Shown here: positions 1 to 64,000 of the stretch, in pieces
How the letters are laid out: each line of letters starts with the position of its first letter
Position numbering within the stretch: position 1 is the stretch's first letter
Assembly (NCBI GenBank): GCA_016647705.1
Contig: CM028336.1
Location: 8,821,380 to 8,885,379, forward strand
DNA length: 64,000 nt
Direction: 5' to 3'
Source of the DNA: Eucommia ulmoides
Taxonomy: Eukaryota; Streptophyta; Magnoliopsida; Garryales; Eucommiaceae
Made by a program: the position numbers and the translations under genes
Notes under the pieces: model-generated
What the model was told of the DNA's origin: nothing
The model's database searches: none
The model's input: the letters and a program-made list of their open reading frames with translations, nothing else

Positions 1-2196
1 CCAATATGCCAAAATATCACAATGTATATTATATGTTTGATTATATCATGCAGATTTGAAAAATTTACATCTTGATTACAAATGTGCTTAATATGCTTAA
101 ACTTGGATTTAATGTGATCAAATAATACATTGCATGATCTCAATGTGAAAACACTTCAAATATCATTGATATAATATTTTGAATATGTCAATATCATTAT
201 TATATCATGATTCATGCAATAAGATTGTTCAAACCTTACTCAATTGGAAATTTCACATTTTGATCACAAAAATGCTCAAATTGTTTAAACTCGGTTTCTA
301 TGTGATCATAAGGTACATTGCATGTTTTGATCATAAACATTATTCAAATATGTTTCAAACAATCTTTTAAAGGTGTTTGGATGAAAAATGACGAAAAACA
401 TCGACCAAAACCAAGAACGAGCGAAAAAAAATAGAATTTTGTTGAAAACACTGTAGCAATCAATTGTTGCTGTCCAAAAAATCATAATTGACCTTTTGTA
501 GTAAATTGGTCATCTCTCTCTTATTATTTATCCAAATCTAATGAATCTTATATGAGTGGAACTCTAATTCAAATATTTTTAAAACCATATAATTTTTTTA
601 TCAATCCAAGTTGATTTGGTTTTTCAAATTTCAACATTTAGGCAAAAGTCAGTAGCTGCTCTTTTTTTTTTTTTTTTTTGCAAAACATCCTGTCTAGACA
701 TTTGCTCACTTATTTAGTCATATCTCACTCATTTGGAGTCAAAATGAAGTGATTATTTTAGTTATGGAACTCTAACTCAATAATCTTTATTTCTGTGCAT
801 AGTAGGAATAATTTGGAATTATTTTTCTTATCAAACAGTACCTTTGTATTTAAATGTTAGAATATTTTCTCTCTCATGTTCTGTTTTTGCTCTGTTTTCG
901 GATTTATGTATTGGCGATCTTTACTTGTTCTAATTGTTGCATGATGGTTTCTAAACATTATATTGGATGTTTAACATCTTAATTATTATTTAATTTATCA
1001 AAACAACATTGAATTAAAGAGAACTGATCAAAACATTTTAAAATTCTTAAGAACTCATTTTTTAGCTTTTTGTCATGAACCGAAAATTGAATTTACATAT
1101 CAAATCTTGTTCGGATTATTTAAATCATGTTGTGATATGTTGTTTTAATGTGTCTACTTTATATATGCATGATCAATTTATATGTTCATCATTATATCTA
1201 AAGATTAATTGACAAATTAGATTAATGACTCAGAAAATTCTTTTTTCAACATAAGAAATGTGTTCTAAGTGTCGAACATCTTGAAATGTTTCTAATTGAT
1301 CAAATAGATTGTATTTATGTTTAAATGTGATTATACATCATGTATTTGATGTATAAATTTGTGCTTCTATTGTTATACACATGAAATACATTGTCTTGAC
1401 AAAATATGCAAGTGGTTGAATATTTAATGTTATCCTACTTTTTGGTAGGGTTGGCTAAAGTATAGGCTATACTATCTTGTCCCATGCCAACCATATTTAT
1501 TTATTATCTTGATCATAATTCAAATTGGAGGAGCCTTACCTTTAATGATTCACATCCAAATTTGAAGACGTTCATCATGATTTGTTTATATGTATTAATG
1601 CCAATCACACTCAATTATGTACTTTGAATATATGAGCAAACAAACTGTATTTTTTCACAAATCTGCAGAGAATTGAAAGTGGGAAGGAGCCTTTATCTTG
1701 ACAATTTTGAAGAAAAGCTCACAATGGTCAATTGCTCTCAAACTCTTCAATGGTGATATCCTTCCTACATTCTCTACATATATATAAGGAGGGAAGATTG
1801 CTGGAAGATTTTAACTAACTCACCAAGTATCATTCATTCAATTGAGCTACAAAGATTAAAAAGATACTACCAAAGCTTCCAAGTAAAATTCTGTGCAACA
1901 TCACTTTCTTTCTTACTTGATTCATATTCTTGAGTGATTGTTGTATTATTACTTCACACACATAGATTTTTGAATTCGTTATCTTGTGGGTGTTGAAGAT
2001 CCATTATGTGAGATGGTGAGAATTTGATTGTAAATCTTGAATAAGAGTTTTACTCAAGATGAGAGATTTGTAAGTGGAATATATTCACTCTAAATTGTAA
2101 AATCTTGAGATATAAACTTCACAAGCGGTGAATTTAAACAGTTTGGTCTTCACGTAAAAGAAGATCAAAAATAGTGAAATCCTTGAAGGAGTGAAG
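1..2196 (+). mobile_element. left part of an old copia-type LTR (fossil)
   Basis: This AT-rich stretch has no gene. From about 1,680 it reads like the promoter and leader half of a long copia LTR (SIRE/Maximus-like in size and texture). It has a TATA-like run near 1,777-1,790 (ACATATATATAAGG), then a T-rich leader with no long open frame. The sequence stops abruptly at 2,196, where the gypsy element begins, and continues at 16,568 with text typical of the end of such LTRs. The true left end was not found and may lie outside the window. No coding part of the copia element is present, so this is probably a solo or truncated LTR. It is broken by one large nested insertion. The assignment rests on overall resemblance, not on a matched consensus. 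Confidence 0.5.
36..360. repeat. two diverged tandem copies of a ~160-190 bp unit
   Basis: The word ttatatcatg recurs at 41 and 200, and tacattgcatg at 126 and 314, with recognisable sequence between them (cacattttgatcacaaa versus catcttgattacaaa, and tatgtgatcat versus aatgtgatcaa). This is a decayed dimer. It may be the edge of a satellite-like array to the left, or internal duplication in the LTR. Confidence 0.45.
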
Positions 2197-4641
2197 TGCC
2201 CCGTTTTTTTCGAAAAATGAAAAGAATAATAAATAATAAGTAGCTTAAGGGGGGGTTTAAAGCTTCAGTTTTCTCAAAATATATACTTAGGCCGTTTTAA
2301 AAATAAGGAGTCACCACCTAGTATTGAGTTTAAATGGTGTGCTAGGTCACCGAATTTTTAGAAAACAATTTAAAAGGTCTAAGTAAAAAATTGACTCCAA
2401 AAAACACGGTCAAACCAAAGATTCATTTAAAAGCTTAGGGGTCGGTTATGATCGGGGAAGGTGTTAGGCATCCTAAGACGCCCATCCGAAAACAGTACCT
2501 TATATCCAATTAAGTCCAATTAATTTAAGTCCGAATGTTTTATTTTATTTTAAAATTATTTCTTTCTTTTAAAATCTTTTTGGTATTTTTCACAAATAAG
2601 GTAGGACAAATTTTTGGATTTTTGGGAATATTCCCCAAGTATAACCTCTTATTGAATATTAAGGATTTGACAAGGATGGTCCCCAGGGGGTTTTATGTAT
2701 GTTTCCGAGAGACTTCTTTAATTTAAATAGGCAAACTAAAATAGATTAATAAGATTTGAAATATGAATGCAAAATTAACATCTAAATGAATTTTATTTAT
2801 TTTTACGCAAAAGTGACTAATAAAGAATTAAAGTATTTCATTTAAATACATCAATACAAACTGATATGAATACGAAAATCAAATAGGGAACACTAAGTGA
2901 ATTAACGTGATTATGCGTGGCAATGATTCAATTAAAAATATAAGTGGTGCACATGTCGTAACTAGATGTGAAAAAGTAGTGTGGATTCGTGGAAAAAAAA
3001 ATAAAAAATATAAAAAATTAAAAATATAAATAAAAACTATATGTATGAAAAGTGTAAGTGGTGAAAGTGTCCTAAATATGCCGTCTAAATAATATAAGAA
3101 ATAAATATGCAAGGAAATGTATATTCTAAGTTTGCCCGATTAATTTAAAGAAATCGCGATTTCAAATTCTATGGATGTGATAATCGAGGGGGGTTCATGG
3201 AAACAATTTTGTTGAAATTAATCTTTCCAAAACTTAAGCGAAATCCCATGAAAAGATTTACTGAGGGAAGAGATTTTCTAAAACCAAACGTTTTTAAATT
3301 TCACTCGAGCCGGGGAATGGAAACGAGGTTATGGAAAACTCTCCCACAATTTATTGAATCATCGGGTTCACCTTAAGGTTCGTAAGGATTAATTTCTACA
3401 AATTAAAATTTTATTATTTTTTTGTATTTTTTATTTTTTAGGGTTTTGATGACAAGAATAAAAATAAAATAAATAAAAAATAAATAATGAAAACATCATT
3501 CACCTAATGCTTGAGGATTAAGTTCAAGCACGAGAAATCCACCCCGACATTTTCATCTAATCATCGGACGACTTATTTTTTTTTATGAATTTGTAAACAA
3601 AATAAATAAAAAAAATGCAGGAAATAAAAAAAATACAGCGAGATGATGTTCTCGTCTAAACGCTCAAAGATTCAGATTGAGAATAGGAAACCTCGTCCCA
3701 GCGTTTTTCATCGAGTCATCGGACTACTAAAAGGAATAAATTTTGAAAGAATTTAAACTATTGAGATATTTAAATAAACTGAAAAATAAAATAAAAACAT
3801 ACATGTTATAGCCCAAGAATTTTGATACTCGGGTTTTTTCTCTCTCGCATATGGCTTCCCGAAAAAGTGTTTGAGAATCACTTTTCTACGGGGCGACTCC
3901 TCTCAATTTTGAATGAATAAATTAGGAGGATGAGGGTCTTATTTATAGGAGAAGATTAGGCGTGAAAAACACTTAGAAAACCCTAAATATTAGGCCTGAC
4001 CGCCAAAGCCCAGTCCAAGTTGGATTGGGAAAGGGTAAAATAGCAAGAAAAGGGCAAAATTTAGTCCTAGGGTTTCGGGCGCGTGAGAGAAACGCGCCTG
4101 CCCACCGCCTTTCAGTTGGCGACACGTGGCAGAGGCCATTAGCTCTTTCTTCTCTCTTTCACGTGCACACATATCCACATGGAAGCAGGGGGTCCCATCT
4201 CTCTACCTCTCTTTCTCCTTCTCACTTACACATACATGGAAAATGAAAGAAGCCTCTATGCACATATACTAATATGGCAAAAAAGAATGGGGCCCACTGA
4301 TGCAAAAATTTCTACTCTCTCTCATACATTCTCTCTCTCTACCTCTCATCTCTCGGCTCTCTCTCATCTCTTTCTTTCTCTCTCCTCACGGTTTGGACCC
4401 CAAAGGAGGCCCTACTACCTTTCTCTTTTTTTCCTTATTCCATTTTACTCTCTCTCTTCCTACTTCTTTTAATTTCACCCATTTTTCTTTATTCAATTTC
4501 CTCTTTTCTTTATTTCAACGTTTTTTTTTTTTTTTTTTTTTTTTTGAAATAAAATAAAATAAACAAAGTTAAATGAAACAAAGTCCACTGTAAAATAAAG
4601 CACAATTATTTTTGCGGGATGATCAAAATGCCATGTCTACA
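2197..4641 (-). repeat. 3' LTR of the Tat element (element orientation)
   Basis: This aligns along its whole length with 14,104-16,567. On the plus strand both start TGC-CCC/TGCGCCC and end GTCTACA. It contains pyrimidine-rich CT runs (4,300-4,560) and several short open frames that are not genes. It is about 2,445 bp long. Confidence 0.92.
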
Positions 4642-4655
4642 GTTGCCCCTCTTTG
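4642..4655 (-). other. polypurine tract of the Tat element
   Basis: On the minus strand ACAAAGAGGGGCAAC directly precedes the TGTAGACA start of the 3' LTR. This is the expected position and composition for the plus-strand primer. Confidence 0.75.
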
Positions 4656-4924
4656 TCATGTGAGTTCTACTTGCTTGACAAAGACAAAAAATCACGTCAT
4701 TTTGATCGCCCCATTTTCTGAATTTTTCAAAGCATTTTTTTTAAGTTTTATAATAAAAGACAAAATTAAACAAAAGCGATCATTTTCAGGGAGTGATCGA
4801 AAAAGATGGGAATGGAATATGGATGAATTGCGACCAAACCCTACGAGGGTTGCCTACGTATCTCAACAGTGCCAAGAATTAAGTCACACGTAGTTCAACA
4901 TATGTCCCAAGCGGGGCGATGAAA

Positions 4925-5440
4925 GAATACAAAATAAAGTGGCTCTCACGGAGAGGCAATGCAGAATATAGAAAAGAGTCATCACAAAGAGGCCAAATAC
5001 AAATGGAAAAGTCATCACAGAGAGGCACAAATACAAAATGAAAAGCCATCACGGAGAGGCCGAATGCAAAAATAGAAAAGCCATCACAGAGGGGCAAAAT
5101 ACAAAATGAAAAGGCCATCATGGAGAGGCAAAAATGCAAAAATGAAAAGCCACCACGGAGGGGGGCATATTGCAAAAAATGAAAAGCAACTACGGAGGGG
5201 CGTAATGCAGAATGAAAAGCTACCGCAAAGGGGCATAATACAAAAATGAAAGGTCATCACTAAGAGGCAGAATGCAAATGGAAAAGCCACCACAGAGGGG
5301 CATAATGTAAAATGAAAAGCCACTACAGAGGGGCATACTGCAAAAATGAAAAGTCAACATGAAGGGGCATAATGCAAAAGAAACTCTATCACGGAGAAGC
5401 ATAATGCAAATGGAAAAGCCACCACGGAGGGGCAGGTGTG
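4925..5440. repeat. minisatellite in the 3' untranslated zone of the Tat element
   Basis: About fourteen tandem, variable units of roughly 30-40 bp built on AATGAAAAGCCATCACGGAG and GGGGCATAATGCAAA. The repeats make minus-strand open frames rich in CPLCDGFSF-type peptides. These are by-products of the repeat and not a protein. Tandem repeats between the end of pol and the 3' LTR are a known habit of Ogre/Tat elements. Confidence 0.85.
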
Positions 5441-6538
5441 AACTAAGGGTAGGATATAAAATGTGCCCCAACCAGTGGCTGGGACTACCCAGTTTAAAAC
5501 TCCCTAAATGAAAAAATAGACAAATTTCATATAATGTGCCCTAACCTTGGGCTGGGGCAAAATTTGACACTTTGATGACCGAATCTTTACAGGTTGACTA
5601 CGTACCTTAGCATTATGCCGAGGATCAGGTTTAGCGTAGTTTACTGAATGCCATTTTCAGGGAAAAACACATACTTGGACGCTCATTTAGAGCCATTTGA
5701 ATTTCAGCAATAATGGTTTCCAATTTAAGTCGGCTGGAAGGTGAGAGGTCCTAACGTCCATGCTTTCGATCCTTTTTGAGATACCTGTAAGTGGACAAGA
5801 AAACACATGCAAAATAAAATTTTAGTCTGAAAAACTTGTTGCCTTTGATGGCCCGCAATTCCATTCCCCCCTTTCGGCCGTAATCGTTTCGGTTGATGGC
5901 ACTTGGATCAGAGCAATATTGAGATTCCTCCATTTTATTTTATTTTCAAATCTGGAGATGCACCCTGTGGAGTCTTTCTCTGGGCTACTAGCATGGTTCG
6001 ACACTGAACAATATCACTATCAATGTTTTTTCCTTACGCATGCCGATTCTTACTTCATCCTTTCTGCCAAGCGTCTTCAGTCTTAGGGGAATCATGTACT
6101 CCTGCTTGCTTCGTATTTCTTAAATCCTACAAAACTGGTTTAACCAAATATGGAAAAATAAGTAAAACCTTACCCCAAATAGGTACCTTTATCACCAGAT
6201 ATGTTGACTGCGAGATTCTAAATTGGATTGTCTGATAAGTATAATTTTAATGAAAATTTGAGTTATATTTGATGTTCCTTTCATAGATTCCAACTTTGCT
6301 CAAATCCATCAATTTTGGAACACGAAAATGTTTACGGTCAATGAAAGTCAGTCGTAGTAGAAATTTCAAAAATGGCCCCCGGAGTGATCTAACTGTTCAT
6401 TTTTTTTACACGGTTTCTACATTCTTTTCATGACACTCTTTCAAGTTTTCACCATATTCGAGTCGTACCTTTTTTTTTTTTTAATGAAACAGATAATCAC
6501 AAATCGAAATAAACTTACTTGGAAAAGAAAGATCTTTA

Positions 6539-9500
6539 TTAGGTAAAGTATTTCCTCACATAATCTGAGTTTAAAGGCTTGAGAAATACATCACCATCCT
6601 TTTTCTGGAGAATCAACGCTCCACCGCTCAAAACCTTGTGAACAATAAAAGGATCTTCCCAACTTGGCGCGAACTTTTCCTTAGCTACATCTTGAAAAGG
6701 AAATATTTTCTTTAATACCAACTCACCGGCCCTGAAGACTCTGGGGCGTACCCGTTTATCATGAGCTCTAGCAATTCTCTGTCTGTAACATTGTCTGTGG
6801 CATATCGTTGTTAGTCATTTTTCATCAATTAAACAGAGTTGGTCTAATATTTGTTGTACCCATTCAGCTTCATCAAGCTCGGCCTCCATAAGCACTTGTA
6901 AAGATAGAATTTCCACCTCAGCTAGTATCACCGCTTCTATGCCAAAGACCAAAGAGTAAGGGGTTGCCCCTCTCGAGGTCCGAAGCGAAGTGCGGTAAGC
7001 CATCAAAGTATACGGTAGTATATCATTCCACTTTTTATAGTTATCAATCATCTTCCGGAGGATTTTCTTTATATTCTTATTAGCGGCTTCCACTGCTCCA
7101 TTCATCTTTGGACGGTAAGGCGCTGAGTTTCTGTCCTTGATCTTGAACTGCTGACATATTTCCTATATTTTCGAGCCCTTCAGGTTTTTAGCATTGTCGG
7201 TTATCAGTACTCGCGACAAACCGTATCTCGACACAATATTTTCTTTGATAAATTGAGCTACTGTCCTTTGAGTCACTCAGGCCAAGGAGACAACTTCTAC
7301 CCACTTGGTAAAATAATAAATCATCACCAGAGTAAAGCGATGACCACTCGGCGCCTTAGGGGTAACTTCTCCAATAACATTCATACCCCACATTGAGAAG
7401 GGCCATGGGCCGCCAAGCAATGAAGTTGCAAAGGTGGGACATGAATTTGATCGTCGTGAATCTGACACTTATGGCATCTTTGAACAAACTGCACACAATC
7501 GCTTTCCATCGTTAGCAAAAAATGATCGATCCTCAGGATCTTCTTTGCGAGCATGAAGCCACTCATGTGGGCTCCACATATTCCACCTTGGACTTCTTTC
7601 ATCAACTGGATAGCCTCTTCAACTCCAACGCATCTCAACAGGCCCATGTCAAGGGAACGTTTGGACAGTGTTTCCCCGCTTAGAAAGAATTGGTCTGCTA
7701 ACCTCCGGAGAGTTTTTCAATCAACACTCGATGCCCCTTTTGGATACTCCCGATTTTTCAGGAAGTTCTTTATGTCATGGTGCCATGGGTCTTTGGCTGG
7801 TTTGGATTCAAGCTGGCAACAGTGGGCCGGTCGACGCTGAACTTGGATTGCCACCGAAATGATATCATCCTCCTTCCGAGTGATAGAGATTATAGATGTC
7901 AAAGTAGCTAAGGCATCGGCCAAGTTATTCTTGGGCCTTAGTATGCTTTCAAATTCAATCATCATAAATCGCTCGCACAACTCCAGGAGGTGATTGTTAT
8001 AGGCTGTCAAGGTCGGATCTCCCGTGGTATACTTATCCGTCACCTGATTGATTATCAATTCAGAATCCCCGAACACTAGCAATTCTTTAATTTTCATGTC
8101 GACAGCCAACTAGAGTCCCAAAATACAGGCTTCGTACTCAACTCGATTATTGGTGCTTTGAAACTTCAACTTGGAAGCCACCGGATAATGTTACTCGCTC
8201 GGAGAAACCAAAACGACTCCAATTCCGGCCCCTCGAGAGTTCACTGCTCCATCAAAATACATTTTCCAAATTGTTTTCTCATCTTATTTCTTCACTACAT
8301 GAATCAACTCATCAGGGAAAAGCGTCTCAAGAGGCTGGTGATCTGTTTGAGCTGGACAACTAGCCAACTAATCCGTTACCGCCTGACCCTTCACTGACTT
8401 TTGAGTCTTGTAGATGATATCGAACTCCGTTAGCAACATCTGCCATTTTGCCACTTTTCCTGACAGAATTGGCTTCTTGAAGATGTACTTTAAGGGATCC
8501 ATCCTGGCTATCAAGTAGGTAGTTAGCGGGAGCATATAATGGCGTAGTCTCTAAGCAGATCAGGCTAATGCACAACAGGTCCTCTCCAACAAGGTGTAAT
8601 TTTCCTTGTACTTCATAAAGCACTTGCTGAGGTAGTAGATGACTTGTTCTTTCGTTTTATATTTATCGAGTTGTCCGAGAATAGCTCCGATGGAAAAGTC
8701 AAGAATTGACAAGTATAGCAACAACGGAACCCCCTCCCGAGGTGGCACTAGATCTGAAGGGTTGGTTAGATAGGATTTAATCTTTTTCAAGGTATTCTGA
8801 CAATCTGCATTCCATCGCCCGTCATTTTATTTTTGAAGTAGCTTGAAGATTGGCTCACAAGTGGTAGTGAGCTGGAAGATGAATCGGACTATGTAATTCA
8901 ATCGGCCTAGAAAATCTTGGATCTCCTTTTCATTTTTCGGTGGTGGCATCTCACAAATGGTGTTTGTTTTTGTAGGATAAATATCGATTCCATGGAGATT
9001 TACCATAAAACCAAGAAGCTTTCCGGAAGTTACCCCGAAAGCACATTTTACCGGATTGAGCTTGAGCTGATATTTTCGAAGTCTATCGAACATCCTTTTC
9101 AAATGGCAGAGGTGGTCCTTGTTCCCTTGAGATTTAATGATCATGTCATTCACATATACCTCTATCTCCTTGTGCATCATATCATAAAAGAGGGTTGTCA
9201 TTGCTCTTTGGTACGTTGCCCTGGCATTTTTGAGACTGAAAGGCATTGCCCTATAGAAAAAGACTCCCCACGGTATGGTGAAGGTTGTCTTTTCTCGATC
9301 TTCCTCATCCATTAAAATCTAATTATATCCAGAGAAACCATCAACAAAGGAATAAAGTTTTCGCCTCGTAGTATTGTCGATGATGATATGAATGTTTGGC
9401 AGTGGAAAATCATCTTTCAGACTTGCTCGATTGAGATCACGATAATCCACGCAGACTCTGATTTTTCCAGAGGACTTCGGCACTGGAACGACATTTGAGA

Positions 9501-9834
9501 GCCATTCACTATAGTTACACACTTCGATGATTCGGGTATTGAACTGTTTTACAATCTCCTCTTTGACCTCGAGGCTGACATTGGGCCTTAATTTTCTCAA
9601 CTTTTATATGACCGGTACACTCCCAGGCTTTAGCGACAACTTATAGGTCACGATACTCTTGTCTAGCCCTACTATGTCATCGTAGGACCAGGCAAAGATA
9701 TCTTGGTAGGCAACTAAGAGCGTTGTCAACTCTTTCATTTTCAGAATCGTGAGGGCTGATCCAATCTTTACTTCCTTCAACTCTTCCGGGGTCCCCAAGT
9801 TTATCAACTCAGTCTCATCATTACTGGGAATCAT
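6539..9834 (-). mobile_element. pol region of the Tat element: RT, RNase H, second RNase H, integrase
   Basis: In element order the parts are as follows. The reverse transcriptase lies at about 9,834-8,830 (recognisable CVDYRDLN, FPLPNI and FVDGFSGYN boxes, then YVNDMI near 9,150). The first RNase H lies near 8,790-8,400. The archaeal-type second RNase H lies near 8,109-7,717 (FGDSELIINQV). The integrase lies near 7,650-6,540 (zinc-binding HKCQIH, the YFTKWVE core, then a late NGAVEAANK block). This order and the extra RNase H are diagnostic of Tat. The region is a fossil with multiple interruptions. Confidence 0.88.
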
Positions 9835-10559
9835 CTTATTCTCAAATTCCGTAAGAGATTTTTGAATCTCACCATCGTCTGGCTAGCAAGAATCATCTTA
9901 TGTTTGTACTCCCATCAGATTATGGCCCGATTCTACGTTGAAATCATACTCATCGCACTCTAGCTCAATTATATCGCATGTATCATATACTGATAACTTA
10001 GGCAACCTGAAAGAGTAAAATTTAAACATTTAATCCAATGGTTGGATAAAACAGAATTGCATTCATTACATTTAAAAAGCCATTACAAAACATAATCCCT
10101 TTCTATCCTTTCTATCCAGAAGGCTAACTGAATGGAAAGGTGAGTACAGAAAATATCCTCAATTTTACGGAAACGCCCAGCGAACCGGGAGGGAATAAGC
10201 ATCCCAATTTTGCAATTTTTCACCCCCTTTAGTTCGAATACCAAACCTATGACTTGGTCCTGCCTTCTTTTCCAGAATTACGTTTACAACTTCCTCAATC
10301 AATACTTTTTTAGGGTGTAACTTGAATCCTACAGTCTCCTCCCCTTTGTTGATGGTTTCTGTCGAATAGGAGAAGGTGACCTGGATTTGTGAATTTTCAT
10401 TGGCTGGTTGTCTGAGAATTCGTCCCTCTTCTTTCGGAAGAATTTCGCCCTATCTGCTCTTGTCGGCTCGTATCCCAACCCAAATCTCCCCCTTTTCTCT
10501 TTGACTTCTATCAGCTCTGTAATTCCATTCAGATTTTTACCTAGTCCTCTCCTGGGATG

Positions 10560-11150
10560 CATCCCAAAGACTTCATCTCTTTAGCAACAAAGGCCACAGT
10601 GTTAGACAATGACGGTGCCAACTCATGTCCTCCTTCCTTCACGAAAGTAGCATTCGCGACGTCGAACACATGATAAGAGGCTTCAATCATCTCTTTTTTC
10701 TTTTTCTTATCTGTTAATGAGACATATCGGCTTATCGCTTACTGGAAGGGTGCGATATCTGAATCGACTTTGATCATATACAGTGTGTTGTCAACGATAA
10801 ACTTGATCTTCTGGTGTAGGGATGAAGGCACTGCCCCGGCATTATGAATCTATGGCCTCCCCAACATTAGGTTATACGAAGCAGGTATTTCGACCACTTG
10901 GAACTTTACGTTGAACTGCATCGGACCAACTTCAATCGGTAGGTCAACCTCTCCTAGCCCCATTGAAAGCCCTGATAACCGTTTTTGATGGTCAGATCTG
11001 TGACAAATCTATCCCCATTTCTTCCAGTGTCGATAAAAGGCATGTATTCAATTCCTAACCATTGTCAACCAACACCCGAGCTATGAATATTCCGTGACTT
11101 TCAACCATGATATTCAGGGATTTGTTGTGACCTGTTCCTTCTTCGTCAAT
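10560..11150 (-). mobile_element. protease-like region of the Tat element
   Basis: Around 11,060-11,090 the minus strand encodes ARVLVDNG, matching the active-site neighbourhood of gypsy aspartic proteases. A gag-pol spacer rich in basic and serine residues follows at 10,329-10,562. Broken. Confidence 0.6.
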
Positions 11151-11519
11151 CTCGTCATTGGTGAAAGTGATGGTGTTAGATCCTAGGACCTACTCGACTA
11201 GAGTGACAAACTTCTCTGAAGGGATCGTACTCGAAAATTAGGCTTCATTTAGGACTTTCGGCAATGCTTGTCTGTGTACTTCTAAGGATAAGAGTAGTGA
11301 GAAAATCGAGATTTACGTCGGCGCTTTGCAGAGTTGTTCCACTATCTTGTATTCCGAATTCTTCATCACCTTTAAGAAGTCATGAGCCTCCTGTTATGTC
11401 ACCGACTTTTTTAGAACTCCTCTTGGTTCTCTCACAGGAACCCTAATCAAATCCTGTGGCGTGTACACCCTTCCAGACCGAGTGATTCCACCTATTTATC
11501 CTACTGAGATTGGAAATTC

Positions 11520-13540
11520 TTCTCATTCTCCAGTTCTAGTGATGATCCCATAATTCCATGGAACCTTATTGAGACTTTCCACTGACTTTTGGATTGGGAA
11601 AGATAGAACCAAAAGTTTTTTTAGTTTTTCGGCTACCTTTTCTGGATGCAATTCAAACCCTCCGTCGAGAACCTCCGGGTGCAAACAAATACCACCGATA
11701 TCAATCACATCAACTTCTTCCTCGACATTCTCTGTGAAAATCATATTGACTTCACTTCCTGAGGGGGCGTGTTTAGGCAACGGATTTTGCCAACAGTTTG
11801 GCGCATAGTCCCAGGCTTTTTAGGAAACGTGATAGCTCATGTCCGTATGAACTCTTGGATCTTGTCTTTCAAGTGATAACACTGCTCGGTCGTATGTCCT
11901 CTAGATCCTGAGTAGTACTCACAGAAAGTATTCGAAGAAGTAGCTTTACTTTCGAGCTTAGGCTTGTAGGATGGAAAAGGTATCAACATCCATTGCTTTA
12001 AACAATTCCGGTACAGCTCGGTGATTGAGACCGGAAGGTCTAGCAGTTCTTTATCATCGTTTTGGAAGTTTTTCCCAGTAGTACGAGGTAGATAGCCTTG
12101 ATGGTATTGGGTTCCTGACTTTTGGGTGTGGTTAGGAATTTGAGGTGGGGTGTTCGGGTTTGGCTGATATGTATGGTGAGAAGGTGCTTGGTAGGCCTGG
12201 GGATAATATTGGGGGTTTATGGTTTTGGTAAAAGGAAGGTATGTTCTGGTAATAGCGGGGATGACTTTGGGAATATGATTGGTTTCGGGAGTAATATTGG
12301 CAATTTTGAGGAGAGTGGTTACGGTATTGGTTGTTCTGGTTCGGGTAGTTTTTGGGATATGAATCTTGGGAGGAGTTTACTGGGGGAAAATGATAACGGC
12401 TACCTTATTCTCTTTCTTCTTTGGTGGAGTTGACCTCTTTGTCGGGTCGGGTAAGGCCTTTTCAATCTTTCTGCTTCTTATTCCTTCTTCTGTCACCTTG
12501 GTTTGCTTGATCGCATTGCCGAATGATGTCACTGCTATGCTTGAGAGATCTTGATAGAACGACGGCGTTTGTGTTGACTTGAATATCTCTAACTGAGCCT
12601 CATCGCTCAGCTTAGGGACAACTTTGGCAGCTTTCTCCCTCCAGCGAGTAGACTACCTTCGAAAGCTTTGATCTTTTCTCTTTAGTATCTGGTGAAGGGT
12701 ATTACGATCCGATGCGATATCTTTATTGTACACATACTAATCACAGAAGGCCTCTACTAGATCCTCAAACATCTTAATCTGAGCCAAGTCCAGGGTTATA
12801 TACCAACTAAGAGTCAGTTCTTTCAACGATCGTCGAAACATCTTCAGGTAAAGGTCTTTGTTCAGAGCATGAACTCCCAACTCCTCCTAGTAGATACTGA
12901 CATGCCATTCTGGGGGACCAGTACCATCATACTTCGTGAACTCCAGAACTACGAAGTCTTATGGATACGCCACCCGGAGTGGTGCTGACAGCTCCTTGTA
13001 CGCCACTTTTTTGGATGGCTTCTCCCTTTTTAGTTCTTCTATGGTTTTCTCCAATTCCTCCATTTTCAGAACCCAAGCTGGAGGGGGTCCATATTTGTTT
13101 TTGTTTGCGATTTCAACAGTCGGGGTTGGTCGATTGGCATTCGGATCGTTCGACGGAGCAACGACCCTCTCCAAGTGGATGAAGATCTGGGCTGCAGAAG
13201 GGGCCAAACCTTCGGGTGGAGCCTGATAGATATGCCCCCAGCTAGGGTATATCGATGCTCCATAGGCGAAAGGGTAAGGCCCATCTAGGGTCCATAGGAT
13301 ACCGATCCAGCGAAGTTCGGGCCGGCATGGTTCGAATTCGGCACTGAGTTCTCCATCCCGGCACTTGGAGAGTTTCCATTTGGTGATTCAGTTATGGGAG
13401 TTCCACTGGACGGGGGAACAGGCGCCTTCTGAGGCTGACTAAGTTCGTTGATCCTTTCTCTTAGCATGTCAATGGTTTTCTGCATACGAGCCATCTGGGC
13501 CGCACGGGAAAATTTGTTATTACCTTCTGATGTCATCTTG
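11520..13540 (-). mobile_element. gag-like region of the Tat element
   Basis: The minus-strand start near 13,536 encodes MTSEGNNKF followed by a heptad-like helix (MQKTIDMLRERINEL) and a Pro/Ser/Gly-rich linker. This layout is typical of Tat gag N-termini. Further parts extend to about 11,520. The region is broken in several places. Confidence 0.7.
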
Positions 13541-14080
13541 GAATGAGTCTGGGCCCGGCTGTGAGTAAAGACCGGACTTCGGATGGGGGGAACCGAAATT
13601 GTTTTTGTAAGACCATTTTTTCTATCTTGTCCTGTTTTGTTCTACAACAAACCCATTTATTAGTCCACGTGGGTCTTATGTAGTTTTAAAACCCATCTGA
13701 GTTCAAAGTTTTCAATTCCAATAATGATCGAACAAAATGGATAATGATTTATGAAAATTCTTTCGTAGCTTAATCAGTATTGGAAACTCCGGACTCATTT
13801 GATTTTTAAGACTTCCTAAGATATCATCAATCCATCAAGTATAAAACCCCCCCGTCTGGTATCATAGAATCCCAAGGGGATAATATGGATACAAGACGAC
13901 CGTACTTGTGTCGAATGATTTATAACAATATAAGAGCCTTAGAGAGAAGAAAGAAAAGAAAATAAATAAACATCACAACTTATTCACAAAATAGAAAGAA
14001 AAGATACCAAAATAAAATATAACATTCGGACATGGAATGGTTGGACTTATTTGGTCATATTAGGCTCGACCCTCTAATAA

Positions 14081-14098
14081 TACCCAGCGGAGTTGCCA
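14081..14098 (-). other. primer-binding site of the Tat element
   Basis: On the minus strand this reads TGGCAACTCCGCTGGGTA, a few bases inside the 5' LTR. It closely resembles the TGGCGACTC-GCTGGGGA primer sites known from Ogre/Tat elements, which pair with a tRNA 3' end (tRNA-Arg has been proposed for Ogre). Confidence 0.75.
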
Positions 14099-14103
14099 TC
14101 TAA

Positions 14104-16567
14104 TGCGCCCTTTTTTTTTTTGAAAAAAAAAAAAAAGAATAATAAATAGCTTAGGGAGAGAATTATTAAAGCTCCAGTTTTCTCAAAATATATACTTAGG
14201 CCATTTTAAAAATAAGGAGTCGCCATCTAGCATTGGGTTTAAATGGTGTGCTGGGTCACCGAATTTTTAGAAAACAATTTAAAAGGCCTAAGTAAAAAAT
14301 TGACTTAAAAAAACACGGTCAAACCAAATATTCATTTAAAGGCTAGGGGGTCGGTTATGCTTGGGGAATGTGTTAAGCACCCTAAGACGTCCGTCCGAAA
14401 AATGTACCTTATATCCAATTAAGTCCAATTAATTTAAGTCCAAATGTTTTATTTTATTTTAAAATTATTTCATTCTTATAAAATCTTTTTGGTATTTTTC
14501 ACAAATAAAGTAGGACAAGTTTTTGAATTTTTTGAAATGTTCCCCAGGTATAACCTCTTATCGAATATTAAGGATTCAACAAGGATGGTCCCTGGGGGTT
14601 TTTATGTATGTTTCTAATAGACTTCTTTAATTTAAATAGGCAAATTAAAATAGATGAATAAAATTTGAAATATGAATGCAAAACTAACATCTAAATGAAT
14701 TTTATTTATTTTTATACAAAAGTGACTAATAAAGAACTAAAGTATTTAATTTAAATATGTCAATGCAAACTGATATGAATACGGGAATCAAATAGGGAAC
14801 ACTAAGTGAATTAACGTGATTATGCGTGATAATGATTTAATTAAAAATATAAGTGATGCACATGTCGTGTCTAGATGTGAAAAAGTAGCGTGGATTCGTG
14901 GAAAAAAAATAAAGAAATATAAAAAATTAAAAATATAAATAAAAACTATATGTATGAAAAGTGTAAATGGTGAAAGTGTCTTAAACATGCCGTCTAAGTA
15001 ATATAAGAAATAAATATGCAAAAAAAAATGTCTATTCTAAGTTTGCCCGATTAATTTAAAGAAATCGCGATTTCAAATTCCCTCAAATTCTATGGATGTG
15101 AGAATCGAGGAAGGTTCGCGAAAACAATTTTGTTGAAATTAATTTTTTCAAAACTTAAGCGAAATCCCACGAAAATATTTAGCGAGGGAAGAGATTTTCT
15201 AAAACCAAACGTTTTTAAATTCCACTCAAGCCGGGGAATGGAAACGAGGTTATGAAAAACTCTCCCACAATTTATCGAATCATCGGGTTCACCTTAAGGT
15301 TCGTAATGATTAATTTCTACAAATTAAAATTTTATTATTTTTTGTATTTTGTATTTTTATTTTTTAGGGTTTTGATAACAAGAATAAAAATAAAATAAAT
15401 AAAAAATACAAAAAAATAAATAATGAAAACATTCTTCACCTAACGCTTGGGGATTAAGTTCAAGCACGAAAAACCCACCCCGACGTTTTCATTGGATCAT
15501 CGGACGACTTATTTTTTTTTTTATGAATTTGTAAACAAAATATAAATAAAAAAATGCAGGAAATAAAAAAAATACAGTAAGATGATGTTCTCATCTAAAC
15601 GCTCAAAGGTTCAAATTGAGAATGGAGAATCTCGTCCCGGCATTTTTCATTGAGTCATCGGACTACTAAAAGGAATAAAGTTTGCAAGAATTTAAACAAT
15701 TGACATATTTAAATAAACTGAAAAATAAAATAAAAACATACATGTTCTAGGTCAAGAATTTCGATACTCGAGTTTTTTCTCTCTCGCAGACGGCTTCCCG
15801 AAAAGGTGTTTGGAAATCACTCTTCGAGGGGGTGGCTTCTCTCAAATTTTGAATGAATAAACTAGGAGGATGGGGGGTCCTATTTATAAGAGAATATTAG
15901 GCGTGAAAAACACTTGGAAAACTCTAAATATTAAGTCTGACCGCCAAAGTCCAATTCAAGTTGGACTGGGAAATGGCAAAATTTAGTACTAGGGTTTCAG
16001 GCGTGTGAGAGAAACACGCCTGCCCATCGCCTTTCAGTTGGTGACACATGGCAGCGGGCCAGTGGCTCTTTCTCCTCTCTTTCACGTGCACACACATCCA
16101 CATGGCAGCAGGGGTCCCACATCTCTACCTCTCTCTCTTCTTCTCACTCACACATACATGGTAAAGGAAAAAGCCTACATGCACATATAATATATTGACA
16201 AGGCAAAAAAGAATGGAGCCCACTGAAGCAAAAATTTCTACTCTCTCTCTACCTCTCCTCTCTCATATCTCTCTCTCTCTCTCTCTCCTCACGGTTTGGA
16301 CCCCAAAGCAGGCCCCACTACCTTTCTCTTTTTTTCCTTATTCCATTTTACTCCCTCTCTTCCTACTTCTTTTAATTTCACCCATTTTTCTTTATTCAAT
16401 TTCCCCTTTTCTCTATTTCAATTTTTTTTCTTTTTTTTTTCTTTTTTTTTTTTTTTGTATTTTGTATTTTAAAATAAAATAATATAAAACAAAGTTAAAT
16501 GAAACAAAGTCCACTGTAAAATAAAGCACAATTTTTTTGTAGGACGGTCAAAATGTTCGTGTCTACA
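14104..16567 (-). repeat. 5' LTR of the Tat element (element orientation)
   Basis: Partner of 2,197-4,641, about 2,464 bp. Transcription of the element would have started in this copy and run leftward. Differences from the other LTR are scattered substitutions plus length changes in A and T runs. Confidence 0.92.
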
Positions 16568-16832
16568 AGTAGTTTGTGGAAGTAGACTAGGTAAAGGGTT
16601 TTTGCTGAACTACTATAAATATCGGTATCAATCTCTCTTACTCTATTCTTTACTTTTCTGTTTATATTTGTGTTTGTGATTACTTGTTTGATTGAATATA
16701 AGTTGTGCACATTACACAATCACATAGACACTTAATTTAAATTGAATAGAATTAATTAACAAAAATTTGTCAAACCCAATTCAACCCCCCCCGAGTAATT
16801 TTTGGGCCATCACTTATTATGTAGTTGCACAT
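16568..16832 (+). mobile_element. right part of the copia-type LTR split by the Tat element (fossil)
   Basis: The run agtagtttgtggaagtagac, then gggtttttgctgaactactataaat, then an ending with ttcaacccccccc and tttttgggccatca, is the familiar tail of long copia LTRs. It joins naturally to the sequence ending at 2,196. The exact 3' end was not fixed. Confidence 0.5.
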
Positions 16833-18634
16833 TTCCATTAGGAGAAGAGGAACGAATTTCACTTTATTTGTATTTTTTATTTACTCAAATCCCCTATATA
16901 TCATTTCCAATTCTTTTTTTTTTTTAAAATTCCGTCGCTCCTAAGTCTAATTATCGAATTACGCGATTTGGAATTCTCGTCAGACAACGGATACCATCTA
17001 AATATGTCAAATAAAAGAGATAACAGGAACATGCGTTCCACGTGCTCTCTACCTAGTATGTGTGTGTGTGTGTATATATATATATAATTCATTTGGTTAT
17101 TGTCTCTCTCGATGTCTGCCCTGTATAGTCACAGCCTCAAGCACCAGGTAGGTCCTCCCACCCACCCACCCCCATACATCGCTCACTGCCATCCACACGC
17201 TGTCCACTTCCATCCATGCCTTGTACACAAAATCAACCACACCACGAAAACCACCTTTCATTTTCTTTCATTTAACTGATTTACATTCGGCTCCCAGTTC
17301 TGCTTCATTGATTTTATTTCTAATATCCATTTTGATTCCCATATTTTTAATTTTTTTATTTTCGTTTTATTTCCAAGATTAGTTATAATTTCATGTTAAT
17401 TGTACATTCTATACCAGGCAATTGGTATAATTTCGTTCATGCAAGGTATGTGCCTTCTTTTCAAATTATGTTCATTTCTTATATTGTTTATGTCATAGTT
17501 CATCTCAATTGAGTTTATTTCTGTTTGTGATTCTAATTGTGTTCATTTCTAAATTCTATTTTTATTTAGTTTCTGTTTGTGTTTATATTTGGACACTTGA
17601 TAAGTATTGGATTGTTTTAGTTTTTCTTTGTGTCCAACCTGATAGATACTAGATTTTTCTTTTTTTTCGGAAAGTATAATATTTTTTTTGTTCTATAGAA
17701 ATGCATATCGAATACAGAAAAGCCTAAAACAACTTAATTAATTTATTTTAGGAATTTTGATTTGGTTTTGTTTATGGATCTAATTTGATTTGGTCCCTAA
17801 TTTGGAAGAAGAACAAAAATAGATCTGTTCTACAAATCTGGGAACAAAACAAAAATAGATTTTTTGTTTTTGTATTTATGTTCCTGTTCCATGTTTGAAG
17901 GAGAAAAAAAAACAGAAATTTGAGGAAAAAACAATCACCACAAATGACTCCTCAATTTTTTGCTTGGTAGTATTTGTTTTATCCTATTCTTGTAGGTAGC
18001 AGTTGTTTTCTAATATTCCTAGAAAATTTGGAACATATGCAGGAATCAGGAACTACAAAATGTGTTAACGTTCTGTTTCTAGAAAAGCAAACAATTAATA
18101 AAATAGAAACATTTTATCTTTGTTTCCGTATTTTTGTTTATGTTTCAAGTTTCTTTGCGTAAAATATTTTGTTTCTATTCCCAGTTTTTGTAGATGTAGT
18201 TTTAATTAGGATTTTTTTTGTCATATTTTTTATTTTTTAAGTACTATTTTATTGAAGTAGAAATGACCATTTTATTAGGAAGATGTGTGGAAAATAATAA
18301 TGTTTATCATTTTAATTGAAGTTTTTTTTCCTCGACGTACGAAACTTTACCATCAAAAGTTGAATGATTAAGGTGCGGAAGGCATTAATGTGTTTGTATT
18401 GTTTTGATCTTATTAATTTTATATCATTGTTTCTTGGGTTGGCCATTGTGTACAAATTATATTACAAACTACTGCTTACGTGAAAGTATCAATATGATTG
18501 TCTCAAATTATTGTATTTATATTTGTACTGAAATTTCTTGATTTATTAAAAAGTGAGATGAACATTTGGCTGTAATGTAAAGAATGTATAATCTTTCTTT
18601 TCTTATTTACTTATTGGGAAACTCTTTAGATCTA
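16833..18634. other. gene-free AT-rich stretch
   Basis: I see no supported gene here. The stretch holds a (GT)n(AT)n microsatellite at about 17,058-17,088, a C-rich patch (cccacccacccacccccat) near 17,157-17,175, and long T-rich low-complexity DNA between 17,300 and 18,300. Confidence 0.6.
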
Positions 18635-19166
18635 TACAAGTTTTAGTCTTGATTTGTTAGTTATTATTTATATTTAATTGAAATAGGTGTAGAATGCCCT
18701 ACAAATAGGGGAGATTATGTCAAAAAAAAAAAATTGTGTTTTTTTTTTGGTTTTACATCTGTGCATGTACAAGTTTTAGTCTTGATTTATTAGTTATTAT
18801 TTAGGTTTAATTGAAATAGGTGTAGAATGCCCTATAAATAGGGGAGATTATGTCAAAAAAATTTTTTTTTTTTTTTTTTTTGGTTTTATATCTGTGCCTG
18901 TACAAGTTTTAGTCTTGATTTATTAGTTATTATTTAGGTTTAATTGAAATAGGTGTAGAATGCCCTATAAATAGGGGAGATTATGTCAAAAAAAATTTTT
19001 TTTTTTTTTTTTTTGGTTTTATATCTGTGCCTGTACAAGTTTTAGTCTTGATTTATTAGTTATTATTTAGGTTTAATTGAAATAGGTGTAGAATGCCCTA
19101 TAAATAGGGGAGATTATGTCAAAAAAAAATTAAAATATTATTTTTTTTTTATTTTGTTTTACATCC
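18635..19166. repeat. tandem array of four 133-bp units, each with a TATA-like core
   Basis: Units start at 18,635, 18,768, 18,901 and 19,034, exactly 133 bp apart. Each begins tacaagttttagtcttgatt. Each carries TAGAATGCCCTATAAATAGG (ACAAATAGG in the first unit) and ends in an A run followed by a T run. CCCTAT and ATAGGG are short inverted arms around AA. Units 2-4 are nearly identical, so the amplification is recent. The core resembles an LTR or TRIM promoter, but no other LTR part is seen. Confidence 0.9.
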
Positions 19167-19212
19167 ATGCCTTCAGACACGGGACGGGTTATACGCTAGT
19201 TGTTTTATATAA

Positions 19213-19247
19213 TATGTATAGATATAGATATAGATATAGATATAGAA
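19213..19247. repeat. (GATATA)n microsatellite
   Basis: About five copies of gatata in a row, followed by an A run. It marks the left edge of the part of the laccase-linked block that also matches 62,740-62,785. Confidence 0.85.
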
Positions 19248-19297
19248 AGAAAAAAAAAAGTGGGGGGAAGGAAAACAACTTCTCATTTTCTATGATA

Positions 19298-21493
19298 CTA
19301 GTTTATACCCGCGTTATGCGCGAGATATTAAATTTTTATAGAATTTTATTTTTTAATGCATATGATTTATTGTTTAATTTAAGTTATTTATATTATTAAT
19401 GTATAGTTTAATTAGATTGTAGTTTAAATAAGTGTATTTAAACTTTATTGTTTAAATTTATTATAAATTTTATTATGCAATAGTATTTTCGATTGATAAT
19501 GCATTAAATATGTTATTAAATTATGTATTAATTTCATTATGAAATAATGCATATTTTTGCAAAACTCACAAAGAGAGAGAGGTATATTGTTGTCCCTCAT
19601 TCATTCTCAAATATAGACTTATGCTTTTAGTATATAGTATAGTATATGATATATATAATTTCTCTACAAAAACTCTTTGTCATGTAAATAGGTGTACCTA
19701 ATAATAATATGATATGCTATCAATAACACCTATTTGTAATGGAAGTGAGATATGATTTTTTATCAATTGACCCTCACTATTTAATGTTCGACACATTTGG
19801 TCTCTCATAATTGAAATTGAATTCAATTTGTTCCAAATTGCAAATTTGTTAATAAATGTTGATAGTCAATTTCGGTAAGTGTATTTTTATCAATTCGCAT
19901 ATGAAGTCAATTTTCATGAGTTAATTACACTTTGCACCCCCTACGTTTCATTCTACAACTTTTAAAATTCATATGTTATTTTTCACCGTAATTTGTTAGT
20001 TTGGTTATGAAAGTAAAATTTATTTTCAAATTTAACCTAATATGCTAATGCTAAAGACTGTATTGCTCTTTAATAATAATTTTAAGGACTAAAATGATAT
20101 AGTTAAAGCCAAAAATTAAATATATATATGTATATATATGACCAAAATTTTAGGGTTCAAATTTTATTTTTTGGATTTCATCCCCCAAACTAATTTATGG
20201 GGTCTATTTGAATTATTTTTTTTCTAAACTTCAAGGCTCATATTGTATTTTTTGTTACGCTTCGATTCCTTCCTTGCACAGCTCCTTCTTCTTCTTTTCC
20301 AGTAGGAGTCACCGCCGTCGTGCACACAGGATTAAGAAATTTGTTGAAGAGCATTATCGTGCGCACGGCCCCAAATTCATTTTTATCCATAACTGTTCTT
20401 CCGTCTTCTTCTCCCTTACATATGGGTAAGTAAAATTTTATATCTGAAGTTGTTTGCAAATCTTGGATAGGAATTTTTTTTTTTTTGGCAATGTTTTATC
20501 TTATACCTTCAATTTTACAGATGCAGGGAAGCAAAATTTCAAATCTAAAATTATTGTTCTTAGGTCTCGGAAAGCAAAATCTCAAATTTAATTTTTTCCT
20601 TCATTTTTTTCGCTTCTTCTTGCAATTTCACCGATGTAGAAGAGTAAAATTTGAGATCTGAAATTGTTCTTTTTAGATCTAGGAGAGCGAAGTGTCAGAT
20701 TGTTTTTCTCTCCCTTAATAGCAGAAATAAAAAGCGTCTGAGCAAGAGGTGGAGAACATCGAAATGATGACGAAGGCGATAGTGATGGTGAGGAGATAAG
20801 ACGTCCCGGTGGTAAGCGGTTGTGTAGATGGTCGACGGTGATGTTTTTTGCAAGGGATTTAATTGATGGTTGTCACTGGTAATGCCTGCAACAAATCTCG
20901 ACAAAAGGGACAGTGGCGGCATCGGATTTGACTGAAATCAAATCTGATAGATTGATGGCTGGAGATGGTAGTAGCTGCAACGGATATGGACAAAAGCAAT
21001 GGTGGTTGCGTCAGATAAGGTTGTAAGCTTTGGATCTGGACAGAAGCCCAGTGGAGGGGGAGCTTGTTTTCAAATCCTGTGTTGTGGAAGGGAGGGGAAT
21101 TTGTAATGGTAACGGGTGAAAGAAATAGTTGTGGGTGATATTTTAGTGGGTGTGGCAGTGGGTGAAACAAATGGTTGTGGGTTATATGAAGATAAGGATA
21201 GGATATATAAGGAATAATTGAATGAATTAATCATAACCCTCCGTTTGCTTTGTTTTAATGGGAGAATTAATAATGGACATTATTTTAATCAAAATCCTTC
21301 GTTTCAATGAGAGAACTTTGTTTTAATGAGAAAATTAATAATGGACAATTATTTTGATGGGGGATAATAAGAGAAGAGTGTAGAGAATCATGATCGTTGA
21401 TTGTAATGGAATAATAGAAGAAGAGAGATGGACAATAATCGCATGTAGTTCATTCCTCCAAAATAGCTTCCGCTTTTATATATATCATATTGA
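19298..21493 (-). mobile_element. non-autonomous Helitron, 2.2 kb, 3' end on the left
   Basis: On the minus strand the element starts TCAATATGATATATATAAAA at 21,493. It ends with a GC-rich hairpin (CTCGCGCATAACGCGGG, 19,308-19,324) followed by TATAAACTAG and a host T. These are the Helitron hallmarks: 5' TC, a subterminal hairpin, 3' CTRR, insertion between A and T, and no target duplication. Empty sites support the ends. At 62,769-62,790 and 45,259-45,280 the flanking sequence (tctatgata/tttgatatt then ttgataacaatac) runs without the insert. No Rep/helicase frame is visible. The middle (20,240-21,180) is richer in GC and could be captured host sequence, but I do not recognise it. Confidence 0.8.
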
Positions 21494-23208
21494 TTTTGAT
21501 AACAATATTTTTTTCTTGTGGGACTTGAAAATCTAAGAATTTTTACAAGAAGGGCAAATTACATTTTCGGTCCCCTATTTTTAGCAAGTGTTCTATTCAG
21601 TCATCCAACTTTAAAACTGAACAATGGAATTTAATTATTTCAAGTTCAATTTTTTCCACCACAGAGGAGGAAAATGAAAAAACATATAATCCATTGAATT
21701 TATCAAGGGTGTAAAAGGTACCAATTTAATATTTTACTTTGAGCACCCAAATACATAAAGGTCGATCCTACCTTGAGTATGGGTGGGAAAAATCCGTCAA
21801 GTGATTTGTATATGACATCATATGATCTTTTCGAACATTCTAAATTCAGGTATTACAGGCTGACTGTAAGAATAGAGATCAGTCTAGGTTTTTGAAAATG
21901 AAATGTCTACATCAACGAAATGACCAAAAAAGGCACGAGTTGTCATGTAAAAATCCAATGATTGATTTCCCAGCTTTTTTTCATTTTTTTTTTTTTGACA
22001 AAAAAAAGGCCAAATAAACAAAGTTATGGGGGTTAATTGTAAAACTACTAGCAATAAAATGGGACAATCACCCACGGGTCCTCATTAGAGGGTAAAACTA
22101 GAAAACAAACCTTTTTTAAAGCGGGTTATCAAATAGGTCTTTGTAATTATTCGGTCAAATTTGTCTCTGCAACTACTTGATATATATTTTCCTAAAAAAT
22201 AAGAATTCAAAATCATCTTATTAAAATCAAAATGATTATTGTTTTACACAATAAAGATCTAATTATATATTCAGATTCGTTTGAATAAGATCTTCAAAAT
22301 GATATCATATGTGCTATTTATTTATTACTTTTCACATTCTGGTACTTTCAAATTTTTTAATTTTCACAGTTACATTCAACATGCTACTTCAGAGTCTTCG
22401 TAGTTTTTCAAAACGTGTTGAATTCAACATGCATTTTTTCATGATTTAATTATATATTCAGATTCGTCTAAATAAAATTTTCAAAATGATATCACGTTTA
22501 TCATTTTTTTTTTATCAAAATTTCATATTCGTATTACATTAACATAATACTTTCAGAATTTTCAATTTTTCAATTTTGTGTTGAATTCAACATGATACTT
22601 CAAATGCATATTGCTTTGAAGCCAATGGTATCACGTTCACCATTTTTTCATCAAATTATTATATTTAGTGTTACATTCAATATCCTACTTCCGAACATTT
22701 ATATTTTTTCACGTTGTGTTGAATTCAAAATAATATTTTTCTCATGTTCTATTTTTATTTTTAGATTCTTTTGAATAAAATCTTTAAAATAATATCACGT
22801 TCATCATATTTTCATCAAAATTTCACATTCGTGTTACATTCAACATCAATTTCACATTCATATTATATTCAACACAGAATTCATCGTCGTCTTGAATTCA
22901 ACACGATGATAAATCATATAGCAAAAAATATACAAATAGATATAGTTTTAAAGCCAACGATTTTAGAATCATAATCAAGTCAAGCAAATTATATATTAAA
23001 AAAAAATCATTACTATTTTAAGAATATAAATGTGATTTACTTTTAATTTGATAATTGTTCCTAATCCCATAAATAAATTCCATAAATGTAGGTCAATTGA
23101 CCCAATTTTGTATTAATGTTGAGTTTTGTAATTTGTTTTTCTCTCTACTTTTAAAAATCTGCCCTTTTTTTCCGAAACTAATTTTTTTTTTTAAATTAAC
23201 TGAATATA

Positions 23209-23259
<51 letters not shown>

Positions 23260-24342
23260 AAAAGGAGGGGGGACAAATTTACCATTTATTTTGATTTTTT
23301 TCCATTAAAAATTGGAAAAAACAAAAATAGTAGTGAGAGAAATGGACGTAAAGAGAGATTTTTTAGGTGAGGTTTGGTTAATGTTTCTATTTTTCTGTTT
23401 CTACTCTAAAAAAAGGGAGGATGCGAATTATGTTTTCCCTTCTCAATAATTCTAGAAACATAAATGCGTTTGGTAGCTAATTGTTCTAAATTGTTTCCTA
23501 ATTTATGAGAACAAAACCAAAGAAACATGTTTGGTTATAACATTAGTGTTTTTTTTTTTTTTTGTTCTTTTTTTTTTTTTCTTTAAATGTAAAGAATAGA
23601 TATGTGTTTCTTTTTAGCAAACAATTTTCGCAAATTATAAATAAAAATACATTTTTAAGATTAATTACAACAATATAAAGATGTATCTTTATATTGTTGT
23701 AATTTTCGCCAATTATAATAAAGTACTTTATTGTGTTTCTTTTACCCTAAATTGATTAATAAAAGAGAGAGAGACAACATATATCACTTCTCTATATTTG
23801 AGACTAAAAAAATTTGAAGGGGAGATCTCAATAAAAATTTCAAAAATATCGACCTTATCCCTTTGAGAATAAGTTGGAAAGAAATGGAAACAATTTTTTT
23901 TATTTCTCTAAATCTCAAGAATTTTAGGAGCAATCTCAAAATTTTGAGAATATTTCAAGACAGAAACAAGTTAACCCACATGTTTCTATTCTTTTATTTT
24001 CAAAATTCTTGGAACAAGAATAAGAATTTGGGAACAAAAACACTAAATAAACAAGACCTTAGTTTCTATCTTTTCTTAACTTTAAATATAGAACAATTTA
24101 ATCATTTTATACTTTTGTGGGGGATAAAATGTTGATTTTTTCCCTTAGTCAAGAGTAGAAAGGAGTGATTTGTAAGTTTTTAAAGTGAAGAGGGTCAAAA
24201 TGAAAAAAGAACAAAGTACAAAGTGATAACATGCAATTAACCCTAATTTATTAATTAAATGTCGACTATCAATTGTGTAATAATATATTTGTAAATATTT
24301 AACGAAAAGGATGTTTGTTGTGTACATTAGATATGAAAATAA
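21494..24342. repeat. upstream flank of laccase 1, a copy of the duplicated block
   Basis: There is no gene here. The sequence from aacaatatttttttcttgtg (about 21,500) to cctta (about 24,060) recurs with substitutions at 45,270-46,250, 56,530-57,990 and 62,780-63,790. It includes tandem repeats at 22,250-22,960, a 43-base A run near 23,215-23,257 and a relic at 23,380-24,060 with GTTTGGTT-type ends. Confidence 0.75.
22250..22960. repeat. diverged tandem repeats of ~170 bp carrying TTACATTCAACAT
   Basis: About four imperfect units. Each combines attcagattcgt-tgaataa, atatcacgttcatcat, gtgttacattcaacat and the palindrome TGTTGAATTCAACA. A matching but shorter set lies at 63,260-63,650. The word TGTTACATTCAA is the one that fills the Mutator-like element at 30.8-41.7 kb. 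Confidence 0.7.
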
Positions 24343-24510
24343 TCAATAGTTTAAGTGATAAGGTCCGCTTAAGTTAAAACAATTGAAAGACCTCTGTAAG
24401 GTTAAAAATTCGACTATATGGAAAAGAATTTGTCAAGAAGGATAACTACGCACTCCAAATGAGATTAATTTCACATCCACGGGTGTGGATGGAGACACTC
24501 TTGGGTATAT
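24343..24510 (+). repeat. SINE-like unit, copy B
   Basis: Shares about 170 bp with 27,772-27,960. In order the shared words are aagtg-taaggtccg, gagttaaaac/aagttaaaac, cgcactc and gtatatataa. The aagtggtaagg word resembles a tRNA-type A box, and an attcgact word about 50 bp on could be a worn B box. It ends in an A-rich tail. This suggests a tRNA-derived SINE, but the tRNA parent was not identified. Confidence 0.5.
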
Positions 24511-26240
24511 ATAAAAAAAAATGTCAAAATATTTGCGTGAAAAATAGGGTAAACAAAATCAACTGTTTAAGTCAATGCCTACCTAATTAAAAGATATTGC
24601 GTGTTCATTGATCCCATAACTATTATTATATTTTGTGTTTACTGGAGAAAAATCTGTGTACATTGAATCCCATGCAAAATCTAACAAAATAAAATAAAAT
24701 GATAATGATAAAGGTACCATTTAGTAACACTTTTTTTAATATTTTCTCGCTATTTCGTGCAATCTAATAAAAATGCCTTCGCTAGCAAAATACGAAGGTA
24801 GGGCGAGGTATTTTTTTTCATCTAATTAAAAAAAAAAAAAAAAGTTAAAAGTAATGTCCGTTTTACACTTAAAAAATAATTTAAAAATAAAAAAAATAAA
24901 AAATATCAAATTAAAAACTTTATTGAAAAGCAAACGTAGTTGGCTAGCAACTACTATTATTTTCCATTATATTTTTTAGAAAAGCAAAACATAGTTGCTA
25001 ATTTTTTTTTATATATTTTTTAAATACTTTTTTTGAAAAACAAAACATAGTTGCTATTATTATTTTTATTTGATTTTAATTTCGAAGAGAACAATATTTT
25101 TTTTTCATAAATTATCCTAAAGTTATAAGGTTATATCCGAGACATCTATCTCACTTCAATAAATATCTAGAATATTTTTTATCGTTTTCATAACACTGGA
25201 GACACATTTTATCATTTTTTTTTTTTTGACAAAATACCCTTGCAACATTTTTTTTTTTTTGTTTATTTTCTATTTTTTTTTATTTTCTAGCTACGCTCTA
25301 TTTTTTTTCCTTTCTATTTTTTATTTATTTTTTACTTTTGTTATGTATTTCAGATTTGATTTGTTTTATTTCAATTTTCTTTTGTTTTTATTTTTATAAA
25401 AAAAAAATTAAAAGAAAAAAAATTAGAAAACAAAAAGCATAAGATAAAACAAAAACAAAACAAAAAAGAAAAGTAAAAATTTTAAAACAAAAAAGATTTT
25501 ATTTTTGTTCTTGTTTTATTTTTTCTGTTTTTGTTTTATTGTTTATTTTTTAATTCCTATTTTTTATTTTTTCTGTTTTGATTTTTCTTTTGCATTTTGT
25601 TTCAAGAATTTTACTTTTGATTTTTTTCTGTCAGCACCATACAAAAAAATTAAAACAAAAAAAAAAAAAAAAAAAAAAAAAGAAGAAGAGAGAGAGAGAG
25701 CAGAAATAAAAAAAAATGAAATAAACAAAAAAAAAAGAAGAGTATTTTTGTTAACAAAATGTAATAGATGGTATCTTAAGTGGCCAAACTAAAAAGATAA
25801 GCGACGACTCAGGCATTATGAAAATGACAGAAGAATGTCCTTAATATTTATTGAAATTCCATAAGATTTCTCGAGTTTAAACTCCAAAATTTATTTGGAT
25901 GAACACCAGGGTCTTGTACTGTCAAGCATACCATAAATTTTTCACTCCCACATTTAAGCTTCATTTGGATAGATTTTTTTTTTTTATACAAATGGTTGGG
26001 GAAGAGGTTTTGAACATTAGAGGTCCCATTAGGGAAGCACACTAGTAACCATTAAACTACAAAAGTGTTTTGGTAATTGCAATACATATATTTCAACCAT
26101 ATTATAGTTCAATGGTTAAATCTCAAATAAACTTTTTGAAATTAACCTCTTAAAGATACTTATACTTTGTTGAAATTCATGACCATAAAGTAGACTTTGG
26201 AAGCAAGTTATTAATGAAAACAAGCTTGAAGGGCCAGTGG
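24511..26240. other. AT-rich upstream region of laccase 1
   Basis: I see no gene. Low-complexity A and T runs dominate 25,200-25,740. The words aaaagcaaaacatagttgct at 24,960-25,060 match 48,003-48,100 and 58,060-58,160, so this is still part of the duplicated block, expanded in this copy. From about 26,150 the sequence aligns closely with the promoters of laccases 2 and 3. Confidence 0.6.
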
Positions 26241-26248
26241 GTGGGGTG

Positions 26249-26370
26249 CACCAAACTACCTTTAGACTTGAATTATGTACACCATCACCTTCAATCTTAA
26301 CCAAATCTTCCAACCCCAAACAACCCTTTAAAAAAAAAACCTATACTCTTCATGATCATGTCCTATAAAA
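26249..26370 (+). promoter_or_regulatory. laccase 1 core promoter
   Basis: TATAAAA lies at 26,364-26,370, 85 bp before the start codon. CACCAAACTACC lies at 26,249-26,260, 115 bp before the TATA box. It resembles the AC-type sites bound by R2R3-MYB factors of phenylpropanoid genes. Both words and their spacing are kept in the other two laccase promoters. Confidence 0.65.
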
Positions 26371-26454
26371 AGAAGATCCCACACTTGTACTTTCTCACAA
26401 CTCCCCCCCAAAAAAAAGGGAAGAAGAAAAGGCTTACCAAGCAAAAAGATCAAG

Positions 26455-29373
26455 ATGAAGGCCTCCTTTTTTGGCTTCTTGTTTCTATTGGCTTCTGCTT
26501 TGTCCTTGGCAAATGCAAAGACTCATTACCATGATTTTGTGGTATGCCTCTCTCTTTTCCCCTCTTGTTTTTCACATTTCTTTACTCAGGTCTTAACTTT
26601 TAAGGAATGGTGGTCATAGGTTCAAGCAACGCCGGTGACAAGGCTGTGCAATACGCGCAACACCATTACGGTGAACGGGCAGTACCCTGGACCGACGCTC
26701 GAAGTGAACAACGGTGACACCCTCGTCGTTAACGTTGTCAACAAAGCTCAATATAACGTCACAATTCATTGGTAATTTTTGCATGCATGCATGCAATTCA
26801 AATTGCATTATCTACCACCTAAACTAACGTAATTCGAAAGGGTTAAACCTCTTACCCCCATGTTTTTTTTATACTGTTTCATTTTACCCCCAGCTATCAA
26901 CCTGAACCGACAGGTAACCAAACCGAACAGTTTGATTTTGAAATCAATTAACTGGTTTTGGTTAGCGTTTTGGTTTTCGAATTAAAAACTGATGAGGTTT
27001 TTATTTTTGTTTTGGGATAATAACTGTGAAACCGAAACACATAATATGTATTTTTATTATATATATATATATATATATATATAATTGGATTAATTTGTTT
27101 ATATATAAAAAATAACGATTTCGCAGTTTTGGTTTTACATAAAATTAAACAGTTCGGTTTTAAAACCATTTTAAAAACCGGTAGTTTTGGTTTTCATTTT
27201 CGTTTTGATTTTGATTTGGGTTTGGGTTGGTATAAACCTAACGGTTTTGGTTTCTAGTAAAATGGCCCAAAACCGAACTGTTGCAATTCCTACCCATCTA
27301 CTCTGAAATCCTATATTTTACCCCTTTCTACGTGTATTAGAGTGTAAAACTAAAGTTTTTTGTTTAAAGTAGTGGAATACAAAATTAGCAATTAATAGAT
27401 GAATTGGACCCACGTTTTGGGTTTGTGGGATGATGTGTTTCTCCAGGCATGGGGTGAGGCAGATGAGAACAGCATGGGCAGACGGACCGGAATTCATAAC
27501 CCAGTGTCCAATTAGACCTGGAGGAAGCTACACGTACCGGTTCACCATTCAGGGACAAGAAGGCACACTCTGGTGGCACGCCCACAGCTCGTGGCTAAGA
27601 GCCACCGTCTATGGAGCTCTCATTATTCACCCCAAAGAAGGAGACTCCTATCCCTTCACCAAGCCAAAGCGCGAAACACCCATTCTCCTCGGTAATGAAA
27701 CAAACCCTTCTTTTTTCTATTTGTTTGGCGCACAATTTGAAATTTCACAAGGTAGCGTTTGGACCAATATATTGTAATTCAATTCAAGTGGTAAGGTCCG
27801 TTTGAGTTAAAACAGTTGAGCGACTTTTACAAGGTCAAGGATTGAAGCCTGCAAAAAAACACTTGTTGAAAAGGTCAACCACGCACTCTGAACAAAATTA
27901 GTTGACGTGTGAATATATGGACACTCATGGATATATAAATAAAAGAACAGCGTACGACTAATAATAGATGATAATAATTCAGGTGAATGGTGGAATGCTA
28001 ACCCGATAGACGTAGTGAGGGAAGCCACAAGAACAGGGGCGACCCCCAACGTCTCCGATGCATACACCATCAATGGCCAACCAGGGGATCTCTACAACTG
28101 TTCGAGTAAAGGTTTGCTTTCTTCCACAGAACCCAATCAAACATTCAAACTAAACTCTCTATTCGAATGAACGTTGTTTTAAACGATTAAATCCGTTGAA
28201 ATGCAGATACCGTTATAGTTCCGGTGGATTCGGGCGAGACGAATCTCATACGCGTCATTAACGCTGCACTCAACCAACAGCTATTCTTCACCATAGCCAA
28301 TCACAAGCTCACCGTAGTAGGAGCCGACGCCTCCTATGTTAAACCCTTCACCACCTCGGTCCTCATGCTCGGGCCTGGCCAAACCACCGACGTCCTAATC
28401 AACGCCAATCAGCCGCCGGGTCGATATTACATGGCCGCCCGTGCCTACGCCAGTGCCCAAGGTGCACCGTTCGACAATACCACCACCACTGCCATATTCG
28501 AATACAAGGCCGCCTCTTGCGCCGGCAATTGCACCTCGAAAAAGCCCGTTTTCCCATCATTGCCGGCGTTCAACGATACCACCACCGCCACCACCTTCAC
28601 CTCTAGCTTTAGAAGCCCAAGGAAAGTCGAAGTCCCGACCCAAATTGACGAGAGCCTCTTCATCACCGTCGGTCTCGGGCTCCAAAATTGCCCTCCGGGG
28701 GCCAGCTCCCAAAACTGTCAGGGCCCGAACGGGACCCGCTTCACTGCCAGCATGAACAACGCTTCATTCATCCTCCCGCCCAACGTCTCCGTCCTCCAGG
28801 CGCACCAACAGGGCATTCCCGGAGTTTTCACCACCGATTTTCCGGCGGCTCCTCCAGTGAAATTCGACTACACCGGCAACGTCAGCCGGTCACTCTGGCA
28901 ACCCATCAGGGGAACCAAGGTTTACAAACTGAATTATGGGGCGAGGGTGCAAATAGTGTTGCAGGGAACAAAGATCTTCACTGCTGAAAACCACCCGATT
29001 CATCTTCACGGATATGATTTCTACATTCTTGCAGAGGGATTCGGTAACTTCAATGCCCAAACCGATACTTCTAAATTCAACCTCGTTGATCCACCTCTTC
29101 GGAACACAGCAAGTGTACCTGTAGGAGGGTGGTCCGTCATTAGATTTGTCGCTGATAATCCAGGTAAGACAAAATAATCATGGACATTCTTAAAAATATA
29201 ATTACTTTTTTAATTCACCTTTTTTTTTGGGGAACAAAACAGGAGTTTGGTTCATGCATTGTCACTTGGATGTGCATATTAATTGGGGATTAGCCATGGC
29301 TTTCCTTGTGGAAAATGGAGCTGGAGAACTGGAGTCACTAGAATCTCCTCCAGAGGATCTTCCTGTGTGTTAA
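26455..29373 (+). CDS. laccase 1 (LAC14/LAC15-like multicopper oxidase)
   Basis: A secreted laccase that oxidises phenolics (monolignols or flavonoids) in the cell wall by one-electron steps and reduces O2 to water. Six exons: 26,455-26,541, 26,620-26,771, 27,447-27,691, 27,983-28,111, 28,207-29,163 and 29,243-29,373. All are GT-AG and give 566 residues with no interruption. The signal peptide is residues 1-21 (hydrophobic [14 protein letters not shown], cut after ANA). Copper motifs are HWHG at 79-82, WWHAHSSW at 122-129, HPIHLH at 467-472 and HCHLDVH at 529-535. The type 1 Cys is 530 and the axial position is Leu540. Many N-glycosylation sites are present. The protein is closest in texture to LAC14/LAC15, the group that includes Arabidopsis TT10. 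The exact substrate is not readable from sequence. Introns 2 and 3 are longer than in the sister genes because of insertions. Neighbours are two near-identical tandem copies. Confidence 0.95.
26820..27310. repeat. insertion in intron 2 of laccase 1
   Basis: Intron 2 is 675 bp here but 199 and 211 bp in laccases 2 and 3. The extra DNA is rich in gttttggtttt and aaccgaac words and holds an (AT)n run at 27,057-27,083. No clear terminal repeats were found, so the element type is unknown. Confidence 0.6.
27772..27960 (+). repeat. SINE-like unit, copy A, in intron 3 of laccase 1
   Basis: Absent from intron 3 of laccases 2 and 3 (109 and 105 bp, versus 291 bp here). It starts caagtggtaaggtccgtttg, has ggattgaagcc about 50 bp on as a possible B box, and ends tggatatataaataaaag. 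Similar to 24,343-24,510. It inserted after the laccase block duplicated. Confidence 0.55.
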
Positions 29374-30560
29374 TATCATCAACAAGAATCATCAAATGTC
29401 AGCGTTCAACGTGTTTTTGATACTAATATATAAGTTTATTGTTGTTTTACCCTGTATTTTGGGTCAATTTCTTGTTTTTTTCCAGCGTTCTCTTTGAGAT
29501 GTAAACTCATATACTTTCATTATATAGTCTCATAATGAGAGTTTTTTTCCTTCATTTTATTGTTTCACTAAACCTAAAACGTTTTTTCTTTAATAACGAT
29601 TAAAGATTTTTTCTCTTGTTGTTAAGGAAAAACATCGCAATTAAGTTTAGTAGAATGATAAAATAATAAAAATATCTCTAGGAGAAAATCATGTACTGAA
29701 CACAATTTATTTATTTATTTTTGTACAAAAAATGATTAATACCATTTTTAATTTTGTTTGACTTAAAATAAATGAAAGTTGTTTATTGATATTGAGTAAA
29801 TCTCAAGCATTTAATTGCATTCATTGTTGGAATTTTTCTTCTTCTTTTTTTCAATATGAGTAAATTTATGTAATTATATATGAAAATATTGAGATTAGAA
29901 AAATAAAAAAGAGTTTAAGACTTTAATTAACACACATAAGCAACAAGCTATGAGTTCGTGATGATAAGCAACCACTATTAATTAGTCTCCCATGCATTGG
30001 ATTTTTTAGGCTATCACTCAATTTTAGCCAACATATTAAAATGGTCCAAGGGACAAAACCCATACCATCTTGAATCTATTGATTTATTTATTTTTAACAA
30101 AAAATAAACCCATTTTAACAAAATACACACGTTGAGAGAGACCAAGACCATCCTACATCTATTGTTAACTGATGATATTGAATATGTCGAGCCCATTCTC
30201 AGGATCACCAAAGGAATATACATTCGAACTATATTTTCAAAAAATATTTTTTATACAATACTCTTGTTGAATATTAAAGCTGATTTTTTTGTTTCATTGA
30301 TTACATACTAAAGTTAATTTTTTTAAAATTAGGGTTATTTTTTTACTTTAGCAAGAATACAAGGGACAGTAATTAGAAAAAATGAACATGAATATCTCAA
30401 GTCATCCACACAATGATTCAAATGTCGGCCAAAAAATGACTTCTTCCATATCTTGGTGTGGATTATCCAGTCAGATATTTGTAGGGGCGCACCGATAGGT
30501 CCCTTTTCACAATTCCATGTATCAATCAAATCCCAAATCTTTTTTTTGCACTGTTAAGTC
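29374..30560. other. 3' flank of laccase 1
   Basis: There is no gene. The flank matches the 3' flank of laccase 2 up to about 30,125 (51,900 in copy 2), ending near acacacgttg. The rest, 30,130-30,560, has no partner in the window and I see nothing recognisable in it. Confidence 0.6.
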
Positions 30561-31135
30561 CTTTGTGCTTTTTTGCGACCATAATGCCCCTGCACACAAT
30601 CGGATCAGTTGTGTTTGTGTTTCCTTATTTGGCGTTGCATTTAATATTCCATGACTTGCATTCCAAAAAAAGTGGGCGTGGACTATTGAGCATCTACAAA
30701 AGAAAAACTTGGATGTTTCGTTCTTATTTTGGTGTTGAAAAATTAAACTTTTTACATCATATTAAACAGAAAAAAAAAATCATAATTAATTTGATATGTT
30801 GTTCGTGATTTTTGGCCGACTAAATTTGTAGTCGTGTGGATGTTACATTCAACATTCGAAACGGTATGCGGAATGTAATAGCCAAAGCTATGTATTTTTG
30901 GATGCACGTTGTCATGTACTCGCGAAGCACCGAATCATTCCCCTATGCCGCCTCTTTCAAATCGCCCGTACTTTCTATGAGTGGTTGTGACCGTTTAGAT
31001 AATGGCGCGTTTTCCATTTGCATAGCCTAAACCTTCCATTATTATCCAAAAACAGTAAAAACCCTCTGTATTTCCATATCTTCTCCACCGATTTCCATAT
31101 CGAAACACTCTAAAAACCTTCAATCTCCCAAAACA

Positions 31136-34100
31136 ATGGTGACTACTCGCCGTAGGATGAGGAGCATCAACCCCAATATGGCTGCAACCGCAGTAACTCT
31201 CACAGACTCGGGTAGGTTTCATCGATTTCTCAAATTTTTTGGCTTTTGGTGTGTTCTTATTACAATAAACACTATATTACATGTTTATTTGTTGTTTGCA
31301 TCCTAATAAAGTGAACATGCAAGTGAAAGCGACACTAGAACAGTCGCTCTTTTTTCGATCCTCTTGGATTCTATTTTTGTCATGTTTACGGTTGTTTTGT
31401 ACTCGCCCTCTCGATTCGTGTTTTGTGTTTGTATTTCGTTCTGCTTTTGTGTTGAATGTAACATGGGTTAAATGTAACAAATCTCTATTTGGTGGAAAAA
31501 TTTAAAGAACTTGTGTTGAATGTGACATTTTTAACCCATTTTGTGCGTTAACAAAAATGTAACATATTGAATGTTACATAATGACATATGTTATTTGTGC
31601 AAAAAGAAAAGCGATGTGTCGAACCCTAGAACAGGCCCACTCTGTTTTTTATTGTTGGGTTTTGTTTTGTTAAGTTAACGGTTGTTTTTGTACTCCCCCC
31701 CTCTGATTCTTCTTATGTGGTTGTGTTTCATTCTGCATTTGAGTTGAATGTAACATATGTTGAATATTACAATCTCTATTTGGTGTGATATTCTCTAAAT
31801 TTTGTGTGTTGAATGTAGTATTTGTGTAAAATATTCTGTCCAATAGTGTGTTGAATGTAACATTCATTATCGTCCAATTGTGTTGTTTTCAGATGATGTC
31901 GTTCCAGTAAGATTCACGCAACCCGCTACATCGCCTAACGGGTCTCAAAATTCCATCGTGCCATCATGTAGCTCTTCTGATTCGAACGCCATTGCTTCAT
32001 CACCGTCTAGACTTCCAGAATCGCGCCCGTTGTGTACCCCGGTTGCTAAATACCAGGTAAACCTATCACAATTTTGCTTGCTTGTTTCCAGTATTCGTCT
32101 GCGTGATTTACACCTTGAACTTCTTAAACGGACACCCTTTTGGAACACGATGAGTACTCTTTTCCATGAAAGTTTAGTGGATTTAGCTTTTAACAAGATT
32201 GATAGCTTGTGTGCAAATATCATACTTACATACCAACCGCATCGAAAAGCTTTCAAAATTGGCTCGAAGCTAGTAATGTTCACTCCCGATGATGTGAAAT
32301 TGATTTTTGGCTTTATATCCAGTAAGAAACAGATACCAGCTCAGTATGCGAAGAAGAGTGATTGCTCATTTTCGTGCCAACGAGGGGTAAAGACCAATCG
32401 GATGAGTGTAGTTCAAATTAGGAACATGCTGATTAGAATTCTGGGGAGTAATGTTGAAGACAATGTTAAGGACGTCGTGCGGTTGCTCTATTTGCATCTT
32501 ATCGCAACGTGTTTTTTTTACAAATAAGGGCCAATCTTGTAGTATTTCTGATATAAGACTTGTTGAGGATTTGAGTGCCCTTTCATCCTACAATTGGACT
32601 GATCATATGCATTCCAATCTAATGTCTTCAATTGAAGCTGGATACCAAACACCGTCATCTGTCATTGGATGCGTCATCGCGTTACAGGTTATATTGCTTT
32701 TTTCATTTGTTTAAAAATAAAAATTTACTTGATAAGTACTGTCTGTAACTTTTGCTCTTTTTGATTTAAACTTTTTATATTTAGTTTTGGTTATGTGAGC
32801 ACACTAAAATTCTTCTTGTTACTCCCGGGCGAGAGACGTTTATACCACGATGGGGGAAGTGGAATATGATGGAGTTGATGACTATTGCATCAGGGCTGCG
32901 ACTGTCTAAACTTGATGGGAATCAGGTATGTTACAGTGTATGAAACAAATATTTTTCTTATGTGTTGAATGTAACATCCACACTATCTATTGATCAAACG
33001 GCGTGGTTTTCAGGTCGATGAGGGTCATTTAGTTGAGACAATAGCTGAAATACAAGTCGGTGTCGTATTATCAGTCCATGGTGATACTGAGGAGTCAAGG
33101 ACCAGAAGTAAAGGCAAGACGAAAGTTCGCTCGTCAATCGAGTTTCCGTCTTTTGATTTGGGGATATCAGAGCCATTTAACAAGGATGCCACTGAGTTTG
33201 GTAGTGGTTCGCAAAATTTGAATGACCTTGTTGAGCAAAATCGTCAGTTGACAACCAAGGTTGAGGCATTAAGGGATTCATGGAGGCATCTAAGAATGAG
33301 AAAATCGACGAAGATTGCAAAACTACATGAAAATGTATGAGAGTTGAAGTGGACAATACAACAATTGCGAGGGGATCTTATGGAATCAGAGGTGCATGTA
33401 GTTACGCAGTAGATGCACCATGAAACTGAAAAAAAACATTCTTGAAGAGCAATTGGTCGAGGTTGTTGTCCATTCTGTAACGTAGTCAGTCGAGGAGAAG
33501 CATAAGCATGAAGATAATATTGTTGGTATTTCTGAATTCTATCAAATGGAACTAGCGGATAGGGATAATGTAATCATGCAGCAAGCTTAAGATTGGACGC
33601 CATGATGACTCGGTAATGGTCCAGCCACCGCGACGTGCTACGCGATTGAAGAGCCGGCCGACAACTCCCAATTCGCTCGTAAAAATGTGAAGAAACGTGT
33701 GAGAACACGAAAGACGGGGGAGAACTCTATTCATGTGTATACTGCCCCCGTTAAAAAATAGCGTCGATTGAAGAAGAAAGATGAAAATTCTGTCAGGGAT
33801 ATAGTTGTTTACACTGGTGAGCCCGTTGCATCTAATGCAGTTGTTGTTGAGCCTCATGTGTTGCCTCCCCGAGATAGTGTTGTAGCCTGTCTGTTGCTTC
33901 CCGTTGATTGGCATAAGCTTGAGTTGATCCTACGCACTGAAGGGACTTTGTAAGTGTTTATTTTCTTTTTGTTATTTTCGTTTAAGCTTCAAATTCAAGC
34001 ATCCCAATGTCTCATATTTTGAAGAAATATTTGTAGTACGTGCATATAGAGAGGTGAACTTCCGGATGCTCATTTATCAATGCGCGACATTCTTAGTATA

Positions 34101-35116
34101 TTATGGGATGATCAATTATCAAATTTTGTAAGTGCCTTTCAGCATTTTTTGGTAGCAAAAAAAAGTGTGCATGTTACATTCCACATGTATTGAATGTAAC
34201 ATATCTTGAAAGATGTTGACTGTGACTTGTGCTCCTGTGTTGAATGTAACATCATGTTTGTTGTTTGTATAGGTTATTAATTCGTATATGGAAATTATTT
34301 GGATTGAGCAGATTAGAGATGTTACTCAGCTGCCGGATCTACCTAATTCATTTTTTTTTTATAAACAGTGCGTGCTGGGTGAGTCTCAAAAACCACAAAC
34401 TATTTTCTTTTTTTCCATAATTTAAACACATAGATTGTAACGCCATAAAAATATCCAATAATGTTTATTTATTTTTTACACCTTTACTGCTACCTTGCCA
34501 GACCTAGATCCATTGGAAAGTTTCTGATTGTCTTGTAAAAATTATTAATCCAAGCATAATAGAGACGTTTTCGTCCAACGTCTGGTATGTGCATTTTCCT
34601 ATACATCATGAGGGGCCGACAAATGATTCAGGGCATTGGACGCTTTTCATGTGTGATAAGAAAAAATCAACTTGGGATCATTATAATTTTATTTATTTGC
34701 GGCAACCGGGATCATTTGACCATTATTATGGGGATGCCAAAAAAGTTGTAAGATGTTTTTCCAACACTTAATTGCAATGTCCAATTCGACAACAATCGTC
34801 CTTACATTGTTTTTTTATCCTTACATATTTCATAAGTCATCACGTTGCTTTCAACCAAGGCTAAGGAATATAAGCTGAAGCGTGTTCAGGTTTCCAATGT
34901 ATCCGAAGTGCCTAATCAGGGTGGATCAATGTAAGTGTCATTCATTGTTCATGCATGATGCCATTTCGTTAAAAAAAAGTACAACACGTAGCGTTAATTG
35001 TTCCATCACATTTGAATGTGTGCAGCGTTGGCTACGGTGTTGTTGTGGTTTACATAATGAAACAGAATTACAATGCGCAAAAAATTAATGTCGATTTGGG
35101 GCTTGATGGGTTTTAG
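31136..35116 (+). pseudogene. Ulp1 (C48) SUMO-protease-like gene of the MULE, decayed
   Basis: Multi-exon gene. Exon 1 is 31,136-31,211 (MVTTRRRMRS), then about 31,893-32,687, 32,785-32,925 and from 33,014, with further exons near 33,760-33,949, 34,037-34,130, 34,273-34,378, 34,500-34,770 and 34,860-35,116. The N-terminal part has the conserved FTPDDVKLIFGF block seen ahead of the protease in plant MULE-borne Ulp1 proteins. A helical region follows (NLNDLVEQNRQLTTKVEAL). The protease part shows GHWTLF with the catalytic His, and QGGS with the oxyanion Gln. The expected DCG reads GYG, so the catalytic Cys is lost. There is a one-base frame change at the T8 run near 32,512, and stops at 33,339 and 33,411. 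It would have been a SUMO-type peptidase. It is now dead. Confidence 0.75.
31440..31870. repeat. motif cluster in intron 1 of the Ulp1-like gene
   Basis: Six or more copies of TTGAATGTAACA or one-off versions (31,450, 31,512, 31,565, 31,743, 31,808, 31,852), all within the intron 31,212-31,892. A further exact copy lies at 30,842 upstream of the gene, one in the intron at 32,963 and two at 34,190-34,245. Confidence 0.85.
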
Positions 35117-35389
35117 ATGGAACGAGCTGCACTGGTCCATACATTCCTCAATGATCTGCCCTACTCTTGGACTGTGGACACTTGTTTATCTAGAATAACT
35201 TAATTTACCGTGTATCCCATTCTTCCATAGTGGTTGTCGTTGAAATTGAAATCTAATATTTAGCCAGCATACAGATTTTGTTTTTCCTATTGTATTGCTG
35301 ATTTTTTATTTTTATTTTTGGGTTGCGTGTTTGGATGTAACATTGGTTACCATTTTCATATTATTCCATTCTTTTACGTTATTGAAGGT

Positions 35390-35860
35390 GTCAAAAGATG
35401 AAGATACATGTGTTTTGGATGTTACATTCAACATTCTCTTTTGATGAATTTGAATGTAACATCAGTTAAAATTCTCATTCTTATATGGGATACATTTCAG
35501 CACCGTCCCCAACACAAAAAAAAGGTCGTTTTGTATTCACCCGTCAAGTGAATGTTGAATGTAACATTCAACACAGGTCGTGTTACATTCAATATTCAAA
35601 TAAAAAATGTAACATTCCACTCCGTTGGTGTTGTTTGTCTGATATTTGCTCCATCAAATGCGCAAAAATCAACGTCGATTTGGCGCGTGACCGTTTTCGT
35701 ATGGAATACATTTCATCACCAACCAACCAACCCCCCCCCCCCCACACACACACAAGCTCATGTTACATTCAACATCCAAGTGAAAATGTTGAATGTAACA
35801 TTCAACACATGCCATGTTACATTCAACATCTGAAGTGAAATATTGAGTGTATCATCAATT
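35390..35860. repeat. motif cluster downstream of the Ulp1-like gene
   Basis: At least seven copies of TGTTACATTCAACA or its complement (35,421, 35,452, 35,553, 35,582, 35,761, 35,790, 35,814), some overlapping head to head as GTTGAATGTAACATTCAAC. The open frame at 35,485-35,838 is made of these repeats and is not a gene. Confidence 0.85.
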
Positions 35861-36170
35861 AAATAGTGTAAAACATTCCACTCCATGGGTGTTGTTTATA
35901 TGATATTTGCTCCATCAAACAAAAGCATTGTTAGATGTTTTGTATTGGTAATCGTGTACATAGACAATCCATTAGCACCGGCTAAGTCGTCAAATTCACG
36001 TCCTTCGCTGATTGCTGGTGATTGAAACGTCGTGATGGAAACCCGTACGCCTATTACCTATGCACAAAGTCGACGTTTCTTTTGGGTTGGGGAGCGAAAC
36101 GTCTCATACGTTTGGGTATGAGGCGATGATCATAAATAAAACCCATTCACATTCCCCCCATTCGTCCTCC

Positions 36171-36412
36171 TTTATATATCTCAGTTGAATCTAAACTTCA
36201 AACACTGGTTCGTGAGTCTAGTTCCTTCCCAACGATTAGGGTTCTGTTTCGTGTTGCATGTTACTTCTTCGTTCATTTCTGTGCAGAAAATCAGCCTCTA
36301 AAAACCCAACGCATACATCGTAAGAGTTCCTTTCGAAATTCCCATGTTGTTAATTGGGGATATTTGTTTTCAATTAAGGAATATTTTAATGTTTTTTTTT
36401 TAATTCTAATAG
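36171..36412 (+). promoter_or_regulatory. promoter and leader intron of the small MULE gene
   Basis: TATATATC at 36,173-36,180 is followed by a leader, a donor site at 36,320 (catcGTAAGAG) and an acceptor at 36,411-36,412 directly before the ATG at 36,414. This gives a short 92-bp leader intron. Confidence 0.5.
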
Positions 36413-36413
36413 G

Positions 36414-36701
36414 ATGGTCGGCCATCAGAACACCACTGATTTTGACAAGTTGCTTGCGAAATGGGACGAGGACTCAAAAATATTGATGGATATTGCACAG
36501 GGTCTACAGGGGAAAGTGGGTGGTGCCCAGTACACGTATGCTTCAATGGCCAAGGACAACGAGGCCATGAAGCTGGAGATCTAATGACTCAATGTGCTCA
36601 TCTCTAGTCTATGAGATGAGGTGGAGATGTTGAGGAACCAGCTTGGACCTGGTTATGTTGCACCAGCCCCCAGTGAGTCGTCTGTCCACGTGGAGCAGTA
36701 A
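36414..36701 (+). pseudogene. small coiled-coil frame of the MULE (96 codons, three stops)
   Basis: The frame starts MVGHQNTTDFDKLLAKWDED and stays open for 56 codons to TAA at 36,582. It continues in the same frame past two TGA codons to a final TAA at 36,699, ending PAPSESSVHVEQ. The composition is helical with heptad-like leucines (LNVLISSL, DEVEMLRNQL). A TATA box and a leader intron precede it, so it looks like a third gene of the element. All three inner stops fit C-to-T changes of Gln/Arg codons. I know of no family for it. It could also be a stray fragment of the helical part of the Ulp1 gene. Confidence 0.5.
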
Positions 36702-36899
36702 AGTTCATGGTTTGTTGATTTTTTTTTATATCCAATGACACACACATTTTGATCTATCTCCCCCTTGTGTCTGTACATATACTAATGTCGCCGTTTGATC
36801 ATCAAAACATTATGTTTATCACGTGTTTTATAATTTGGTTGTGTGTTATTGTATAATGGTAAGCAAGTTATACATTGTTTTTTTTTTTTTTTTGGTAAA

Positions 36900-38560
36900 A
36901 AAATGATACATTCAACATTGTTTCTCCCGGTGGTAAATGTTACATTCAACATTGACTTGGGTGTGTTTTTTGTGTTGACTGTTACATTCAACATTGACTT
37001 GGATTCTGAATGTAACATGACTTGGATGTACATGAGTGTAACCCCTATGTGGTGGAATGTTTACATTTTTTAATTGATGTTACATTCAACACACCAAAAA
37101 AATGTTTTGGTCAAAAAGCAAATACAATGTGTGACCAATTCCCATGTGGTTGTAGAAGAAATGCGATCTCCCGCGTTGTCTTATTTTACCTGGCACGAGA
37201 TGCAATCCATGTTGAATATAACATGACTTGTGTACATTGTTAAATTCAACAATGACTTGGGTGTTGAATGTAACATGACATGGGTGTACCATGAATGTAA
37301 CATTCTTGGGTAGAACATTTGTATTTTTTAATTGATGTTAGATTCACACCAAGATTTATTTTTTGTCAAATCAAAATATAATGTGTAAACAATTCCACGT
37401 GTGGCTGTAAAAAATGAGACTTTACAATGGTGTTACATTCAAAAAAATATTGGGTGTTGAATGTACCATGCACGTAAAATTTTAATAAAAAATTAAAGTA
37501 TTAAAATCCCCCCTATTCGAGTGGTGCTTTGCAAGATTTCCTGTTGTGTCACGACATTTTACCGCATCTCCTCCCGCATCGTCTTCTTTTACCTCCCCAT
37601 TGGATGTAATCCCCAAATGAGTAACATGACTTTGATGTAACATGAATGTAAAACCCATGGAGTGGACCGTTTACATTTTTTAATTGATGTTACATTCAAC
37701 ACACCAAGAAAAAATGTTGGGTCAAGCAAAAACAATGTGTAGAACAGATTTATCATGTGGATGTAAAAAATCCAACTTGCCTACTGGTGTTACATTCAAC
37801 AAAAAAATCGATGTTGAATGTAACATGCACATAACAAATCTTATATAAAGCAGCATATTAACGCAGATGATTGTGGATGATAACCAACCCCCAAATGAGA
37901 AAAATGACTATTTTATTCATGTCCAATAAAAAACTGGGACATTTACCATGAATGTAACACTCGTGGAGGGAACATTTGTATTTTTTAATTGATGTTACAT
38001 TTAACACACCAAGAATTGTTTTGGTTAAATCAAAATATAATGTGCAAACAATTCCACATGTGGCTGTAAAAAATGCAACTTTGCGATAGTGTTACATTCA
38101 ACAAACTTATGGGTGTTGAATGTACCATGCACATAAAATTTTAATAAAAAATCAAAGTATTAAAATTCCCCCTAATCGAGTGGTGTTTTGCAAGATTTCC
38201 TGTTGTGTCACGACATTTTACCGCATCTCCCGCATTATGTTCTTTTACCTCCCCATTAGATGTAATCCGTGTTGAATGTAACATGGCTTGTGTTGATTGT
38301 TACATTAAACATTGATTTTTGGGTGTTCAAATGTAACTTGACTTGGATGTAACATGAATATAAAACCCGTGGAGTAGAACTTTTACATTTTTTAATTGAT
38401 GTTACATTCAACACACCAAGAAAAATGTTGGGTCAAGCAAAAACAATGTATAATTCAACAAAAATAGCGATGTTGAATGTAACATGCACATACAAATCTT
38501 ATATAAAGCAGCATATAAACGTAGATGATTGTGGATGATAACCAACCCCCAAATGAGGAA
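36900..38560. repeat. tandem repeats built from transposase 3' ends and the 14-bp motif
   Basis: Two kinds of block alternate. One (37,310-37,620 and 37,970-38,275; eroded near 37,160) holds gagtggtgctttgcaagatt and ttttacctcccca, which also occur at 38,660-38,755 in the true end of the transposase gene. The other (37,050, 37,670, 38,385) holds tttttaattgatgttacatt followed by caacacaccaaga. At least thirteen exact motif copies are embedded. The period of the larger unit is about 660 bp. Confidence 0.8.
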
Positions 38561-38731
38561 AAATGGTTGTTTTATTCATGTCCAATAAAATCTACGAGAA
38601 AAATAGATTTTATTTAGTATGAAATAAAAATATAATAAAGAATCAAAGTATTGAAATTCCCTCTATTCGAGTGGTGCTTTGCAAGATTTTTTGTTGTGTC
38701 TCGACATTTGACCACATCTCCCGCATCGTCT

Positions 38732-40953
38732 TCATTTTACCTCCCCACGAGATGCAATCCGAACTTTCCTTGGTCTTTCTGGTTGTTTCTTTGATAATGG
38801 AGGTAGAATAATTGCTTCGCTCTCGATTGATATTGGTCGTTCCATTGTTGGTATTGCGTATATACCTCTTAAATACGTCTCCCAATAAAAGCAACTCCAA
38901 AAATAATCCTCTATGTATCTGAATGTTGGAAGTCCACTCTTGTTGATAGCTACAAATGCAGGTGCACATGGGAATCCTTTTATCTGCCATTGTCGGCACG
39001 ATCACGATCATTCCTCAGTATCAACTAAGACAGAATGTGTTGAATGAACTTCGAACACTCCATTGCCTGATAAGCTCACGTTCCAGGTTCGCCCTTTATT
39101 CATCAATTCACATATTTTGTTCTCCCAGTAAGGCTTGATCTTGTCTTGTAACTTGTTTGCTTCATCCCTCCTCTCTGCCATTAAGTTCATCCACTTTATC
39201 CTTATCTTGTCAATCAATAAGATTGCAGGCAGATGTTGAAATTCGCTTATCCAGGAATTAAAACACTCATCCAGATTGGACTTCATCTCACCATACCGTT
39301 TTCCTCTGAAAAACGCGTTACTATACTTCATGGCTGACAATTCATGGATGAATCTATGTACTTTACACCCCCCTCATACAGCATTTGATCGTACAACAAC
39401 TTGTACATTTCCGGTGTGTGTGCATATGCCAATCCGTTCAATTTTTGGATCATCATCTCCTTGAATGTCGTGCTTGTGCCAGTCATCGCAACCCTCAAGT
39501 TCATTTTCAGATGATGCAAGCAATATGTGTGGTGGCACTGTGGGAACACATTCTGTACTCCTTGCAAAATCCCATTGTGTCTGTCGGAAATAAATATTAT
39601 CACTATGCCTGGCTCGACAATCTTCTTGAGTTCTGATAAAAACAAGAACCAATTATCGTCGTTTTCTGCATCAACAATGGCGAACGCAACTAGGAACATT
39701 CCTTCATGCAACACGTAGACAAACAAACAAAAATTCATACTATATATTACAAAAAAAAAATATTGAATGTAATACTGTTACATTTGACAGAAAAAAAATA
39801 ATAATAATATGATTGAATGTAACGCTGATGTGTTTGAAACATTTTTGTATACATACCTTGGTTTCCATCCTTTGCTATTGCTACTAGTAAGTTCCCCTTG
39901 TACCTTCCAATCAAAAAGGTATCGTTGAGGAACAACATGGGGCGGCAAAAACGAAATCTGTGTAGAAATTAATATCCTTTTGAAATGTTTCGTGTCCTCA
40001 TCGTATTCTAGTGCGACATGACTGCCCGGGTTTGTCTCTCTACATTTCTCAACATACCATTTTAATTGATCGTACGACAACGAGTAATCACCGAGTACGC
40101 TATTCCTGGCTTTTTCTACCCCCATCCATGCATTTCGATATGATATCTCTAGTCCATATTGTTTTCTAAAACTGTCAATGACATCTACTGGGCGAGTTTT
40201 TGGATTTTCACGCACCTCGTCAATCAGGCACGATGATATAATGTCTGAGCTCAAACGTTTGTTCTTAGTTGTCCGAAATGCAATACCACATGTGTGTTCT
40301 TTTACTAGGCTGCGAATGTAGAATATGTCGTTTTCACTCCTCACGCGCCCATGCACAAACCACGGGCAGTTTCTTTTCTCTCGCATTGCGCATACAGCCG
40401 TGACACGTATCTTGTCATTTTTTAGGTACCTAAAATTAAACCCCACCTCTACCGTATATTTCTGCAATGCCATGCGAAATTCGCTCGTCCCCCCTCTAAA
40501 TTTTTGCCCCTCGTTCTGGATTCCATCGGCCCATTTTGTTGATAGCAGCATTTTGTTGTTCGGGTTTTGTAACATATTACCATAGCTACCTATATAGTCC
40601 ATTTCAGCTTTGCTATTATCACTGCTACGATTGGTGACGGGAACTAACACAGATAAGGATGCCCCAGTTGAACCGCTTGAATCACTAACTCATTTTTCCA
40701 CACATATTTCAATAAGTTCGATCTTCATTATGCCCGCTAGGAAAAACATTTCCGCGAAGTCATTTTGGTCGTCCAACACACATTTCGGGTGTCCAGGAAG
40801 TAAATACGACAACTTGATCCTCCCACTGCTTAAATCTATTCATTTGTTCCCAATTTTTTGATGCAACCCATCAATATCACAAACATCTCTCATCCTCAGC
40901 ACTGTTGTGACATTCTCATATTTGCACAATAGTGGGATTGATGACATCATCAT
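38732..40953 (-). pseudogene. MULE transposase gene, decayed
   Basis: Two exons on the minus strand: 40,953-39,857 and 39,701-38,732, with a GT-AG intron of 155 bp. The N-terminus starts MMMSSIPLLCKYEN and continues with LSYLLPGHPKCVLD. A MULE DNA-binding domain follows (NCPWFVHG, HTCGIAFRTT). The catalytic DDE domain shows D in LFLNDTFLIGRYKG, D in IFISDRHNGI, the CLHH pair, and E in SNLDECFNSW. The SWIM zinc finger (SCRQWQIKGFPC) has lost its first Cys and its His (now Pro). The C-terminus ends ASRGEVK. Breaks: TGA at two sites before residue 120, a frame change near 39,965, another near 39,335, and two TGAs at the SWIM finger. The intron carries two near copies of the TGAATGTAA motif. Confidence 0.88.
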
Positions 40954-42100
40954 GTTCAAAACAAAAAAAAAAAAAAAAAAAACGTGTTCCCCCGTCAGTG
41001 CACAAAAAAAAGGTCAGTGGGTAACCATACAAATTATTTTATGATGTTCATGTAGAATGTAACATTATCTGGTTTTTGTTCCTGAATGACATCGCATAAG
41101 TTTTGATGCATGCGTGTGGAATGTAACATCAACGTGCACACTCCAGATCGTGTGTGGATGTTGAATGTAACATCCATGCATGTGTCGTATGTGCGTGTTA
41201 TACGTAACAATCATTGTTTATTTTTCTCAAAAAAAAAAAAAAAAAACGGTATCCAACCAAGAGGGATCGTTTACATACGTATGTTTAACACACCCTGATC
41301 CCGTGGATGTTGAATGTAACATCACCATGCGCGCTCCAGACCGTGTGCAGGTGTTGAATATAACATCCATGCATGTGTCGTATATGCATGTTGAACGTAA
41401 CAATCATTGTTTATTTTTCTCAAACAAAAAGGCCAGCAATATCCAACCAAGGGGGACGTTTCATACGCATGTTGAATGTAACATGATCGTGTGGATGTTG
41501 AATGTAACATTCATGCATGTGTCGTATGTACGTGTTTACCGTAACAATCATTGTTTATTTTTCTCAAAACCAAGGCCAACGGTATCCACCCAAAGAGAAA
41601 TCGTTCCATATGCATGTTCAACACATATTGATCTTGTGGATGTTGAATGTAACATGTATGCTGAACTGTTCATTATGTACGTGACGCTCAATGTTTAATT
41701 TTCCAGAAATAAACAAAACAAAACAAAACAAACAAAACAAAACGATTCTCATTCGTGAACGTCTTTATATACAAAATGGTTGTCTTCGAATTGAACAGCA
41801 TGAACTTCATCAAAATTTAATTTTGAAAGTGATTATGTTATGTTGGTGAACACACTCATAATTATATGCGTCGTAAAAATACCATTTTTTGCATACCTGT
41901 TGCGATTTGGTGCTGGCTCTGTGAAAATATCGACTTCTAAGTATCGATAGTGCTCGGTCGGTAACTCTTACACTTTCGCTCTCCCGATTAAGTACCGAAA
42001 TGTGTTTCGGAATGCTCAGTCTATTCTTCTCCGAACTAAATTCACTGAACTAATTTAAAATTAAAAAACCCTAATAATGGAATGTTTCGTTTTCTCAAAT
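40954..42100 (-). promoter_or_regulatory. upstream region and probable leader intron of the transposase gene
   Basis: A donor-like CAACAG|GTATGC on the minus strand at about 41,896 and the ATG at 40,953 suggest a ~0.9 kb leader intron. It includes three full units and a partial one of a 145-190 bp tandem repeat (words catgcatgtgtcgtat at 41,171, 41,362 and 41,508), each with one or two TGTTGAATGTAACA sites. The 172-codon plus-strand frame at 41,180-41,698 is produced by these repeats. Confidence 0.55.
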
Positions 42101-42411
42101 CGCATACGATGCGTTGTGAATGGAATTCTCGATCTAAAAATGAAAACGTCCATTGCGGAAATGCAGGGGGGGTAAATCGGTAAATCATTATCGGCAATTA
42201 TCGCGGCGTAGAGCTTTTGGGTGCAGAAACAAAGAGCGACGGAACTTCCCGGTTTAATTCAGAACGCCTAGGTTTGATCGGTCACTGTGAATTAAAAACA
42301 GGATGGGGTGGTCATTTTCTCATATTTATATTATATACACATATAACACTCGACACAAATAGGTAAAACAGGTACAAAAAGCAAAAAGAGCTTTAAGTTA
42401 ATGCAACTCAG

Positions 42412-42746
42412 GACAACTTTCACCTCTCCAAAACCTGACTGTCGCGGACTCACATTTTTGCAGCGGGCATTCGTCCGTGTGGCGCCCCGATGCGTTTGCT
42501 TGCACGGGGTATGCCTACTTTCTTTGTACGATACTGACGGGTTTTGCCCTGCCTTAGGATCATCAGGAGAGCGGCTTCAACTCCCGACCAATTTGTATAA
42601 GGGATGCCAAATCCATATTCTTTTATTAGGTCTTTGACAAGCAACGCAATCTCCGAACTTAACAGGGCCTTGACTCCGAAGGGATGCCTTGTGTTGATGC
42701 CCGCCTAACTGGGAGCTTCATATTAGCGCTACAACTCTCCAGCCAG
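42412..42746 (-). other. GC-rich island with an 85-codon open frame, unidentified
   Basis: The minus strand is open from about 42,706 to the stop near 42,450. It contains KDLIKEYGFGIPYTNWSG, LLMILRQGKTRQY and ASKRIGAPHGRMP. GC content is visibly higher than in the AT-rich surroundings. The island is present only in this copy of the duplicated block: the copy at 61,175 runs straight from aatgcaactcag into gagaggctc. I do not recognise the protein. Organelle-derived DNA or a retroelement fragment are both possible. Confidence 0.4.
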
Positions 42747-43656
42747 CATGCTTGTTTCTTGTGACTGCCTTGACAAACAAGGGTCTGTGACATGCAGCAT
42801 GAAAAACGCTCTCTCTCTAAACCAACAGGCTTCCCAAAGCATGAATAAGCACATTTTTATCTAGCCGAGGAAAGAAACCTGACAGAGAGAGGCTAAAAAA
42901 CAACATAATTCATAAATAAAGTAGGATCATTAACTGAGGAATGGAGACAGTTTCTGTTATCTTTGATTAGAGAGAGAAGTAAATATAAACTCAATTCAAG
43001 GCAACCTTCTCTTCGAAGAGAGCAGCAGTTTATGCATTCAAACTAAAGCGCTAAAGCTGAAATTTTAGATTTTAATTTCACCGCTAAAAAATAATTTTTT
43101 ATTTCAAAGTAAAACACCAAAATTAAAATTTTCAATTTTTATTTAACCGCCAAATCTCAAATAAATTAAAATTAACCAATTAAACCCAAATCAACATTAC
43201 ATATTTAAACCCTAAATAAATTTAACTAAATCATAATTAAATTTAATAAAACCCAAACTCAATCATAATTAAACCAAATTAACCCTAAATTAACAATAAC
43301 CCAACCACTATTTATAACCCAACCCTTAATTACAAACTCACCCCTTAATTACAAACTCACCCCTCCCCCTAATTATAAACCCACCCACCCTTTTAATTCC
43401 CTCATTACGAGACGATGAGGACCCGCGACTGCAATGACGGGGGTAACAGACGGTGAAAGCTATTACCGTTTGGCGACGGCGAGGATTGCTCAACTTCAGC
43501 AATAGAAATTTTTGGCGTTCGGCTTTGGTTTCAAACTCTACGAATTGGTAAGGTTTTTGGTTTCTTTATCTTTAATTGTTTGTTCAATTATATTGAGGAT
43601 TCATAGCCCTCTGTTTTTTTCATGACCGTTCTGTGTTCTTCTCTGATTTCATGATC

Positions 43657-43847
43657 GTTGGAGTAGCCGTTGCTACTCCAACGGCCATTTTGGCTTCTCA
43701 TCTGCCTGTGCCAAATATGGCACAACCAGACCACCAATGCCAAAATGGCACAGGTGATGGCTCTCTTGTTAAAGTGACTTTTTAGCTTCAAAATAGCCAT
43801 ATTTGGGATGGCACACCATTTGCCACAGCCATTGGGGTTGCTCTAAC
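43657..43847. mobile_element. MITE with GTTGGAGTAGCC-type inverted ends, copy in block 2
   Basis: The left end GTTGGAGTAGCC and the right end GGTTGCTCTAAC are imperfect inverted repeats. The left end also makes a perfect hairpin (TTGGAGTAGC CGTT GCTACTCCAA). GCCAAAATGGC-like words fill the middle. The matching copy in block 3 is at 54,963-55,153. Confidence 0.6.
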
Positions 43848-44695
43848 TACCATTACACTCTTCCAAAAGCTATTTCCTCCTTAGAAAACCTCCCTTTTTA
43901 TCCAAATCATTTAGGGCTTGTTTGGTTTTGTTTGAAAAAGTTATAAAAAAAATAGAGTATTTAATAATAATGGGTTGAAAACTATAAAAGTGAGGAGATT
44001 AAAATGTGATGTTGAAAAAAGAGAGAATGATTATTGTTGAGTAAATATGTGGTTGAGAGAATTAAAAAAAAAAAAAATTATATCATCACAAAATTATAAG
44101 ATTAAAAATAGGTAATGCAATAGATTGAGTATTTTGAAAATTGTTTACAAAGAATAAACAACGTATTTTAGGGCTTTTTAAGGAGGGCATAACCGTAATT
44201 TCATAAAACATTTTTTAAAAAATTTTAGTTAAGATAAAATTGAGGACAAAAGAGTTATTGTATATTGTTTTTTCTGGCAAAGGATTTTTGTGATAATTTT
44301 CATGTATAAAAAAGAGGGTGAAATTTTAAAAAATTACCTAACTAAATTTTCCTCACTCACTTTATGGCATCCTTGTTATATTTTTAAATAAAATAAGACA
44401 TGTTTGTTAGTTTTCCAATTGATAGAAGAAGAAGATGAATAAGACAAGATGTCTTAATTCCACAACTAACGAGTAATGACTGAACTTAGCCAGATCGACA
44501 TGGAATATTTAAAAATAAAGTATGGGTTTGAAAAGTCAAAAACTAAAAACAATTTGGTTGAAATAATCATCATAATTTGATTGAAGAGACAAACCATAAT
44601 ATAACCATCAAATTAAGATTCAAGTCCAGAACAAGAACAAACATGTAATCATTGTAATTTCTTACTGACGTGCTTCTCAATAAATTATAAATCTA

Positions 44696-45066
44696 GGCGT
44701 TGTTTGGTTGTTGATTTTTCGGTTCTTAAAATTTTAAGATTAATATACACACATATATTTAACAAACACGTTTCTATCTCCAAACATTTGAGAATAATTT
44801 AGAAATCATTCATGAATTTTTTAAGAATTTGAAAAGTCATTCCCATAAATAAGTCTCACTACCACCCTAACGGCTACCACCAGTACCGGCCGACCACTAC
44901 CATCCTGCCGATCGCCACCATTATGTCGCTTGTCATACATTAAAAAAAATGTTTTAACTAAACGTCTTTCTTATTTATTTTCTCGTAAAATAAGAGAAAC
45001 AATTTAACGACAATGATCATCTCAGTTCATATGACGTAGAAACAAAAACAGTAACCAAACGCCACC
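44696..45066. mobile_element. Tourist/Harbinger-like MITE in block 2
   Basis: Begins GGCGTTGTTTGGTT, ends AACCAAACGCCACC, and is flanked by CTA on both sides. Equivalent copies are at 55,984-56,378 (block 3) and 62,113-62,646 (downstream block), so it inserted before the block duplicated. It has no coding capacity. Confidence 0.7.
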
Positions 45067-46251
45067 CTAGTCGCCCGCCACACATCTTTCTTTCATCTTA
45101 AAATATTAAAACTTCAATGTCCTGCTATGAATTGTGCCACACATCTTTCTTTCATCTTAAAATATTAAAACTTCAATGTCCTACTATGAATTGTTTGTTT
45201 ACCTACTCCAAAAACAACTACCAAATTTTAATACCAAAAAAAAAAAAAAAATCTCATTTTCTTTGATATTTTGATAACAATACTTTTCTGCTGGGACTTG
45301 AAAATCTAAGAATTTTTATAATAAGGGCAAATTCAACTTGAAAATCTAAGAATGTTTACAATATGGGAAAATTACATTTTCGGTCCCTAATTTTAGCAAG
45401 TATTTTATTCAGTCCTCTTAAGTTTAAAACCAAACAATAGAATTTAATTATTTGAAGTTCAATTATTTTTCAGCATAGAGGGGGACAAAATCTAAAAAAC
45501 ATATTATTCTTTGAATTTATCTAGTGCGTGAAAGGTATCGATTTAATTTTTTACTTCAGACACCCAAATACATAAGGTCGGCTCTACCATAAGTATGGGT
45601 CAAAAAAAATCGTCATGTGATTTGTACATGACATTATATGATTTTTTGGGTCATTTCATTACGTGAACATTATAAATTCAAACATTACAAGCTGATTGTA
45701 AAGATAAAGATCAGTCTAGATTTTCGAAGATGAAATATCTACATCAACTAAATGACTGAAAACAACATGGTTTGTCATGTAAGAATCCCATGACCCATTT
45801 TCCATCTATGTGACAATTTTATTTTTTTTCACAAAAAGGCCAAATAAACAAAGTTAAAAATGTAATTCACCCTAATAATAATAACTAAATAGCTGAATTG
45901 TTATCATCTTATGAAATCATTTCTTTGACCAATCTGTCCAAGAGAGAGAGAGAAGCAACAAACAAGATTTAACCTTAATCATTGCTTTGTCACTGTTCTT
46001 AACGAACTCATTAACCCAACTTGTCTTCTCTTCCTCATCTAACATTCTCACTCAACAACCTAATATGAAATCATTTCTTTGACCTATTCTCAAGAGAGAG
46101 AGAGAGAAGCAACATCTATTTCCGAGAAGCTGCAAATTGAAGTGTCGGACCAAAATTGACAGTGCAACAAACAAGATTTCACCTTAATCACGTTCCTTAA
46201 TCATTGGGTTTTCACTGTTCTTAACGAACTCATTAAATAAACAATACCTTA

Positions 46252-47929
46252 GGTGGCGTTTGGTTAGTATTCCCACTTTTCTCAACCCAACTGGGTTGGG
46301 TTAAGTTGAGAATTTTGTTTACAACTTAGTACAAAATTGCATTTGGTAATGACAAAATTTTATTTTGTACTAGGAACATAATTGCGTTTGGTAACACATA
46401 ATTTTATTTCTTTCTGGGAACAAAATTGTCTTTGATAATGAATAATTCTGGAATTGTTTCCTCAATTCTTTCACAAGGTTGTATTTTAATTAAGAATTTA
46501 AAAAAAAATTAAGTTTGTTGGGATATATATAATTATATCAATTATTCCATAAATTGAGATATATATAATTATAGCAATTCTTCATAATTATATCAATTCT
46601 TCCATAACTTGAGATATATATAATTATATCAATTCTTCCACAAGTCGATTTATTTCATGATTTTACTAATAATTTCTTTCAAGACAACAGTAACTTCACA
46701 AAAATTACATAAAAAAAAAAACTTATAACTATAACTTTCACAAAAACATCAACGGCTCAATTAGAACTTTCCACCGGACTCATTGCTGCAAAAAAAAAAA
46801 AAATAGAATAAAAGAATGTGTTAAAAGTTCATAGATAAATTTGTTATAATTTAAATAAAAAAAATAATTTAACTTATTTAATTTATACACACCGGATTTG
46901 AATAGTTACACCTCAGCTTCCATTAGTTCAACAAAAATAATTACACTTTTTTCACTCCACATATCAACCGCTCCCTTAGTGTTAGTTACTTCCTCAACAT
47001 TATCATCGCCGCTAATATGAACAGTGTTTGACATCTGCATTGATATGGCTAATAGGTTGAGCTACATGTTCTATGGTATGATTCAACTATTTACAGTAAG
47101 TTGATCCTAAGAGCAACTCAAAGCAACTGAAACAAAAAAAAAAATTGCATTCTTAAATTTCTTTGCCGATCCAATGAAAACAAAAATAGAAACCAAGGAA
47201 TAGAAACCAAAATATGCGAACAGGAACAACATCATAGGAACATGAACAGAAACATAAACATGCGAACAAAGAAACCATTTTGCTTGAAGAACAAATGAAA
47301 GAAACCCATCTTCATCAGCCGAAAATAAAATAAATTGGGGCCAATTTCAAACTTAGGAGGCATGTTGATGTTCAAATCTATGGATTTGAAGACAAAAATC
47401 CATAGATCTGGAGCCAACAAGTGCAAATTTGAAGAAATCAAAAGAAAAAAAAAAAAAAAAAAGATGTACCGGTAAGACGAACGGCGACGACGCTAACGAT
47501 TGCGACGACGACGACGACCTTGCTTCACGACGGGAAGACGAACGGCGACCTTCGCTACTGCTAGAGACCTTTGCTTAATCGGAGAGGAGGAGAGGAGGAG
47601 AAATGAACAAATGAATCGGAAAGGGAGAGGAGGAGAAATGAATCGAGAGAGAGGCGGTAGGTGTGAATTAATTCCATCATTAAGATTTTATTAAATCCCA
47701 AGCGTGTCACTATTTTGGATTGAGTTGGGTTGAGCAAAAAAAAAAACAATTTTTTTTTTTAATTCTCTTTGCATTAACTTTTCAAGAATCAATTCTCATT
47801 TTTGAGTTGGGTTGGGTTGGGTTGGGTTGAGTTTTGTATTTGCCAAACGCATTTCTAACTATGAATTCTAAAATTTTTGGGTTGGATTGGGTTGTGTTGG
47901 GTTAGAAACACTACTAACCAAACGGGGCC
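46252..47929. mobile_element. PIF/Harbinger-like non-autonomous element, 1.7 kb
   Basis: The left end GGTGGCGTTTGGTTAGTATT and the right end (inverted) GGCCCCGTTTGGTTAGTAGT are followed on both sides by AACCCAAC-rich subterminal sequence. Flanks are TTA on the left and TCA on the right, one base from a 3-bp target duplication. The empty site is readable in block 1 (24,058: gaccttagtttctat) and block 3 (57,985). Inside are tandem gagatatatataattat repeats (46,520-46,640) and a gac-rich patch (47,480-47,560). No transposase frame is present. Confidence 0.75.
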
Positions 47930-48598
47930 TCAGTTTCTCTCTTTTTTTACCTTTAAATATGGAGGACAATTAAATCATTTTATACTTTTGTGGGGGATAA
48001 AAGTAAAACATAGTTGCTACTATTATTTTTCTTTATATTTTAAATACTTTCTTGAAAAGCAAAACAAAGTTGCAATACCTTTTTGAAAAGCAAAACATGA
48101 GTTGCTTACAATAAAAATGTCAATTAAATACTTAATTTCTCAAAAAAGGCCGTTTCAAATTTTTTCACAGAAATATATCCCAAAGTATTGAGGACTTGCC
48201 AATTATCATCCCGCCCACAAATTAAGCATGTGATTTCCACAATTAAACAGCTCGCGATTGACTAATTACTTAATTAGTGGAACATCTTTAATATTAAACC
48301 CAAAAGAATCATACTATACTGAAATTCATGTTCAAAGAGTAGACTTTGGAAGCAAGATATTAATGAAAATAAGCTTGGAGGGGCCAGTGGGTGTAGTGCA
48401 CCAAACTACCCTAGAGTTGAACTACGTACACCATCACCTTCAATCTTAACCTAATCTGCCAACCCCAAACAACCCTTTTAAAAAAAAACCTTTATTCTTC
48501 ATGATCTTGTCCTATAAAAAGAAGATCCCACACACGTACTTTCTCGCAACCCAAAAACAAAGGTAAAAGAAAAGGCTTACCAAGCAAAAAGATCAAGA
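47930..48598 (+). promoter_or_regulatory. laccase 2 upstream region and core promoter
   Basis: CACCAAACTACC at 48,399-48,410 and TATAAAA at 48,513-48,519 are 114 bp apart, as in the sister genes. The start codon is 85 bp after the TATA box. The rest of the stretch matches 58,000-58,680. Confidence 0.65.
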
Positions 48599-50860
48599 TG
48601 GAGGCCTCCTTTTTTGGCTTCTTGTTTCTGTTGGCTACTGCTTTGTCCTTGGCAAATGCAAAGACTCATTACCATGAGTTTGTTGTATGCTTCTCTCTCT
48701 TTTCCTCCCTTGTTTCTTACATTTCCTTACTAAGGTATTAACTTTTAAGGAATGGTGGTGGTAGGTTCAAGCAACGCCAGTGACAAGGCTGTGCAAAACG
48801 CACAGCACCATCACGGTGAACGGGCAGTACCCTGGACCGACGCTTGAAGTGAACAACGGCGACACCCTCGTCGTTAGCGTTGTCAACAAAGCTCAATATA
48901 ACGTCACAATTCATTGGTAATTTTTGCATGCATGCAAGTCAAATATCCACTAAATTGCATTATCTACATCCCTTTCTACTTAGGTTATACCGAAAAACTA
49001 ACGCATAGCGGAATATAAAACTGACAATTAATAGATGAAACCGAAAATTTAGAGCATAAAAAGAGAGTGAATTGGACTCACATTTGTGGGTTCGTGGGCT
49101 GATGTGTTTCTCCAGGCATGGGGTGCGGCAGATGAGAACAGCCTGGGCAGACGGCCCAGAATTCATAACCCAGTGTCCAATCAGACCGGGAGGAAGCTAC
49201 ACGTACCGGTTCACCATTCAGGGACAAGAAGGCACACTCTGGTGGCACGCCCACAGCTCGTGGCTAAGAGCCACTGTCTATGGAGCTCTCATTATTCACC
49301 CCAAAGAAGGAGCCTCCTATCCCTTCACCAAGCCAAAGCGCGAAACACCCATTCTCCTCGGTAATAACTTCTTTCAGATATCTGTTTGTGGCTCATTTTG
49401 AAAATCCACAATACACAATTTTTCTTCAACTAACACAACAACAACTAATGATAAATTATAATAATTCAGGTGAATGGTGGAATGCTAACCCGATAGACGT
49501 AGTGAGGGAAGCCACAAGAACAGGGGCGACCCCCAACGTCTCCGATGCATACACCATCAATGGCCAACCAGGGGATCTCTACAACTGTTCGAGTAAAGGT
49601 TCGCTTTCTTCCAGAGAACCCAATCAAAAATTCAAACTAAACTCTCTATTCGAATGAATGTTGTTTTAAATGATTAAATCCGTTGAAATGCAGATACCGT
49701 TATAGTTCCGGTGGATTCGGGTGAGACGAATCTCATACGCATCATTAACGCTGCACTCAACCAACAGCTATTCTTCACCATAGCCAATCACAAGCTCACC
49801 GTAGTAGGAGCCGACGCCTCCTATGTTAAACCCTTCACCACTTCAGTCCTCATGCTCGGACCTGGCCAAACCACTGACGTCCTAATCAACGCCAATCAGC
49901 CGCCGGGCCAATACTACATGGCCGCCCGGGCCTACGCCAGTGCCCAAGGTGCACCGTTCGACAATACCACCACCACTGCCATATTAGAATACAAGGCCGC
50001 CTCTTGTGCCGGCAATTGCACTTCGAAAAAGCCCGTTTTCCCATCATTGCCGGCGTTCAACGACACCACCACCGCCACCACCTTCACCTCTAGCTTTAGA
50101 AGCCCAATGAAAGTCGAAGTCCCAACCCAAATTGACGAAAGCCTCTTCATCACCGTCGGTCTCGGGCTCCAAAATTGCCCTCCGGGGGCCAGCTCCCAAA
50201 ACTGTCAGGGCCCGAACGGGACACGCTTCACCGCCAGCATGAACAACGCTTCATTCGTCCTCCCGTCCAACGTCTCCGTCCTCCAGGCGCACCAACAGGG
50301 TATTCCCGGAGTTTTCACCACCGATTTTCCAGCGGCTCCTCCAGTGAAATTCGACTACACCGGCAACGTCAGCCGGTTACTCTGGCAACCCATCAGAGGA
50401 ACCAAGGTTTACAAACTGAAGTATGGGGCGAGAGTGCAAATAGTGTTGCAGGGAACAAAGATCTTCACTGCTGAAAACCACCCGATTCATCTTCACGGAT
50501 ATGATTTCTACATTCTTGCAGAGGGATTCGGTAACTTCAATCCCCAAACTGATACTTCTAAATTCAACCTCGTTGATCCACCTCTTCGGAACACAGCAAG
50601 TGTACCTGTAGGAGGGTGGTCCGTCATTAGATTTGTCGCTGATAATCCAGGTAAGGAAAAATAATCATGGACATTCTTAAAAATATAATTACTTTTTTAA
50701 TTCACCTTTTTTTTTGGGGAACAAAACAGGAGTTTGGTTCATGCATTGTCACTTGGATGTGCATATTAATTGGGGATTAGCCATGGCCTTCCTGGTGGAA
50801 AATGGAGCTGGAGAACTGGAGTCGCTAGAATCTCCTCCAGAGGATCTCCCTGTGTGTTAA
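48598..50860 (+). CDS. laccase 2 (LAC14/LAC15-like multicopper oxidase)
   Basis: Exons 48,598-48,684, 48,765-48,916, 49,116-49,360, 49,470-49,598, 49,694-50,650 and 50,730-50,860 have exactly the same lengths as in laccase 1 (87, 152, 245, 129, 957, 131). They give 566 residues with no interruption. The N-terminus is [18 protein letters not shown], with cleavage expected after ANA. All four copper motifs are unchanged (HWHG, HAH, HPIHLH, HCHLDVH). It differs from laccase 1 by a scattering of substitutions, such as SVVNK for NVVNK, GQYY for GRYY and SPMKVE for SPRKVE. Splice donors include the less common g|gttcgc at intron 4. The role would be the same apoplastic phenol oxidation, and any difference in expression cannot be read here. 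Confidence 0.95.
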
Positions 50861-52399
50861 TATCATCAACAAGAATCATCAAATGCCAGCGTTCAACGTG
50901 TTTTTATACTAATAAATAAGTTTATTGTTGTTTTACCCCGCATTTGGGGTCATTATATAGTCTTATAATGAGAGTTTTTTTCCGTCATTACGTTTTTTTC
51001 CTAACAACGATTAAAGATTCTCTCCCATCATTAGGGAAAAATATTTTAATTAAGTTTAGTAGAGTGATGAAATAATAAAAAATATCTCTATCAGAAGATC
51101 ATGTACTGAATACAACTTCTTTTTTTGTACAAAATCATTAATACAATTTTAATTTTGGAGGATTGAAAGAAATGTGAAATTTGAATGATCAAATGTGTAA
51201 TTTTTGATAAATCCCAAAGTCCATATAAACATCCACCCCATATTTTTGGGTTCGTTTGTTTGGGTGAAGAAAATGATGGATAAGAAAATGGAAAAAAAAA
51301 AAAAAAAAAACGGATGGAAAAAAAAAAAATAAGAATAGAATAATAATAATAATAAAAAAAAAAAAAGGAAAATAAAATGCACAATTTCCAAAGTAGTTTT
51401 TTTACACCAATTTAAGAAGAAAATGAATAAAAATGACTGGAAAATTTTGAAGAAGAGAATAACATTATAAATATACCCTTCATAATAGAATATTTAATTT
51501 ATTTTTATGATATATGAAGGTAAAATAATAAATTACATTAAATTGAATAATTTTTCTTTCACAAGTAATAAAAATATTATTATCTCATTTTTCTTTCCCT
51601 TTGTTTTCTCATCCTCCCATCCAAACATACAATGATCCAAAATGCAATTTTCCCATATTGTAGTATAAAATTTATTTATTTCTCAAAAATAATTTTGATG
51701 AAAATTAAATTATTAACACTATAATATAACAGAACAATATATACATATATATCTCATCGAAAATATGTTTGACTTAAAATAAATGAAAATTGTTTATTGA
51801 TATTGAGTAAATTCAACCATTATTTATGTAATTATATATAAAAACATTTAAACCTATTGATTTATTTATTTTTTAACAAAAACTCATTTTAGCAAAATAC
51901 ACACACGTTGTTGTGCAACTTTTTTTTTTTTTTTATGGATATGACTAAGTATTTGCTGCCCAGATTTTCTTCTTAATACATGCTTTGATATATTATATAA
52001 AAGTTATTGCACGGGCGATAGGTAATATAAAAGTAATTGCACAGTAATAATTATTTCAATGTGGTTTACTTTTGCAAATATTGATGTGCGGCAAATATTT
52101 GAAAACTCGGTGCAGACATTTTTGTAATATAGATCAAAATATTGTTGTGCATCAAATATCAGTGGAAAATAAATTTTTGTCTAAATCAAAATGAATAATG
52201 AAAATTAATATTAATTTTCTAAAATTAATATATACATATTATGTGTGGAGAGAGAGAGAGAGAGAGAGAGAGACTTTTTTTTTTCAACTAAAGAAAGCAA
52301 TTTTCTTAACGCTAATCAAATTCATTTTCTTGATCGTATAATCAATAATATGAAAAGCTCAAACTCAAAATTAATGGGTAAAATTTTACGTATAGTATA
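50861..52399. other. 3' flank of laccase 2
   Basis: There is no gene. It matches the 3' flank of laccase 1 up to about 51,910, except for about 610 extra bases (51,157-51,766) between taatttt and gtttgacttaaaataaatg. Inside that extra part GTTTGTTTGGGTGAAG at 51,252 and CATCCAAACATAC at 51,618 form weak inverted ends of a MITE. From 51,910 to 52,400 I see only AT-rich DNA and a (GA)n run at 52,248-52,273. Confidence 0.6.
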
Positions 52400-52980
52400 T
52401 CAGATTTGAATCCCCAAATTGGGTTCCATCCAATCTAATTTTAAGAACCCTAATCTTAGATCATCTTCTATCCTCAAATACTCCCCAATATCCGACTGGT
52501 GAAGCAAACAATCCCATTCGAATCCATTTTCCGGCAAACCGTTGTTGATTTCGCCACCACGCCGAACCCCAAGAAGCACGTCGGACATGGAGAACATCAC
52601 CACCCCATCTCCGGCGACGATATCCTCCGTAATCCTCCCCAATCCGCCCTTCAAGACGTGGTTACCGTACGGAAAACTCATCTCTGAGGTGGGTTTGAGC
52701 CATACAGTGTGCTTGGCGTTGGCACCGAGTAGGTTCGGCGCCTGTATCGTCAAGTGGAACTTTCCGGTCTTCGTTAGTTTTCCGATGTTGGTTCCGAGCG
52801 AGACCAGATTCTCGTGCTTCACGTTGGTGGTGCGCTTGACCAGAGATTCACTGATGTAGAAGACGCGGTTCTTGTTCAGGCGGAAGCAATAGCGGCCGGG
52901 GTTCGAATTGGGACCTCGTGAGAACGGTTCTCAACGATGTTCTTCAGGTTGTTGCCGGTGAATTTGAAGAGCTTTTCACA
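52400..52980 (-). pseudogene. NIP7: NIP7 (60S ribosome biogenesis) retro-pseudogene
   Basis: The minus strand reads EKLFKFTGNNLKNIVEN, then after a one-base loss NPGRYCFRLNKNRVFYISES, then KHENLVSLGTNIGKL, HLTIQAPNLLGANAKH, SFPYGNHVLKGGLGRITE, FSMSDVLLG and LHQSDIGEYLRIEDDL. This is the whole NIP7 homologue apart from its first ~15 residues. NIP7 is a nucleolar PUA-domain protein needed for 27S/25S rRNA maturation. At least three single-base length changes are visible (one near 52,905 and a compensating pair near 52,580 and 52,510), and the normal stop after EDEL is gone. No introns interrupt it, as expected of a processed copy. Its 5' end stops where LTR-like DNA begins. Not functional. Confidence 0.85.
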
Positions 52981-54022
52981 CGGTTAAATTTTCACCACGA
53001 ATTTTCTAACCAAGTGATGGTCTAGTTAGAGCTACAACTAGTCAGCCGCTAGTATAGTTCTTGGACAGCCACTCTCATATCCACTCGGACGCACTCACAC
53101 ATCCTAGAAAATAATATGCAACACAACGTTTACAGCCGCAGTCAACCTTGTTTTATTATTCAATCAAAACAAGGAAAACACATACAGATTCTGGCCTAAG
53201 GGTGGCAAAGAACATCATTTCTCACTGCTCTCATTGTATATATAGGCAACAAAGACCGTTGACATCTCCAATTGCTAGGCAAACATGCAAGAAACCGCTC
53301 CACAGATTCTGGAGAAATGGCACCAACAGTTTCCTATCCAACCACCAAAACTGTCCCACAACTACCCCACATGATTAGCATATGTCATGAAACTGTCACA
53401 CTTAACTGAATTTCGTCCATCAGATAAGTCCTAGCTGCCCAACCCAATCTGTCGTTCCGTTGCATTTTGTTGCATCGTTGCACCCAACGACTTGCCAACT
53501 CCGTATGCATTTTCAACATTCAGAATACACCGCTGCGCCCAACAATGCGTCATGCCGCGCACATGACCCTGACCACAACGTAGCGTTGTGCCTACGTTGT
53601 GCCGCCTTGCCTTGGTGCCGTACCAAGGTCTTCTGTTAGTTTCATGCCTCATCCATGGACCCCATTTCTAGCATTATCTGCCAACGCCACCAATATGCGC
53701 CCACATTGCCCAACGGCGTACCATTTTGCCAATGTGTGCCCAACAGCTTGGTCCATTGTCGTCCCGTTCCTCCAACGCATGTTGCCGTATCTTGGTCCTC
53801 GTTGCCTTGGCCGCATGCCAAGGTCTTGCTCGTTGTCATGTCACCCACATAGCACCAATCCTAACATTGCACCTAAGATCACCAACACTGCCCAACACCC
53901 GCTGGTGTTATGTCATAACGCCACTGCCCACCGACGTGCACCATGTTGGTGCCCTCGTTACCAACACCTCATTTGTACCGCATGTACCATGTCCGGTAGC
54001 AAAGTGCACCCTCCAGGCCAGT
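52981..54022 (-). mobile_element. GC-rich LTR-like fragment (fossil)
   Basis: On the minus strand a TATA-like cctatatatacaatgagag (about 53,230-53,250) is followed by AATAATAAAACA and a GT-rich tail ending near 52,981, the usual order of a copia LTR. To its right (53,430-54,010) lies GC-rich, cryptically repetitive DNA with many TTGCCAA and GCCCAAC words. No coding domain was recognised. Broken; ends and family are uncertain. Confidence 0.4.
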
Positions 54023-57000
54023 ATGCTTGTTTCTTGTGACCGCCTTGACAAACAACAGTCCGTGACATGCAGCATGAAAAGCTCTCTCTCTCTCTAAACC
54101 AACAGGTTTCCCAAAGCATGAAGAAGCACATTTTCATCTAGCCGAGGAAAGAAACTTGATAGAGAGAGGGGCTCAAAAACATCATAATTCTTAAATAAAG
54201 TAGGATCATTAACTGAGGAATGGAGACAACTTCTGTTATATTTGATTGGAGAGAGGAGCAGATACAAACTCAATCCAAGGCAACCTCCTCTTTCGAGAGA
54301 GGAGCAGATATAAACTCAATCCAAGACAACCTCCTCTTCGGAGAAAGGAGCAGTTTATGCATTCAAACTAAAGCACTAATATTGAATTTTTAGATTTTAA
54401 TTTCACAACCAAATAATAATTTTTGACTTCAAACTAAAACGCCAAAATTAAAATTTCAATTTTAATTTAACCGCCAAATCTCAAATAAATTAAAATTAAC
54501 CAATTATACCCAAATAAACATAACATATTTAAACCCTAAATAAATTTAACTAAATCCTAATTAAATTTAATAAAAGCCAAACTCAATCATAATTAAACCA
54601 AATTAACCCTAAATTAACAATAACCCAACCCCTAATTATAAACCCACCCCTTAATTACAAACTCACCCCTCCCCCTAATTATAAACCCACCCACCCCTTT
54701 AATTCCCTCATTACGAGACGATGAGGACCCGCGACTGCAATGACGAGGGTAACAGACGGTGAAAGCTATTACCGTTTGGCGACGGCGAGGATTGCTCAAC
54801 TTCAGCAATAGAAATTTTTGGCGTTCGGCTTTGGTTTCAAACTCTACGAATTGGTAAGGTTTTTGGTTTCTTTATCTTTAATTGTTTGTTCAATTATATT
54901 GAGGATTCATAGCCCTCTGTTTTTTTCATGACCGTTCTGTGTTCTTCTCTGATTTCATGATCGTTGGAGTAGCCGTTGCTACTCCAATGGCCATTTTGGC
55001 TTCTCATTTGCCTGTGCCAAATATGGCCCAACCAGACCACCTATGCCAAAATGGCACAGGCGATGGCTCTCCCATTAGAGTGACTTTTTAGCTTCAAAAT
55101 AGTCATATTTGGGATGACACACCATTTGCCACAGCCATTGGAGTTGCTCTAACTACCATTACGCTCTTCCAAAAGCTACTTCCTTCTTAGAAAACCTCCC
55201 TTTTGATCCAAATCATTTAGGGCTTGTTTGGTTTTGTTTGAAAAAGTTATAAAAAATAGAGTATTTAATAATAATGGGTTGAAAACTATAAAAGTGACGA
55301 GATTAAAATATGATGTTGAAAAAAGAGAGAATGATTATTGTTGAGTAAATGTGTGGTTGAGAGAATTCAAAAAAAAAAAAAATATTATATCATCACAAAA
55401 TTATAAGATTAAAAATAGGTAATGCGATAGATTGAGTATTTTGAAAATTATTTACAAAGAATAAACAACGTATTTTAGGGTTTTTCAAGGAGGGCATAAC
55501 CGTAATTTCATAAAACATTTTTCAAAAAATTTTAGTTAAGATAAAATTGAGGACAAAAGAGTTATTGTTTTTGTTTTTTCTGGCAAAGGATTTTTGTGAT
55601 AACTTTCATGTATAAAAAAGAGTGGGTGAAATTTTAAAAAATTACCTAACTAAATTTTCCTCGCTCACTTTATGGCATCCTTGTTATATTTTGACACGTT
55701 TGTTAGTTTTCCAATTGATAGAAGAAGAAGATGAATAAGACAAGACGTCTTTATTCTACAACTAACGAGTAATGACTGAACTTAGCCAGATCGACATGGA
55801 ATATTTAAAAATAAAGTATGGGTTTGAAAAGTCAAAAACTAAAAACAATTTGGTTGAAATAATCATCAGAATTTGATTGAAGAGACCACCACAAAAATTA
55901 AGATTTAAGTCTGGACCAAGAACAAACATTTCGTAATCATTGTAATTTCTTACTGACGTGCTTCTCAATAAATTATAAATCTAGGTGCCGTTTGGTGGTT
56001 GTTTCTCTCGTTCTTAATATTTTAGAATTAATTTACAAAAATATATTTGATAAACACGTTCTTGTCTCCAAAAATTTGAGAATAATTTAGAGATCATTCA
56101 TGAATTCCCTAAGAATCTGAGAAGTCATTCCCATAAATTAGTCCCACTACCACCCTAACGGTCACTACCAGTACCGGCCGACCACCACCATCCTGCCGGC
56201 TGCCACCACCGCTATGCCGCCCGTCATAAATTTTTTAAAAAAAAAAAAGAAAAAAAGAATACATGCTTCAACCAAACGTCTGTCTTGTTTATTTTCTCGT
56301 AAATTAAGAGAAACAATTTAACAACAATGATCATCCCAGTTTATATAAAGTAGAAATAGAAAAACAGAAACAGCCACCCAAGTCGCCCGCCACACATCTT
56401 TCTTTCATCTTAAAATATTAAAACTTCAATGTCTTACTATGAATTGTTTGTTTACCTACTCCAAAAACAACTACCAATTTTTAATACCCAAAAAAAAAAA
56501 GTGTCGTTTTCTATGATATTTTGATGACAATACTTTTCTTGTGGGACTTGAAAATCTAAGAATTTTTATAATAAGGGCAAATTCAACTTGAAAATCTAAT
56601 AATGTTTATAATAAGGGAAAATTACATTTTCAGTCCCTAATTTTAGCAAGAATTCTATTCAGTCCTCTTAAGTTTAAAACCAAACAATAAAATTTAATTA
56701 TTTGAAGTTCAATTATTTTTCAGCGTAAGAGGTGGGGACAAAAACTAAAAAACATATGATCCATTGAATTTATCTAGTGCTTAAAAGGTACTAATTTAGT
56801 TTTTTAATTCTACACCCAAATACATAAGGCCAGCCCTGCCGTAAGTATGGGTCAAAAAAAACCTGTCACGTGATTTGTGCATGACATTATATGATCTTTT
56901 GGGTCATTTCACTAGTTGAACATTCTAAATTCAAGCATTACAAACTGATTGTGAAGATAGAGATCAATCTAGGTTTTCGAAGATGAAAAATTTACATCAA

Positions 57001-58469
57001 CTAAATGACCGAAAACAACATGGTTTGTCATGTAAGAATCCTACGACCCATTTTCCATCCATCTAACAATTTTGTTTCACAAAAAGGCCAAATAAACAAA
57101 GTTAAAGGGGTTAAAAATGTAATTCACCCTAATAAGAATAACTAAATAGCTGAATTGTTATCATCTGATAAACCTAATATGAAATCATTTCTTTGACCAA
57201 TCTGTCCAAGAGAGAGAGAGAAGCAACAGACAAGATTTAACCTTAATCATTGCTTTTTCACTGTTCTTAACGAACCCACCTTGTCTTCTTTTCCTCATCA
57301 TAACATTCTCACTCAACAACTTACTCCTAAAAATTGACCTATTTTCGTATTAACTGAATATGCTTAAAAAACAGACAATCACCATTTATACTAATTTTTT
57401 ATTTTGTTCTTTGTTTTCATTAAAAATTGGAAAAAACAAAAAATATAAATAGAGAGAGAAATGGATATAAAGAGAGATTTTTTAGGTGACATTTCATTAA
57501 CGTTTCTAGAAACAGAAATGCATTTAGTAAAAACAATTGTTTTTAAATTGTTACATAATTTACGAGAACAAAAGCAAAGAAACATGTTCGGTTACTATAT
57601 GAGTTCGTAAATTATAACAAAATAAAAACACATTTTTAAGATTAACTACGACAATAAAAAGTAATTATAGCAAAGTACTCTATTGTTGATGAGAGAGAGA
57701 GATCACTTCTCTATATTTGAGACAAACAAGATTTGAATGAGAGGCCTCACTTAAGAATTTCAAAAAAAGCGATCTTGTCCCTTTTAGTGAGAATAAGTTG
57801 GAAAGGAATGAAAATAAAAAAAAAAATTCTATTTCTCACAATCTCAAGAATTTTGGGAGCACTCTCAAAATTTTGAGAATATTTCAGGACAGAAACACAT
57901 TAACCAAACATGTTTCTATTCTTATATTTCAAAATTCCAGGAACGAGAATACAAGTTTGGGAACAAAAACACTAAACAAACAAGACCTTAGGTTCACTCT
58001 TTTTTTACCTTTAAATATGGAGGACAATTAAATCAGTTTATACTTTTGTTGGGGATAGAAGTAAAACATAGTTGCTACTATTATTTTTCTTTATGTTTTA
58101 AATACTTTTTTGAAAAGCAAAACATAGTTGCAATACTTTTTTGAAAAGCAAAACACGAGTTGCTTACAGTAAAAATGTTAATTAAATACTTAATTTTTAA
58201 AAAAAAAAAAGCCGTTTCAAATTTTTTTTACAGAAATATATGTCAAAGCATTGAGGACTTGCCAATTATCATCCCGCCCACACATTAAGCATGTGATTTA
58301 CACAATTAAACATTAGTTTTTTAACACCTCGTGATTGACTAATTACTTAATTAGTGGAACATCTTTAATATTAAACCCCAAAGAATCATACTTCCTTGAA
58401 ATTCATTTCCAGCACTGACTTTGGAAGCAAGTTACTAATGAAAATAAGCTTGAAGGGCCAAGTGGGTGT
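54023..58469. repeat. upstream flank of laccase 3 (duplicated block)
   Basis: There is no gene. It aligns with 42,747-46,250 and then 47,930-48,400, but without the Harbinger-like insert. It holds the block-3 copies of the two MITEs (54,963-55,153 and 55,984-56,378). A duplicated word (ggagcagatataaactcaat) at 54,255-54,330 is a local tandem repeat. Confidence 0.7.
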
Positions 58470-58473
58470 GGTG

Positions 58474-58592
58474 CACCAAACTACCTTAGAGTTCAACTAC
58501 ATACACCATCAACTTCAATCTTAATCTAATCTGCCACCCCCAAACAACCCTTTAAAAAAAACCTTTATTCTTCATGATCTTGTCCTATAAAA
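58474..58592 (+). promoter_or_regulatory. laccase 3 core promoter
   Basis: CACCAAACTACC at 58,474-58,485 and TATAAAA at 58,586-58,592, 112 bp apart. A (AAAAG)n run at 58,637-58,660 lies in the leader and is unique to this copy. Confidence 0.65.
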
Positions 58593-58682
58593 AGAAGATC
58601 CCACACTTGTACTTTCTCACAACCCCCCACCCCCAAAAGAAAAGAAAAGAAAAGAAAAGACTTACTAAGCAAAAAGATCAAG

Positions 58683-60978
58683 ATGGACGCCTCCTTTTTT
58701 GGCTTCTTGTTTCTATTGGCTAGTGCGTTGTCCTTGGCCAATGCAAAGACTCATTACCATGATTTTGTTGTATGCTTCGCTATCTTTTCCTCTCTTGTTT
58801 CTTACATTTCTTTACTAAGGTGTTAACTTTTAAGGAATGGTGGTGGCAGGTTCAAGCAACGCCAGTGACAACGCTGTGCAAAACGCGCAGCACCATCACG
58901 GTGAACGGGCAGTACCCTGGACCAACGCTTGAAGTGAACAACGGTGACACCCTCGTCGTTAGCGTTGTCAACAAAGCTCAATATAACGTCACAATTCATT
59001 GGTAATTTTTGCATGCATGCAAGTCAAATATCCACTAAATTGCATTATCTACATCCCTTTCTACTCATGTTATACCGAAAAACTAACGTTTTCTCTTTAA
59101 CATAGAGGAATACAAAATTGGAAATTAATAGATGAAACAGAAAATTTAGAGCATAAAAAGAGAGTGAATTAGACTCACATTTGTGGGTTTCTGGGCTGAT
59201 GTGTTTCTCCAGGCATGGAGTGCGGCAGATGAGAACAGCATGGGCAGACGGACCGGAATTCATAACCCAGTGTCCGATCAGACCGGGAGGAAGCTACACG
59301 TACCGGTTCACCATTCAAGGACAAGAAGGCACACTCTGGTGGCACGCCCACAGCTCGTGGCTAAGAGCCACCGTCTATGGAGCTCTCATTATTCACCCCA
59401 AAGAAGGAGACCCCTATCCCTTCACCAAGCCAAAGCGCGAAACACCCATTCTCCTCGGTAATGAAAAAAAAAAACCTTCTTTCAGATATCTGTTTGTGGC
59501 ACATTTTGAAAAGCCACAATACACAGTTTTTCTTCAACTAATAATAAATTAAAATAATTCAGGCGAATGGTGGGATGCTAACCCGATAGATGTAGTGAGG
59601 GAAGCCACAAGAACAGGGGCGACCCCCAACGTCTCCGATGCATACACCATCAATGGCCAACCCGGTGATCTCTACAACTGTTCGAGTAAAGGTTTGCTTT
59701 CTTCAACAAAACCCAATCGAACATTCAATCTAAACTATCGATTCGAATGAATGTTGTTTTAAACGATTAAATCCGTTGAAATGCAGATACTGTTATAGTT
59801 CCGGTGGACTCCGGCGAGACAAATCTCATACGGGTCATTAACGCTGCACTCAACCAACAGCTATTCTTCGCCATTGCCAATCACAAGCTCACGGTAGTAG
59901 GAGCTGACGCCTCCTATGTTAAACCCTTCACCACTTCGGTCCTCATGCTCGGGCCTGGCCAAACCACCGATGTCCTAATCAACACCAATCAGCCGCCGGG
60001 CCGATACTACATGGCTGCCCAGGCCTACGCCAGTGCCCAAGGTGCACCGTTCGACAATACCACCACCACTGCCATATTAGAATACAAGGCCGCCTCTTGC
60101 GCCGGCAATTGCACCTCGAAAATGTCAGTTTTCCCATCGTTGCCAGCGTTCAACGACACCACCACCGCCACCACCTTCACCTCCAGCTTTAGAAGCCCAA
60201 GGAAAGTCGAAGTCCCGACCCAAATCGATGAGAGCCTCTTCATCACCGTCGGTCTCGGGCTCCAAAATTGCCCTCCGGGTGCCAGCTCCCAAAACTGTCA
60301 GGGACCGAACGGGACCCGCTTCACCGCCAGCATGAACAACGCTTCATTTGTACTCCCATTCAACTTCTCCCTCCTCCAGGCGCACCAACAGGGTATTCCT
60401 GGAATTTTCACCACCGATTTCCCAGCAGCTCCTCCAGTGAAATTCGACTACACCGGCAACGTCAGCCGGTCACTCTGGCAACCCATCAGGGGAACCAAGG
60501 TATACAAACTGAAGTATGGCGCGAGAGTGCAAATAGTGTTGCAGGGAACAAAGATCTTCACTGCTGAAAACCACCCGATTCATCTTCACGGATATGATTT
60601 CTACATTCTTGCAGAGGGATTCGGTAACTTCAATGCCCAAACCGATACTTCTAAATTCAACCTCGTTGATCCACCTCTTCGGAACACAGCAAGTGTACCT
60701 GTAGGAGGGTGGTCAGTCATTAGATTTGTCGCTGATAATCCAGGTAAGGAAAAATGATCGTGGACATTCCTATAAAGGTGATTATGTTTAACCCATAATA
60801 TAATTAATTTTTTAATTCACTTTTTTTGGGGGGGGGGAATAAAACAGGAGTTTGGATCATGCATTGTCACTTGGATGTGCATATTACTTGGGGATTGGCC
60901 ATGGCTTTCCTGGTGGAAAACGGAGCTGGAGAACTGGAGTCGCTAGAATCTCCTCCAAAGGATCTCCCTGTTTGTTAA
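58683..60978 (+). CDS. laccase 3 (LAC14/LAC15-like multicopper oxidase)
   Basis: Exons 58,683-58,769, 58,850-59,001, 59,213-59,457, 59,563-59,691, 59,787-60,743 and 60,848-60,978 have the same lengths as in laccases 1 and 2 and give 566 uninterrupted residues. The signal peptide is [21 protein letters not shown]. Copper motifs are intact (HWHG 79-82, HAH 124-126, HPIHLH 467-472, HCHLDVH 529-535). It is the most diverged of the three, e.g. [15 protein letters not shown] at the last copper site (closer to typical plant laccases than HINWG), [20 protein letters not shown] and LPFNFSLLQ. Intron 5 carries extra bases and a G9 run. It has the same predicted secreted phenol-oxidase role. Confidence 0.95.
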
Positions 60979-63900
60979 CATCAACAACAAGAATCATCAA
61001 ATGCCAACGTTCAACGTGTTTTTGATACTAATATATAATTTTATTGTTGTTTTTCCCTGCATTTGGGATCAATTTCTTGTTTTTTTCCAGCGTTCTTTTT
61101 GAGATGTAATCCAATCAGAGATAAGAGAAACAGGTACAAAAGGCAAAAGGAGCTTCAAGTTAATGCAACTCAGAGAGAGGCTCAAAAACATCATAATTCA
61201 TAAATAAAGTATGATCATTAACTGAGGAATGGAGACAGTTTCTGTTAACTTTGATTGGAGAGAGGAGCAGTTTATGCATTCATGTGATATTTTATCGTTT
61301 CTAGTATATCCCCAATGTTCTCCAAATCTAACTACTATTAGAAATAGAATATCTTTTAGGGCTTGTTTGGTTTTGTTTGAAAAAGTTATAAAAAAAATAG
61401 AATATCTAATAATAATGGGTTGAAAACTATAAAAGTGACGTGATTGAAATATGACGTTGAAAAAAGAGAGAATGATATTTGTTGAGTAAATTGTGTGGTT
61501 GAAAGAGTTTGTAGAAAAAATAAAAAATGCAAATACGAAAAAAAATTAAAATTATATCATCATGAAATTATAAGATTAAAAATAGGTAATGCGATAGATT
61601 GAATATTTTGAAAATTGTTTACAAAGAATAAACAATGTATTTTAGGATTTTTCACGGAGGGCATAAACGTAATTTTATAAAATATTTTTCAAAATTTTAA
61701 TTCAGATAAAATTAAAGACAAAAGAACTATTGTACTTTATTTTTTCCGACAGGATTTCTATGATAATTTTCATATACAAGGGAGTGCCAGAAGAACTTTA
61801 AAAAATATGAAGGGATGTCAATGATAATTTTCCAAACTTCTTCGTTAAATTTTTAAATAAAATAAGATATGTTTGTTAGTTTTCCAATTGGTAGAAGAAG
61901 AAGATGAAAAAGACATCTTTATTCTAGAAGTAATGAGTAACGATTTGACTTAACCGGACCGACATGGACTTTTTAAAAAATAAAGTCCGCGTTCAAAAAG
62001 TCAAAAGTTAAAAACAATTTGGTTAAAATTATCATCATAATTTGAGACCTCATCTTTCCCTTCCACCGTCATAAAATCTTCACATTAAGATTTAAGTCCC
62101 AATATAAATCCAGGCGCTGTTTGGTTACTGTCTTTATTTATTGATTTTTGTTTTGTTGTTAAAATTTTAAGATTGATATATAAAAATTTTGATACACACC
62201 CTTTTTATTTCCCAAAATTTAAAAATAATTGGAAATAATATCTAAATTCCTTAAAAAAATGAGAAATAAAAAAGTGTTGATTTATATTCACTCCCACAAA
62301 ATTATTCCCAATACCACCTCCTCGGCCACCTCCACCACTCACTGACCACCACCATCCTACTAGCCACCACCACTATACTGGCTGCCATACATTTAAAAAA
62401 AGAAATAAATATTATAGCCAAAAGTGTTTCTTGTTTCTATTCTCATAAATTAAAAAGAAACAGTTTAAGGACAATGGTCGTTACCAAACATGTTTCTATT
62501 TCCAAAATATTTCAGAACGAAAACAGAATTTTTATCCGAAAATAGAAACAAAAAACATTTTTCTATTTCCAAAATATTTCAGAACGAAAACAAAATTTTC
62601 ATCCGGAAATAGAAACAAAAAGTAGAAACACTAACCAAAAGTCACTCTCGGATCTTTCTTTCATCTTAAAATATTAAAACTTCAATCGACTTGTTTGTTT
62701 ACCTAATCCAAAAACACCAACCAATTTTTAATACCAAAAAAGAATGAAAAAGGAAACAACTTCTCGTTTTCTATGATATCTTGATAACAATACTTTTCTT
62801 GTGGGACTTGAAAATCTAAGAATTTTTCATAACAAAGGCAAATTACACTTTTTGTCCCCTATTTTTAGCAAGTTTTCTATTCAGTCATCTAACTTTAAAA
62901 CCAAACAATAGAATTTAATTATTTCAAGTTCAATTATTTTTCAGCGTAGAGGGGGACAAATTCTAAAAAATTTATGATCCATTGAATTTATCTGATGTGT
63001 AAAAAGTACCAATTTAATATTTTACTTCTGATATGCAAATACATAAGGGCAACCCAACCTTTGAGTATGGGTGGAAAAACCCGTCACGCGATTTGTACAT
63101 GACATTACATGATCTTTTCGAACATTTTAAATTCAGGCATTACAGGTTGACTATGAGGATAGAGATCAGTCTAAGTTTTTGAAGATGAAATGTCTACATC
63201 AGTGAAAAGACAAAAAAGAGCACAAGTTGAAACCAATGTATATTGATTTGAAACTAATGATATAAATTAGCAATATGACCAAATGTATATTGCTTTGAAA
63301 CCAATGATATTACATTCACCATTTTTTCATCAAATTTTCACATTTCGTGTTACATTCAACATTCTACTTCGGAACCTTCATAGTTTTTCAAATTGTGTTT
63401 AATTCAATATGATATTTTTTTCATTATCTAATTATATATTTAGATTCGTTTGAATAAGATCATCAAAATAATATCACGTTCATCATTTTTTATTCAAAAT
63501 TTCACGTATGTGTTACCTTCAACACAAATTTCACAATCGTATTACATTCAACATAAAATTTATCGTCATGTTAAATTCAGCACGATAATAAATCATATAG
63601 CAAAATATATACAAATGGATGTTGTTTTGAAACCAATGACTCTAAAATCATAAATCTCCAATCAAATCAAGAAAACAATATATCAAAAAAAAAAAAAAAT
63701 TATTGTTATTTTAAGAATATAAATGTGGTTAAATTTAATTTGATAATTGTTCCTAATCCAATAAATACGTTCTATAAATATAGGTCAATTTGCGGAAAGG
63801 CAATATCATCCCTATCTTTTTCTTTTCGAATTTGAATTTGAATTTGAATTTGAATTTGGGATTAACCAATAATAAAATTTCAAAAATAAAGATTAATTAG

Positions 63901-64000
63901 TTCAATTGAAAAGTTATAAGATAATTTGGTAGATTTGTGCTCGTAACGAGATCATTCCGTCATTATCCCTAATAAAACTTAGCTGAATGGTAATAATCTG
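60979..64000. repeat. 3' flank of laccase 3 and start of a further copy of the block
   Basis: There is no gene. After about 140 bp of 3' flank the sequence switches at 61,122 to the block start (aaacaggtacaaaaggcaaa, also at 42,367). From 61,350 to 63,230 it follows the upstream flanks of laccases 2 and 3, and from 63,260 to 63,793 that of laccase 1 (22,540-23,100). It includes the third copy of the Tourist-like MITE (62,113-62,646) and a (GAATTT)n microsatellite at 63,827-63,858. Confidence 0.75.
62113..62646. mobile_element. Tourist/Harbinger-like MITE, downstream copy with internal duplication
   Basis: Begins GGCGCTGTTTGGTTACTG and ends CTAACCAAAAGTCACT. It is longer than its two sister copies because a ~68-bp stretch (tttctatttccaaaatattt...) is repeated in tandem at 62,490-62,625. 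Confidence 0.6.

Follow-up and report, generated by a model that had tools for sequence, protein, structure and literature searches.

A dyad word multiplied in the non-coding DNA of a Eucommia ulmoides MULE: a probable target of a VANC-like anti-silencing system

The Element and Its Genes

The window, a stretch of 64,000 nucleotides from Eucommia ulmoides, carries a MULE that lies between tandem laccase units (Table 1). Its termini are GGGGCGCACCGATAGGTCCC on the left and GAGAAAATGACCACCCCATC (reverse complement) on the right. The boundaries are identical in a relative, L023-L025, which has a separate 9-bp target-site duplication (TSD); the TSDs of the two copies have one mismatch each. Long TIRs are absent and a 9-bp TSD is present in both copies, as in elements of the VANDAL/KIU type. 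Earlier TSD candidates drawn from the window alone (e.g., 30713/42082) were discarded after the relative had fixed the ends.

Table 1. Features located in the window
Feature	Positions	Strand	Remarks
Non-TIR MULE, 11,838 bp	30484..42321	.	9-bp TSD; ends matched in L023-L025
Left TSD, ATATTTGTA	30475..30483	+	9 bp
Right TSD, ATATTTATA	42322..42330	+	9 bp
DUF1985/Ulp1-like (VANC/KIU-like) gene, about nine exons	31136..35201	+	manual model based on splice sites and frames
Small coiled-coil gene	36414..36704	+	broken by stops in the window
MuDR-type transposase, two coding exons	38676..40849	-	frameshifted; exons set by hand
Word A site 5' of the Ulp1-like gene	30841..30854	+	left-flank site (1 of 45), 357 bp from the left end
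Four words in intron 1 (at most one mismatch)	31450..31862	-	
One word in the 32.9-kb intron	32963..32976	-	
Three words in the 34.2-kb intron	34172..34251	.	
Eight words between the Ulp1-like and small genes	35420..35828	.	both orientations; 35.2-36.4-kb gap
Nineteen words in the tandem-repeated spacer	36904..38484	.	both orientations; 36.7-38.7-kb gap
Nine words in the transposase leader	41051..41654	-	last one 667 bp from the right end
Gene-less remnant	22061..23098	.	words TGTTACATTCAACA and TGTTGAATTCAACA; MULE-like left terminus GGGACAATCACCC
Duplicate (82%) of the 22-kb remnant, with words	63280..63790	.	

The transposase matches DBD_Tnp_Mut (E=7.4e-13) and MULE (E=8e-12), and SWIM-like and CCHC motifs were spotted by eye. 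The DUF1985/Ulp1-like gene of the window is interrupted by stops and a frameshift, and its Pfam search gave nothing above the cut-off (PMD E=0.0052, DUF1985 E=0.046). The strongest DUF1985 match, in the relative L030, reaches E=4e-4 (20.8 bits against a cut-off of 35.1), and DUF1985 stays under the Pfam cut-off in every copy tested. PMD is matched at up to E=3.4e-6 (26.9 bits, under the cut-off of 34.9). The DUF1985 exons are open in L030, L031, L032 and L054, i.e., in several clades. A match of the DUF1985 region to Mdm38 in a PDB profile search (E=0.0035) was judged a chance helical similarity.

Peptidase_C48 is matched in the relative L032, after manual joining of its exons, at E=3.6e-5 (24.1 bits against a cut-off of 20.7); the window copy gave no such match. 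The Ulp1 domain belongs to the DUF1985/Ulp1-like gene, which runs on the other strand from the transposase, as in KIU elements. All three copies read have Asn in the usual Asp position, and the window copy has Tyr in place of the catalytic Cys. In a PDB search, pieces of L032 gave weak matches to sentrin-specific protease 8 (E=0.13 and 0.22) and to ChlaDub2, which appear in keeping with an Ulp1 assignment; the window exons gave weak galectin matches and nothing else. The small coiled-coil gene is 62% identical over 95 aa to its counterpart in L023, where a weak leucine-zipper match was obtained (E=0.014); Pfam gave no match for the window copy.

The KIU (KAONASHI) elements have been described as non-TIR MULEs with an Ulp1 gene running reverse to mudrA, according to the part of the source consulted (PMC2528002). 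As the gene content here, a MuDR-type transposase and an opposite-strand DUF1985/Ulp1-like gene, is that of Ulp1-carrying VANDAL (KIU) elements, the element most likely belongs, as a non-TIR MULE, to the VANDAL/KIU type.

Distribution of the Word

Word A is the 14-mer TGTTACATTCAACA. In the span 30723-41700, of which 4,936 of 10,978 bp are coding in a gene model assembled manually on reading frames and splice sites, it occurs 26 times exactly, 45 times at one mismatch or fewer and 75 times at three or fewer. Coding sequence holds no site at any of these thresholds, and each of 400 letter-permuted control words has at most one match at one mismatch or fewer. The 12-mer TGTTACATTCAA has 34 exact copies in the window as against 0.02 expected from 100 dinucleotide shuffles; 31 lie inside 30840..41660 and the remaining three at 22669, 22832 and 63348. 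The original prediction of about thirty exact 12-mers and at least twenty one-off copies, all outside the exons, agrees with these counts. It had placed the word in intron 1, the 32.9- and 34.2-kb introns, the gaps and the leader, where it is indeed found, and also in the transposase intron, which holds merely two copies with two mismatches (39761 and 39776). Absence from exons is, by itself, expected of any non-coding repeat.

The words share a single orientation in intron 1 and in the transposase leader and are mixed in the gaps. Words are missing from the outermost 357 bp of the element on the left and the outermost 667 bp on the right. The repeat unit of the spacer is approximately 659 bp long, and as many copies lie inside tandem repeats, they do not represent independent events. 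When the 51 window sites at one mismatch or fewer are grouped by the similarity of their 30-bp flanks, 10 classes result. Multiplication in non-coding DNA, partly as tandem repeats, of a family-specific motif is also the pattern of VANC-type systems.

Helical periodicity of motif spacing has reportedly been described by Sasaki et al. in 2022. Here, a 10.5-bp period is not clear (R=0.11, p ~0.02 on non-independent distances and 0.10 when every source contributes a given distance only once), and the best period is 8.5. Helical spacing was dropped as this signal did not survive. The distances between adjacent words (n=307) peak at 22, 29 and 49-51 bp.

Half-Site Variants Among Relatives

Word A has dyad structure, with the 7-bp half-sites TGTTACA and TGTTGAA in inverted orientation. 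Word B, TGTTACATGTAACA, belongs to one DUF1985 clade and has 6,566 sites genome-wide, while TGTTATATTCAACA, with 7,754 sites, is the word of a more distant element. With half-site pairs named by their variable bases, two main groups have AC/GA, a single clade has AC/AC and another element has AT/GA. For each of the words A, B, AT and GA/GA, the count is higher than that of the reversed control. Elements that branch outside the pure word-B clade often carry both words together. Word type follows the DUF1985 tree with 4 label changes against 12.0 when shuffled (labels set by hand), or 3 against 10.3 under a fixed rule, an association that cannot separate the DUF1985 protein from the transposase as reader because the two genes travel together.

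These variants can tentatively be read as a two-half-site code. A dimer would recognize TGTTNNA-TNNAACA, the two variable bases of each half would set the family, and half-sites would be swapped stepwise by way of two-word elements. Should this possibility hold, one genome would preserve the path along which a reader and its dozens of targets changed jointly. That motifs multiply and coevolve with VANC is established; what looks new is the half-site grammar together with the transitional series.

A dyad is also the form of site bound by many dimeric transcription factors. The word could on that ground be read by a host transcription or chromatin factor and have been co-opted by the element as promoter or enhancer sites, the more so as the analysis itself names no reader. 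Clade-specific words in one genome would, however, call for more than one host factor, or for one of loose specificity, and the words extend across introns and spacers at distances unlike those of a promoter, so that a host reader is thought very improbable.

Genome-Wide Occurrence and Gene-Less Carriers

Word A has 16,912 sites in 947 Mb, as against 15 for its reversed control (about 1,000-fold). Neither an even spread over the genome nor relatives devoid of every form of the word were found: the density is about 1 per 56 kb genome-wide as against 1 per 455 bp in the element, and word A, a half-site variant or both occur in 24 of the 24 relatives examined.

Many carriers are gene-less, with no MULE-gene match at 15 of 20 loci and just one 30-aa fragment at L021. 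Gene-less elements with MULE-type ends and 9-bp TSDs contain word A in some cases and word B in others, and word A is common to several non-homologous gene-less families. A scan for ends among 13 word-A gene-less clusters gave four convincing cases, two weak ones (L010, L018) and seven without ends. The convincing ends are those of L026, whose termini served as the template of the scan, and L009, whose TSD is of low complexity, both with a perfect TSD, and of L012 and L021 with one mismatch. Of five word-B clusters, three have convincing ends with perfect TSDs (L049, L050, L053) and two have none. For the remnants in the window, the right end of the 22-kb copy and both ends of the 63-kb copy were sought and not found.

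Short words in both orientations inside a DNA transposon recall the Ac/Ds and En/Spm subterminal repeats, which are grouped close to the termini and serve as sites for the transposase or TnpA. Were the word such a binding site, transposition would require it in cis, and gene-less elements would keep it on that account. They do retain it along with MULE ends, and it occurs in both orientations and travels with the transposase. Unlike those repeats, the words are not concentrated within a few hundred bp of both ends; they fill the interior, introns included, and leave the outer 357 and 667 bp free. In addition, MULE-type ends are common to word-A and word-B elements despite their differing words, which makes the end requirements independent of the word. 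A transposase-binding site is regarded as unlikely.

Divergence Inside and Around the Words

Divergence between copies is 21/271 (7.7%) inside words and 679/2757 (24.6%) in neighbouring non-coding DNA. A second comparison gave 9/140 for words and 275/1580 for non-coding DNA. When exact words were tested against a rate of one half the neutral one, p was 0.0003, 0.006, 0.008 and 0.051. Of the 26 exact words in the window, only 9 align with L023-L025.

These figures bear on the idea of a neutral repeat, spread by tandem duplication and by copying between elements without any reader. Fast turnover of the arrays accords with it, as does the presence of tandem units between 36.9 and 38.7 kb and between 41.1 and 41.6 kb. 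It fits poorly with the lower divergence inside words, the at least 10 flank contexts, the sharing of the word by several non-homologous gene-less families and the wholesale replacement of one half-site in a clade, and it is held to be quite unlikely.

A Probable VANC-Like Target System

The word is probably the target of a VANC-like anti-silencing system whose specificity changes half-site by half-site. This reading draws on the transposase and Ulp1-like gene content in opposite orientation, on exon-free words at about 1,000 times their reversed control and in at least 10 flank contexts, and on the lower divergence of words whose type tracks the DUF1985 tree. The excess of words A, B, AT and GA/GA over their controls, the gene-less MULE-ended carriers and the precedent of VANC21 and VANC6 also point to it.

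The DUF1985/Ulp1-like (VANC-like) protein would bind TGTTACATTCAACA in the introns, spacers and leader of its own element, in the predicted mode as a dimer on inverted TGTTACA and TGTTGAA half-sites. Once bound, it would remove or block DNA methylation at the words, and the element and the gene-less relatives sharing the word would become expressible and mobile. Some copies of the word may stem from tandem duplication and others from new origins in unrelated contexts. With the divergence of the protein lineages, one half-site after another would have been exchanged, with two-word elements in between. The original prediction of a target for an element-encoded protein is partly borne out, in that the word is family-specific, exon-free, shared by other family members, low in divergence and linked to DUF1985 clades; binding and an effect on methylation would follow from the proposed mechanism.

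The sub-cut-off DUF1985 matches, the broken window gene and the presence of words in both orientations were counted against the VANC-like reading. So were the lack of clear helical spacing, the part of the copy number that tandem duplication accounts for, the small share of exact words (9 of 26) that align with L023-L025 and the inability of the clade association to tell the DUF1985 gene from the transposase.

In the literature covered, it is an open question for VANC systems how a mark can change that requires one protein and dozens of its sites to shift together. This genome places word-A and word-B elements, and mixed ones as well, on a single DUF1985 tree, with open exons in several clades, so that reader-first and targets-first change become testable. 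A code of two bases per half-site would suggest a design for sequence-specific demethylation tools.

Comparison With Known Systems

VANDAL21, with VANC21 (Hiun), and VANDAL6, with VANC6, are Arabidopsis MULEs bearing a DUF1985-containing anti-silencing gene, and VANC proteins act via family-specific motifs. In the sections available, these motifs are short, exon-free and multiplied in tandem in introns, spacers and terminal non-coding DNA: YAGTATTAY (9 bp, one orientation) for VANDAL21 and AGTTGTCC/AGTTGTAC (8 bp) for VANDAL6. Motifs differ between related families, and the unrelated AT9TSD1 can share one (PMC5735166). As far as these sections go, the present element is alike in being a MULE with a gene of putative DUF1985 type and an exon-free, multiplied non-coding motif that differs among relatives. 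It is unlike them in its 14-bp dyad in both orientations, its half-site-swap variants and the two-word elements. An array in one orientation throughout, as in VANC21, is not present here, and this trait is perhaps not general to VANC systems.

Ulp1-carrying VANC elements with motifs of their own have already been reported (PMC13317346, citing Sasaki et al. 2022), and a related case is more likely than an independent one for that reason. The Ulp1-bearing VANC of KIU reportedly acts on the motifs of further KIU elements, and the Ulp1 capture is dated to the monocot/eudicot split, in the portion of the source seen (PMC13317346). Within what these sources cover, the present element resembles KIU in its ends and genes, being a non-TIR MULE with an Ulp1-like gene opposite to the transposase. 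The differences set against KIU are the Asn for Asp and the Tyr for catalytic Cys noted above.

Distribution and form of the word

The 12-mer TGTTACATTCAA occurs 34 times in the window, against 0.02 expected. The element itself holds 26 exact sites of the 14-mer TGTTACATTCAACA (word A) and 45 at up to one mismatch, while each of 400 letter-permuted control words has at most one match. The original prediction described a word multiplied in the non-coding DNA of the MULE and missing from its exons, and both parts hold: with a hand-made gene model under which the span 30723-41700 is 45% coding, none of 75 sites at up to three mismatches falls in coding sequence. Judged by length alone, the chance that all 45 sites would miss the exons is ~2e-12, a figure overstated because many copies of the word are tandem duplicates.

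The genome-wide count proposed with that prediction, by exact matching over a genome of 947 Mb with plant-type gene content and with reversed words as controls, returned 16,912 sites of word A against 15 for its reversal. Three further words behave alike: TGTTACATGTAACA (word B; 6,566 against 2), TGTTGAATTCAACA (1,634 against 1) and TGTTATATTCAACA (the AT word; 7,754 against 12). Their common frame, TGTTNNATNNAACA, has 47,364 sites against 2,655 for the reversed frame, with the four words making up 32,866 of them. The word is therefore a pair of inverted 7-bp half-sites, TGTTNNA, in which the variable bases are mainly AC, GA or AT. Scattered AT words could have arisen from AC words by C-to-T decay, but the cluster G000:C1:4644193-4650510 contains 23 AT words, and exact copies of words A and B are absent from it. 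This cluster surrounds the DUF1985 gene of a distant element, L054 (251-aa open frame, 39-45% identity), and its AT word extends the set of words built on this frame.

Across all word-bearing loci, the preferred start-to-start spacings of neighbouring words are 22, 29 and 49-51 bp, and the distances between adjacent words give no clear signal of helical spacing. The gap between the spacings of 22 and 29 bp is 7 bp, the length of one half-site.

The element and its genes

The boundaries of the element, 11,838 bp in length, are set by comparison with L023-L025, a related element of this genome. Target-site duplications of 9 bp, ATATTTGTA/ATATTTATA, flank the element; L023-L025 ends at the same boundaries with a duplication of its own, TATTTTATT/TATTTTACT. 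The two termini do not form inverted repeats, and the element is therefore a non-TIR MULE. It is inserted in a tandem laccase array, between copies one and two.

Frameshifts and stops disrupt the genes of the element. The window copy of the DUF1985/Ulp1-like gene gives nothing above Pfam cut-offs, while the relative L032 passes that of Peptidase_C48 (24.1 against 20.7 bits). In L030, L031, L032 and L054, matches to DUF1985 or the plant mobile domain (PMD) have E values from 0.0094 to 3.4e-6, under the family cut-offs. By eye, the window copy has Tyr at the position of the Ulp1 catalytic Cys, where L032 and L023 read DCG, and the usual Asp is Asn in all three copies read (window 34506-35201, L032 and L030). 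Two duplications have apparently carried the 3′ end of the coding sequence of the transposase into the word-rich spacer, inside a unit of ~659 bp.

Features of the window
Feature	Position	Remarks
Retrotransposon polymerase-like open frame	8827-9318 (-)	By eye; no relation to the word finding
MULE-like left terminus GGGACAATCACCC	22061	22-kb remnant
Gene-less word-bearing remnants	22061-23098, 63280-63790	82% alike; inside duplicated segments
Laccase-like (multicopper oxidase) tandem array, three genes	26162-29811, 48311-51821, 58388-61109	325-aa open frame in each
Non-TIR MULE	30484-42321
MuDR-type transposase		Minus strand of element
Transposase 3′-end copies	37475-37588, 38134-38247, 38625-38738
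DUF1985/Ulp1-like gene		Plus strand of element
Small coiled-coil gene		In element; 62% identity over 95 aa to L023

Divergence inside and outside the words

Between the window and L023-L025, 21 of 271 word sites differ (7.7%), against 679 of 2757 other non-coding sites (24.6%) and 1067 of 4903 coding sites (21.8%). The corresponding differences from L032 are 9/140, 275/1580 and 305/2437. L039 and L040 point in the same direction, short of significance (p=0.09 and 0.06); for L014 just one word aligns with the window (p=0.16), and for L029 and L030 none does. Since words are chosen by consensus match, the test was repeated with the set limited to exact words and with half the neutral rate as the reference. 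This gives 0/56 (p=0.006) and 2/70 (p=0.051) differences for L032, and 4/126 (p=0.0003) and 8/140 (p=0.008) for L023-L025. Only 9 of the 26 exact words in the window align with L023-L025, and of the 15 exact words of L023-L025 only 10 align with the window, so that there is either positional turnover of words or a failure of the alignment in the repeats. Within the window, 12 repeat pairs differ at 37 of 465 word sites against 361 of 2279 others; these pairs overlap, which makes the p-value too small.

Word type and DUF1985 clade

A search with the DUF1985 exon finds at least 151 places in the genome. Twenty-four elements were compared (the window, L023-L025, L014, L029-L048 and L054), and all of these except the window and L014 were covered in part of their length or picked by place in hit lists. 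The DUF1985 exon is free of word A or B at up to one mismatch in 23 of 23 elements, and L054 has its words between exons.

The original prediction had called for a comparison of family copies, and its expectation of a shared word stands for part of the family: relatives carry word A, while others carry word B, a mixture or, in L054, the AT word. Exact word A without exact word B is present in nine elements (the window, L023-L025, L014, L029, L030, L032, L039, L040 and L048) and in L047, which adds two one-mismatch B sites. Exact word B without exact word A is carried by L031, L033, L034, L035, L036 and L042. A fixed rule classes L037, L038, L041, L043, L044 and L045 as mixed, and L046 carries exact word A four times and exact word B once. 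The tree requires 3 label changes under this rule, against 10.3 when shuffled, or 4 against 12.0 with L046 and L047 set by hand as mixed. The mixed elements, most of them seen over only ~2.5 kb and with decayed copies as added noise, branch outside the pure word-B clade (five rows, 100/99). This is the pattern that stepwise replacement of words would leave, on a tree whose root, and hence direction, is not fixed.

Gene-less relatives

Twenty word-A regions were taken from contig C1; 15 of them lack any match to the proteins of the element, and one more has a 30-aa fragment only. By blastn (matches of at least 120 bp), the gene-less regions form about three groups with little in common except the word. 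MULE-type termini, reading GGGRC... and G[AG]GAAAATTA..., accompany a 9-bp duplication in 4 of 13 scanned word-A clusters and 3 of 5 word-B clusters. Within one gene-less group, word A predominates in L011, whereas L050 and L053 have mostly word B. That the ends stay constant while the word differs argues against the transposase as the reader of the word. The 22-kb and 63-kb remnants of the window belong to this group, and as both sit in duplicated segments, their insertion is probably older than the segmental duplication.

Relation to known anti-silencing systems

In Arabidopsis, VANC21 and VANC6 cause loss of methylation and bind DNA that contains short motifs, which occur throughout the non-coding parts of their respective families (PMC5735166). 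The same regions are targets of RdDM (PMC10398659), and Ulp1-domain VANC genes (KIU) reportedly act on KIU-carrying elements (PMC13317346). Most features of the present element that could be tested fit a VANC-type anti-silencing system. The mixed orientation of its words differs from the VANC21 motifs and counts against this reading, as do DUF1985 matches under the cut-off, the lack of clear helical spacing and the coverage of one genome; the word could instead be read by a different element protein or by one of the host.

Among 5.39 million open-access papers, six contain one or two of the four word strings; judged by title all six are unrelated, and two of these concern small RNAs of tobacco. 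The central paper on motif diversity, Sasaki et al. 2022 (EMBO J), reportedly describes motifs that diversify rapidly, a helical periodicity and an important role of non-autonomous copies, and may have foreseen parts of the present findings. The contribution of this analysis is the dyad grammar and the series of words within one genome.
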